NCBI GenBank assembly: GCA_017163975.1 | Contig: JAFFSR010000396.1 | Location: 62,001 to 126,000, forward strand | DNA length: 64,000 bases | Direction of reading: 5' to 3' | Origin: Anastatus disparis | Lineage: Eukaryota > Arthropoda > Insecta > Hymenoptera > Eupelmidae | In this document: in pieces, positions 1-64,000 of the stretch | Position numbering within the stretch: position 1 is the stretch's first letter | How the letters are laid out: the number at the start of each line of letters is the position of its first letter | Notes under the pieces: generated by a model | Told to the model about the DNA's origin: nothing | Database searches by the model: none | Seen by the model: the letters and a program-made list of their open reading frames with translations, nothing else | Position numbers and translations under genes: made by a program

Positions 1-1
1 A

Positions 2-397
2 AACATTGAGAAAGCTGCATGGCTTAGCTTTAAGGAAGTTACTGAAAACTTTTTGGGTAATCGCAGAAGCCCAAATTACAAAGTAATTGTATCTAAAATG
101 GTTGAGAACTATGGGAATATGGGTTGCCTAATGAATTACAAACTACATTTTCTGCACAATCACTTGGATAGTTTTCCTGAAAACTGTGGCGATTATAGCG
201 AAGAACAGGAAGAGCGTTTTCACCAAGACATTAAAGTAATGGAGAAGCGTTATCAAGGTAGATGGGATGCTAGTATGCTGGCCGACTACTGCTGGATGTT
301 GAAAAGAGATTGTAAAACTACTGGGAAAAAACGTAATAGGAAACCTTTGCACCGATCATTTGATGAGAAACGTGGAAGGTATAGTAAGAAAAAATAA
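2..397 (+). CDS. C-terminal fragment of a multicopy mobile-element-type protein, cut by the window edge
   Basis: The frame is open from base 2, so the true start lies left of the window; the first ATG-like position near 53 is a TTG and is not the start. About 131 residues are visible. They include a Phe-Leu-Gly-Asn segment, an aromatic/His-rich core (LHFLHNHLDSFPENCGDYSE), an Arg-Phe-His-Gln-Asp-Ile motif, Lys-Arg-Tyr-Gln-Gly-Arg-Trp and Ala-Asp-Tyr-Cys-Trp, then a basic tail. From memory this arrangement ends many long, uncharacterised, high-copy proteins in arthropod and other animal genomes, which suggests a transposon-encoded protein. That family memory is not verified here and I assign no biochemical function. 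The reading frame is intact up to the TAA at 395-397, and tandem repeats begin immediately downstream. Confidence 0.6.
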   Translation, partial: NIEKAAWLSFKEVTENFLGNRRSPNYKVIVSKMVENYGNMGCLMNYKLHFLHNHLDSFPENCGDYSEEQEERFHQDIKVMEKRYQGRWDASMLADYCWMLKRDCKTTGKKRNRKPLHRSFDEKRGRYSKKK

Positions 398-436
398 ATG
401 GCATGAAGTTTGGTTTGTTTTACAAGAATTTTGTCG

Positions 437-770
437 ATTTTACCTTCATATAACCTTCACTATGAGGTGATGGAGTCAAACGGACCACGGATTCGGAATC
501 AGCGACCTCAAAAACATATATGTATACTGTTAAACCTTGGTTGCCGTTAATTTTGTAAAGTTGACCTTGACCTGACCTTGACCCTAAGGTGATGGGGTCA
601 AATGGACCACGGATTCGGAATCAGCGACCTCAAAAACATATATGTATACTGTTAAACCTTGGTTGCCGTTAATTTTGTAAATTTGACCTTGACCTGACCT
701 TTACCCTGAGGTGATGGGGTCAAATGGACCACGGATTCGGAATCAGCGATCTCAAAAACATAAGGTATAT
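437..770. repeat. 124-bp tandem repeat, about 2.7 copies, with AGGTCA-like half sites
   Basis: Three copies start near 437, 561 and 685. Each contains the block GGACCACGGATTCGGAATCA, then a CAGCGACCTCAAAAACATA segment. Copies 2 and 3 open with TGACCTTGACCTGACCTT, a chain of direct TGACCT half sites. The third copy is cut short near 770. Similar blocks are, as far as I recall, dispersed in hymenopteran genomes. Confidence 0.75.
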
Positions 771-2689
771 ATGGTCTGGTCCGTGGGTTTTGACATTTTT
801 TTTTTGTGTGGCTGTGTTATTAATTAACTTAATTGAAGACATTAATCAGTTGTCTTTTTGTTTGTTTTGAGGAACATGAGGATTAACAAGGGCAGACGAC
901 TTACCGGTAGAGAGAGAAAGAGATAAAGGGGAATCTTACTTCAACTCAGAACACGTGGTGAAGGAAGAACCACAGTCACCATCAGTTTTTCATAGTGCAC
1001 TAAGAGTTGAGCTACGGTGAAGGCTGAACCGTCATAACACTAGTAGACATAACATATAAAAAGAAGAGAACACACGTGTAGAAAAATAAGCTGTGATAGT
1101 GCTCTTGTGCGTCGCCATCTTATGTTCTTGATGACGACGTGCACACCGCGGCACTGTCACCTGTACTCTTACACACACACACCCGGTGTATAGGTACATA
1201 TGCACACACATACACCCGGTGTATAGGTACATATGCACAATACACTCGCGGTACGCGATGACGAGCGAAACCGGAAATCGGCGCGGAACATTAGAAACAC
1301 GTGCTCGAGAGTAAAGGGCGAGCGTCGGTAAGTGACCGACTCGCAACAGAAATCGAGTCATGCGTAAGAAGAGTAAAGGATCAGCAAAAAAGGGGAGCCA
1401 GCTATAGCTTATATATCAGGCTTATACATACATGGGTAATTGTAGAAATAGCAGTGGAATAAATATCATACATGGTCAATTGTAAGAATATTAAGCGGTG
1501 TAAGTCTTGTATATGAAGATACGTGAAATCGAGAGCAAGAGTGATAGAAGATAGGTGAAACTGAGCGCTGGAGAGGGGAGATAGTGATACCATAGCATGC
1601 AGAATTATCAAGACTTAGTATATGGAAGATTCTTAATATGAATTTTAATTGTGCGCGCGAGAAAGAGAGGGCGCTAACATCAGCGAAGCCGCTGAAAGGA
1701 AAGGTGTTGATTGGTTATAAGTCAATATCCTTTGTAATTGATACATTACAAATACGGAAAGGATTAATAACCAATCAACCATTATTTTATTTATGACTTT
1801 ATAGATTAAAGAAGGGATGAAGAGGAAGGAGCTCGAGAAAAGACGCTCCATCGACACACTTCTCTATTGGAGCTTGGTTGTTACACTTGTTGAATTTTTC
1901 TTCTGCTGCTCGCTGAGCCATTATTTGAGTTTTGACTCCATTTTATTCTGGTTTGAGATTCAATAGGAATACTACGCTGCCATTGTGCCATCTGCTATTT
2001 TGCCAATTGTTGCATCTTCGAGAGAACTGAGGAGTTGTTTAAGTGAGCAAAGGAAATTTTGAATTTCAGAGAGTTTTTGTATTTTTGGAGAGTAACGCTT
2101 TGATCATTAAGGTGAGTCCTCCATCTTACATATTAATTAAGTAGAAACTTAGAGTCAGTGCGCGTCGCCGTTTTGCTCATCATATTTAACGTCGGTTTTA
2201 GCCGCCATTTTCAAACTTAATTTTAACTTCACGTGTTTAATTTGATTTTATGTAATTATAATTGATTGAAAAGTTTATTCAGTCGAGCCAGAGTTTAATC
2301 ACACAATTGTCTTACACTTTACACAATTTTAAAGAAATTTCCGGACAAATAAGATATTAAATTTACTTAAATAAATATAGAGTGAAAATTACTTCTTTCT
2401 GGTATTTTTTAAATGTTTATTAACATCGTATTGTTATAAAATATATAAATCATTTGTTGCTGGTTTACATCGGTGGTTTCGTCATTGTTGCCTACGAAGA
2501 CCCGATTAGAATCCACCCAAGAGAGTTGATGACTAATAAATTCAGAGTTTATGTTCAGAGTAAAATTTAAAAAAAAAAAAAATAATGAAATTGATAGTTA
2601 TTCAGAGGTGATACTGTAGAGTTGAAATTATAGTAACTTTGGGATAGGGAACAAATTCCCACATTACAAATGGCGCCCTTAGTCTGAGG
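771..2689. other. Non-coding stretch without a recognised gene
   Basis: This interval holds poly-T, a CA-rich 33-bp duplication at about 1180-1240 (CCCGGTGTATAGGTACATAT occurs twice) and mixed AT-rich DNA. No ORF here has recognisable protein character. Near 2660-2690 the sequence CACATTACA is followed by AATGGCGCCC, which resembles an LTR end followed by a tRNA primer-binding site. I could not find a convincing matching LTR start. Confidence 0.5.
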
Positions 2690-3503
2690 CTTCGTATGTA
2701 TATGAGACATTTCATGTCTATTCGCATGCATGCTCACAGACTTTAATAAACATGGGATTATTTACGTTAATTGGAACGCAAGCACATACAGGTTTATATA
2801 TACGCGTCATTTCATGTCAACTCGTACGTACTCATAATCACAGGCTTTTCTATATATGTGGGACATTTCATGACAACACACACACCCATCCGAGTAGCCT
2901 TAGGTTTATATGAATATACATGGGACATTTCATGTCGATTCGCATGCATGCACACAGACTTTATTAAATATGGGATTCTTCACGTCAATTGGAACGCACG
3001 CTAGGTATAAATATATATATATATATGGGATATTTTATGCCAATGTGCACCCATGCACACACAGGTTTATATATATGTGGGACAGTCCATGTCGTTGCGC
3101 ATGCATGCACACACACGTTAATATACATGGGATTTTTAATGTTTATTGAAACGCACGCACACACACACAGTTTTATACATATGGGACATTTTATATTGAT
3201 TCGCATGCATGCACACACGTTAATATACATAGGATTTTTCACGTCAATTATTACCCACGCTTATGCAGGTTTACATATATGGGACATTTCATGACAACTC
3301 CAACACACCTATTCGAGTGCCCTTAGGCTTACATATATGGGACGTATCATGTCAACACGCTCGCACCGGTTTTCATATATTTGACATTTTTTGTCAACTC
3401 GAACGCGCAAATACATCTAAACATATACTGGAGATTTGTATTTATATATATGTGGGATCGTTTCTGTCAATTCACATGCACGCACACACATGGGCTTATG
3501 AAT
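2690..3503. repeat. Minisatellite block 1 (GGGACATTTCATGTCAA family)
   Basis: Diverged tandem units of about 52-60 bp follow one pattern: a short TA run, TGGGACATTTCATGTCAATT, a CGCATGCATGCACACAC-type CA run, then TTTATATATA or TTAATATACATGGGATTTTTC. TGGGA recurs near 2861, 2920, 2972, 3027, 3077, 3128 and 3181. The reading frames through it are by-products of the repeat. The block is broken by a solo LTR at 3504. Confidence 0.9.
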
Positions 3504-4782
3504 TGCAACGATGCAATTTTTAAGCATCGCGCTTAAACCGGGTTCTACGCTCAACTGCTACGAGGCGTCACTCCCGCAACGGGAATAGAGAGCCTCAGGG
3601 CTTATAAGAGCCGTCGCCGGCCTGTTCGAATCAGAGCTTATCCAACCTCTCCACTGTGAGCATGTATTATGGGGAGAACTTTGCATGCTTCATAGTGTAC
3701 CTTTCCCTTTCCACTCTCTTGGAGATTGCATAGAGTGGTTTCCTTCCATCCTACATGACTGTGTATTAGGAGATATACTTTACGCAGTCTCCTTATCACT
3801 CTCCTTAACTCTCTAGGAGTATATACTAAGAGTCGAGGCTCCTCTTCAACTTTGGCTGTGTACTAGAAGATATACTTTACGCAGTCTTCTTAACCGCTCA
3901 CCTCCAGCTTCTCGGTCAGAGGTAGGGTTCAACACTAGTCGATGGGAATCCCACGTCTAGCATACCCCCTCCACGTCTTCGCTGGAGTTAACACGAAGCT
4001 TGGAGGTTACCTGTCCTGTTTTTCAGTACTCCTGACCTGTATCTGGATCCTGTACCACGTGTCACCGAGACACCGCTCCGATCGCCTGCTACCGGTAAAG
4101 TAGTTTCCGACCACACTCACAGCCGGTAGTATCGTAACCTGTAAATCGTTTGATTTTCCCTTTTACTCTAGTTTGTAACCGATACCGATCAGAATTATTA
4201 ATAAGTATAATTTTAGTTGAACCGCGTCTCCGGTATTAATTAATACCGACCGCCTAAAAACACAAATTAGTCTTAGTTTGTTTTGATTAACTGCCCGCCG
4301 CCGCTTCCGGCCATTTTTCCAAGATTATCTGATCATTAACTTTGTATTAATTTCAAGTCAACTCATTAAATGCAAAGAATGTTTATTGTGAAAAATATAA
4401 GATTGCACGACTCATACTTATTTACGCCCCGTCATTACTACTTTAATTTTAAGCTTGTTTATTTCATTTTATCTGATTATTATTAAAATGCAATAGTTAA
4501 TTTTTTTTACCTTTTTATAAATATCAATTACCGTTTACGTTTATGCACTTTTCATTATTAAATTCAGTTCTTATCTTTATTATTGAATTCGATTTTTACT
4601 TATCATTGAACTCAGTAAAAATCAATTTAGTTTGTAAGTTCTGAACTTTGGCTTCCGCGAACCACCGACCGACCATCTCCAGCATCAACCTTCAGGTAAA
4701 AGTAAAAAGTAAAAGTAAAAGTAAAAGTCTGATGCCGACGGCAACAACGAGTTCATTCGTGGATGAGAAGCCAAACGTTACA
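3504..4782. mobile_element. Putative solo LTR of a retrotransposon
   Basis: The 1279-bp block interrupts the minisatellite. It begins TGCAACG and ends CGTTACA, an imperfect terminal inverted repeat with TG..CA ends. It is flanked by identical GAAT tetranucleotides (3500-3503 and 4783-4786), consistent with a 4-bp target-site duplication of Ty3/gypsy type. It is more GC-rich than its surroundings, has an internal diverged duplication (AGATATACTTTACGCAGTCT near 3770 and 3868) and encodes no proteins. It has no second LTR, so recombination to a solo LTR is the simplest reading. Confidence 0.6.
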
Positions 4783-5080
4783 GAATATATATATGTGTGT
4801 GTGTATATCTGTGTACACATATACATGGGATATTTTATGTTAATCTACACGCGCACACACACACTCACACACACACACACAGGTATATATATATATAGTA
4901 CGTTTTATGGCAATTTTTCACATGTATATCAACATATTTTTGAGACAGTTTATGTTATCTCGCATACATACACGCACATACGCCCAGGTTTAGATATATG
5001 TCATGTCAACTTGCTCGCATATACAGACGTTTATGGGTATAAATGGAACATTTCATGTCGAGTTACCAATATACTTGCGT
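4783..5080. repeat. Minisatellite block 2
   Basis: This continues the GGGA(T/C)ATTTTATG/CATGTCAA units with CA/TG runs after the solo LTR, consistent with one original array split by insertion. It fades out near 5080. Confidence 0.8.
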
Positions 5081-5274
5081 TTTTCAGTCCTGAGTACTCT
5101 CCTACTCCCTTATCCTGTTATTAAATAATGCCGTCAATCTGATCTTTAATAACTACTTATGTATTTATAGAAATCTGTTCCTCCTTTTCCCCCTTCGTGA
5201 TCAGTCATTGGACCCCCGTTGATAATTAGGTATTATTGATAATTTTTCATACTTCTATTATATATACATAATAG

Positions 5275-5325
<51 letters not shown>
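5081..5325. repeat. Unrecognised spacer ending in a (TA)n microsatellite
   Basis: Non-coding sequence runs to about 5270, followed by an almost pure (TA)n run from about 5279 to 5325. The TA at 5324-5325 abuts the next transposon and serves as its target site. Confidence 0.8.
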
Positions 5326-5328
<3 letters not shown>

Positions 5329-6408
5329 TGCCACTCACGAAAATTTGGCCACCTAAGAAAAAATCGGAAAAAATTCAAAGTTTAATATCTCTGCGAAAAA
5401 TGATCGAATCTTAAAAATTTCAACTGGGTTTTGAAGTTTACTCTAAAAACCATCAAAAAACGTGAGTTTCGATATAAGAAAGTTGAAATATCAACCTTTT
5501 ATCCATAAAAAATGAAGCTTTCTTAAAATTTTTTATTTATTCATTATATTATTAAAGAAGTTTATGTCGAAATGATAAAGTAGTGATAATTTTGTGATTA
5601 TGATAATTATGGATTTTGATTATTTATAAATATTAAGTGATAAAGTTGTTACATTTTTGAAAAAAATTATGTTAAAATGATAAAATGAATAGTATTGTGA
5701 TTAAACTAACTTGGAATTTATAGCTTATATCGATATTATTTATAAAAAAATCAAATGTCTTTATATTTATTGTTAAAATATGAATAAACCACTATTAAAC
5801 GTTTCAAGTACTAAAATATTGTTATTATTATGTTTTCTATTCTTTCACTTTTTTATTAATTTCTATTATTTTGTTTTCTTTTTTTATAATTATAAATAGA
5901 CGTATTATTGATACGACACAGTTAATAGAGTTGGAAATATAAAAAATATTTTACTATAGGAAAAATGAGGAGAATAAAATTTTTTTTGTTTGTATTTGAA
6001 CTTTAAAATCGGATTGTTTACTAAAAAACAACATTTTTTTCTTTCTGAAGTTCTTTTTTTAAGCACCCTTTTCGAGATATCAGCTGTTCAAAAAACAAGG
6101 ATTTTTTTAACATAAATGAGTATAGCTCTTTTAAAAATAGACAATAGTTATTAACCTCTCATTTTGAAGTAGAGTATTGTAGTTTTCATCTCTATTTTTA
6201 ATTTTTAATCTCCGAAAATTTTTGACAAAATGGGACAAATTTAAAAATGGATGAAAAAAATGACATAAAATAGCTTTAGTTTTTATGGAAAATTTTTTAT
6301 CGATAAACACAGTTAGAATTTTTAAGATTCGATTATTTGTCGCAGAGATAGAAAACTTAATTTTTTCCAATTTTTTCTAAGGTGGCCAAATTTTTGTGAG
6401 CGGCAGTG
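5326..6408. mobile_element. Tc1/mariner-type non-autonomous element (MITE), 1083 bp
   Basis: The left end is CAGTGCCACTCACGAAAATT. The right end read on the minus strand is CACTGCCGCTCACAAAAATT, followed on both sides by TTGGCCACC. The inverted similarity continues for about 130 bp. TA dinucleotides sit outside both ends (5324-5325, 6409-6410), the hallmark target duplication of Tc1/mariner elements. The interior is AT-rich with no transposase ORF, so it would need a transposase supplied in trans. Confidence 0.8.
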
Positions 6409-6410
6409 TA

Positions 6411-6697
6411 TGTTGCTGTTGTAGCCTAATTTGAGAGATATCACATCATTAATTTTTTATATTGATGTATCTGTGGTCGATGTCTTACGGTACTCGGATG
6501 TTTCTGGACACCTTGATGTCATCTGTAGTATCATTGCTTATTGTTTATCAAATTCATATTTGTTTTTGTGGATGCCTATCAATCCTCCTGGAAATCTGAA
6601 TGTTAGTCAAGGGAATAAATTTTGAAATTTTTCATATCGTCTATTAATTATAAAGAAATTTTCATGGAATCTAAGATTCTGGTTATTTCTGCTAATC
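6411..6697. other. Short spacer, nothing recognised
   Basis: Unique-looking AT-rich DNA between two MITEs. An open frame is present but has no recognisable protein character. Confidence 0.4.
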
Positions 6698-6701
6698 TTA
6701 A

Positions 6702-7223
6702 GAGGCGGTCAGGACTATTTGCCGCATGAGGGCGCTGCGGTCAGGTGAGAAAAAAATGTAAAATTATTTTTACTCAGCGATTCACAATTTTCTGAAACAA
6801 TAACACACCTCTAATGTTATCAATAACTCTAGCCATATATATATGTAGAATAATCATTGATGCTAATCTTGTTTGAAGAGTTTAAAATATTGTTGCAAAG
6901 CGAAAAATGCAGCGCGAGATAGAGCTGGCGTGAGCATATGTATTCATCATTCTTTAGTATTACTTTCTCTGTCACACTTAAGAAAAATACACATGTTTAC
7001 ATCGGCTCTATTACGCGCAGCATTTTTCGCTTTACAAAAATATTTTAGACTTTTCAAATGAGATTAGCATTGATAATTATTCTACATATATATGACAAGA
7101 GTTATTAACAACATTAGAAGTATATTATTGCCATAATAAATTATAAATCAGTGTATAAAAAAATATTTTATATTCTTCTCTCACCTGCAGCACCACCAAG
7201 TGGCAAATGGTTCCGACCGCCTC
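6702..7223. mobile_element. Palindromic MITE with TTAA flanks
   Basis: GAGGCGGTC at 6702 is matched by its inverse at the right end, and TTAA lies outside both (6698-6701 and 7224-7227). The inverted similarity extends inward through the ATTTGCC(G/A)C segment and covers most of the element, including AAGCGAAAAATGCAGCGCG near 6898 and its inverse near 7017. It has no protein. The TTAA duplication fits piggyBac- or Kolobok-like families, but the end sequence does not decide between them. Confidence 0.7.
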
Positions 7224-7227
7224 TTAA

Positions 7228-8469
7228 CGTCAATCTCAAAAAAAAATTTTGAAATTTTTTACAACCATAGTAAGTTCATATGTTTTTTCATAGGGGGTAT
7301 TTTACAATGCTCGGCTGTACCCGACATTGTCTATAATCCATAGGAACAGCTTTCAAAAATTTTTACAATGACGTTTTTATCGTTTTCAGACATTAAAAAA
7401 TTTTAATGTAAAATTAATGAAATGCATCATTAACAGTATGTCGGAGTTCCCCCATCCCCCGCCTCTTAATAATATTTTTATTTTCAGCTCATTAATAAAT
7501 GGTGCGTCAAATCATGTTCTTTCGCTACAGTCAGAAAATTCGTATTATCAATCCCAATTGCGGACAAGGAATACACCAAAACACTATACATAAAAAGTTA
7601 TAAGCAAACTTTCTATCTATAGTATTTTGAGGTTAGGCTTATCGAGATATTGATATCCAATTTTTATTCAAATAGTATTAACATAGTTTTAGTGCGCACA
7701 AATCAGTATATATGTTTAGATAATTAATTTAAAAAAATATTAATAGAATAAAAAAAGCAAAAATCGATTTCAACAACTCCGACATTCCGTTCAAAACAAA
7801 GACACAAAAAATAATTGATCGGTAAATATTTGTTTAAAGTTATAAATACTCTAGTAAACGAACAAACGATAAATAAATTTAGATATGAAGCACAGTGTGA
7901 ATGTGTGTATTAAACTAATAAAAATAGAAATATATATCTATCTGAAGTAAAATTCAACATAGATGCTTCTAATAATAGGTTATGTATCAACAGTAGATAG
8001 ATAGATATCGATTTATTTTGTAAAAAGAGTACAAAAAGGCGTGTCATACATGAAATAATATGTATTACACGCCTATATAGTATAGTAATAGTATTAGATA
8101 TCTCTAATGATTTTAATGATTTATGTTTATTAAGGAAATAATATTTATGACAAATGATATTTAAACAAATTACTTTTTATTTTTGTAAAAAATAAAAGTT
8201 TTATGATTTCATGTAAATAGCAAGAATGTTTATTGTTTGGTTAAATAAACAAAAATGTTTAAGATTGAATAGAAATTATATGTGAATGCATAACTGATTC
8301 AGGATTTCTTTATCTTTGGAATTTGAATCATATGGATTTTAAATGATTTAATTTAAATAAAATGAATTACTAATATGATTTCTTGACTTTTGTGGTAAGT
8401 AAATAATTGCTAAGATTCATGAATTCTCAAATTATTTAAATAATAACGCTTATTATCTGTATATCGGAA
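7228..8469. other. AT-rich stretch without recognised gene
   Basis: No coding signal is seen. It contains a small hairpin at 8037-8073 (AGGCGTGT paired with TACACGCCT) and a second GCCTCTTAA motif near 7460 that resembles the end of the neighbouring TTAA MITE. Confidence 0.4.
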
Positions 8470-9178
8470 TGATGTTTGATAAAAAAAGGTTAAAATTATT
8501 CACTAATTAAGATAGTAATATGCTTTCTCGAAGTTAAATTTCGCTGACATTATTTGAACGAAAAATTCATTAATTAGTAGGGATACTACTGCAAATTTAT
8601 ATGCGACATGATTTGTATGAATGATCTTTATGTATGGGTATCGACTACGAGTAAATCAACATATTTCATGGAAGTTGCATGAATCTTAAACAATTGTTCT
8701 TTTGAAATCTTTTAATTTCCGAGTATTCTTCGACCTAATTGAACAACCTTAGAATCTAAATGTAAAAGAATTTCCAAGTTCCAATTGACGTAGTCCCTGC
8801 CAATGCCTGTAAACTTCATAACCGGTATGAAAAGTTTCAAAATTCATTCATATAGACGACTTCCGGGTAGCCAGGATCACCTGGATATTGTGAGATGTCA
8901 TCTCGGGAAACGTACATGTTATTAATAAATAATGGCTAAATTTCAAAAGATCTTCTTGTAGACAATGTTTATCTTACTCGGAACATCCATGTTTGGCTAG
9001 ATAACATTTGCAACAACTTCAAAGTGGTTATTAAACTATAAGTAGAATTTCAAAAGTTTTTGCTGTAGATGATGTTAAGGTTGTCATTAACACCTAGGTA
9101 TCCAAAGACGGCGATCGTGGGTACCACAGCATAGTAAATAACTATTTTTTAACAAGTGTCTACATCGAAAAGGTAAAG

Positions 9179-9210
<32 letters not shown>

Positions 9211-9396
9211 GATACATACTTTACCTTTTCGATGTAAACACTTGTTAAAAAATAGTTATTTACTATGCTGTGGTACCCATGATCGCCGTCTTTGGATACC
9301 TAGGTGTTAATGACAACTTAAACATCATCTACAGCAAAAACTTTTAAAATTCTACTTATAGTTTAATAACTACTTTGAAGTTGTTGCAAATGTTAT
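8470..9396. mobile_element. Foldback repeat unit with (TA)n at the hairpin tip
   Basis: The arm at about 8999-9183 is repeated inverted at 9208-9396 (key words CGAAAAGGTAAAGTATGT and CACAGCATAGTAAATAACTA), separated only by (TA)n at 9184-9207. The outer part, 8470-8998, occurs once here. The same 8470-9183 sequence recurs inverted at 57756-58483, which shows it is a mobile or duplicated unit. No protein is encoded. Confidence 0.7.
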
Positions 9397-9497
9397 ACAC
9401 GCACGCACATGCTCACACGTACAAACACATATTTGATTTTATATATATATATAAAATATGTATATATGTATGTGCGCACACATACAAACACATATTC

Positions 9498-9534
<37 letters not shown>

Positions 9535-9664
9535 AATATAAAATTAAATATGTGTTTGTATGTGTGAGCATGTGCGTGCGCGTATGAGTTGAAATTAAAT
9601 GTTCCATATAAACTTGAATGAACCTGTGTGTGTGTGTACGTGTGATTCTTCGTGAAATGTCCCT

Positions 9665-9701
<37 letters not shown>

Positions 9702-10164
9702 AAAAATATATATAATGGTTACGAAATTACACTAGCGACCCTCCAGTTCTTTTTTTACTTGTGGACCCTATTTTTCTGAGTGAGACGAATTCTACACGCG
9801 CCCAATTTCGCCCACGTTTTAAAAATTCGATTTAACATATCGTAAGTAACAAAGGAAGGATACTAGAGACTGCCACACCCCGCGACGTGCAGGACACAAA
9901 CAAAGGCTGTACTGTATGAGTCAGCATAATGCCGCGTACATACGTTTATATATGTACATATATATGTTTATATTATGCTTACGAGTTGACGTGAAAAGTC
10001 CCATGTACATGAACGCGTGTAAACATGCATGTCAATTGACATGGAACGTCTCACATATATAGACCTAAAAGTACTTAGATAGGTGTGTACGAGTTGTCAT
10101 GAAACGTCTTATATATATAGAAAAACCTGTGCTTGCGAGTACGTGCGAGTTGACATAAAATGTC

Positions 10165-10198
<34 letters not shown>
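9397..10198. repeat. Minisatellite block 3 with palindromic CA/TG segments
   Basis: ACGCACATGCTCACACGTAC (9403) is mirrored near 9550-9585 around (TA)n. Units of the minus-sense minisatellite (TTGACATGAAA-GTCCCAT type) follow at 9600-9670 and 9970-10170. A 240-bp block at about 9715-9955 is not satellite and not recognised. The final (TA)n at 10170-10198 is the insertion point of the LTR retrotransposon. Confidence 0.8.
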
Positions 10199-10201
<3 letters not shown>

Positions 10202-11133
10202 AACGGCCATGGGGATCAGGTGACCGTACAAGATTAGCTAGATGTATAGCTAGAGGTTTACCGGGTTCTTATACTAGAAACATTCACATAACATAAAAAA
10301 AATGGAAATCAGCCGAAATATCAGAACTTAATTTATTTTATTAATTCACAACTACTAGCTATACACTCGAAAGGGCGCCAGTCGCGTTAACGGACGCGAC
10401 TCCGTACGTTATTTTAATTGGGCTACTATTACTGCAACGCGGCGAAAAGAGAGCCAACGATGCGCGTCATAAATTACTATGGGGTAGTTTGCTGTTAAAT
10501 TACATAATACATTAGCTTGACGAAAGCTAAAAAGAAAAACGGGCGCACTAACTAATACCGCGCACGTGGTCACCAGCACACACGCGCACAGAATAAGGGA
10601 AAATCACGATGTATCTAAACTCGTAAAGCTTGATACAAATCAAGGCTAGAATAAAGCATTTATGCTTTCACACACTCACGCTAGAATTACTCTCTTGTTC
10701 TCACAAAGATCGCAATCCGAGAGTTGTAAAAAAAAGCGTTTCGTTCGACACACTTAGCTGCGCTAATACAAAAAAACTCACGTCGACCGACCTGTAGACG
10801 AACGGCAGAAGGAATGAGCATCTCAAGATGGATGCTTTTCCTTCTTCATACGGTACGCTATGCGCGCCACCTTATACTCTTGCCTTTTCCGTCTATTTGA
10901 CTGCTAGAGTCAGGCTATGCGTAGACTAGGCACATTGGTTAAGCTTTACTGTATATTACGGCTTCGTGATGTGCTGTGCACGCGGATATAGTTAGTGGCT
11001 TGGGGTTGGCTTTAGCTTGACCGGCGTTGTCTCTCTCTTAACCGCGCGCGAATTTCAGGCCTTCCTTCTGCCGTATATACTATCGTATTATAAAAGCGGG
11101 GTTTAAGTAACATAGCAATTTTGCCATGTTACA
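10199..11133 (-). repeat. 3' LTR of the Ty3/gypsy element
   Basis: Ends are TGTAAC...GTTACA. It is the left copy on the plus strand, hence the 3' LTR of a minus-strand element. It differs from the other LTR at a handful of positions, for example G/T near 10430 and an A-run length near 10730. Confidence 0.95.
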
Positions 11134-11148
11134 ATTCCCCCCCCACCG
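11134..11148 (-). other. Polypurine tract
   Basis: On the minus strand the bases just upstream of the 3' LTR are GGTGGGGGGGGAAT, a purine run expected to prime plus-strand DNA synthesis. Confidence 0.75.
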
Positions 11149-11915
11149 AACGGTGGAACCGAATACTTTCGTAAAAGGGCGAAAAAAAAACAAAAACGTA
11201 GGTAAAAAGGGGAACTTAACTTAAGATAACCGGTGTTATCTACATCGGTGTGTAGTGTAATAAGCATTAAACAAATTTTTATCATTCTTCGTCTGCAATC
11301 ATTAATAATCTTAAATAAAAAAAAATTTTAATTGTATATGTAACGCGCTGTATGTGTGGGGGCTCAACTATTCACGCTGCGACTGGCTTACCCCAAAGTA
11401 ATTTTACAATAAAGAAAAATCTTAAATCTACGCTGTCAAAAACGTTCATAACCCGCTCTTACATCATATCTCACTCATACCATACAAAAAAAAATGATTA
11501 CAATGTTATGTTAAAAATTTATCAAATAAAGTGAAAAACTAATTACTTACTGGAAGATGACGCTCTGGTGCTGTTACGTTGCATAGTCTGATTTTAATTT
11601 TAATATTTTATTTTTATTGCAGCAAGTTTTCGGTTAGTCTTTATGACAGGTAAACTTTTATAGCACCAGTGAAGCTGAATGCATTAGTATATCAAAAAAA
11701 ATTAATAAAAAATTATCAGGTTATTTAGCTGTAATTTTGATTGAAAGACAAGTTTGTATATGATAGTAAAGTTAGTAAAATGACTATGAGACTTTGGATA
11801 CAAATGGTTAGTAAAAATTAGGCATTACGTAAATTATTTTAATATCTCTAAGGGTCGTGTAAGTAAGATCAAGGTTGTTTATACTAAACACTATTAGGTA
11901 ATTGGTAATGTAGCC
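11149..11915 (-). other. 3' untranslated part of the retrotransposon
   Basis: AT-rich internal sequence between the third ORF and the polypurine tract. No conserved coding signal is present; small open frames here look accidental. Confidence 0.5.
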
Positions 11916-12749
11916 TTAACGGCGTTTATTCACGCACTTCTCGTAACATTTTGGACAGTTTGCTTTAGATACCCCAGGTTGACCACAACCTCTACAAAAA
12001 AGTCTTTTTGGGCCCCGGCACGTGGTCTAACTGTGGTTAGGATGACCACAGTTCCAACAGTGAGGTCAGGCTGCTCCAGTCTCTCTTGTTGGCTTTTCGT
12101 GGTCGGCTATCGGACGTGGCGGTGAAGCTGCACGGGCAGGAGGGTTAGGAACGGGAAGGTTTGCTGGAGGGGATATTTTTAAAGACATTAAAGGAGGGAT
12201 TAAGGACACGGGTTCGTGGGATGTACTGGGTTGAGTGGTGATTTGGTGACAAGGGTGAATGGATGAAATAGGAGAAGGTTTTTGTGATGGAAGCTCAAAG
12301 GGATTAATGGTTGCTAATGAGGGAAGGATGGAGTAGAGGCATAAGATTGCTTGTGATGGAGACAGAGTAGGTTTGGGTGTGGGGAAGAGTGTGGATGGTG
12401 AAGAATTTAGTAGACAGTTGGAGGAAGATGCTTGGGGTACAGGAGCTGGGTAGGATTGAGATGTTGATTGTGGGGAGGTGGAAATCGCTGACTCGTCTTC
12501 GCGTTTTTCTTGGAGACTTGGTGAACTTGGTGCAGGCCCGTCTAATTCATCTCCTGCATCGCATAAGTGACGAGCTCCTCTCATACACGCTTTTGTTCTA
12601 CGGCACCTTTGATTTAGGAGGTCGCCCACAACCGCGTTTGGCTCCTCCTGGACCGGGTAAAATGTGAGGTCTTGGTAGACCCCTCGACCTATTCCTGTAC
12701 GGACTGCTCTCCTTATTTGATGCAGGTTGGTTGGTTTACTTCGTTGCAT
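11916..12749 (-). pseudogene. Third ORF of the retrotransposon: Pro/Ser-rich protein with C-terminal zinc knuckles
   Basis: The frame starts at the ATG at 12749, 55 bases beyond the pol stop and in a different frame. 227 residues are open: a basic N-terminus, then a long Pro/Ser/Thr-rich stretch. A TGA interrupts it. The same frame continues to a TAA at 11916-11918 and contains a Cys-X2-Cys-X4-His-X4-Cys knuckle with a TAG inside it, a second Cys-rich unit whose His is replaced by Val, and a final CPKC. This layout parallels the knuckle region at the Gag C-terminus. I infer a nucleic-acid-binding accessory or duplicated nucleocapsid module. It has no transmembrane or envelope features. The two stops suggest it is inactive. 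Confidence 0.6.
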
Positions 12750-12804
12750 CGTCTGAAAGTGATGGTGAGATATTACGATTTCGTGGTAGTCTTGGTGGAA
12801 TGTA

Positions 12805-15800
12805 TCATTTTAAATCATTGACAAAAACTTTAATTTGTCGCTTGGTATCGACGTCTTCCACTAGATATACTACCGGTGAGAACACTCTAATAACTTTGGC
12901 TGGGCCAATGAATTTTGGCGCTAACTTTGCAGCAAATTTGTCAACGGCTGAAGATAATACATGATTTCTACGACTTACGAGATCTCCTGGTTCAAATGTT
13001 ACATGCCGTCGATTCTTATTATAATATTTAGCTTGACGAGCAGTTGCATTATCTGCATATTTTTTAACTAAGTCATGTATCGCAGGTAACCTTTTTGCTC
13101 TGTCAGCCCATTCTGTGATGTTTCCTTGCTCAATTGGTTTTGGGTTGTCTATGGATTTGCGGAAAAGGATTGTAGGAATAGGATTGCGACCCATATTTAA
13201 GAAAGCTGGAGTGAATTTAGTGGACGAATGTACCGTAGTGTTGAGAGCGAAGCTAAATTCTCCTAAGTGTTTATCCCAATCACGATGGTCTTGATCTATA
13301 AAGCTATTAATCATGGGTTTCAGATTACGGTTAACACGCTCTACAGGGTTTGATTGCGCGTGATAAGGGGGAGTAGTAGAGTGCTTAATTCCATATTTTT
13401 CTAGTCGGGCATCTACAACCTGATTTTTAAATTCTTACCCGTTATCAGTGATGAGACACTGTGGACAGCCCCATCTATTAATGACAAGTTCCTCAAACGC
13501 TTGAATTACATTTTTACCGTCTGCTTTACGAAGGGGTTTTAATTCTACATATCGAGTGAATAAATCTTCAAATACTATAATATATTTATAACCGGCTTTC
13601 GAAGGTGGTTTTGGGCCATTGATATCTGCTGAGACTACTGTCCATGGGCCTTGAATATATCTTTCTCCCATTAAGCCGGCTGGAGCCTGTTGAGATTGTT
13701 TATGAGCTTGACACTCTTGGCATGCTCTGATATATTGACAAGTGTCGTGGTAATACCCTGGCCAGTAATAATATGTAGCTAAACGAGTAAAGGTTTTTTC
13801 CATTCCCATATGACCTGCTTGAGGAGTATTATGAGCTTCAAAAAGGGCTTTTTCACGATCAGCAAGGGGAAGAACTAATTTCCAGGCGTCTAAGTCTGGA
13901 ATAATAGGGTCTATATTATCATTTGGGTGATGAAAATAAAGGAGGTCATTTTCTATTCTAAAATCAGGATATTTTGCAGGGAATTGCTGAACCATTTCTT
14001 TTCTTCGACGATAACAATTATCGTTCGTATCAATAGGTGCTATAGAGGCTATATTTATCATACTTTCTTGTGCTCTCGATAGAGCATCCGGTACTTTTAA
14101 TTGACTGCCTCTGCGGTGCTCTAGTTCGATGTCGAACGCTTGCAATCTCGTATGCTATCTCGCTAGTCGACCCGTCGCATCCTTTAAATTTTTCAACCAT
14201 AGCAAGCTGTGGTGGTCCGTAATCACTGTTAACGGAGTTCCTTGATGGTACGCTCTGAGACGTTCCGCTGCCCAAATAACTGCTAAACATTCCTTTTCTG
14301 ATACTGTATAATTACGTTCTGTGCGAGTTAGAGTTCGACTTATATAGTAAATAGGGTTTTCTTCTCCATCGATATCTTGAATTAATACACCTGCTATGGC
14401 GAAATCACTTGCATCGGTTTGCAGGATAAAGGGGTAATCGAAATTGGGACGTGTTGAAACAGGTGCTTTAGTGAGTGCTTGTTTAAGTTGCTGAAATGAT
14501 AATTCCTGCTCTTCATACCATTGCCATCGAGTTGCCTTTCTCGTCAAACCAGTTAATGGGATTTTGATTTGAACTAAATTGGGAATAAATCGTGCATAAC
14601 AACCAACCATTCCTAAAAATCTTCGTAATTGCTTAAGATTAGTTGGCGCAGGATATTCCAGAATGGGGCGAATCTTTTCTTCATCTGTTTTTAGACCATT
14701 TTCATTAACGATATATCCAAGATATTTTACTTCCGAACAGCAAAACTCTGACTTTTCTCTGTTAATTTGTAGGTTTGCGGTTTTTAAGGCTAATAGCACT
14801 GTACTTAACCATAGCAAGTGTTCGCTGAATGAGGTAATCTCCTTACTATTCGGGTCCATTGGTATCTGGTGGTAAGCTTGACTTAAATCCAATTTAGAAA
14901 TATATTTAGCACACCTTAATTTATCAAGAATATCATCCATATTCTTGATAGGATAGGCGAACTTCTTTGTGACGTCATTTACTTGCCTCTAATCAATGCA
15001 AAATCGATATTTTCCATTGGGTTTGGGAGCTAAAACGGGGCAACTATTCCAGGGGCTATTGGAAGGTTCTATGATTCCTTCGTGCAGCATACGATCGACC
15101 TCTTCTTGGGCCACTTTTAACATATGAGGGAAATATCTTCGCATTTTCTGTCGAATGGGCTCATGGTTTTGGACATTTATTTTATGTGTAGCTAGATTAG
15201 TGACTCCTAAAATCTTTGGCGTAGGCGGGATTAAGTCATTCAAAACTTGGGTTATTTGATTCTGCTCAGCTTCAGTGGGCCGTATTAGACCTCTAATCGT
15301 AGCTAAAGCAGTATAGCTAAAAGGATCAGTATTATAAGGATAAAATTGATGTTGAATTTTTCTTGGGGTCCACCAGGTGTCGTTCTCGTAGTCAATACTA
15401 ATTTTCATTAAACGCATAAAATCTATACCTAGTAGGCATTCGTATAAAATGCCTTCAGATATACGGAAGGGTAAAGTTTGCGAGTCTTGATCGATGGTTA
15501 TTGTAATATTTTTAAGTTCCTCAATATTGACTGCACTGCCGTCCGCAACACTCACTTGCGTAGTCTGCGGTATACTCTTCTTTTTCCATTCAGCTGCCAG
15601 ATTCATGCCTAGGTACGAATGTACCGACCTACTATCAAGCATTCCCTTAACTGTTCGACCATTCAATGCTAATACTAAAAACTGTCGGTTCTCTCCAATG
15701 ACATTTATATTTTGTTGTATTAACGACACTGGTTTGTTGATGGCTGGAGTGGTTACGTCAGAGTTGTTAACCATTACCGGGTGTTGAGACTGGTCGACCC

Positions 15801-16110
15801 TGTTGACCAGGCCGCAAGTACTATGCACTATATGGTTTTCTTCTATATTATGATTTCGCTCATTCTGGACTTTCTGCGCCACCTCTGGTTGGCGAGGTAA
15901 TACTTTTTCTATTCTTTCAGAATTATCCAAACTCACCGGTCTGGCTGTTGCTTCCGTCAGAAGTGGCAGAGTCTGATTCGTCGTATTGGAAGAAACACCG
16001 ACTCTTAATGATTCCTCCGTGGTTCGTTTCCCGGTTGAGCACATTTTACACAATTCTTTATGTGTACGTTTGGTTGGCCGCCCCCATAGCACTTCATCTG
16101 CTGAGGACAT
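12805..16110 (-). pseudogene. pol: pol: protease, reverse transcriptase, RNase H and integrase, with stops and RT deletion
   Basis: One frame of 1102 codons is interrupted by TAG after Arg-Phe-Cys-Ile-Asp (14986-14988), TAG in RNase H (14152-14154) and TAA right after the integrase Thr-Asp-Asn-Gly (13432-13434). The protease motif reads Leu-Asp-Ser-Arg-Ser near residue 158, where D-S/T-G is expected. In RT, SKLDLSQAYHQIPMDPNSKE is followed almost directly by EHLLWLSTVL. The intervening stretch of about 50 residues with the Tyr-X-Asp-Asp active site is missing in frame. RNase H has TDASD and SEKECLAV. Integrase shows an HHCC zinc region, the two Asp motifs, Asn-Pro-Val-Glu-Arg and a GPY/F-like module near the end. 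It cannot encode an active RT. Confidence 0.9.
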
Positions 16111-18065
16111 TCATTCGCCCAATGTCCCAGTACTCCGCATCTAAAGCACGGGCGATGCAGTTTTCTTCCACCACTTACTGTCCCCAGCAGAGGTCGAGGG
16201 TTGACTTGGCTTTTATCATTTACCGGTTGAGCTTGAGGATTAGAGCTACGCTGATTACTTTTTTCTACTCCGCTGGAGTAACGTCGTCCTTGATTCTTAA
16301 CTGGTTTCGGGGCATTCTGGGAATTCACATTGTTAGTTAGTTCTTTGGATTCGGGGAGCCTAGCTGAAGCGAAATCAGTGCGATTCGTAGTAACAGGGGC
16401 TAATATTGGCGTGGAATTATCATAATTCGGAATTTCTCCAAAACTAACGGTGGCTATGGAAGCAGTTTTAGTTAACCGTGATGATTTCACTCCAGTGCAT
16501 GCAGTATTAGGGAACAAGGACTCATTTGGAGCTGGAGGGGGCCTATATGCTTTATCTTGGGCTCTGCGAGTCTCTCCTCTTTTACCTAGTTTCTGTAATT
16601 CCATAAAACTATTAAACTGATCTCGATAAATCCGTTGTCGATAACTAGGGTGTATATTCCTATATGCTCTATTCAATTGTTCTTTAACGGTCATTGGTGG
16701 TCGAATTTGGTCCATTAAGTCTCGTAGTTTAGAGAGATATGTACTGACATCTTCGTTGGAACCTTGCGTTCGCCTTTCTATCTCTACTTTCAGATGTTCC
16801 TGAACATCTTCCATACAGAACTGCAACCGAAAAGCATCTATTAAATCTTCGAATGAACGCCAGTTTTTATTTTCCCTACTAAACCATTGATAGGATTCCT
16901 CATCTAGTACCGCCGGCAGCGCCCGGATAATCGTGTCCACGGTCAATCCATAAGCTACTCGACACCCTTGTAAATTATTGAGAAAGGACTCCGGGTCCTT
17001 TTTCCTATCTCCTTTAAAAGAGACGTGCCAGTTGGCGAAGATTTGGTTTGTCTGCTTCTCCTTGTAAAATATGGAGGCATCCATCGTCGATCTATATAGA
17101 TCGCTGTATACTGGAATTGCCGGTTGCCCGAAGATAGGTGGTTGAGACGGGGGTATGGCTGATTCCGCTGGGTAAAAGGGTGGGGGTAATGTTCTTGGCA
17201 TAGGTGGTGAATGATTGTAAGGATTATAGCTGTAGAACGTGGGAGGACTAGGGTTATGAATACAGGTGCACGCACATGAGGTGGGAGTTGGATGGGGAGG
17301 AAAGCTGCAAGGGGCTTGACGGCTGGTGGTCGTAGTAGTAGTCGTTACATGTGTGGCTGAAGGACAGGTAGTGTTGCTACTGGTTATCGCTGGATTAAAT
17401 AACATGGGGGCCGTGGTAGTCGTTGGAATAACTCCGTGCCCAACTGGTTGGGTAATTTCCATATGACTCAAGTAATTCACCTGATTGGCTAATTGATTCT
17501 GGGTTGCGGTGGTCGGGTATTGTGTGGATTGTGCCCGAGGTTGCATGGAATTTGGGGGCGTGGGATGAGCCGGGGGCCTAATTGAAGGTAACATGGCGGT
17601 GGCTTCTGCCGGTACCGAGGATTGGTCCTGCGGTAGCATTGTCATCGGATCTTGATAGAATCCTAGGGTTTGGCCTGTTGGTAGACGAGGAGATGGCCGG
17701 TTATTCTCTGGTGCCTCCAATGAAGCCTGCCCATTATCCTGCTGGTCTTCTTGCGACAACGTGGAATTACTCGCTGGTAGTGTATTGCATCCTAGTCGCG
17801 AGTCTTCTACCGTATCTTCATCTTCTGGCAGCCACTCGGCTACTCTATTTCCTAGATGACGTCTCATTTCATATCAGAGAATACGGTTCTTGTATTCATC
17901 CATAGTTCCGTTTTGACTAAGACCCTTATTACTATAGGCAAGTGCTTGAGCCATGGGCATTTTTTCAACCATTATAGCTAATTCGCTTCCTACCCGAAGG
18001 GGGTCATTCCAACAAAGTTCATCAGGAAGTAAGAGGGGTTCCATGTTTAAATATCGACTAGCCAT
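16005..18065 (-). pseudogene. gag: gag: capsid/nucleocapsid polyprotein with an early stop
   Basis: A frame from the ATG at 18065 runs 63 codons (Met-Ala-Ser-Arg-Tyr) to a TGA at about 17871-17873. The same frame resumes and is open for 620 codons from 17867, so either gag starts at 17867 or the leader carries a nonsense change. The long part has a Pro/Thr/Ser-rich N-terminal third. It then has a retrotransposon Gag capsid domain (near residues 270-430, with ANWHVSFKG, Phe-Leu-Asn-Asn-Leu and Trp-Arg-Ser-Phe-Glu motifs). The C-terminal nucleocapsid has CFRCGVLGHWANEC (CX2CX4HX4C) and a second knuckle in which an expected Cys reads Gly. It overlaps pol by 106 bases in the -1 frame. Confidence 0.88.
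16026..16032 (-). promoter_or_regulatory. Candidate -1 ribosomal frameshift site GGGAAAC between gag and pol
   Basis: On the minus strand the heptamer GGGAAAC lies inside the gag/pol overlap in the correct phase (codons CCG GGA AAC in gag). A -1 slip leads into the pol frame, Arg-Thr-Thr-Glu-Glu. This fits the X XXY YYZ rule. I did not verify a downstream structure. Confidence 0.6.
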
Positions 18066-20097
18066 TAGAGTAAACCTATACTATGCAGGGTTTTATTTCA
18101 GGAGGTTAGATAACTCTCTGCAATTCTATTAGAGCTCTGGCTTGAATTTATTAACTATTATTTACTTTAAAAGGAAGGTTTATACGGCTAGATTTTCACA
18201 CAGGGTATACCAGCAGTTTTTATGTTACGTAACAACCAAAAAGAATTTAATATTTTAAAAAAAAATGTGAATAACAAAAGCAAACAACAAGAAGAAAAAA
18301 AATAAATTTATATACCACACAGAAAAATTATTTTTACAAAAAAAAACTTTAAGTCAGAACAAAAAATTTTAAGCTGTATTGAAGTAGTACCAAACTAATT
18401 TAATTATTATTCTAATTCACACCAGAAAAAAAAAATCTTTAATTCATAGCTAGCGTCTACAAAGGAAATTGCTATTCAATACGAAAAAAAATCCAAAAGT
18501 ATACAACGCCGACGCAACAGGAAGCCCCACTCTTAATGATTATCTGGTAATCCGGCGGTATAAGCGTAACGTACGGCAATAGCAAAAAAAAACAATATAT
18601 CTATAGGACGTTGAGTAAATTTAAGTAATTAATTTTTTAGATATTGATAAAAGAAAATTCTTAGTTGAAGAAAAATTCTTTATGGTTAAGAGAATTTACA
18701 CAAAAAAAATTTTTAATCGAGTATAACAAACCAAAATCTTGAGAAACAAAAAAAAATTTTACCTCATAACCTTTAACAAATTTATCTCTATAAGCTATTA
18801 AAAAAATTTTGTTGAAAAAGAACAATTTCTAAAGAAACGTTAAATAGTCAAGCAAAAGAAAATTTTTTCTTACTACGGTGAACTATACAAGCCGACGACT
18901 ATATCCAGTCGGTAAAGTCACCACGTCACTATAAGTATGAGAGAGCGCACAACAATAGTGAGAGTTATTAGCAAATTTAATACAATACTACTCGACCAGC
19001 TTGCTTAAAATGGCGTCGCTTGAGGGAATAATGCTGAATTTGTAAGGTGCTGGAAGGTATGAGATGCAAGGGCAGTTACACAATTGGACTAACATGGGCA
19101 ATTATACATGAATATGATATGATATGATGTCACACTACGTAGTCGTGGAGTAAAAAGCTCTAAAATTACAAAAACTACTTAGTTTTGTCAGTAAGTTTAG
19201 GCTTTTAACAATAAAACCTCACAAAAAAAATTTCTATTTACTATTACAAAAAAAAAATCAGCAGATTAAAATTTTTCGGCTATATAAAAAAAATTTTATC
19301 AGTAATATCAAAAACAATTCACAAAAAAAAATTCAATCTAAAGTCAGCTTTGCATAGCACAGTCAAAGGAACAATTTGTTCTCTGGCTGCGCGGCATGAC
19401 TACGTATTGTGAGACAGAGATAGCTAAATATGCTGAGATATTAGGAGGCGTGCGACAAAGCTAAAACCATATAAAACTGTATAGGATATCTACAAGCTAT
19501 ACAATTTTTAAGCTGAGATAAATATTACAATCAAAGAGAAAAAAAAGAATTTTACTATTGTTTTTAGCTTTGTCTAGTGGCGATGAGAACGATTTGTTCC
19601 CTCGCTCACGCTATACACACACTATATATATATATATATGCGTAAAAAAAATTTTCAAGCCAAAATAAAGAGTATGCTAAAACTTTAAAAAAAAATAAAT
19701 TTATACGGACAAGCTTTTATTATTTATGAAATGACGGAAAATTTGCTGCAAAGAAAGGCATAAAAAAAATTTTTTACCATACCAAGCGACAGCAAAGCAA
19801 AAAAAAATATATGGCTGCCAGAGCGTCCTCCTTCAGCTCGCTTCGTGTGTGCGTAGCAAAAATGGCGACCACGTGGCGAAGCTTACGATCTCGAAAAGCA
19901 ACAAAAAAAATTTTATCGCACTGGCACAGTCTATGTATATTATATTTTTTTTTCAGTTCTTTTTCTTAGAAAGTTTATTTTCTGTTGTTTCACAATATAT
20001 ATTTTTTTTCTGTTTCACTTCGCACTAACACCGCAAAAAAAAACTACTGCGATCCCATGTTTTTCGCGAAAGATTTTTATTCAAATTTTTGCCGGCT
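18066..20097 (-). other. Long untranslated leader of the retrotransposon
   Basis: About 2 kb between the primer-binding site and gag, AT-rich, with many runs of A6-A9 followed by T4-T6. It has no ORF of recognisable character. It would hold the packaging signal of the element if one exists. Confidence 0.5.
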
Positions 20098-20115
20098 CCA
20101 CGTTGGCACGCCAAT
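20098..20115 (-). other. tRNA primer-binding site of the retrotransposon
   Basis: Reading the minus strand directly after the 5' LTR gives AT then TGGCGTGCCAACGTGG. It begins with TGG as required for pairing to a tRNA CCA end and resembles the TGGCGCCCAACGTGG type of insect gypsy elements. The tRNA is not identified. Confidence 0.6.
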
Positions 20116-21046
20116 TGTAACGGCCATGGGGATCAGGTGACCGTACAAGATCAGCTAGATGTATAGCTAGAGGTTTACCGGGTTCTTATACTAGAAACAT
20201 TCACATAACATAAAAAAAATGGAAATCAGCCGAAATATCAGAACTTAATTTATTTTATTAATTCACAACTACTAGCTATACACTCGAAAGGGCGCCAGTC
20301 GCGTTAACGGACGCGACTCCGTACGTTATTTTAATTGTGCTACTATTACTGCAACGCGGCGAAAAGAGAGCCAACGATGCGCGTCATAAATTACTATGGG
20401 GTAGTTTGCTGTTAAATTACATAATACATTAGCTTGACGAAAGCTAAAAAGAAAAACGGGCGCACTAACTAATACCGCGCACGTGGTCACCAGCACACAC
20501 GCGCACAGAATAAGGGAAAATCACGATGTATCTAAACTCGTAAAGCTTGATACAAATCAAGGCTAGAATAAAGCATTTATGCTTTCACACACTCACGCTA
20601 GAATTACTCTCTTGTTCTCACAAAGATCGCAATCCGAGAGTTGTAAAAAAAGCGTTTCGTTCGACACACTTAGCTGCGCTAATGCAAAAAAACTCACGTC
20701 GACCGGCCAGTAGACGAACGGCAGAAGGAATGAGCATCTCAAGATGGATGCTTTTCCTTCTTCATGCGGTACGCTATGCGCGCCACCTTATACTCTTGCC
20801 TTTTCCGTCTATTTGACTGCTAGAGTCAGGCTATGCGTAGACTAGGCACATTGGTTAAGCTTTACTGTATATTACGGCTTCGTGATGTGCTGTGCACGCG
20901 GATATAGTTAGTGGCTTGGGGTTGGCTTTAGCTTGACCGGCGTTGTCTCTCTCTTAACCGCGCGCGAATTTCAGGCCTTCCTTCTGCCGTATATACTATC
21001 GTATTATAAAAGCGGGGTTTAAGTAACATAGCAATTTTGCCATGTT

Positions 21047-21049
<3 letters not shown>
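20116..21049 (-). repeat. 5' LTR of the Ty3/gypsy element
   Basis: The right-hand copy, 934 bp, with the same TGTAAC...GTTACA ends. It is followed directly by (TA)n, the right half of the target tract. Confidence 0.95.
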
Positions 21050-21103
<54 letters not shown>

Positions 21104-21669
21104 AGAAAAAATTGCGGGTGAACGTGAGCAAGTTGATATGAAATGGACCATATATATATGCAAAAACCTGTCTGTAAGGTCGTACATGAGTTGACATGAA
21201 GAGTCTCATGTACATAAAAGCGTGTATGCATGAATGCAAATTGACATGAAACGTCCCATCTATGTAACCTGAAGGAACTCGGATAGGTGTGTGAGAGTTA
21301 TCATGAAATATCCCATATATATAGAGAAGCCTGTGATTATGAGTATGTACGAGTTGACATGAAATGTCCCATATGTATAAACTTGTATGTGCATGCGTTG
21401 ATATTGACATAACAAATTCCATGTATATTAACGTGTGTGTGCATGCTTGCGAATTGACATGAAATGTTCCATATGCATGAACCTGTGCGTGCGTGCGTTA
21501 TAATTGACATGAAAAATCCCATCTCTACTAAAGTCTATGTTCATGCATGCGAATTGACGTAAAATGTCCATATATATAAACCTGTGTGTGCTTGCGTTTC
21601 AATTGACATGAAAAATCGCATGAATATTAACGTGTGCGTGCATGCATTTGAAACGACATGGAACATCCC

Positions 21670-21716
<47 letters not shown>
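21050..21716. repeat. Minisatellite block 4 between two (TA)n runs
   Basis: (TA)n at 21050-21100 and about 21668-21716 encloses about ten minus-sense units of the GGGACATTTCATGTCAA family, spaced about 52-60 bp. It is the other half of the array split by the retrotransposon. Poly-Ile/Tyr frames here are repeat translations. Confidence 0.9.
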
Positions 21717-21719
<3 letters not shown>

Positions 21720-22130
21720 GGGCTCTCCCCTGCGCGCTGCTCGCCAATCCCCGTTTATATTTACATGATGTCAGCCAGTAATGAAATTTGTACTGACCAA
21801 AAGTATTAAAAAAATTAATAATATGTATATATTTGCTTAGACAGATTTCGACACCACCCGAAGAGGTACTGTCAATAATACCTTACAATTAATAATGTAT
21901 AATATAAATTAAATAATAAAAAATGTATGGTGTTATGGCGCGTTGGTTTTTTTTGTTTTATTTTTAATAATTATATAAAATCAATTATAATAATTTTAAG
22001 TTATTTAAAGACATGCTAAAATTAATTAAAATTATTCCTTTTTTTTATAAAATTATTCAAAATAAAACCATGGTTACCTTCGCTTATAGCCCTACACAAC
22101 CATGAGAGTCTATATTCCTTCCTCCTTATA
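21717..22130 (-). mobile_element. Helitron-type 3' terminal fragment
   Basis: About 410 bp match 30671-31095 with modest divergence (shared words include GCGCTGCTCGC, AGAGGTACTGTCAATAATAC and GTCTATATTCCTT). The other copy ends the decayed Helitron. Here the end reads GGGGAGAGCCCTAC on the minus strand, so the hairpin and CTAG are imperfect. No coding sequence follows. Confidence 0.6.
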
Positions 22131-22825
22131 CCATAAACTCAAATGATAATTTTTTGTTTTATTTTATGTTGATGTCAGTTTGAATTTTTATTTTTTGATG
22201 AAATTTAAATTTTTAATAAAAATATTATTTTAAATTTAAATATAGTTTTGAAATCTTAAAATTATTAAAAATATATGAATTAAAAATATTTAGAATTATA
22301 TTTAATTTAAAGACAATAACGTGAAGTTCATTGTAAGTAAATACAAAATTTTTAGTTTAACCTTATTTTTTAAGATAGCGTATAAGTCCCGGTTACTATG
22401 CCTTGAAATCTTTTTAAGATCAAAATTATTAAGAAAGTAATTACTATTTCAAATAATACAAGAAATGTTTTAATAAAAGTTTAATACACTTATAAATGTA
22501 ATAATATGTTTCCAATACTTATAGTAGTTGTGTTACTTTGAAAAGTGATGATAAATTGGTAAATTTTCTGTTTAATTATTGCAAATTGAGCAAATAATGG
22601 TTTTGAAGTATGAAAAGCTGCGTAATTTATCGCTCTGCAGGACAAAACAGGACAAAATGACGTCTCTATTCTAATTTATATTTTCTCTTCTGCATAACAA
22701 CTTAATATTTCTTTGAAGAATCGCGTATCATCAAACAAAGCTGTATTCATTATTTTTTTCTTTCAAAACGGAAGCTTTCTTTACATAAATAATTAGGAGA
22801 CATAGATTCAAATTGGTTAAGATAT
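22131..22825. other. AT-rich spacer, nothing recognised
   Basis: No ORF, repeat or RNA gene stands out in this stretch. Confidence 0.4.
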
Positions 22826-23552
22826 TGGCTGTATTCACAGTAGCATGGAAGTTCGGCAATTCAAAATTCCACCTGTGATAAATTAATAACGGTAAAATTT
22901 GCTCCAGTATGCTGAATCGTGGTTCATGATTATTCTTGTATCAACCATACGATACAAAATAACAATTTGATATTTTTTTATTTGTCAAGTATTTTATATA
23001 CAATAGGAATAAAAACGTATAACAAGCCATACAGAGTAAACAGTTCATTATTACACAGTAGCTTTTTTTGTGACTGTTTCATTAATTATGAAAATACTTA
23101 ATATCAACCAAAGATCGTTCTAGCAAATGTAGCATGCGAAAAGAGCTTGCATAAATTATTTACACTCGTGAAAAATCCCGTGGTTTTAAATCTGATTGCT
23201 ACAACTAAACGTTCAAAAGATGTATCCTCGATATACTTATATTTTATACAAGCTCTCAGAAATAGCCCTAGCGTCAATCGCATTAGACGTGCATGTATGA
23301 TACGATATAACCTATCTATTTACACGTGTCTTCTTGACTCGATGTAATATTATATACATAGTATGATACGACATAACCAAGCTATTTACACGTGCATTCA
23401 TAATTCGGTATACGATCGTATATAACCTTGTATACGCGTATCAATAGCTAGGTATAAGGTTACAGTAGTATCCTCGGTATGCATATACGTATAAATAACC
23501 AAGCTATTAACGCGAGTGCGCACACACCTCGGCATAGTAATCTCAGTACGCA
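22826..23552. repeat. Outer left arm of the 5.6-kb inverted duplication
   Basis: This 727-bp segment is repeated inverted at 27676-28398 with high identity, including GGCTGTATTCACAGTAGCAT at the outer edge and CTCAGTACGC at the inner edge. Its open frames have mirror copies in the other arm but no recognisable domains. Confidence 0.9.
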
Positions 23553-24176
23553 AGAAATTAATTCAGATTCTGAAGAAGATAAAAATTTTAAAGTTCTAAC
23601 TATAGATAATCTGAATGAATCAATAACAAAAATTCCATCTCCAGATTCAACGACTTTAAATGATGTAACACTCGATGATATAGATCCCGATGAAGAATTT
23701 GATATTGTCAATATAAATTATTCGCAACCATATCAGCATCTTCTAAATAGTCTTAAAAGTGTTCAAAAAGCAATTGCTTCAGTTAATGGAGAACGTTCAC
23801 AAGCTATTTAAGATATTAAAGTAAATAATAATTAAAATGTCAAAAATAAGTGTTCAGGTAATCTTGGATCATCTGAAAGTAGTATTGAAACTTCTGATTG
23901 TATCTATTCCAGCATAAATGCTAGTGTATTGTCTAATCTAGAAACAGATAATGATACATTAAATATTTTAAGCTGATAAAATTCATCACCAAATATAAGA
24001 AGTGATCTTTTTCAAAACTTAGAAATTAATCCTAGCCAGTTGAATCATCTTGAATATTGTGATAATGTGCTGAAACTTGATAACGTGCTAAACACTGCGG
24101 ATAAGCAAACAGTGTCTAAAAGAAAAATAAATGATGAATGCACTTAATAAGTACCAGAAAAATCATAAGTTAGCGG
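23553..24176 (+). pseudogene. Inverted partial copy of the unknown pseudogene
   Basis: An inverted near-identical copy of 24549-25165. The plus frame from about 23553 reads an acidic Glu/Asp/Ser-rich protein (EINSDSEEDKNFKVLTIDN, then Asp-Asp-Ile-Asp-Pro-Asp-Glu-Glu-Phe) for about 85 codons to a TAA. The frame then continues through further stops with NLGSSESSIETSD and INPSQLNHLEYCD. The N-terminal part present in the other copy is absent, so it cannot be functional. Confidence 0.75.
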
Positions 24177-24245
24177 ATACAAGAGATAAATGTAAGGAAG
24201 ATCAGCAACGGATACAAGAGATAAATGTAAGGAAGATCAACAACT
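24174..24245. repeat. 32-bp direct duplication near the palindrome centre
   Basis: GGATACAAGAGATAAATGTA followed by AGGAAGATCA occurs twice in a row next to the centre of the inverted repeat (around 24360). It is absent from the other arm. Confidence 0.7.
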
Positions 24246-24384
24246 CGATTCAACAAAAAATGATAGCCTGAGAACTGCTGAATACCTCAATATTTTGTGT
24301 TTAACTATAACTACAGAGCCTTCAGAGGTTTTCATCTAAACTTGGTAGTCTTCGAGTAAGTTCAAAGAGAATATTCCTTAGTTT

Positions 24385-25999
24385 TTAAACAATGCGACTA
24401 TCTTGCATTTGGTTTCCAATATACAACAGAATATTAGCAGCAATTTCCACATACAAGGAATTCATTTTATCTAAATCTCCTTTAGGTGTTGGTTGAAATT
24501 TTGGCAGTAAAGCCAAGATGACCTTTTGTGGATTACACACCGCTATCCTATGATTTTTCTGATACTTATTAAGTGCATTCATCATTTATTTTTCTTTTAG
24601 ACACTGTTTGCTTATCCGCAGTGTTTAGCACGTTATCAAGTTTCAGCACATTATCACAATATTCAAGATGATTCAACTGGCTAGGATTAATTTCTAAGTT
24701 TTGAAAAAGATCACTTCTTATATTTGGTGATGAATTTGATTAGCTTGAAATATTTAATGTATCATTATCTGTTTCTAGATTAGACAATACACTAGCATTT
24801 ATGCTGGAATAGATACTATCAGAAGTTTCAATACTACTTTCAGATGATCCAAGATTACCTGAACACTTATTTTTGACATTTTAATTATTATTTACTTTAA
24901 TATCTTCAATAGCTTGTAAACGTTCTCCATTAACTGAAGCAATTGCTTTTTGAACACTTTTAAGACTATTTAGAAGATGCTGATATGGTTGCGAATAATT
25001 TATATTGACAATATCAAATTCTTCATCGGGATCTATATCATCGAGTGTTACATCATTTAAAGTCGTTGAATCTGGAGATGGAATTTTTGTTATTGATTCA
25101 TTCAGATTATCTATAGTTAGAATTTTAAAATTTTTATCTTCTTCAGAATCTGAATTAATTTCTTGGATGGTAACAGTAGATTGTGGAGCATTGTCATACT
25201 CATAAAAAGTAATGTATTCTGTATGACCTTTATCATTTAAATTATGCTCTTTACTATAAGAAACTATTTTTTTGTACAATTTAATCATTTTCACTATTTG
25301 AAAGAGGTTTGCTTTTAGCAAATCACTGTCTGAACTTGAAACATGTGTTTTTTTTTCAGGTATAAAATTTACTATTTCTTCTTTGTTTAAATTTACTATT
25401 TCATTATCTGAAAGATTCTTCTTTTTATCTAGTTGTCGAATGGTTTTATCATTACTTTTTTTCTGAAGGATACTCTTTACATCTGACCAATCGATATGCT
25501 CCATTCTACCTCGACTTTGATAGTCGAATATTGAAGTATTAACTTAGATTCATTTTGTGGGTTAATGATTTGTGGTTCTTTGATATGAAGTGCACCTCCT
25601 CTTAGTTCAGGATCAGTGTCAACTTTATTATCATCTAAACTTAATAAAGGCTTGTTAAATCTTTTATTACCTTGGCGATATTTTTTATAATTATCTTCTT
25701 TTATTTTTTGACATCTTTAAAAAAACATTTTCTTCTGCATTAAAGAATTTCTCAATAGCATTTTTTTAGCTTCAAATGAACTATTACTTTTCGTGCTGAT
25801 AGATTCACTATAATTTGACACTCTCATTGCAGTATTTGAGGTGGTTGGTATTTTTTCCTGATCTTTATTGGGCTTGGATTTACTTTGTGTGGTAGCATTT
25901 TTTAGCCTTTGCGGAATCAAAAATCAAGATGATGGAGATGGCACGCTAGTATTGGAACTGTTTACAGTATCAGTAGTATCATCTAATATCACCATTTTG
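24385..25999 (-). pseudogene. Unknown acidic Ser-rich protein gene, decayed by stops and frameshifts
   Basis: Read right to left, a frame opens with an ATG at 25999 (Met-Val-Ile-Leu-Asp-Asp). It meets a TGA after 23 codons, continues as a Lys/Ser/Asn-rich stretch (25920-25717) and meets a TAA. It then runs on as Lys-rich sequence with GGALHIKEPQIINPQNE before a frameshift into 25504-24881 (207 codons: EHIDWSDVKSILQKK, a Lys/Ser-rich middle, then an acidic region). A TAA and a second frameshift lead to a final segment ending with GDLDKMNSLYVEIAANILLY at 24385. I do not recognise the family. Consistent coding character across the breaks argues for a former single gene of about 500 codons. Confidence 0.6.
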
Positions 26000-26359
26000 T
26001 CAATTATTTGAAAAAAAAATCAAAAATATAATGCTTTGTACAGTATATATACAAAATAATTTCAATATGTGTATATCAATATCATAACCTCTAAGAAACA
26101 AATGAAAACTCATCAATTTCTTACCATAAACTATCACAGAGGAGCTAAGTAAATTATCACAGAGGAAAAAAAGAAATAAAAAGTTTCTTAACTCATTTTC
26201 TTAATTTAAATAAATAGAGTTTAATTGCACGCATTCATATGAGAACATACATGATGCATTTTAGGAACACATGCAGACGAACTTTGAGACGAGTATAAAA
26301 TTATCAACGTGATACGCGTAATATATGTGCGTTCATAGGTGTTAACCTAGGTGTATATA
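26000..26359. other. Spacer between pseudogene and minisatellite
   Basis: AT-rich with no gene seen. CG-containing words typical of the following minisatellite (TACACGTATA, TGCGTTC) begin near 26320. Confidence 0.4.
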
Positions 26360-27675
26360 CGTGTATACTGAGCTATTTTTATACACGTATACCTCGTTGT
26401 CTATGCTCGTATAGCGAGGCATGTAAACGCGGCTAAATAGCGCGGCATACTATTGTACCGAGCTGTTTTTATACACGTATACCCCGTTGTCTATGCGCGT
26501 ATAGCAAGGCATGTATACGCGGGTAAATAGCGCGGCATACTATTGTACCGAGCTATATTTATACACGTATGCCTCGTTGTCTATGCTCGTACAGTGCCGC
26601 ATACTATTGTACCGAGCGGTTTATACCGTGGTGTATATTTAGCGCGGTTAATATGCTAGTATACCGAGCTATTTTTATACACGTATGCTCGTATGGCGAG
26701 GCATGTATACGCGGGTAAGTAGCGCGGCATACTATTGTACCGAGCTGTTTATATCGTGGTGTATATTTAGCGCGGTTAATATGCTAGTACACCGATCTAT
26801 TTCTATACACGTATGCTCGTATAGCGAGGCATGTATACGCGGGTAAGTAGCGCGGCCTACTGTTGTACCGAGCTGTTTATACCGTAGTGTATATTTAGCA
26901 CGGTTAATATGCTAGTATATCGAGCTGTTTATAACGCGGTGTATATTCAGCGCGGTTAATATACTAGTATACCGCGCTGTTTATATCGTGGTGTATATTT
27001 AGCGCGATTAATATGCTAGTATACCGAGCTATTTCTATACACGTATGCTCGTATAGCGAGGCATGTATACGCGGGTAAGTAGCGCGGCCTACTGTTGTAC
27101 CGAGCTGTTTATACCGTGGTGTATATTTAGCACGGTTAATATGCTAGTATACCGAGCTATTTTTATACACGTATGCTCGTATAGCGAAGCATGTATACGA
27201 GGGTAAATAGCGCGGCCTACTATTATACCGAGCTGTTTATACCGTGGTGTATATTTAGCGCGGTTAATATGCTAGAGTACAGAGCTATTATTATACACGT
27301 ATGCTCGTATAGCGAGGCATGTATACGCGGGTAAATAGCGCGGCATACTAGTGCACCGAGCTGTTTCTACCGTGGTGTAGATTTAGCGTGGTTAATAAGC
27401 TAGTATACCGAGCTATTTATACCGTGGTCTATTTTAGCATGGTTAATATGCTAGTATATCGAGCTGTTTATAACGCGGTGTATATTCAGCGCGATCAATA
27501 TACTAGTATACCGCGCTGTTTATACCGCGGTGTGTATTTAGTGTGGTTGATATGGTAGTATACCAAGCTGTTTATACCGCGGTGTATATTTAGCGTGGTT
27601 AATATCCTAGTATACCGAGCTGTTTATACCGCGGTGAGTATGCGCATGTAAATAGCTTGGTTATTTGCGCGTGTA
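26360..27675. repeat. 1.3-kb complex minisatellite (ACCGAGCTATTTTTATACAC family)
   Basis: Two subunits alternate. One is ACCGAGCTGTTTATACCGTG GTGTATATTTAGCGCGGTTA ATATGCTAGTAT. The other is ACCGAGCTATTTTTATACAC GTATGCTCGTATAGCGAGGC ATGTATACGCGGGTAA GTAGCGCGGCATACTATTGT. The left third repeats every 88-90 bp, and the middle shows a higher-order period of about 133 bp. It is rich in CG dinucleotides compared with the surroundings and absent from the left arm of the inverted duplication. Confidence 0.88.
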
Positions 27676-28398
27676 TGCGTACTGAGATTGCTATGTGGAG
27701 GTGTGTGCGCGTGTTAATAGCTTGGTTATTTATATGTATTTGCATACTGAGGATACTACTGTAAGCTTATACCTAGTTATTGATACGCGTATACAAGGTT
27801 ATATATGATCGTATACCGAAATATGAATACACGTGTAAATAGCTTGGTTATGTCGTATCATACTATGTATATAATATTACATCGAGTCAAGAAGACACGT
27901 GTAAATAAATAGGTTATATCGTATCATACATGCACGTCTAATGCGATTGACGCTAGGGCTATTTCTGAGATTTTGTATAAAATATAAGTATATCGAGAAT
28001 ACATCTTTGAAACGTTTAGTTGTAGCAATCGTATTTAAAACCACGGGATTTTTCACGAGTGTAAATAATTTATGCAAGCTCTTTTCGCATGCTACATTTG
28101 CTAGAACGATCTTTGGTTGATATTAAGTATTTTCATAATTAATGAAACGGTCACAAAAAAAGCTACGGTGTAATAATGAACTGTTTACTCTGTATGGCTT
28201 GTTATACGTATTTATTCCTATTGTATATAAAATACTTGACAAATAAAAAAATATCAAATTGTTATTTTGTATCGTATGGTTGATACAAGAATAATCATGA
28301 ACCACGATTCAGCATACTGGAGCAAATTTTACCGTTATTAATTTATCACAGGTGGAATTTTGAATTGTCGAACTTCCATGCTACTGTGAATACAGCCA
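27676..28398. repeat. Outer right arm of the inverted duplication
   Basis: A 723-bp inverted copy of 22826-23552, with small substitutions and indels. Confidence 0.9.
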
Positions 28399-28439
28399 TT
28401 GTTCTTTAACAAATGAAACATCGTGTCCGGATATTTTTG

Positions 28440-28947
28440 TCAAAGCTTTGTGAATAGGTTTTTTGATAAAGAACATATGCTGTTTAACACATTCTTTAGG
28501 AATATATTCTTGTATTCTGATTCAACAACTTTACATGCAACATTTTTTTCTAACATAACTCTGTAAAGATGAAAAATTAAAGTTATTTGATCATTTTTAG
28601 TAATATACATAAATAAATAGTAAAGCAACATTAATATATTACCTGTACATATCACAGACACCTAATCCAATAAGTTTACGTTTATGTTTTTCATAAACAT
28701 TATCCGGAACTTTGTTCTTTAAAACATCACATCTCGCTTGTTGAAAATAATAATCATAAGCTATTACATCTACTTGTTTCAACTTACGAAGACTAGATGG
28801 CTTAAATCTTAATCTAAAATTCATTTTATGCTTTTCTTTTCCATCAAATTTATATCCCGGATAATACCAATTTTTTATTGAATGATTTCTCAGTGCAAAA
28901 AGATGTTTATATCGCATTTCTATCAACACTTTGAACGATATTTTTAG
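28440..28947 (-). CDS. Unknown two-exon gene fragment
   Basis: Minus-strand exon A (28643 to about 28947, open upstream) encodes a basic segment with KHLFALRNHSIKNWYYPGYK, a run rich in Lys/Arg/Phe, and ends with Gly-Val-Cys-Asp-Met-Tyr. A GT donor (28641-28642) and an AG acceptor (28561-28562) define an 82-bp intron. Joining restores an Arg codon and continues into exon B (28440-28560), VMLEKNVACKVVESEYKN and onward to a TGA. The coherent splice supports a real or recently active gene. No family is recognised. The 5' part is missing or lies in exons I cannot see. It sits 40 bp outside the inverted duplication. Confidence 0.5.
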
Positions 28948-30034
28948 ATTTATGTTAAATATATTATTTATTGCAAAAATAAAAACAAAAACTTGAAATT
29001 AATTTTTTATTTAAAAAATTCAATATTGTGCATCCACAAGGACAATAGAACACGCCTATGCTTATACATATTTATTTTTGAAAAACTATACAATGTTAAA
29101 ATGGATAATTGCAGTTGTCAAGGTAAACAAATATTTACTTAATCTTATTGGACTTTTACCTCGAACAGCATGAAAAGGTTAAACGTTGTATTTAACGTAA
29201 ACTAATTACAATTGAATATTTTAATCTTAAATAAATGTTAAATATGAAATAATTTATTTTACTACTTGAATAAATTCAATATCTGCAAAGAAAATCTCTC
29301 GTCGTGCGAGCATCGTAAACACAATATGAAAATTTTCGAGCTTTATTATCAAAGTGTAAGCATTTGTAAACGTCATCAACTTGGTGTACAATTTTACTTT
29401 CGTGAAAACAATTAACAGTACAGTCTTCTTTAGCCGAGCGTGAATTTCTAAATACAAAGAATAATTATGTGAATTCTGTTCGCTTTTCACTATTGAATTA
29501 TTCAACAGAATACATTGCGTTTCAAAATCCTAATTTTTTTTCATATTTATGGATCTCGCAGGTGGCAGCGTAGATTTGCATTCTATGCGAAATGACATTA
29601 TAATTTTTCCATTTTAAATACCAATAACAGTGCAATATTAACTTAGTGGTAAGATCTCGAGGAACGAAATATACGCCCGATATCCGCTTATTTTTTGATT
29701 TAAAAAGTCTTAAGTTTCAAGACTTAGAAATAGATACAAAATAATCATTTTTATTTATAATTTTTTTATTTGAAAAATATTAAATTTTTTAATTATTTTC
29801 ATTTTAACATAAAAAGATCACGTTAAATATATATGAAAATAATAAAAATATTTTATATTTCAGATAAATAATTGACGTTTAAAAATAAAATAAAGAATCA
29901 ATATATTTAAGGTAATTATATACCAATATTTTTTATAACCAAATTTGGTCTCTTAAGTATTGGAGTCATCAAACAAGAAGGTTTTTTAAAAAGATATTGG
30001 TAAAATTTAAATATTTAATTAACGATATAAAAAC
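28948..30034. other. AT-rich stretch without recognised gene
   Basis: No domain-like ORF is present. A minus frame at 29254-29505 is open but shows no recognisable protein features. Confidence 0.4.
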
Positions 30035-30545
30035 AAACACTAAATGATTATGAATAGTGTATTAGGGGGACATGAGGGGTTATGAGGGATGACTTGTAGA
30101 GCGAGGGAGTGATTTGTGGACCGAGGAGTGGACTTGGGTAGGAGAGGGGCGATTGGGGTAGAGGGGGGAATCTTTTTTTTTCTGTAAAAAAGACATTTCA
30201 AGAGACATTCTTACGTTATTTTGAGGGGTGACTTTTGATTTTTTTGGAGGAGAAAAAAAAATGAGGAGTAGGAGTGATGGGGTAGTAGTGGGAAGAGTGA
30301 TAGTAGTGGTACACAGAATGAGTAACAAATACATTGATAAAATAAGGTAAATTTAGCTAAATTATCTGAGGGGTGGGGGGTGAGTGACGTACGAGGGGTA
30401 GCAAGAGGGGTGACTTGAGTAGTAGAGGGGTGTCTTTTTTTTCTCAAAAAAGATCATTTTTAGACAGATTTTTACATTACTTTGAGGGGTGGATTGTGAT
30501 GTTTCAAGCATACAAAAGAGGGGAAGGAAAAATGAGGGGTAGATG
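30035..30545. repeat. G-rich repeat, copy A (GAGGGGTGACTTG family)
   Basis: Two diverged units of about 290 bp carry GAGGGGTGACTTGGGTAG-type words and TTTTTTT...AAAAGACATTTC. It matches 38255-38770 in the same orientation. Several closely spaced GGGG runs give G-quadruplex potential on the plus strand. Confidence 0.8.
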
Positions 30546-30670
30546 AGGAGGTTTTTTTTTATATAACTATATAATATAGGGAGATATATAAACCTATATG
30601 TGCGTGCGTTCTAATTGACGTGGAATGTCTTACGTATGTATGTATGTATATATAAATATAAATATATATA
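30546..30670. repeat. Single minisatellite unit and TA-rich junction
   Basis: One GTGCGTGCGTTCTAATTGAC-type unit with GTATGTATGT and TATATA lies between the G-rich repeat and the Helitron 3' end. Confidence 0.65.
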
Positions 30671-31095
30671 CTAGGGGGGTACCCCCCTGCTTGCGCTGCT
30701 CGCGAACTCCCGTGCATATTTATACTAATGAAAATATTAGTCAGGAATGAAATTTGTACTGACAAAAATTATTAATAAAATTAATATCAATTATATATTT
30801 ATTCAGACAGATTTCCACACCACCCTTAGAGGTACTGTCAATAATACCTTACAATTAATAATTTATAATACAAATTAAATAATAAAAAATGTACAGTATT
30901 ACGGCGCGTTGGTTTTTTTTGTTTTATTTTAATTAATTGAATAAAATCAATAATAATAATTTTAAGTTATTTTAAGATATGTTATAATTAATTAAAATTA
31001 TTCCATTTTTTATACAATTATTTAAAATAAAACCATGGTTTTCTTCGCCTGTAGCCCTACACAATCATGAGAGTCTATATTCCTTTCTCCTTAGA

Positions 31096-32898
31096 CTCTA
31101 TTTACAATCTATCCTCCACCATCAGTATTACATATTTAAACAAAGTTTTAAAAGTCATTTTATTATTTGTACAATTAGTTATTATATTATTGTTATATAA
31201 CAATTTTCCAATTAATATTTATCTCTTTTAAATCTTCGTTTGAGTATGTTTATTAGAATAATTATTATAACTTGATATTTTTAAATTAAATATTATTGTA
31301 ACATGTCTTACAATAATGTAGAACAGAAATTTTTTTTATTATAATTATTCTCAATTTAAAGTTTAATACCTGATTAAACTCTGTTTTTCAATATTATTAT
31401 TATTTAAAATTTTTTATTTACTTCTTATATTTGAATATTAATTATTGTTGTTTTTTTAAAAATATTTAGTATCTTTAGTTTATATACTCGAAATTAATAT
31501 ATTTTATTTTATTTTTTATAAATATTAGTTTTATCTAAAGTATATATTTCACAATAAATTTTAATATCATTATGATAATCATAATATTATTAATTAATAT
31601 ATTTCATAAATAAAACGATAAAATTAAATAATAAATTTTTTTCCTTATCTATAAATTATTTCAATTTTATTTTTGATATATCTTAATTTTATTTTTAGTG
31701 TTCTGAATGTATAAAATATATATCTATATTGTTTGTTAATATCCTTGACTTTCTTGCTAATATTAAAAAAGATATTAAAATAATTTTTACAAAATTAATA
31801 GAATGTATTTTCATGTTTGTTTTTCTTAAAATTATCGATTATTCATTTAACAATAAATAATTTTTAATATTATTCATTATTTAAAAAAATCAATATAATA
31901 TGATACATAATGATATGAATTTTATTAATTTTTTTTATTTCATAAAATAATTTTTTATTTATTGTTTAAACATTTTATTATATTTAAATTCAATTAAAAA
32001 TGTAAGTTATAATAGGATTATATTTTTTTTTCTTTTAACTTTTAATGCCATTATCATGATTATAATAATATTAATTCAATAAATTAGTAATCCATGTACT
32101 TCATGAATGAAATTGTAAAGTATATATTTTCTATTATATTAAATTTTATTTCTTTCTTTATAAATATATCTTAATGCAATTAAGTCTTTTTGATGTATGA
32201 AATGTATGTTAATTTTCTTTTTTAATATATTTGATTAATTTTCTGTTATTATAGAAGATATATTTATTATTTTTATTGATTTATTACTTAAACATATTTT
32301 ATATTATATTTTATAATATAAAGAAAATTATATTAGCAATACGTAATAAATATCTATAATATATTGTATTATGAGATGTGATGTAATATTCCATTATTGA
32401 ATCACGTATTTCTAACTTATATTAAATAATTTTATTTGTCATATATTTATAATAATATGATATGTTGTTCCAATTTTGAAAATGAAGTTTTTCATTTTCA
32501 ATACCAATATAGTTATTAATTGCGTTATTTAATCTAGATATATCTGTATTTTCATTCAAATTTCCATATATTCTTCGTACTGCTCTTGAAATTTTTCAAT
32601 TTCGTTCATTTACTTATTTAAATCATTTAATTCTTCTTGATGTTGTAAGTTTTCTACAACAATGTATTTATTTGAAACTGGATCCCATTCCATTTTATAA
32701 TGATTTAATTATTATTAGTATTAATTAAATTGTACTTTAAATAATTTTGTTATTAATTTTTTTTTATATAAAATTTAAAGTATGTGTTTATTTTCTGTTT
32801 TATTATGTTATATCTGAAAAAACAAATGTTTTATTAGTATGTAAGAAATATAAATATATTTTTAATATCAAAAAAATTAAAGTTATTATTTTTTTTTG
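31096..32898. other. Extremely AT-rich 3' non-coding part of the Helitron
   Basis: No ORF has domain character. It consists of poly-A/T and ATT/AAT words. It links the helicase stop to the 3' terminus. Confidence 0.5.
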
Positions 32899-35800
32899 TT
32901 ATTTCTCTAGTACTTCTTTCCATACTATATTGGTTAATTCATTTTTATTTTCTAATTCATTTTGAATATGTATTTTAGAAAGATTTTTACTTCTTAAAAG
33001 AGCAACATATAATTGTCCATGTGAAAATGAAGGATTTTTTACGAATATTCCTACGTTTTCAAAACTTTGACCTTGTGATTTATTTATACTTATAACAAAA
33101 GCTAATACAATAGGGAATTGTTTTCTATATAAAATAAATGGTAAAGACGAAGATTCATTTGTGCTTAATGTAATACGCGGTGTAAAAACTTTATTCCCTT
33201 TATTTTCGCTTGTAATTACTTCAGCTTTCATATTGTATTTAAATAATCTTGTTATCTTCAATCGTGTTCTATTGCATAATCCATCTTTTATGTTTAAATT
33301 TTTAATCAGCATTATTACGGCATTTATTTTTAAATTAAGTTCATGTGGAGGTTATCTTTCTCTTATATTATTTAACATTTCTATTGGATAATTTAAATGA
33401 ATATTATCATCTGTTTGATCAAAATTCTAATATGTTGCATAATCAATACTATAATATGTCATTGTTTGATTAATAATTAAATGCAATATTTTATTATTTA
33501 AAATATTCATATCTTCATTATGTGTGCTTAAAATAACATTTTCCGAAAAACAATAATTATTGTTAATGTTTTCATAAATTTTATTACAAACATTATTAGT
33601 TTTCCATTTTTCTGGTATAATAAATATATCAACTTTTCCTTCTCTGATATCTAATAAAAATAATGAAAAATTTTCATCATTAGATCTTACATTTTTTTAA
33701 TTTAAAAATATGAAACATGGGCTATAGGGTCGAATATTTTATAGTTCTATAATTGTATTTTTATTTCCATGTTTTAATACAGGTAAAATTTGACGAAAAT
33801 CTCGACCTAAAATAATAATTTTTTCTCCAAAAATTTCATTATTATGACAGACATCTTTTAATGTTTTGTCAACTATTTCTAAAGCTTTTTTAGGATTCAT
33901 TGATGTTTTGTCCCATATAATTACATTTGCTTCTCTTAATTTTTTCTTATCTGAATCAAATTTAAAAAATGCACTTTCAATGTTATTTAAATCTAACAGT
34001 AATCTTAAAGTTCGGTGACTGGTTAAACCTTTTAGTAATAAAATTGAAGCAATATCTATCCAAGCCATTGATAGGAATTTTTTTCTATTGTTATAAAATA
34101 ATATAATAATATTTAATATAGAAATGTTTTTCCAGAACCTACTGGTCCATCTATAAAAAAAATTTCATGATTATTATTTATTATTTGTTCAAAAATATGT
34201 TTTTGATCATTATTCAATTGTTTGTACATTTTATCAAATTTTTTTTTGCTAAAAATTGTAATTTCATCATTAATTTCTTCGTTTTTCTCGATATAGTTTT
34301 CATTTGGTTCAGATAAACTAAAATTTTCACATGACATTTCTTCTGAATTTAATATTTGATTAATATGGGATAAAGCTTTATTTTCTTTATTTTCTTTAAA
34401 ATTCTTTATAAAAAATTTTTTATATTTTTCCCAAATAATCTTACCTTAAATATTTTCACATGATAAAAAACATGCAAAAAAATTTACGTAATTGTACTGG
34501 TAACATAACATGGCATGCTTCTTCAAAAATATAATAAATTTGTTTTTCGTGTTCTATTAAATTCATTGCGAGAGAAGTTTCTCTATAAGTATTATAAGTT
34601 ACATTTTCGTTACTTCTTGAATCCTTAAATGATGTTGGACCTTTTACCCTGTTTAATATTAATTTAAAAAAAAACGTTCACTATCTTTTGGTGATACTAC
34701 ATTTAATTTACCAATGACTATATTTTTTCTAAATTTTGATCTTTTAATCCAAGATTTAGTCTTAGAATTAAAAATATAATATTATGGTATATTATCATAT
34801 TTAATTTCTTTAGCATAATCATCTTTTTTATTTAATTCAAACCATGCGGTCAATGTTGTTTCATATTTGTTTATTGCTTAATGTATATCATTTTCATCAA
34901 AAATTATTTTTTGTTGATTTTCTGTATGAATATTTAATCTTATTACTGCAAGACTTCTACCGCATAGTGTAAATTCTTGTAATCGCCATGCGGCCTCCAT
35001 TGCACTTAAATATCTTCTATCTATGTATTGAGTTATTTCATCATAAACATCATCTTTATTATTTTCTTCAATTTTATCTTGTTTTATTTTACAGTAAGCT
35101 TTATCTGCACTTTTATAAATATAATCATAAATATATTTTATACTTTGTATTGACACACAAAGTTCAGTATTGATATGAGCATTATATTTTGCTAACAAAA
35201 AACTGTTGTAAGGAACTACCATTGAATTATCAACTTTTATAATTTTTTTGTTATTTTTTAAATTATACGTATGATTATCTAGAATATTATTTTTTCTTTT
35301 GTATTGTGGATATTTGTTTTCTTCAACTATTTTAATTTGATGAAATGATTTTGTGAATTTTTTTTTACATATAGTTTTATTTTTATCGTAACAAGGTGAT
35401 TCATCTGTTTGTGGTCTATGTAACATGTGTTTAATTACTAACTTTTGTAACTATTTATTTTCTGTTGAAGGTATTTCTGCTGAAATATATCTATCAATAT
35501 TTTCTGGAGTTAATATTTTATGATTATGATGTAATGTTATATTAATATGCGCGTGAGGTGACCCTTTTTTTTTAAATTCAATCGAAAATACATAAGCTTT
35601 AACGGGACCGAAAATTTCGTTTTTTATAATATCATTCAATAACATTTTAAATTTTATATAAAATAATCTTACTGTGATATTTGGAATGTCATTGGGAGTT
35701 GTCCCTTCTGGAAAATTAAAAAAAATTTTTTTTTCAAATTCTTTCCATTCAGGATTACATGTAATTGTTATAAATAAGTCTGGTTTTCCTTCTGTCCTCA

Positions 35801-36730
35801 TTATTGCCATGGCATCTTGATAATATTGCTGCATATATCTAGGACTACCAATATATGATGAGGGTAAAATAAAAAGATTTCCAATTCTCTCTTTGTTTTC
35901 AAAATTTGTTGAAACATTTGAAGCACTATTTATCACATGATCTAATAAACCTTGATGACATTCAATGTGTAATTGTTTTTGAATATTTCTAAAAAAATTC
36001 ATTCTATTACTTTTAACCATCACATATGCATGTATTATGTATTGTTGTGTTAATCTTCCACAATATAAAATAGGGTTAAAATTTTTGAAATTTGGTCTAA
36101 AATGGATTCTATACTTATAATATTATAGTATTGTAAGGCAATCATTATTTTCAATATTTTCTTTTTCATGTCCTATACTCCAACCTAAATCTCTCGCTGG
36201 AAATATGAAAGGAAAAACCATTGGATCCACGTGATGAGATAATTTATTTAAATAAGTATGAGTAATTCCATCTTCAGAAGATAATTTCGGACACACACGA
36301 AGATCATAATTATCTGTAATTCCTGAATTAGATACTATGATAGCACCACATTCCGAAGTTAGTGGCTTATTATAAAGATGATGTTGTTTATCATTTTTTT
36401 GCATAAAATACAATTTATAATTTGGAATATTTTGTATATTTGATAATTGATGTAAGGTTTTGTAATTCTTAGCCATAGGATTATCATTCATTATCTCCGT
36501 TAAAATTAACATATGTTCTTTTGTTAATTTTCCATTAGTTTTTAATCGTTTTTCAATTGCTACTGTATTATCGTAAATATATAACTGTCCACATGTAGGG
36601 TTGATGTTGTTAGTAGAAATTAATGTATTAGGTGCTGGATGACAAATTCGTCCTTAAATTTTTAAATTATATATAGCTTTGCCTTGGTTTTGATTGACAT
36701 TTGCATTAAAAGTTGCAAAACTAAATAAAT
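32899..36730 (-). pseudogene. Helitron Rep/helicase protein, broken
   Basis: In order: an NNLFSFATFNANVNQ segment (about 36720); an N-terminal region to 36123; the Rep domain at 36023-35451 with DAMAIMRTEGKPDLFITITC and KGSPHAHIN (the HUH-type His-X-His); a region with VVPYNSFLLAKYNAHIN and paired Tyr residues (35426-34878); PIF1 Walker A GPVGSGKTF (34113-34337); Walker B at 34068-33739 reading Trp-Asp-Lys-Thr-Ser-Met where Asp-Glu is expected; LGRDFRQILPVL with Gly to Arg; and a helicase C-terminus with [18 protein letters not shown] and [14 protein letters not shown] (33312-32899). Multiple stops and mutated motifs mark it inactive. Confidence 0.9.
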
Positions 36731-36746
36731 TATTATAATGTCTAAT

Positions 36747-37090
36747 TAGGAGCGCCGTGGCGTAACGGATAGAGCCCTCGCCTTCAACGCGGTAGGCACG
36801 GGTTCGAATCCTGGCCAGGCACCTCTGACTTTTTTTCGAAAGAAAATTAGTGTATGTGCTACCTATATCGCGACTCTTAAAGAATCCGATCTCATTGTTG
36901 GTCACAAAAGTGGCTGACCATCCATCGGTAGTCGAAGTTTTTAGTATGGTGGGTCTGACAGTCTAGCCTGATGTTATGTGTTAATCGGGTACCGGGCTGG
37001 ACTTCCTTGACTTTACTATATATAGAGGTTAATCATATAGAGGACAATATCCTTTATATATTGATCTTTTTTTTTAAATTAAAAAAAAAA
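36747..37090 (+). mobile_element. tRNA-derived SINE inserted in the Helitron
   Basis: The head at 36750-36833 has an A-box-like TGGCGTAACGG and a B box GGTTCGAATCC, spaced as in tRNA genes. A tail of about 250 bp ends in T- and A-runs. Near-identical 15-bp direct repeats flank it: ATTATAATGTCTAAT at 36732-36746 and ATTATAATATCTAAT at 37091-37105. The insertion splits the Helitron reading between Met-Ile-Arg-Tyr-Tyr and Asn-Asn-Leu-Phe-Ser-Phe, which confirms the boundaries. Confidence 0.85.
36750..36833 (+). ncRNA. tRNA-like SINE head with Pol III promoter boxes
   Basis: The A and B boxes and the T-arm (CACGGGTTCGAATCCTGG) are good. The acceptor stem does not pair properly and the anticodon loop is ambiguous (TTC or TCA), so this is a tRNA relic and not a functional tRNA gene. 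Confidence 0.65.
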
Positions 37091-37285
37091 ATTATAATAT
37101 CTAATCATATTTCTAAAAACACTATCATATAATAATAAATATTTCAATTTTTCATTATATTTAGTTAATAGTGATAAAATAACTTTTTCTTGTCGACAAC
37201 AATTGATTTTTTTTATTTCTTCTTTCCGAAATAAAGCACAACAATATTTACATTCGTAACTCATTCTACCTAAATAATTTTTCAA
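37079..37285 (-). pseudogene. N-terminal Helitron segment with Cys pairs
   Basis: A minus frame with CKYCCALFRKEEIKKINCC, then LLTKYNEKLKYLLLYDSVFR and Met-Ile-Arg-Tyr-Tyr. It matches the usual lead-in to the Helitron N-terminal domain and continues on the far side of the SINE. The last residues of this frame near 37079-37090 are SINE-derived. Confidence 0.7.
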
Positions 37286-37498
37286 ATTTTTATTTATGTT
37301 ATTTTTATTGTTTATATTATTCTTTAAATTTAATTTTTTAATTGATTTTTTTTTAACAATTTTTAATTTTTATTTATTATATTATAAAGCTTATTTTTAC
37401 TTTTATTTTTTTTTCTGTTTTTAATTTTTTTTATTATATTAGTTTTATTAAATTCTTCATGTTTTAATTTTCTTTTAAGAATATAATTATTATTATTA

Positions 37499-37862
37499 TT
37501 ACTTTTTATAATTTAAAATATCATAATGACGTGGATCATATGATCCAGTAAAAATTAATGATAATCGAACATGATTAGAAAAGTTCCCAAATGTTTGTAT
37601 TTTGTTTTTAATATGTACTTTAACATATACATTATAAAATTCTACAAAACTTCGAATTTCTATTTCTGTTCCAAAAGTACCATTATTAGAGATGTACTCA
37701 AAATAATTATTACTATTTATTATATTCATATAATATTTATTCCCTATTACATGTTGTTTATATTTATTCCAATTATTAACAACATTTCTAATTATATGTT
37801 TTCTTATAATCATATGTTGATTTTCACTTTTATATAAAAAATACGAAAAAGATCAACTTAAG
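37499..37862 (-). pseudogene. OTU-like protease remnant upstream of the Helitron Rep gene
   Basis: The minus frame includes Ser-Phe-Ser-Tyr-Phe-Leu-Tyr-Lys, HIIRNVVNNWNKYKQHVIGN, NGTFGTEIEIRSFVEFYNVY, and a terminal His-Tyr-Asp-Ile-Leu. The order resembles an OTU cysteine protease, with the helix after the catalytic Cys, the Gly-X-X-Glu-Ile strand and the catalytic His region. OTU domains are known companions of animal Helitron proteins. The Asp-Gly-Asn-Cys active-site segment is not visible, and a TGA precedes the readable part. Confidence 0.55.
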
Positions 37863-38254
37863 ACAAAAACAAGAAAACAAATTTAAGCTCACCTGAAAGA
37901 AGAATCTTTTAGATGTAGGAAATTTTTTGATAAATTTTTCTGACCAAGATAATGACTAATTAGCACAAAGTAAAATGTGCTTTACTTTTAGGTAAGTACA
38001 GCTTGGATACAAAAAAAGTAAGCTTAAATGTTGGAAGTAGGAGTTTCTTATTTTTTTTTGCTTAGTATGGGTGGTGTGGAAAGTTGTCTAAGGAATGTAG
38101 GTATTAGTTGTTGGAATGTAGGTATTAATGGTTGTAAAAATAATTATATCAACAATCTATAATATTGGTAACTATGTATTAAATATATATTCCATTATAT
38201 AGCCTTAATTAAGTATTTCATAAATATAAAATTTTAAAATTCTTTTCTTAATGT
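37863..38254. other. AT-rich junction upstream of the Helitron
   Basis: Expected to contain the Helitron 5' end (TC on the minus strand), but I could not place it. Nothing else is recognised. Confidence 0.4.
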
Positions 38255-38775
38255 TTTATAATGATTTTATGAAGAGTGTATTAGGGGCATGAGGGGCTAT
38301 AAGGGGTGACTTGTGGAGCGAGGGGGTGATTCATGGAGTGAGGGCCGACTTGGGTAGTAGAGGGGTGACTGGGGTAGTGAGGGGTATCTTTTTTTTTTTA
38401 AAATAAAAGACATTTCAAGAAACATTTCCACGTTATTTTGAGGGGCGACTTGTGATTTTTTGAGGAGGAGAGAAAAAAAAGAGGGGTAGTAGTGAAGGGG
38501 TAGTAGTGGGAAGGGTGGTAGTAGTGGTATAGAGAATGAGTAACAAATACATCGGTAAAATAAGGTATATTTAGCTAAATTATCTGAAGGTTGTATGAGT
38601 GATGTACGAGGGGTAGCAAAAGGAGTGACTTGGGTAGAGAGGGGTGACTTAGGTCGTGAAGGGTGTCTTTTTTCAAAAGAGATCATTTCTAAACAGATTT
38701 TTACGTTATTTTGAGGGGCAAATTGTGATGCTTTAAGCATACAAAATAGGGGGAGGAATAATGAGGGGTAGGAGA
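38255..38775. repeat. G-rich repeat, copy B
   Basis: A direct copy of 30035-30545, with the same two-unit structure and the same downstream ATATAACTATATAATATAGG junction. Together the copies flank the Helitron region. Confidence 0.8.
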
Positions 38776-38874
38776 GGAGGTTTTTATTTTATATAACTAT
38801 ATAATATAGGAAGATATATATAAACCAAAAAATATACGGGTCAAGGGGTGCAAGTTGACATGAAAGGGACCATG

Positions 38875-38941
<67 letters not shown>

Positions 38942-39050
38942 CAACTTATCTGTATGTGTGCGTGCGGGTCGACATGAAGTGTTGCATATATATAAGCCCA
39001 GGTGCGTATGTATGTGCGCGTCCACATATGTTTTTCTATATACATATCTA
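38776..39050. repeat. Minisatellite block 5 and (TA)n; outer edge of a large palindrome
   Basis: GTTGACATGAAAGGGACCAT, (TA)n at about 38878-38945 and GTCGACATGAAGTGTTGCAT units. Its inverse lies at 43060-43150, so this is the outer arm of the nested palindrome. Confidence 0.75.
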
Positions 39051-39494
39051 TGATAAAAATTCCTTAGTACATTTAATTAAAAAGGAAATGTGGAATTTTC
39101 AATTAAAGCCCTCGAATTAACAAATCATAATCATAACTGACGCTTTTTCAATTCACAATTACATTTTTTTTTGTTTATTAAAATATATTCAATTAAGAAT
39201 TCCTTTTGAATTTGTGATTCAAGTATTTTCAATTCACGATTACATTTTGATTTCTTAATTGAAATTTATTTAACTAAGGATTCCTCTTGATTTCGTAATT
39301 AAAGCCCTTTTAATTCACGATTACATTTGGATATCTTAATTGAAATTTATTTAAGAATTTCTTTTGAATTTGTAATCCAAGTCTTTTCAATTCACGATTA
39401 CATTTTGATTTCCTAATTGAAATTTATTTAACTGAGGTTCCTTTTGATTTTGTAATTAAAGCACTTTCGATTCACGATTACATTTTGATTTCAT
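39051..39494. repeat. 76-80 bp AT-rich tandem repeat
   Basis: ATTCACGATTACATTTTGAT recurs near 39158, 39234, 39311, 39391 and 39471. Inverted units lie at 42640-42960 and further partial units at 41520-41740. Confidence 0.8.
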
Positions 39495-40069
39495 AAGGGG
39501 ATGTAGAATGGACACTACACCTGTACTCATAAATATTCACTACACGGAGAGAAAAATCATGTTATAATTCCATGAAATTTCAAGTGATTATTACATGATA
39601 TTTCTTCACCGAATATTATCAAAGAAACAAGTGATTTTTTGATGATACTCATGTTTTTAATAGATGATTGGTATCCATCTTAAAATCAGATACAAAAGAT
39701 GTTATTTTTTCTTGATGGTCAACTTGAAATTACGTGGGCTGCCAAGAGAATGAACGTGGCGATGCATCATGTTAAAATTACTTGCGACTCACGGGATTTT
39801 CACGTGGCACTCAAGTGAATTCAATGGTGGCGTGACCAACCGAGTAGCGCGTGCTTTGCAGGTAGTGGGGAGAGAGAGAGTAACCAAAATACAATCTTAT
39901 TATGATGGTAAAACAGCAATATATATATTTAAAAAAAATTAAATATTAAATTATCAATATTACCTTTGAAACTATTAGGAATAAATTTTAAACTCAAAAT
40001 TTAATTATTTTAAACAACTGGGGGGCAGATAAGCATGTATCATTTCGCACCAAATATATCTCAAAGCAG

Positions 40070-40147
40070 GTTTAGCCTAGTGCGTAACGTTCGTGGTTTT
40101 CTTTTCGGGTGTGCGAGTTCAACTCTCGCTCAAGGCCACTTTTTTTA
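40070..40147 (+). ncRNA. tRNA-like segment in the left palindrome arm
   Basis: AGCCTAGTGCGTAACG resembles a box A, and GAGTTCAACTCTC a box B or T-arm. A run of T7, a possible Pol III terminator, follows at about 40139. The acceptor stem is weak and I do not assign an anticodon. Confidence 0.35.
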
Positions 40148-40607
40148 TTAATTTAATATTTTTTATTAATTATTTAATTTATATTTTCTTTTTTCTAATA
40201 TTAAAATCAAATTAAGTATGCTCATTTTTTTAATTAATATTTTTTTAAAATAAATTATTTCTTTTACGTAATAATTCAAATAGTTAATAAATAAATAATA
40301 GTGATTTATAATACTATAATTTAATTTATTCATAATGTAATTTATAAAATTGACATAATAAATAAATTAATCTATAGTATTAATTCATTTATGTTATAGT
40401 TTATATTATACATCAATACACACACATATATATTTATGAAGACAAAATTTAACTGAAGTATTATAAATATAATTGTTATTCATTTATTAATATTTTTAAT
40501 TATTACGTATAAGAAATAAATTATTTAAAAAAAATATTAATTAAAAAAATGAGCATATTTATAAATATAAATAAAATAATTAATAAAAAATATTAAAATA
40601 ATGAAAA

Positions 40608-40692
40608 AAGTGGTCTTGACCGAGAGTTGAACTCGCGCACCCAAAAAGAAAAGCACGAACGTAACGCACTAGGCTAAACCTGCTTTGAGATA
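40608..40692 (-). ncRNA. tRNA-like segment in the right palindrome arm
   Basis: The inverse of the previous feature, with few differences, so both belong to the same foldback structure. Confidence 0.35.
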
Positions 40693-41518
40693 TGCGTGGT
40701 GCGAAATGATAGATGCTTATCTGTCCCCCAGTTGTTTAAAAAAATTAAATTTTGAGTTTAAAATTTATTTCTAATAGTTTCGAAGGTAATATTAATAATT
40801 TAACACTCATTAATTTATTTAAGAAATTGCTATTTTACCATCATAACAAGATTGTATTTTGGTTACTCTCGCTCTCTCTCCCCACTACCTGCAAAGCACG
40901 CGCTACTCGGTTGGTCACGCCACCATTGAATTTACTTGAGTGCCACGTGAAAATCCCGTGAGCGGTAAGTAAATATCACAGGATCGACTAACTGGTTATA
41001 TTCACTTGGCGCTCTTAGTAATTATAGCTACTGTCCAAAGAATAATATCATGGCGCCTATAGCGTTTTCAGTTAGGATCTATTCTGGTTAAATTAAGTTG
41101 ATTTCATGAGAATCTTACATGAAGAATCATTTAATTTTAACGTGTTAAATTTATCATAGGAAAATAACATGATTTTTCTCTCCGTGTATCTTTACATTTT
41201 ATTGCAAAATTTTCAGTAAAAAAATGCATTAGCTTGTAGTATGTACCATCAAGATTGTCCGGTTGAATTTTTAAATAAATTTATTCATTAGTTATTGAGA
41301 ATTTGGGGTTTCAAAATTATTTATCAAAATTTTCCAACTTTGTACAGAAATCCAAATATCTTAAAAGCTAATGAATAAATTTATTTGAAAATTTATCTAA
41401 ATAATCATCATAGTACATAGTACAAGCTAATGCATTTCTTTTCTGGAAATTCAGCGATGAAATGAAAAGGAAGCTAATATCTATCAGTACAGGTGTAGTG
41501 TCCGTTTTACATCTCCTT

Positions 41519-43151
41519 AATAAAAATTTATTTAATTAAGGATTCCTTTTGATTTTTTAATTAAAGCCTTTTCAATTCACGATTAGATTTTGATTTGTTA
41601 ATTAAAATATGTTTAATTATCAATCCAAAAGGAATCGTTAATTGAATAAACTTTAATTATGAATTCAAAAAGGATTTGTGGATTAAAATTTATTTAAAGC
41701 TTAAAATGATTCAAATATTTTCAACCCTGATATAGCTAATAAAAGATTTTAAAAAATTTATACATCCATGATTATGCGGATGTAACACCACGGAAAATAA
41801 TCACGCGAATATCAGGTAATTATCACACTATAATCACGTCATCTGAAAAAAAAATATTTTACTGGCCGTTCGATTCAGCGGGAAATTGTCAAAGTTATTT
41901 TCGACAATATTAAATATATAAAGTCAACTACAGAACCTGTAGGATTGTTCATAGTATGCCCTAAAATAATTTTTTTTATCTAAGCAAACAAACTTATAGA
42001 CCAATACGAATATTATTTTTGACCATATCTTTTTTCTATACCTCATTGTATCTTTTTAAAATAGCAAAGACGCTGTACGCATGTTTACATTCCCTGTACA
42101 CCCAGACGATCGTCATAAAAATTGTCTCGACAAGCAATAAAATTTGTCGCAAGGGAAAAATTTTCGATAACTTCTGGAAAATTCCAAAACTTTCACCAAA
42201 TAAAAATTTTTAATACTTTCAATATTTTATTTTAATTATTTATTAATTGTTAAAAATATTTTTATCATCATTCCTTTAATAATAATCAAAACACTTCCAG
42301 GAATTATCGAAAATAAATTAACATGCCAAACAATGTTGATACCTTTTTAGAACTATTCGTAGCGTTTATTTAAGTTAAATTTGTTATAATAATTTGCTTC
42401 TTTTCCTTAACAATGAGTTACTTAAAATAAATTTTCATGCGTATAATTAAGTCATTAGTTTTACATTAATACTATCTATATTATTAATATTTACTATATC
42501 AAAGGAATTATTGCAATAATCACCTTTTATAAATTAAATAGCGTGCAAATATAAAACAATAGTGTTATATAAGAATTTGTTTCTACATCCCTTGTACATA
42601 TGTGCGTATATATGCGTGTTTATATCAGGGTTGCAAATATTTAAATCATTTTGAGCTTCAAATAAATTTTGATTCACAAATCCTTTTTGAATTCATAATT
42701 AAAGTATATTCAATTAATAATTCCTTTTGGATTAATAATTAAACATATTTTAATTAACAAATCAAAATCTTATCGTGAATTAAAAAGGCTTTAATTAAAA
42801 AATCAAAAGGAATGAATTCCAATTAAGAAATCCAAATGTAATCGTGAAGTGAAAGGGCTTAAATTGAAAATTCGAATGGAATTCTTAATTAAATATATTT
42901 TAATTAACAAACAAAAATGTAACTGTAAATTGAAAGAGCGTCAGTTTTGATTATGATTTGTGAATTCGAGGGCTTTCATTAAAAATTCCACAATTCCTTT
43001 TTAATTAAATGTACTAAAGAATTTTAATCGTATACATGTATATAGAAAAACATATGTGGACACGCACATACATACGCAACTGGGCTCATACATATGCAAC
43101 ATTTCATGTCGACCCGCACGCACACATACAGACAAGTTGATATATATATAT
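41519..43151. repeat. AT-rich inverted repeat region closing the large palindrome
   Basis: Units of the 76-80 bp repeat appear in both orientations (about 41520-41745 against 42620-42800; and 42640-43070 against 39040-39490). The 880 bp between (41745-42620) show no gene. The right edge carries a minisatellite unit (43060-43150). Confidence 0.65.
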
Positions 43152-44516
43152 GGGACGTTTCAGGTCAACTCACCGAACAAAAAAATAAAATTCGTTGTAA
43201 ATCTGTGAAAATGTTCCATTTCATACCCAAAATATACAAAAAAATTTTCAGAGGTATAGATCCAATGGATTAAGAGTAATGAGTAATGAAATATTGTGAT
43301 TTTTCAAAATTTTTGGTGAATTCATCAAATTAATAATTTTTTTACTCAAAAACTAAGGGTCCTAGAGATGTACTTATGAAGACATTTCTTGTTGCAAATT
43401 AAGCGTAGAATCAGCACAAATTTTTTTAAATCTCAAGATTGCTATCTTCTGATTGGTCCACTTTGTTATTTCATATAATTTGCAATTACTTGAGTTCGAA
43501 CAGGTTGATTTCACTCCTGTTGGAGTATGTTATGTCTTCTGATAACATATTGAAGTAAGCTTTTGCTCCACTTGGCTCGAGCCCTAGGAGAGGAGCTATA
43601 GAACTTTGAATATTGAAAAATTTTTAATTTTGAATTTAACACATACATCAACATTTTCTTCTTCGATGTTCATAGATAATACAATATACGAATGCATGAT
43701 TGTCTAAATATTTTAACATTTATCTATTTCTTTATGATGCAAGTGTTTTATTTTCCAGATATATAGTATTAATTTTAATTCCTAAATATGTATATTTAAA
43801 TAATTTTTTAATACGTATGCAAAATAGTTATAATGACAAATTAGTTAAACGAATAAAATTTTCTTGTTTATGAGTGTATCTTGATGATGTGTACGTAATG
43901 CATAATTAATATTTTAATAAAACACTTGCATCATAAAGAAATAGATAAATGTTAAAATATTTAGACAATCATGCATTCGTATATTGTATTATCTATGAAC
44001 ATCGAAGAAGAAAATGTTGATGTATGTGTTAAATTCAAAATTAAAAATTTTTTAATATTCAAAGTTCTATAGCTCCTCTCCTAGGGCTCGAGCCAAGTGG
44101 AGCAAAAGCTTACTTCAATATGTTATCAGAAGACATAACATACTCCAACAGGAGTGAAATCAACCTGTTCGAACTCAAGTAATTGCAAATTATATGAAAT
44201 AACAAAGTGGACCAATCAGAAGATAGCAATCTTGAGATTTAAAAAAATTTGTGCTGATTCTACGCTTAATTTGCAACAAGAAATGTCTTCATAAGTACAT
44301 CTCTAGGACCCTTAGTTTTTGAGTAAAAAAATTATTAATTTGATGAATTCACCAAAAATTTTGAAAAATCACAATATTTCATTACTCATTACTCTTAATC
44401 CATTGGATCTATACCTCTGAAAATTTTTTTGTATATTTTGGGTATGAAATGGAACATTTTCACAGATTTACAACGAATTTTATTTTTTTGTTCGGTGAGT
44501 TGACCTGACACGTCCC
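43152..44516. mobile_element. Foldback element with GGGACGTTTCAGGTCAACTC ends
   Basis: Near-perfect inverted arms of about 600 bp (43152-43752 and 43917-44516) surround a loop of about 165 bp. The ends begin GGGACG(T/G)TTCAGGTCAACTC ACC and sit directly against TA-rich DNA. Internal words such as TGGCTATCTTCTGATTGG-like segments are shared, diverged, with 51720-53872. It has no ORF of note, so it is a non-autonomous member of that family. Confidence 0.85.
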
Positions 44517-44542
44517 ATATATATATGTATATATATATATTA

Positions 44543-44586
<44 letters not shown>

Positions 44587-44703
44587 GGTCCCTTTCATGT
44601 AAACTTTCACCCGCTGACCCGTATATATTTTTGGTTTATATATATATATATATATATATATGAGATGTTTCGTGCCAATGTGCACGCACGCAGGCACAAA
44701 TAG

Positions 44704-44778
<75 letters not shown>

Positions 44779-45024
44779 GATGTTCCATGTCGTTTCGCAT
44801 GCATGCAAGCACACGTTAATATTCATGGGATTTTTCATGTCAATTAAAATGCAAGCACACACAGGTTTATATATATGGGACATTTCATGCAAATTCGCAT
44901 ACATGCACACAGACTTTAATGAAGATGAGATTTCTCATGTCAATTATAACGCACGCACACACAGGTCCATGTACATGAATGCATTGACATTTCATGCCAA
45001 TGCGCACGCACGCACACACAGGAT

Positions 45025-45072
<48 letters not shown>

Positions 45073-45333
45073 CGTATGTATTCCTACGTATTCATAATCA
45101 CAGGCTTTTCTATATATATGGGACATTTCATGATAACGCTCACACACCTATCCGAGTTCCTTCAGGTTTACGTATATAAGACGTTTTATGTCCATTTGCA
45201 TTCATGCATACACGCTTTTATATACATGGGACTCTTCATGTCAACTCATGTACGACCTTACAGACAAGTTTTTGCATATATATATGGTCCATTTCATATC
45301 AACTTGCTCACGTTTACCCGCAATTTTTTTTGT

Positions 45334-45391
<58 letters not shown>

Positions 45392-45399
45392 TATGTATA
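44517..45399. repeat. Minisatellite block 6 with several (TA)n tracts
   Basis: Pure (TA)n at about 44540-44575, 44640-44660, 44707-44776, 45030-45068 and 45337-45385, alternating with GGGACATTTCATG units. The order of units resembles block 4 read on the other strand (GTACGACCTTACAGACAAGT and TTTTGCATATATATATGGTC recur), so the two blocks share an ancestor. Confidence 0.9.
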
Positions 45400-45635
45400 T
45401 AAAACCGGTCTTTTGAATGCGCGACACCCCACGCTCGTCAGTACTGACTTCGGGTCGTATCCAGTGCACGTCGAGGTGTGTGGCAGTTTTACATTGTTAC
45501 CCTCTCCCTTCCATTACCGTATGTATTATAGAAGTTGGTCTTTTGAATGCGGCATTCAAAAGACCGGTCCCGCGCACAAAATATACACGAGCCTATAGCA
45601 GCAAACTGTAGCGCAAATTCAAAAGACTGGTTTTA

Positions 45636-45636
<1 letters not shown>
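45400..45636. mobile_element. 237-bp MITE with AAAACCGGTCTTTTGAATGC ends
   Basis: TAAAACCGGTCTTTTGAATG on the left is mirrored by CATTCAAAAGACTGGTTTTA-like sequence on the right. A perfect internal palindrome around GGTCTTTTGAATGC/GCATTCAAAAGACC lies at about 45537-45566. It is inserted between (TA)n minisatellite segments. Confidence 0.7.
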
Positions 45637-45672
<36 letters not shown>

Positions 45673-45899
45673 GAAATTCTATGTCAAATCGCACGTACTC
45701 GCAAGCACAGGTTTTTCTATATATATATGGGACATTTCATGACAACTTGTACACACCTATCTAAGTACCCTTAGGTTTATATATATGATGCGTTTCATGT
45801 CAATTTGCATGCATGCATACACGCGTTCATGTACATGGGACTTTTCATGTCAACTCGCAAGCATGATATAAACATATATACATATATATGTATATATAT
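45637..45899. repeat. Minisatellite block 7
   Basis: (TA)n, then GGGACATTTCATGACAACTT units, ending in ATATGTATATATATT directly against the next block. Confidence 0.8.
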
Positions 45900-46395
45900 T
45901 GTGACCTCACTTATATTATATTTATAAAGAATTGTAAGAGAATTTGAGAGAGAATAAGTAAGTAAAAAGAATAAAATAAAAGAAAATTAACAATAATCTT
46001 ATTCTCTCTTTAATTCAAATCATCGCGTTAAAAGTCTATCTCCATCTTGTGCGTCGGCGCGACGTAGCAACTAGAAAATATATCAGCGCGCGAGATGGAT
46101 ATTAATAAGAATGTATGTACGCGCTTGGATGTGCGCCGATACAGGCCTATAAAGTGACGTACGCAAGCACACATCCAAGCGCACCGGTAATAGTATAATG
46201 TAAGATATGTAAATGTATCCCTTCTACTTAGTAGTAGGAGAGGATTGCGGCCGCGGCGGCTTGATCGGCGCTTAAGCAGATCGAAGCCGAATCTTTGTGC
46301 GGCACTCTTTGGCCTACCTTGAAGCAATAAAGTTCCAATTCAATTTAATTTCTGTGTTTTGACTTACATTTATTTTCGATTATCTCTGCAGATCC
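45900..46395 (+). mobile_element. Possible solo or truncated LTR
   Basis: It begins TGTGACCTCACTT at the end of a TA tract, carries a GC-rich middle and an AATAAA signal at about 46325, and a TCTGCA end near 46391 followed by GATCC. No convincing target duplication or internal ORFs were found, so the call is tentative. Confidence 0.3.
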
Positions 46396-46900
46396 GCTAG
46401 AGTTGGTTTCATCACCAACTTCTACCGGTAGTAGAGATAACGAAGTAATAAATTAAATTCCACGTATAGTTTTTCCTTTTGTGGAAGTTAAAATTATTAA
46501 TATTGTGAAATAATAAAAGTTAACTCAAATCATTAGTGCTTTATGTAACTGGATTTTAAGTGATTAACTGTAACGAGTATTATGTTAAAAAAGAAGGATA
46601 TTCTATAAGACGAAATAGTCTTCGAATATTCCTTTTTCTGTTCAAAAGAAGTTAATTCACAAGTAATGATTCAATAAATAAAACGAAAAAGTTTTAAATA
46701 CAAAGGCTTATAAGAGGCAAAGTAAATTACTAACAACTAACAAAATAAACACATAGAGACTCCGGACTGTATGTGGCAAAACGTCCACTGCAAAAACGGG
46801 TCTGTGTAAAACAATAACCTTTCCTTATTCCTTTTTATGTGCACTAAGTGCAATCCTTTTTTAGGTGATAGGGTAAGAGGTTACAATATTAGTTATTTAA
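46396..46900. other. Unrecognised spacer
   Basis: AT-rich sequence with no coding or repeat signal I can name. Confidence 0.4.
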
Positions 46901-47055
46901 GCACCTTGGGCGGGAGTCACTTGATTATGTCGAGGGATATTTGTAGGGAGAGGGGGATAGAAAAGTCGAGGCCGCGTGAGCGGCCGAGACTATATTCTAT
47001 TCCCTCTCACTACAAATAATCCGAGACATATCAAGTGACCTCTTGGCCATGGTGC
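46901..47055. repeat. 155-bp GC-rich hairpin
   Basis: The outer stem pairs GCACC at 46901-46905 with GGTGC at 47051-47055. The main stem pairs GTCACTTGAT (46916) with ATCAAGTGAC (47030). The tip is GGCCGC-GTGA-GCGGCC at about 46970-46985. Internal mismatches are few. It could be a MITE or transcribed as a long hairpin RNA. Confidence 0.7.
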
Positions 47056-47803
47056 ATAAACAATTTTTCGGCTTTGGTGTCCGTATCCGGGCTTTCATTG
47101 TATAAAAAATTTCATTTTATTTTATTAATTTTTGTACATTATTTCATAAACTTAAAAAATTATTAATTACTTTGAATTATTAAAAATTAAAAAAATTATT
47201 ACTAAGAAATCATTTATTAATTATTTTAAAAATTTCATTCTTTTTCTATAAATTTATTTATTTTATCATCACAATTATTATCACTTTTACTATCACTTGT
47301 ATCATTTTTATTATTATTTAATAACGTGAACATATTTGAAAAATTCATTTTAATGTGTAGAACAGCCAGTACTAACAGCGAATGATTTCTGTTCTTACTG
47401 CTGATGTTATAGGCACCTCAATACATGCAGTTGTTTTAAAAAAAACATGACTCAATAGTTGGTGTGAATGAGAGCTTTGTTTTTCTTTCTTTTTCTTTAT
47501 ATTGTCGCTGTAGTTATTAGTGTATGTGGGCGCTTTTGTATCTGCGCAGAGGGGAAATTCTAGCATTATCCCTCCTTTTTCTTTCTGTTGCACTTTTTCT
47601 GTAGCTTAAATCAATGGGTATCGGGCCTCCTCAACCTTTTCGTGAGGATTATGGCCGAGGAGGAATCATTATAGTCAAGGAGCGAGTGATTATAGTCGGG
47701 GAGCGAGTGATTATAGTCGTGGAGCGGTCCTCCGACGGAATCAATCTTTTTGCATATTTAGCGTGCTCAATACATGAAAGCACGGTTACGGGCACCTCAG
47801 CCG

Positions 47804-47805
<2 letters not shown>
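47056..47805. other. Unrecognised spacer with a small tandem repeat
   Basis: AT-rich to about 47340, then mixed sequence. GATTATAGTCGGGGAGCGAG-type units of 21 bp repeat about three times at 47665-47725. No gene is supported. Confidence 0.5.
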
Positions 47806-47855
<50 letters not shown>

Positions 47856-47997
47856 AGAAAGGACATTTCATGAAGAATTGCACGTACACACAAAGGCTTA
47901 TTCAAGTTTATATGGAACATTTAATTTCAACTAATACGCGCACGCACACGCTCTCACATACAAGCAAATATTTAACTTTATATATATATATATATAT
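47806..47997. repeat. Minisatellite block 8, left flank of the long-TIR element
   Basis: (TA)n, GGACATTTCATGAAGAATTG, TTATATGGAACATTTAATTT and CA-rich words, then (TA)n to 47997. It is the inverse of 9540-9670, so the two loci share ancestry. Confidence 0.8.
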
Positions 47998-49075
47998 GGG
48001 TCAAAATAACATCTTTTTATAAAAGTGTGCGCATGTGGATCACCGATTTTGCTGATTTTGAGATATGTTTTAGTATTATTAAAGTTAGGAATCTGTGCAA
48101 AATTTCAGCTCTCTAAGTGCAAAACTCGCCGAAATATGGCCTTTCAAAGGTCAAAAACTCCGCTTTTTTCGGCTGTTTTTCACTCTTTTTCAAAATTCTG
48201 CCAAGACTCGAGTTTTTAACATATTTTAATTCGGCAGGCGGAAATTTCTTCGTTTTTATGTTAATTTTAAATTTTCGTAATTATATTTTTAAAAAATTCT
48301 AATCAGGCTTCTGAAAACTCTTAGAATAAAATACTGATTTTTGACATTTTTGACAATTTTTAAACAGCTGTAACTCATTTGAATTTTGATATTTTTAAAT
48401 TATCAAAATTTTGTTTTATTGGTCAAAAAGAAAGCTTTAATTTGCATTTTTAAATTTTCAAAAAGGTTTAAAATTGACGGAGATACAAAGGTTTAAAGTT
48501 TGCAAAATTTCTAAAATATACGTTTTTTACAAAATTTAGATCATTGTAACTCTGGCCGGACAACTTCAAATTCACTAAATCTTACAAGAAAACTTTCTAT
48601 AAGTCACGTAAAATGAGGCCAAATAGGCCTGGTCAATGGTATCCTACGATTTTACTATTATTTGAACCTCTCATAATTCAGTATTTTGCTTCACAAGTAA
48701 ATCAATACACCCAGCTGTTGCGTCTTCTACTCATAAATGCGAAAACCTTAAAAGATTCAACAGGCTATAAATTATGAAATGAGCGATAAAAAACTTGATT
48801 TTATGCTTGAGTATAGGTCTCTAGGTCGTTTAGAATAAAAGTTATAACAGTTTGAGAATTTTTTATTTCTCAAGGTATCAAATCCGTGAACGCTTACTCT
48901 AGCCGATTTTTAGATTGGTCTTAAATTTCCTATAACTTAATTTCTATGATACTTCAGGACTCTTATTGAAGCTCTAATTAAAAATTATTGCTTGTAATTT
49001 CAATATCTTTGATGAAGTATAAATGTAAGTCTGCTAACATCTAAAATAAACAACTTTATTTTTTTCTTATAACAT
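47998..49075 (+). repeat. Left terminal inverted repeat of the 9.75-kb element
   Basis: It starts GGGTCAAAATAAC. Similarity to the right repeat ends at TTCTTATAACAT, beyond which the two sides diverge. Confidence 0.9.
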
Positions 49076-49083
49076 CGTTAAGT

Positions 49084-49774
49084 CCCTATTGAAAATAATG
49101 ACGTCTTTTAAAGACGTCTTTAGAAGACGTCTTTTAATAACGTCATAAGTCACAAGAGAAAATTCAAAAGTAGTTAAACTACAGGATAATAATTATTTTT
49201 TTATTTTTCATTAAAACCTACAAAAATACCTCTATTCATTAGTTGAAATAGAGTGTGAGAAAACTATCATTATTTTAGATCAAACGAAACTGTCAGTTTA
49301 TATGCTCTGAACGGTCTTATTCTTTTCGTGCACATTCGCTTACCATAAAGAAATCAATCGCTAAAAAGCGCGGTAGCCCTCTAACGAGCAATCATCAGTA
49401 CTATTATACAAATTGATATGAATCTAATAATAGTACTAATGATTGCTCGTTAGAGGGCTACCGCGTTTTTTAGCGATTGATTTCTTTATGGTAAGCAAAT
49501 GCGCACGAAAAGAATAAGACAGTTCAGAGCATATAAACTGACAGTTTCGTTTGATCTAAAATAATGATAGTTTTCTCACACTCTATTTCAACTAATGAAT
49601 AGAGGTATTTTTGTAGGTTTTAATGAAAAATAAAAAAATAATTATTATCCTGTAGTTTAACTACTTTTGAATTTTCTCTTGTGACTTATGACGTTATTAA
49701 AAGACGTCTTTCAAAGACGTCTTTTTTTGTTCCAAATCCAGACACGTCCAAAGACGTCATTATTTTCAATAGGG
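49084..49774. mobile_element. Foldback MITE with CCCTATTGAAAATAATGACG ends and GACGTC repeats
   Basis: Arms of about 345 bp are inverted around 49430. The ends are CCCTATTGAAAATAATGACG. Clustered AAGACGTCTT palindromes sit just inside both ends (three on the left, two on the right plus variants). No ORF. Confidence 0.8.
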
Positions 49775-50106
49775 GTATCAGCTATTACTTTAATTGAGTG
49801 TGACATCTTTACCGACGACTATCATATCTGTGTGATTTAATATTTCATATAAAAAAATTGAAGTAACAGCTGATACTCAAGTAATGATACTTAAGTTCCA
49901 AGTGATACTCAATACTCAAGTCATGACTATAAATCCGAGCCCTACCCTCACCTTGTGAATTTTCATACCTGTTTATACGATCGTGTACTAAATAAAACTA
50001 GAATGAACGTCTATGTTACTTTCGATTGTTGTTTTTTTTAAATAGCAATTATTACTTTTACTCATAGTAAATAAATGAGAAAAAATAAACAAGAAGTTTT
50101 TTAAAT
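49775..50106. other. Region upstream of the transposase-like gene
   Basis: AT-rich with TGATACT(C/T)AAGT repeats near 49870-49925. It probably contains the promoter, but no clear core element is assigned. Confidence 0.35.
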
Positions 50107-53100
50107 ATGGCTTTAAATTGCTATATTGCAAAACTATTAGTACATGAAACTGAAAAATGTATCAGTGATTCTTATACACAAAATAATACTTTAAAAAATA
50201 TAGATTCTTTTAGCAAAGATGACTTAAAATATTTGAGTTACCGTGTTCCTGGTTTTAAAATTGATTGCAATGATGTAATTTGCACTCACCATGCTGATAA
50301 ATATTTAAGACATTATTCAATGAAACAAAAAAAATGTTGCGACCCATTCAACAAACATGCAGTGAATGTGAAAATTCATTTGAATGTATTAAGTCTTCAG
50401 GATTGTGAAAGTTTTGAAAAAATTCTAAACATTAGATTAATCCCAGGGCAAAAAATATGTCGTAATTGTTATAGAAAAATAAAGACTGCAATATTAAACT
50501 ATGGTAATCAAAATAACTATTGCCGTGATCCCTTTAAAAGACACAGAAATCCAGTGAATAATTTTCTGAAAATAGTAGATGAAAATATATCTGTAAAATT
50601 TGCAGTAGCCTGCAGCGATATTGAATTGTTATCAGGTGTCACAGTATGTTCCTCTTGTTATAACAGAATCCAGTCAATAGTATCAGAGTTCGAAACACAA
50701 CAAAATATAAAATCTGATGTGAAAGCTACTGCGACTCAAAGCAGCGAAAGTAATAGTGAATCATTAGCAAGTTTACAAAACTCTGAGAACTTCATATCTA
50801 CAAGTCAAAATGCAAAAAATTTAGATTCACTTTATGCAATGTTTAATATTTCACCTATAGATAAAAATAAATTAACGCTTGATAGATTGAAAAATAAAGC
50901 ATTAGATGCATTACAATGTATTGTTGGCGAAATTACCACTACAATGTGTAAAGTATATGATATTGAATTACCAAATTTTTCAAATTTAAATGAAATTCAT
51001 CAGGATTCAGTAGCGTTTAAAGCATTTATCAAGAACTCAGTGAATTATTATAATTTAGCATCTAATACTAATGAAAAAATAAAAATTTTAAGCTTGATGC
51101 CATATGATTGGAATTATAAAATGGTTAATCAATATTTTGACTGTTCTCGTTATTTTTATAATGAAGTAGTGAAACTACGAGAAAATGAAGGTAAATATTT
51201 GAATATCACATTGATAATAATATAATAATCACTATAATAATATTATAACAGTAATAATAATAATCACATTATTAATGTTAAATAGATTCAGAATTCATAA
51301 CAAAAATAATAATTGTAAAATTAAATTTTAATTAATAAATGCAATAATTAAAATATATTTTATCTAGTTCTGTTTCCTTAAAAAAATACAAAAAATGACT
51401 AGTTTATAGTTATCACAGGAAAGTGTTAGTAATCAATGATTGTGATATACTCATAAATAAAAATAAATTATAAATTTAATACTAAAATAATTAATGAATT
51501 TTTTCGTTCAAATTTATCTGGAGAATTTTTTATTACAAAAACTTTTTATTAAAACCAATGATCAAATATTGCAGTATAATACACAATATTTCATTTCTAC
51601 TATTATAAAAAAAATTTAATGAACTAATCATAGTAATTAAAATCCATACAATGTTTAAAATGCACATTAGAAGCATTATTTAATCATAATTTTTTAGAAA
51701 TTGAAAATTTTGTATCTGTGGCATTTCATGTCAACTCACCTGGTCAAAGAATAAAAATCGCTAAAAATCTGAAAATATTTTCTATTTGATACCCAAAATA
51801 TACAAAAAAAATTTTTAGAGGCTTAGGTCCAAGAGGTCAAGGTCATGAAATTTTGGGATTTTTTGAATTTTTTTGTTAAATTATCATCTTTGATATTTTT
51901 TTATTCAAAAACTAACGATCTTAGAAAAAAATGTATAAACAAATTTTTTGTTGGAAATTATGTGTAGAAACTGTACAAATTTTTCCCAATTCCAGAGTGG
52001 CTATCTTCTGATTGGTCCATTATATATTTGCATATAATTTTAAATTACTCGAGTTCGCCCAGATTCATTTTATTCATTTAGCATTAAAAAGTTGCATTAT
52101 ATATTGACCTTTGACTGAAATTTTTCCTCATGTGCGAAAAGTTCTCTGTAAGCAGCTATGGAACTTTCAATTTTTCCAAAAATAATGTTTTCAGTGATAT
52201 TGAAAATTTTTATTTGAAATTTGCTCTCAACACTCTTGATAATTCTTAATTATTAATATGATAATTATTTTGATATTGTTATTATATTTTAAAATTTTAT
52301 TATATTTTAACAATTTGAATCTTATTCAATGCAGAATTAAGCTAAATTAATAACTGTACATTCACATAATAAAAATCTACTTATAAGTTTAAAGTCAAAG
52401 TACACTGAACAAAGAATTATTAAATTATTTCACAGTTGCATTCCACATTGCTATTTAATTAATATTAAATAGAAAAATTGTGAACTCACAATACACTAAA
52501 CAATCAAGTTTAAAATACACAACAGAAATCTATAGAAAGAAAGCGAACAAGCTATTCAGCTTGATAACTTTTAAGTTATAAATAAAAATTAATTTTTCTG
52601 TTTAAATAAGCTAAGGTTGAAGTGATAATCCCAAAAATATCAGCAGAACCTACTGATTTATCTTACAGATTTATTGATACTGTTCACTGTTGAGTGTGAG
52701 GCAGCATCTATAATTGTATACTTAATAAATAGCTGTAAAAGTTATTGATTTTTTTAATTCTCTTGGTGTATTTAGTACAATGTTTGTAAATATGCAGACA
52801 AGAGCAAGGTCCTTTGTCTTGTTCAATTTCAGAATAAATTCCAAATTGGTGTGATAAAACTTTATGAAAGACATAGTCTAAGTATCACATACAAGTAGCT
52901 TTTTAATGGCAAAATTAAGAATTTATATAATATAATTATAAAATCATTGCATTGTTTGAAATTTTTAATTTAATCAATATTTCTATTTTTATTCTTTGAA
53001 ATGCTTTATGATATAAATTTAAATTATAAATACGGTTGAAGTTATCAATTTTAAATTCACAAATATATTTATGAAAATATAATTTTATTATGAAAGCAGA

Positions 53101-55563
53101 AGATTCCAGTCAAATTGAGTCGCAAACAATAATTTTTAATAAAATCTTTCGAATTTGTATTGTGTACTTGAAATAAAAATAAAAAATATGAGATTATATA
53201 ATGATATAAATAAAATTTATTTACCATAAATTTAATATTAATTCAATAGCAGTTTGGAATGCAACTGTAAAATAATGAAATAATTTTTTGTTCAGTGTGC
53301 TTTGACTTTCAACTAAGTGGCCTTTAATCTAATTGAGTGGATTTTGATTATGCGGTTGTGCAGTTATTGATTTAGCTTAATTCTGCACGAATCGAGATTA
53401 AAATTGTTAAAATATAATAACATTTCAAAATATAATAATAATATTAAAATAATTATCATATTAATAATTAAGAATTATCAAGAGTGTCGAGGGAAAATTT
53501 CCAATAAAAATTTTCAATAACACTGAAAACATTATTTTGGAAAAATTAAAAGTTTGATAGCTGCTTACAGAGACATTTTCCACATGGGGAAAATTTCAGT
53601 TAAAAGTCTATATATAATGCAACTTTTTAATGCCAAATGAGTAAAATGAACCTGGACGAACTCGAGTAACTTAAAATTATATGCAATTATATAACGGATC
53701 AATCAGAAGATAGCAACTCTGGAATTGGGAAAAATTTCATGATCTCTTGCTCTTGACCTCTTTGACCTAGACCTCTTAAAATTGTTTTGTATACTTTGAG
53801 TATCAAATATAACATATTTCCAGATTTTCAGCGATTTTTATTTTTTGACCAGGTGAATTGACATGAAATGCCCCATCTATATAAAATGATGTATATAATA
53901 AAATTCTATTTTATCATAGGGCCAATGTCACGTTCCAGAAAGTTATACACTCGCGTTCCTGATGAAGTAAAAAAGGAAATCATTGAATACTATAAAAATG
54001 ATTGCAATAGTCGTCCATGCAGTGGGATGAAGGAATGTGTTATGCAAAAAGTTCCTAATGCTAAATCGATTCCAGTACCAAAGAGACTTTTGATGTATAA
54101 TACTAGAGATCTATACAATAATTGGTTACAGGAGAAAACGTGTGAAGAGAAACCATGTTTTTCGTTCTTTGCATCTTTGCGCCCTAAAGAAAGTGTATCA
54201 GCTGGAAGCCCTGGAACGCACACAGTTTGTGTATGCGAGTTACATCAAAATGTTAAATTAAGATTATCTGCTTGGAATAGAAAAATAAACTATAGACTGC
54301 TTATAGATGAAGCCGTTTGCTCTATTGATAACAAAAATTGCATGCTGCATCAAACATGTACAATGTGTCCAGGGCGCAATGCAATTTTTCAATACTTATC
54401 CAATGCGCAAGATAATTTGTCAATACTTTCCACTTGCATCTGTTTTAAAAAATGGGAAACTATCAAGACAAGTGCAGGAAAAGAAGGAGCTCAATTTAGT
54501 AAAACAGTTCTCAATGACTTGGAAGAACCTCGTGATGAGTTCTTAAATAAACTTGTAGAGAATATTTATAAATTAATGCCTCACCATTTTGTTAGTGAGA
54601 ATCAAAAAATATTCCTCAAAGCATGCAAATCAAATTTAGACAAAAACACCTGTCTGATCTTAATGGATTTTTCAGAAAATTTTGCTTTTATCTGTCAAGA
54701 TTCGACTCAGGGCTATTATTATAATAATAGTCAAGCCACTGTACACCCTTTTGCTGTATATTACAAGGATGAAGCGTCTGAAGAACTGAAGATTTTAAAT
54801 TTCTGTGTAATATCAGATTGTACAAAACATACAGCGGTTGCAGTTAATATATTTCAAGAAAGAGTTTTAGAAAAACTCAAGGAGCTTCTTCCTTGGATAA
54901 AAAATATTATATATTTCTCAGACGGAGCACCTACCCAGTACAAAAACAAGTAAATATATATTTATTTTCATAATTTTATTTATCAATAAGTAATAGAATT
55001 TTGAAAAAAGTAAAATATTATTTATTTTTCATCCAAGTTCATTAGTTTATAAAAATAAAAAATGTTTTAGGAATCATTTCATCAATTTATGCCATCATGA
55101 AGAAGATTTTAGGTTCAAAGTTATATCTCATAATTTTTCAGCAACAAGTCACGGCAAAAATGTATGTGATGGAATTGGTGCCACTGTTAAGAAATTGACA
55201 AGAAGAGCTTCATTACAAAGACCTATCAATAATCAAATACAAACTGCAAGGCAAATGTTTGATTATTGTCAAGATAATATTTCAGGAATAAGGTAAAAAA
55301 ATTACTAATTCTGTTACTAACAATTTATAATTGTTTTGATATTTATTCTTGTTATAGTAATAAATAATTTATTTGATAGATTTCTTTATGTTAATCAACA
55401 AGATGTTGAAGCAAGGGATCGAAAACTTCATTCTCGCTTACAGGCAGCTCGAAGAATTAGTGACACTAGAATTCATCACTATTTTGAGCCAATCGGCCAA
55501 TCTCGTATGAAAATTAAAATTTTCTCTGCTGATGATGAATTTGCATTAGTTAATATTGCATAA
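50107..55563 (+). CDS. Four-exon gene: ARL14EP-like Cys modules fused to a transposase-like domain, 839 aa
   Basis: Exons 50107-51190, 53920-54949, 55071-55292 and 55380-55563 join in frame with GT-AG introns of 2729, 121 and 87 bp and no internal stop. Residues 54-126 and 139-190 are two copies of a Cys module (CCDPFNKH...CRNCYRKI; YCRDPFKRH...CSSCYNRI) that resemble the ARL14 effector protein C-terminal domain. Residues 362-839 form a conserved, uncharacterised animal domain with CVCELHQNVKL (465-475), a Cys/His cluster near 502-514, LILMDFSENFAF (Asp611), IIYFSDGAPTQYKN (Asp696), NLCHHEEDF and TSHGKNVCDGIG (Asp738). I infer an RNase H-like transposase; the third acidic residue is uncertain. 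It is probably the mobility gene of the enclosing element. Confidence 0.8.
51720..53872. mobile_element. Foldback element inside intron 1, ends GGCATTTCATGTCAACTCAC
   Basis: Left GGCATTTCATGTCAACTCAC CTGGTCAAA is mirrored at 53840-53872. Inverted similarity is visible at 51720-52480 against 53200-53872 and includes the TGGCTATCTTCTGATTGGTC segment. A nested TIR pair, CACTGAACAAA (52404 and 53285), marks a further insertion in the middle. It belongs to the family of 43152-44516. The intron acceptor lies 47 bp outside it, so splicing is likely preserved. Confidence 0.8.
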
Positions 55564-56668
55564 AGTAAATAGTAATTCCAAAAAATATTTTCCAAAATTC
55601 AAAATATAGTTTATTAAAATAGTAGGATAAACTATATTTTTAATTCAGCATAAGCTTTCGTTTTATTCTTTATTCACTTGATTTTTTATCATTTTTAGAT
55701 AACTATTTATAAGGCTAGCCAACTTTAAGTGTGTTACTATGCTTCATTTGATTATTTAGAAATTTAAATGATTTCCCAATCCAGTGTGAAAATTTTGAAA
55801 GTACTAATATCTATTAAAAGTTATGAAAAGATATTAGAGAATATCAGTGTGCATCAAAGAAAGTGGTTTTGAGTGGGGGTTTGCACATTTAAATATACAT
55901 CAATACCTTCTAATCCTCTTTTAAAATTTGGTATCAAATAAAATATTTATATTTTTATAACGGACATATTTTAATATATTTTGATACCTTTATACCTACA
56001 TCGATGTCATTTTATGAATTTAAAAAAACTGCTTTACAAAATATTTCTAAAAAGAAAATCCGAAATTATGTAGTGCATTATGTTATATTTTAATACCTTT
56101 TAAAACTTTTTATACTTGTTACATCTTTTGATTATTCTTATGAGATAAATTTAGTCATGGATCTAATCAAAAACATTGCGGAGTGTAAAATAATTTAGTA
56201 AAAAAACTATTTGAATTATTTTAAAATAAGACTAGAAAGAATTCGTCAACCGACTCCTCAGTCTTTTTATAATATAAACCTTTCAAAATTCAGAATATTG
56301 CTTCTCAAGTAAGCCAACACTTTCACCTTTTGTGGCGTTTTTTAAAAATTTGAGAGCCCTAGGAGATTCTACACGTCATAAATTATTAAAGTAGATAGCA
56401 AAAGCTATTATTCAAGCTTTGATGAAAGTCTCTAGGTGGTTTAGAACGAAAGTTAAAACAGTTAACGATTTTTATAAACTGAAGGTAATAAATCCGTGAA
56501 CGTTCATTTTATCCGACTTTGAAATTGGTCTCAACTTATTTATAACTCCGGCTTTGTATCAGCTAGTAATTCACCAAAAATCAAATTGAACGTCTTCTCT
56601 TACAGTTTTATCATCTTGGATAAAACTTTTTTTAGTCAAGTTTAATGTGCCAACAGCATCGCGAAATA
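55564..56668. other. 3' flank of the gene with a diverged extra copy of TIR sequence
   Basis: AT-rich. The part at about 56280-56570 is a diverged direct copy of 48660-48960 (shared words AATCCGTGAACG, TAGGT(C/G)GTTTAGAA). With the intact right TIR it forms an internal hairpin. Confidence 0.65.
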
Positions 56669-57747
56669 ATGTTATAAGAAAAAAAGAAAGTTGTTTATTT
56701 TAGATGTTAGCAGACTTACATTTATACTTCATCAAAGATATCGAAATTACAAGCAATAATTTTTAATTAGAGCTTCAATAAGAGTCTTGAAGTATCATAG
56801 AAATTAAGTTATAGGAAAGTTAAGACCAATCTAAAAATCGGCTAGAGTAAGCGTTCACGGATTTGATACCTTGAGAAATAAAAAATTCTCAAACTGTTAT
56901 AACTTTTATTCTAAATTACCTAGAGACCTATACTCAAGCATAAAATCAAGTTTTTTATCGCTCATTTCATAATTTATAGCCTGTTGAATCTTTTAAGGTT
57001 TTCGCATTTATGAGTAGAAGACGCAACAGCTGGGTGTATTGATTTACTTGTGAAGCAAAATACTGAATTATGAGAGGTTCAAATAATAGTAAAATCGTAG
57101 GATACCATTGACCAGGCCTATTTGGCCTCATTTTACGTGACTTATAGAAAGTTTTCTTGTAAGATTTAGTGAATTTGAAGTTGTCCGGCCAGAGTTACAA
57201 TGATCTAAATTTTGTAAAAAAACGTATATTTTAGAAATTTTGCAAACTTTAAACCTTTGTATCTCCGTCAATTTTAAACCTTTTTGAAAATTTAAAAATG
57301 CAAATTAAAGCTTTCTTTTTGACCAATAAAACAAAATTTTGATAATTTAAAAATATCAAAATTCAAATGAGTTACAGCTGTTTAAAAATTGTCAAAAATG
57401 TCAAAAATCAGTATTTTATTCTAAGAGTTTTCAGAAGCCTGATTAGAATTTTTTAAAAATATAATTACGAAAATTTAAAATTAACATAAAAACGAAGAAA
57501 TTGCCGCCTGCCGAATTAAAATATGTTAAAAACTCGAGTCTTGGCAGAATTTTGAAAAAGAGTGAAAAACAGCCGAAAAAAGCGGAGTTTTTGACCTTTG
57601 AAAGGCCACATTTCGGCGAGTTTTGCACTTAGAAAGCTGAAATTTTGCACAGATTCCTAACTTTAATAATACTAAAACATATCTCAAAATCAGCAAAATC
57701 GGTGATCCACATGCGCACACTTTTATAAAAAGATGTTATTTTGACCC
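56669..57747 (-). repeat. Right terminal inverted repeat of the 9.75-kb element
   Basis: The inverse of the left TIR, ending ATGTTATTTTGACCC, followed by (TA)n. Confidence 0.9.
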
Positions 57748-58483
57748 ATATATATATAGATACATACCTTACCTTTTCGATGTAGACACTCGTTAAAAAA
57801 TAGTTATTTACTATGCTGTGGTACCCACGATCGCCGTCTTTGGATACCTAGGTGTTAATGACAACTTAAACATCATCTACAGCAAAAACTTTAGGAATTC
57901 TACTTATAGTTTGATAACTACTTTGAAGATGTTGCAAATGTTATCTAGTTAAACATGGATGATCCGAGTAAGATAAACATTGTCTACAAGAATATCTTTT
58001 GAAAGTTAGCCATTATTTATTAATAACATGAACGTTTATCGAGATGATATCATACAATATCCAGGTGATCCTGGCTACCTGGAAGTCATCTATATATATA
58101 AATTTTGAAATTTTCTATACCGGTTATGAAGTTTACAGGCATTAGCAGGGACTACGTCAAATGAAACTTGAAAATTCTTTTAGATTTAGATTCTGAGGTT
58201 GTTTGATTAGGTCGAAGAATACTCGGAAATCAAAAGAATTTAAAAGAACAATTGTTTAAGATTCATGCAACCTCCATGAAATATGTTGATTGACTCGTAG
58301 TCGATACCCATACATAAAGATCATTTATACAAATCATGTCGCATATAAATTTGCGGTAGTATTCCTACTAATTTATGAATTTTTCGTTCATATAATGTCA
58401 GCGAAATTTAACTTCAAAAAAGCATATTACTATCGTAATAAGTGAATAATTTTAAGCTTTTTTCATCAAACATCATTCATATC
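57748..58483. mobile_element. Second copy of the 8470-9183 foldback unit
   Basis: After a short TA tract, 57768 onward matches the inverse of 9183-8470 over its whole length (TTACCTTTTCGATGTAGACA, AGACGGCGATC inverted, TCGTAGTCGATACCCATACA), ending ATCAAACATCATTC. Only one arm is present here, so the hairpin tip duplication at 9208-9396 is specific to the first copy. Confidence 0.8.
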
Positions 58484-61400
58484 TCCAATTCCGTCCCCCT
58501 GTCTATTTCCATCTGTCTGCATCTCCCCGACTTCGTCGTTTTGACTTCGTCATTCGGCATCCGTCTCTTTTTTTTATTTTTTCACTTCCGTCTCCTTGTT
58601 GTCCGTCTGTTTTCGGCTCTCCATCTCCGTTTCCCATCTATGTCTGTCTGTCTTAGTCTCTCAGTCCCTCCGTCACCGTCTCCCCGTCCCTCCGTTTACG
58701 GCTTACCAACTTCGTCTCCATTTTTTTGTCTCTCTGTCTCTTCGTCTTTCCATCTCTTCCTCTCTCTGTCTCCATCACTCCGTCTTTGTCTCTATATCTG
58801 TCCGTCTCTGTCCCTCTGTCTCTGTTTCTGCATCTTCCGCTATCTGTCTTCGTTTTTCCGTCTACGTTTCTCCGTCTCTATCTGGCCGACAACGTTTCTC
58901 CGTCTCTTCATTTTTCCGTCTCCCTGTCTCTCTGTATCTCTGTCTTTTCGTCTCCGTTTCTGTTGCAGTGTCTCCGTCTCTCAATCTCCATCTTTCTGTC
59001 TTCGTCACTATGTCGCCGTCTCTCTGCCTTTATCTCTCCGCCTCTGGTAAGTTCATGCGTCTCCAGCTATACGTCTCCATCTTTTCGACTCCATCCATCT
59101 ATGTCTGCCTTTTTGTTTCTATTTTTTCGTACTGGTGTTTCCGTCGTACATATGTTTTCAACTCTCCATCTCCGTCCCTTTATCTACGGCGTTCCGCTTT
59201 CGTCTTCGATTCTGCGTCTCCGTCTCTTCGTCTAGGTCTGTCCGCCACCCCTTTTATCTCCGTCCCTCCGTCTACCTGTCTCAGTCTTTCCATTTCAATA
59301 TCACCGTCTGTGTCTCCGTGTCCGGCTTTTCATCTTAATCTCTCCGACTTTGTCTCCATCCCTCTGTCTCCGTCTTCCCGTTTCCGTCTTTTCGTTTTAG
59401 TCTCATCATCTGTGTCACTCCGTTTTTTTAATTTATTATTCCGTCTCCATCTGTCTGTTTTCGACTCTTCGTCTCCGTCTCCGTCTCTCAATCTCCGTTT
59501 ATTCGCCTTCGTCTCTCCAAGTTTGCCTCTCAGTCTATTCATTTCTGTCTTAATGTCTCCGTCCCTGTCTTTCTCTTTCTTCGTTTTCGTCTCTTTGTTC
59601 CCATCTTCCCGAGTCAGCCTTTGCCACTCTTCATCCCTTTGTCTCCGTACCTTCGTCTCCGTCTACCTATCTTCGGCTCTGCGACCCTCCGAATCTATCT
59701 CTTCCTCTCCGTGTCTCCTTCTCTATCTCTCTGTTTCTGTCATTTCGTCTCCGTCTCTCCGTCTCTGTCTCTACGGCTCACCGTCTCCATCTCTCCGTCT
59801 CCGCTTTTCCGTCTTCTTCCCTTCGTCACCGTCTCTTTGTCCCAATCTCTTTGTCTCTGTCTATTCGTCTTTAGCTCTTTGTCTTTTTCTCTCCATCTCT
59901 CCGTCTCTATCTCTCCCTCTCCGTGCCTCCTTCTCTATCTCTTTGTCTCTGTCACTTTGCCTCCGTCTCCGGTTCTTCGTTTCCGTCTCTTCGTTTTCGT
60001 CTCCGACCCTCCGTCTACGTTTAAGTCACTACGTCTTCGTCTCTTTATCTCCAACACGACGCCTCTGTCTGTCCGTTTCCGTACCTCTGACTCCGTTCCC
60101 CCGTCATGGTCCAACTATCTCCGTCTTTCTATCACCGTCTCCTATTCTGCGTCTCGGTCTGACTGTCTTAGTCCCTCCATCCTTTCGTCTCTGTCTCTTC
60201 TCGGCTCCATCTTTTTCTCCGTCTGTTCATCTTTGTCTGTCCGTCACCATCGCACCATCTCCGTCTCTATTTCTCCATCTCCGTCTCTCCGTCTTCGTCT
60301 TTTAGTCTACTTCCCTCTGTCTTTGTCTCCCAGTCCCCGTCTTTCTGTCTTCGTCTCCACATCTCCATCTCTACATCTCCGTCCCTCCGTTTCCGTCTCT
60401 TTGTTTCGTTATCTCCCTCTTCAAATGTTCGTCTTAGTCACTCCTTCACTATCTCTTTATCTCAGTCTCTTTGTCTCTATTTCTCCGTTTTTGTCACTTC
60501 CTCGCCGTCTCTGCATTTTCGTCCCTACATCTTCCCGTCTCCATCTCTCGACTTTCGTCTTTGCGTCTCTATCTCCGTTTCTGCGTCCACGTCTATCTAT
60601 CTCCGTCTCTCCATCTCCAACACTACACCATCGTCTGTCCGTTTCCATATCTCCATTTCCGTCCCCCTGTCTTTCTCCATTTGTCTGCATCTCCCCGTAT
60701 TCGTCGTTTCGACTTTGTTATTCCGCATCTGTCTCTTTTTTTTCACTTCCGTCTTCTCGTTGTCCGTCTGTTTTCGGCTCACCGGCTCTGTCTCCCCGTC
60801 TCCGTTTTCCATCTACGTTTATCTGTCTTAGTCTCTGTCCCTCCGTCACCGTCTCCCCGTCCCTCCGTTCACGGCTCACCGACTTTGTCTCCGTTTCTTT
60901 GTCTCTCTGTCTCTTACTTTCTTTGTCTCCGTTACTCCGTCTTTGTCTCTCCATCTCTCCGTCTCTATCCTTCTGTCTCTGTTTCTGCATCCTCCGCTAT
61001 CTGTCTTGGTTTTTCCGTCAACGTTTCTCCGTCTCTATCTAACCGACGACGTCTCCCTGTCTCTCTGTATCTCTGTCTCTCCGTCTCCGTTTTTGTTGCA
61101 GTGTCTTCATCCCCCAATCTCCATCTCTCCGTCTTCGTCACTGTGTCGCCGTGTCTCTGCCTTTGTCTCTCCGCCTCTGGTAAGTTCATGCGTCTCCAGC
61201 TATACGTCTCCATTTTTCTGTCTCTATGTCTCTGTCTCTCCATCTCCGTCTCTCTGTCTCCATCTATCCGTCCATGTCTCTCCATCTCTTTGATTTTTCG
61301 TTTCCGTCTCCGTCCCTCCATCTGCGGTTTTCCGTCTTCATCTCAGCCCTTCGTTTCCGTTTAATTCACTCCGTCTCCGTCTCCTTATCTCCAACACGAC

Positions 61401-62235
61401 GCCTCCATCTGGCCGTTTCCGTAGCTCCGTCTCCGTCCCGCTGTCATGGTCCAACTGTCTCCGTCTTTCTATCACCGTCTCCTAATTTGCGTCTCGGTCT
61501 GACTGTTTCAGTCCCTCCGTCCTTTCGTCTCTGTCTTTTCTCGGCTCCATCTTTCTCTCCGTCTGTTCATCTTTGTCTGTCCGTCACCATCGCATTATCT
61601 CCGTCGCTATTTCTCCGCCTTCGTCTCCCCGTCTTCGTCTTTTCGTCTCTGTCTTATCATCTCCGTTACTTCGTTTTTATTATAAATTTTTCCGTCTCCA
61701 TCTCTCTGTCTCCGTCTCTCCACCTCCATCTTTCGGTCTTCGCATTTCTGTCTTTTTTTCTATTTTCCTGTCTTCGTCTCGTTGCCGTTAAACTGTTGCT
61801 GACTCTCCGTTTCGTCCCTCTCTCAAGGCTTTACTTCTCTGTCTTCGTCTCTCCATACCTGTCTGTTTGTTTCCGTACCTCCAACACCGTCCCTCCGTTT
61901 ACGCCTTTTCTTCTCCGTCTCTCCGTCTTCGTCTTTTCGTCTTCTTCCCTCTGTCTTAGTCTCCCTGTCTTCGTCTTTCTGTTTTTGTCTCCCCATCTCC
62001 ATCTCTTTATCTCCGTCCTTACGTCTCCGTCTCTTTGCGTCTCTTTTATCTCAGTCTGTCTACTTCCGACTCTCAGTCTGCGTCTCTCCGTCCCCGTCTT
62101 TCCATCTTCGTCTCTCTGTCTCCATCCACCCGACTACGTCTCCGACCCCCCCTTACCGTTTAAGTCACTTCGTCTCCGTCTCTCCGTCTCTGTCTCCTGG
62201 TCTACGTCTCTCCATCTCCGTCACTCCGTCCCTTT
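58484..62235. repeat. 3.75-kb degenerate polypyrimidine satellite, (GTCTCC)n-like
   Basis: Hexamer-based repeat, mostly TCTCCGTCTCTCTGTCTCCG variants with strong strand asymmetry (pyrimidines on plus). Higher-order duplications are visible: about 58485-59080 against 60650-61215, and about 60010-60300 against 61350-61640. Long plus-strand reading frames rich in Leu, Ser, Val, Phe and Arg arise because the hexamers rarely form stops; they are not considered genes. Confidence 0.9.
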
Positions 62236-62803
62236 GTTTCTTTGTTCTCGAGGGGCTATTCAATTGGCGATACATATGTACGTATCGCGCCGTACGTACG
62301 TACGAGCGGACGTAAGTTGGTAGCCCTACAAAGACGAGTTCGCGCGAGCAACGAACAGCTATTCTAACAATCCAAACCTTATGTCTACGTTTTCATGTAA
62401 ATATAAATATGCCCAAATGATTTTTACTGCGCGTAGTATTATTTTAAAGATAGGCATTATTATTATTATCATAATTATTAATAATATTATTATTATCATA
62501 ATAGTTATTAGCAGCTATTAGCATTTATAAAAATTATTAAACTTTTTATACGTATCTAAAATTTTTGTCATAGTAATAATTAATTTAAATAATTGCTTAA
62601 TTATAAATTAATTATTTAAATAAGTTAAGTAATAACTTCTTAAAAAATTTTTAATGTTTCAAAAGTTGACACAACAAATAAGTTAATTTAATTATCTTTA
62701 CAATATTAAATTATTAAATAAAAAGATTAAAATTCATTAACAAAAAAAATTATTGTATAAATAACAATTAAACATTATTTAAAAATTTTTATTTTTTAGA
62801 ATA
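62236..62803. other. AT-rich spacer
   Basis: A CGTACGTACGTACG palindromic patch at about 62290, then AT-rich DNA with (ATT)n words. Nothing coding is supported. Confidence 0.45.
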
Positions 62804-63180
62804 CTAGCGACATTCGTGCGCGCGAAGCGCGCAACAAATTTATACTCCAGGGTCAACTATGGATATAATAACACCTATAAACATGATAAGTAATTTTAAT
62901 AAACGAAATTATTTTTGTAGCAATTTTATTGTTTTGAAAAAAATGATGAGTGGTCATCTATCAAAAATTAATTTTAAATAAAAACTAAAATTATGAACCT
63001 TAAAATCAAACAGTACGAAGTGCCTTTAATGCGTCATCAAAAAATAAAAAAATTAAATTAAAAAAAATTTTTAATATAATTTTTCACATACATAATTTTC
63101 AATATTTATATTAGTTCTTTGGCATGTAGGATATAAGATCAAACTCTAGACATCGCAGCATACAATTGACCATGATCAAA
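62804..63180 (-). mobile_element. Helitron 3' end with helicase C-terminal remnant
   Basis: On the minus strand GCGCGC-TTC-GCGCGC forms a perfect hairpin, 10 bases before CTAG (62804-62807) followed by T, a textbook Helitron terminus. At about 63180-63110 the minus strand reads Phe-Asp-His-Gly-Gln-Leu-Tyr-Ala-Ala-Met-Ser-Arg-Val, the conserved C-terminal helicase motif. It then meets a stop. Only the tail of the element remains, and it belongs to a different lineage from 30671-37862. Confidence 0.75.
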
Positions 63181-63289
63181 AACTTTTCTTCATCAATCAA
63201 TAATTATATTATTCTTGAGCAGCTGACAGCAGCTAAAAATTTTTTTAAGGAACTGAATAAACTAATAGCAGTATCTGTTTCAATTTTTC

Positions 63290-63486
63290 TTTATTTACAA
63301 CATATAAGTGATTTGAAACATAATAGAGACAAATCTGCATTGGTTACACACTGTAAAAATTCTGGCCATAGCTTTGATACAAACATAGGAACCTCAAAGA
63401 TATTAGACATTGAATGCAATTATCAAAAAAGATTGCTATCAGAAATGATACATATTAAAAAATATGAAAATTGCAATAATACATGA
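63290..63486 (+). pseudogene. Penelope-type GIY-YIG endonuclease C-terminal fragment
   Basis: HISDLKHNRDKSALVTHCKN, SGHSFDTNIGTSKILDIECN and LLSEMIHIKKYENCNN resemble the C-terminal half of the GIY-YIG endonuclease of Penelope-like retroelements, including the Ile-Leu-Asp-X-Glu and Ser-Glu-Met-Ile-His-Ile-Lys-Lys motifs. The GIY-YIG core and the RT are missing. The open frame extends upstream to 63166 through sequence with no similarity I recognise, where it meets the Helitron remnant. It is a truncated copy. Confidence 0.65.
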
Positions 63487-64000
63487 CACTGAAAAATTAA
63501 ACAACGTATATAATAAATACATAGTTGAATTATTAAAAAGAAATTAATTTTTTTGATAAAACGGTTTCAAGAATAAATTATTTACAATAAAACGCAATAA
63601 TTGTTAAATGAGATTAAATATAATTGAATCAGATTCATTCATGTGAGTCAAAATCTTGAATCAAATACCAAGTACATAAAGGAACACACTTGCTAGTCAC
63701 TTTGTACAAATGTAACTCACCTAAATTACCTATGTTAAAGATTTGCGAAAATTTTTATTATTAATAGAAATATCTATTATTATATATTTTTATAAAACAA
63801 AAATAGTTTGACAGTTATGTAATACCACATATGTAATACTTGTAAGTTTCATTTTTTATTTTTATTGTTACACCTAAAATGTATTATTTTAGGTGATGTT
63901 TTTTTAATGTATTGTTGATGAATTTAGAAATTTTTAATCATTAAGAAACTGTTATCAGTTGTTATTAAATTTTATGTTTTAGCACCATAAGAAGCATCTC
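63487..64000. other. AT-rich end of window
   Basis: No gene or repeat recognised. Confidence 0.4.

Follow-up and report, generated by a model that had tools for sequence, protein, structure and literature searches.

Our data support a 9.75-kb unit at 47998-57747 of the window (the whole stretch of 64,000 nucleotides of Anastatus disparis DNA that was analyzed) as an element that is mobile and recent and carries its own intact-looking gene from a multicopy family. We hold with high confidence that it is a recently amplified, structurally autonomous cut-and-paste transposon, and that its 839-residue protein would be the transposase, with a putative DDD/RNase H-like core.

The unit is flanked by long inverted repeats and encloses one four-exon gene. 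The initial annotation had described near-identical inverted repeats of about 1.08 kb and a gene splicing cleanly into 839 codons, and both descriptions held: the arms measure 1078 and 1079 nt, and the 839 codons plus stop are distributed over four exons separated by three introns, all of them GT..AG. The termini read GGGTCAAAATAACATC...GATGTTATTTTGACCC, the outermost bases being GGG..CCC, with (AT)n directly outside each. The features of the unit, including its target-site duplication (TSD) and terminal inverted repeats (TIRs), are as follows.

47994..47997, no strand: left copy of the TSD, ATAT, within the (AT)n tract
47998..49075, forward strand: left TIR, 1078 nt, 99.2% identical to the right arm apart from a single indel
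49084..49774, no strand: palindrome with 298-nt arms (98%), adjoining the left TIR and recurring in other full-length copies
50107..51190, forward strand: exon 1, encoding one Cys module at residues 77-129, a second at 139-192, and a helix-turn-helix-like stretch
51191..53919, forward strand: intron 1, containing the long inverted repeat 51718-53874
53920..54949, forward strand: exon 2, with the Cys/His cluster C465, C467, H470, C495, C502, C508, C511, and with D611 and D696
55071..55292, forward strand: exon 3, with the motif HGKNVCDGIG including D738
55380..55563, forward strand: exon 4 and stop codon
56669..57747, reverse strand: right TIR, 1079 nt
57748..57751, no strand: right copy of the TSD, ATAT, its length of 4 taken from 49 paired copies

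The palindrome at 49084-49774 and the inverted repeat within intron 1 are additions to what the initial annotation had listed. The latter repeat is older (arms about 86.5% alike, GGGGCATTTCATGTCAA end), is co-carried in other full-length copies, and is 74% related to a separate palindromic element at 43152-44516, which has arms of about 600 nt that are near 100% complementary, a 163-nt spacer, and GGGACG ends inside (AT)n. Elsewhere in the window, a 5.6-kb unit at 22826-28398 has 698-nt inverted ends (96%) beginning TGGCTGTATTCACAG and harbors minisatellites at 26366-27636, and a long TCTCCGTC-type satellite occupies 58500-62300, where the open frames, the longest of 586 codons, are probably spurious. 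The motif GGGACATTTCATGTCAATT occurs 23 times in the window (for example at 2922, 21352 and 45837) with at most three mismatches, against 0.03 expected, often in tandem units of about 50 bp near (TA)n.

A search of the host genome (939-Mb assembly, 399 contigs) for copies sharing the same TIRs, a check named beforehand, revealed 184 sites that match the 44-bp terminus exactly (91 in forward and 93 in reverse orientation), of which the first 100 were listed; the reversed control pattern gave none. Searching with the left TIR listed 46 matches, 40 of them full or near full length at 99-100% identity (40 of 555 candidates scored). Twenty stretches were fetched, together with the ends of further copies, and 49 copies were readable across both ends (excluding, from the pairs among those first 100 sites, the ones spanning 17.4 and 28.6 kb and C14:202520-211832), confirming the boundaries at 47998 and 57747 that had been proposed from the window copy. 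The lengths of these 49 copies fall at 9.75-12.2 kb (23 copies) and 0.43-3.02 kb (23 copies), with three intermediate. The short copies that were read whole (L012, L018, L019, L023, L028 and L070) retain both termini, and most consist of the TIRs and part of the adjoining palindrome; the remaining short copies were characterized from ends and length. One of them, L070 (C74), is a 434-bp miniature derivative with both termini kept, lying in (AT)n. Among 24 sampled TIR arms, a set from which the arms of L003-L009 were excluded as representing the same places as later loci, pairwise identity averages 99.6% with a minimum of 98.8%, the mean pointing to a recent, undated spread. Among the 20 fetched stretches of this family, L025 is alone in having each of the four exons complete and with an open frame; the others have exons that are cut, shifted or missing, the break in L011 being visible in the exon-2 protein matches.

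The (AT)n on both sides of 47998-57747 leaves the TSD length ambiguous from the window copy alone (2 to 10 bp), and the 49 paired copies were therefore compared, with single-ended or altered-end copies (among them L013, L016, L017, L019 and L021) excluded from the count. The flanks match at a length of four in 47 of the 49 pairs and at a length of two in 45, and ATAT is duplicated in 45 copies. Since a match at four is expected anyway in a long AT run, the weight lies on the limiting sites, i.e., C232, L018 and the short runs. In six of the 49 pairs the shorter of the two AT runs at the flanks measures 4; a value of 1-3 never occurs, and four pairs (C232, L018, C10 and C118) have a value of 0. 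C232, with ATTA on both sides, and L018, with TTAT on both sides, match at four (and trivially at one) but not at two, while C10 and C118 (2 of the 49 pairs) have no matching duplication. The target duplication is 4 bp, usually ATAT, and insertion sites lie mostly in (AT)n tracts. The nearest locus resembling an empty site, the reverse complement of 8467-9714, has flanks of 85.6% and 92.6% identity set 324 bp apart and is no clean empty site, as a 197-bp inverted duplication of the right flank lies between the flanks at a TA tract. Taken together, the many copies with the same ends, the 4-bp TSDs and the near-identical arms indicate a recently active DNA transposon.

In the 839-residue protein the motifs MDFSENF, YFSDGAPTQYKN and HGKNVCDGIG occupy residues 610-616, 693-704 and 732-741, respectively. 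A 201-row alignment shows Asp (gaps excluded) at position 611 in 198 of 199 sequences, at 696 in 199 of 199, and at 738 in 201 of 201; in a 121-row alignment D611, D696, H732, K734 and D738 are invariant, and the Cys/His cluster 465-511 and C118/C121 nearly so. Read by eye, the segment 604-750 follows the order strand, strand, strand, helix, strand, helix, strand, helix; strands 1 and 4 each end in one of the acids, and the third lies at the last helix. This is the order of strands and helices in RNase H-like transposases, and a crude propensity profile agrees with the by-eye reading only in part. The helix-turn-helix-like stretch, also located by eye, lies at about residues 320-356; of 60 relatives, three match HTH_23 (best E 4e-5), and the N-terminal part of the IS630/IS481 models gave a weak match in 1 of 8 relatives (E 0.07-0.09).

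A protein search with residues 360-839 returned 587 proteins at E<=0.001, and a search with a Daphnia relative returned 957, with 120 matches listed for each. Named sources among the matches listed include wasps, beetles, water fleas, a spider, a crinoid and a fish, proteins of Phymastichus, Eretmocerus, Diabrotica, Daphnia, Araneus, Antedon and Brienomyrus belonging to the same family as the 839-residue protein; a single match (P0136) is named as from a bacterial metagenome-assembled genome. The closest relatives among the matches listed reach 47% identity over 99% of residues 360-839. The domain had been called widespread in animals and uncharacterized, in agreement with the labels encountered among the matches listed ("uncharacterized", "hypothetical", "Cc8L18.2-like"), none of which names a transposase in the animal relatives. 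Viral and prokaryote contigs yielded 16 pattern matches each, with no family relative confirmed among them.

The element had also been described as of unnamed type. The protein family is unnamed in databases, but the description is doubtful for the type, the traits of which fit published Sola/Sola2. We consider it an evenly balanced proposition that 47998-57747 is a Sola superfamily member (Sola2-like), i.e., a new family of a named kind with a long TIR. As characterized in the accessible text of PMC10741241, Sola elements have a DDD transposase, 4-bp TSDs, TIRs of 11-1124 bp, a range that takes in the 1078/1079 nt observed here, and lengths mostly of 2-9 kb, some exceeding 15 kb. The accessible text of PMC3627910 gives Sola2 AT-rich 4-bp TSDs (AWWT: ATAT, AAAT, ATTT) and one putative transposase of 888 aa. 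Common to these descriptions and the unit are the AT-rich 4-bp TSD including ATAT (a 4-bp duplication was found in 47 of 49 pairs) and a length of several kb; the 1.08-kb TIR also favors the assignment, and the Asp residues conserved at 611, 696 and 738 in aligned relatives would make a candidate DDD catalytic site. However, a 4-bp TSD is common to several superfamilies, the likeness is one of published traits, and the Sola2 elements described have TIRs of just 12-21 bp (PMC3627910, accessible text), the accessible part of their description making no mention of ARL14EP-like Cys modules.

Alternatively, the unit may belong to a separate superfamily unnamed in print, a possibility that we hold tentatively but take seriously. 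No transposase-core Pfam model was found for three window pieces at E<=1, or in 60 relatives (60 of the 120 alignment members) at E<=0.1 among the 25 of 32 families listed, and six motif strings were without match in the literature text, a scope outside which Repbase itself lies. Terminus or TSD is furthermore at odds with the traits, as far as the accessible descriptions give them, of several named superfamilies. IS3EU has TA..TA termini and usually a 6-bp TSD, IS481EU has TNT..AYA termini, and Zisupton has an 8-bp TSD, whereas the termini here are GGG..CCC and the TSD is 4 bp. Tc1/mariner duplicates a 2-bp TA, while two sites here match at four but not at two, and MuDR/Mutator has TSDs of 7-12 bp against the 4 bp found here (PMC10741241, accessible text). 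The superfamilies recognized in Repbase are listed in PMC4455052 and PMC5753468, in the accessible part of each. Against a separate superfamily stands the resemblance of the unit to the published Sola traits. Two further candidates were rejected on their targets.
For piggyBac, in the accessible description, and likewise for Kolobok, the target is TTAA; the 47 matching pairs are ATAT, ATTA or TTAT, never TTAA. Overall, 47998-57747 is a genuine DNA transposon that spread recently, and its apparently intact gene encodes a probable transposase from a protein family that has no name. The anatomy of the element resembles that of Sola, and we infer the fold and activity of the protein.

In the host genome, 119 matches to the exon-2 protein were obtained (118 of 4328 candidates scored), many of them with open frames; about 60 are at least 90% identical, and further groups lie near 60% and at 46-50%. 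A DNA search was run with one relative, L122, which is 60% identical in the amino acids of exon 2 (25 of 1749 candidates scored); the longer pieces recovered mostly show 93-98% identity. Of the 25 scored copies of L122, about 15 stop at one (AT)n tract, beyond which no other scored L122 copy continues except in the tract itself, and the end defined at this tract is 62% identical to the window TIR over 527 bp (E 1e-38, one end). Between the window and L122, exon 2 has a dN of 0.29 and a dS of about 3, the latter near saturation, which we take as purifying selection. Because of these multicopy relatives, the purifying selection and the conserved Asp 611/696/738, the 839-residue protein is most likely the transposase of 47998-57747, as judged from sequence. 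In the mechanism that we propose, its N-terminal Cys modules and helix-turn-helix would bind the transposon ends, the DNA would be cut and joined by a DDD site formed by D611, D696 and D738 on an RNase H-like core, and the short copies could be mobilized in trans.

That the ends are moved by another transposase, with the four-exon gene as a passenger, would fit the many copies that lack the gene or have a broken one. We regard this as very improbable, given that no long sense ORF was found in 47998-57747 besides the four-exon gene, that the copies of the L122 relative show a related terminus where they stop at (AT)n, and that exon 2 is under purifying selection. Another alternative is a host gene enclosed by chance in an inverted segmental duplication, or by an artefact of assembly. 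The repeat nature of the flanks and the inverted paralogue at 8467-9714 might point to it, but it has a negligible probability and is ruled out by the 184 exact termini genome-wide and the 4-bp duplications in 47 of 49 pairs.

The reading of the protein as the transposase of its own unit, proposed from the window alone, is thus upheld as regards the mobile, recent unit with TIRs and the intact gene from a multicopy family, but the RNase H fold was not recovered in PDB or hhalign searches. A PDB sequence search with the single protein gave no matches at E<=10, and the same search with a 120-row profile gave one unrelated match at E 0.72. In hhalign comparisons of the core and helix-turn-helix regions with 29 single bacterial proteins, among them the three DDE transposases InsF, IstA and ISNCY, the DDE transposases did not rank above unrelated proteins (best ten listed per region). 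The profile search for a transposase fold, a check that had been named beforehand, therefore returned no transposase match from the PDB profile or hhalign. Mean-field covariation (199 sequences, effective number 149) was set aside as evidence: some top pairs fit the beta1/beta2 and beta2/beta3 hairpins (sums near 1250 and 1293) and M610-S695; the best parallel ladder scored 2.11 against 2.05 for the largest of 20 column shuffles and pairs residues 647-652 with 679-684, which are not among the expected strand pairs; the best antiparallel ladder (1.76) lies inside the shuffle range; and a register scan over the five expected strands was mixed.

The N-terminal part of the protein had been likened to ARL14EP on account of its two Cys modules, and this likeness was recovered with a provisional human ARL14EP sequence, 260 aa long and without a transposase-like region. 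Of the 201 proteins of the family, 87 match this provisional sequence at E<1e-5, against 0 of 201 shuffled proteins, although the part of it outside the C-terminus was set down with the family sequences already in view; the assignment of ARF7EP_C (PF14949, 1.6e-36) by Pfam vouches for its C-terminus alone. The best family match is 9e-31 over 140 residues and that of the window protein 1.4e-15, with identities of 41% over 140 aa to the family member P0132 and 31% over 118 aa to the window protein. When the two Cys modules of the latter (77-129 and 139-192) are aligned with one another, the score exceeds that of all 2000 shuffles. The resemblance to the 839-residue protein thus concerns the N-terminal ~140 residues of this provisional ARL14EP sequence, with their Cys module, whereas ARF7EP_C was not reported among the matches listed for the three window pieces or the 60 relatives. 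A protein database search with window residues 1-200 gave 28 candidates, none at E<=0.001, and titles and abstract openings among the literature entries listed (Repbase reports lying outside) connected no transposon with ARL14EP or with the motif strings. A bolder interpretation, which we consider unlikely, is that the family constitutes an animal superfamily outside all named ones, with (AT)n targets and a 4-bp TSD, whose N-terminal module was captured in vertebrates as the front half of ARL14EP, making the human gene a domesticated relic.

If the reading of 47998-57747 as an autonomous transposon encoding its own transposase is true, a large set of unnamed animal proteins, represented by the 587 and 957 matches, would become probable transposases. 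The family is young, and its exact ends, target rule and short derivatives are directly testable, while the likeness to ARL14EP raises a concrete question about the origin of that gene. Lastly, if Sola transposases prove homologous to the 839-residue protein, 47998-57747 would be a well-documented member of the Sola superfamily.
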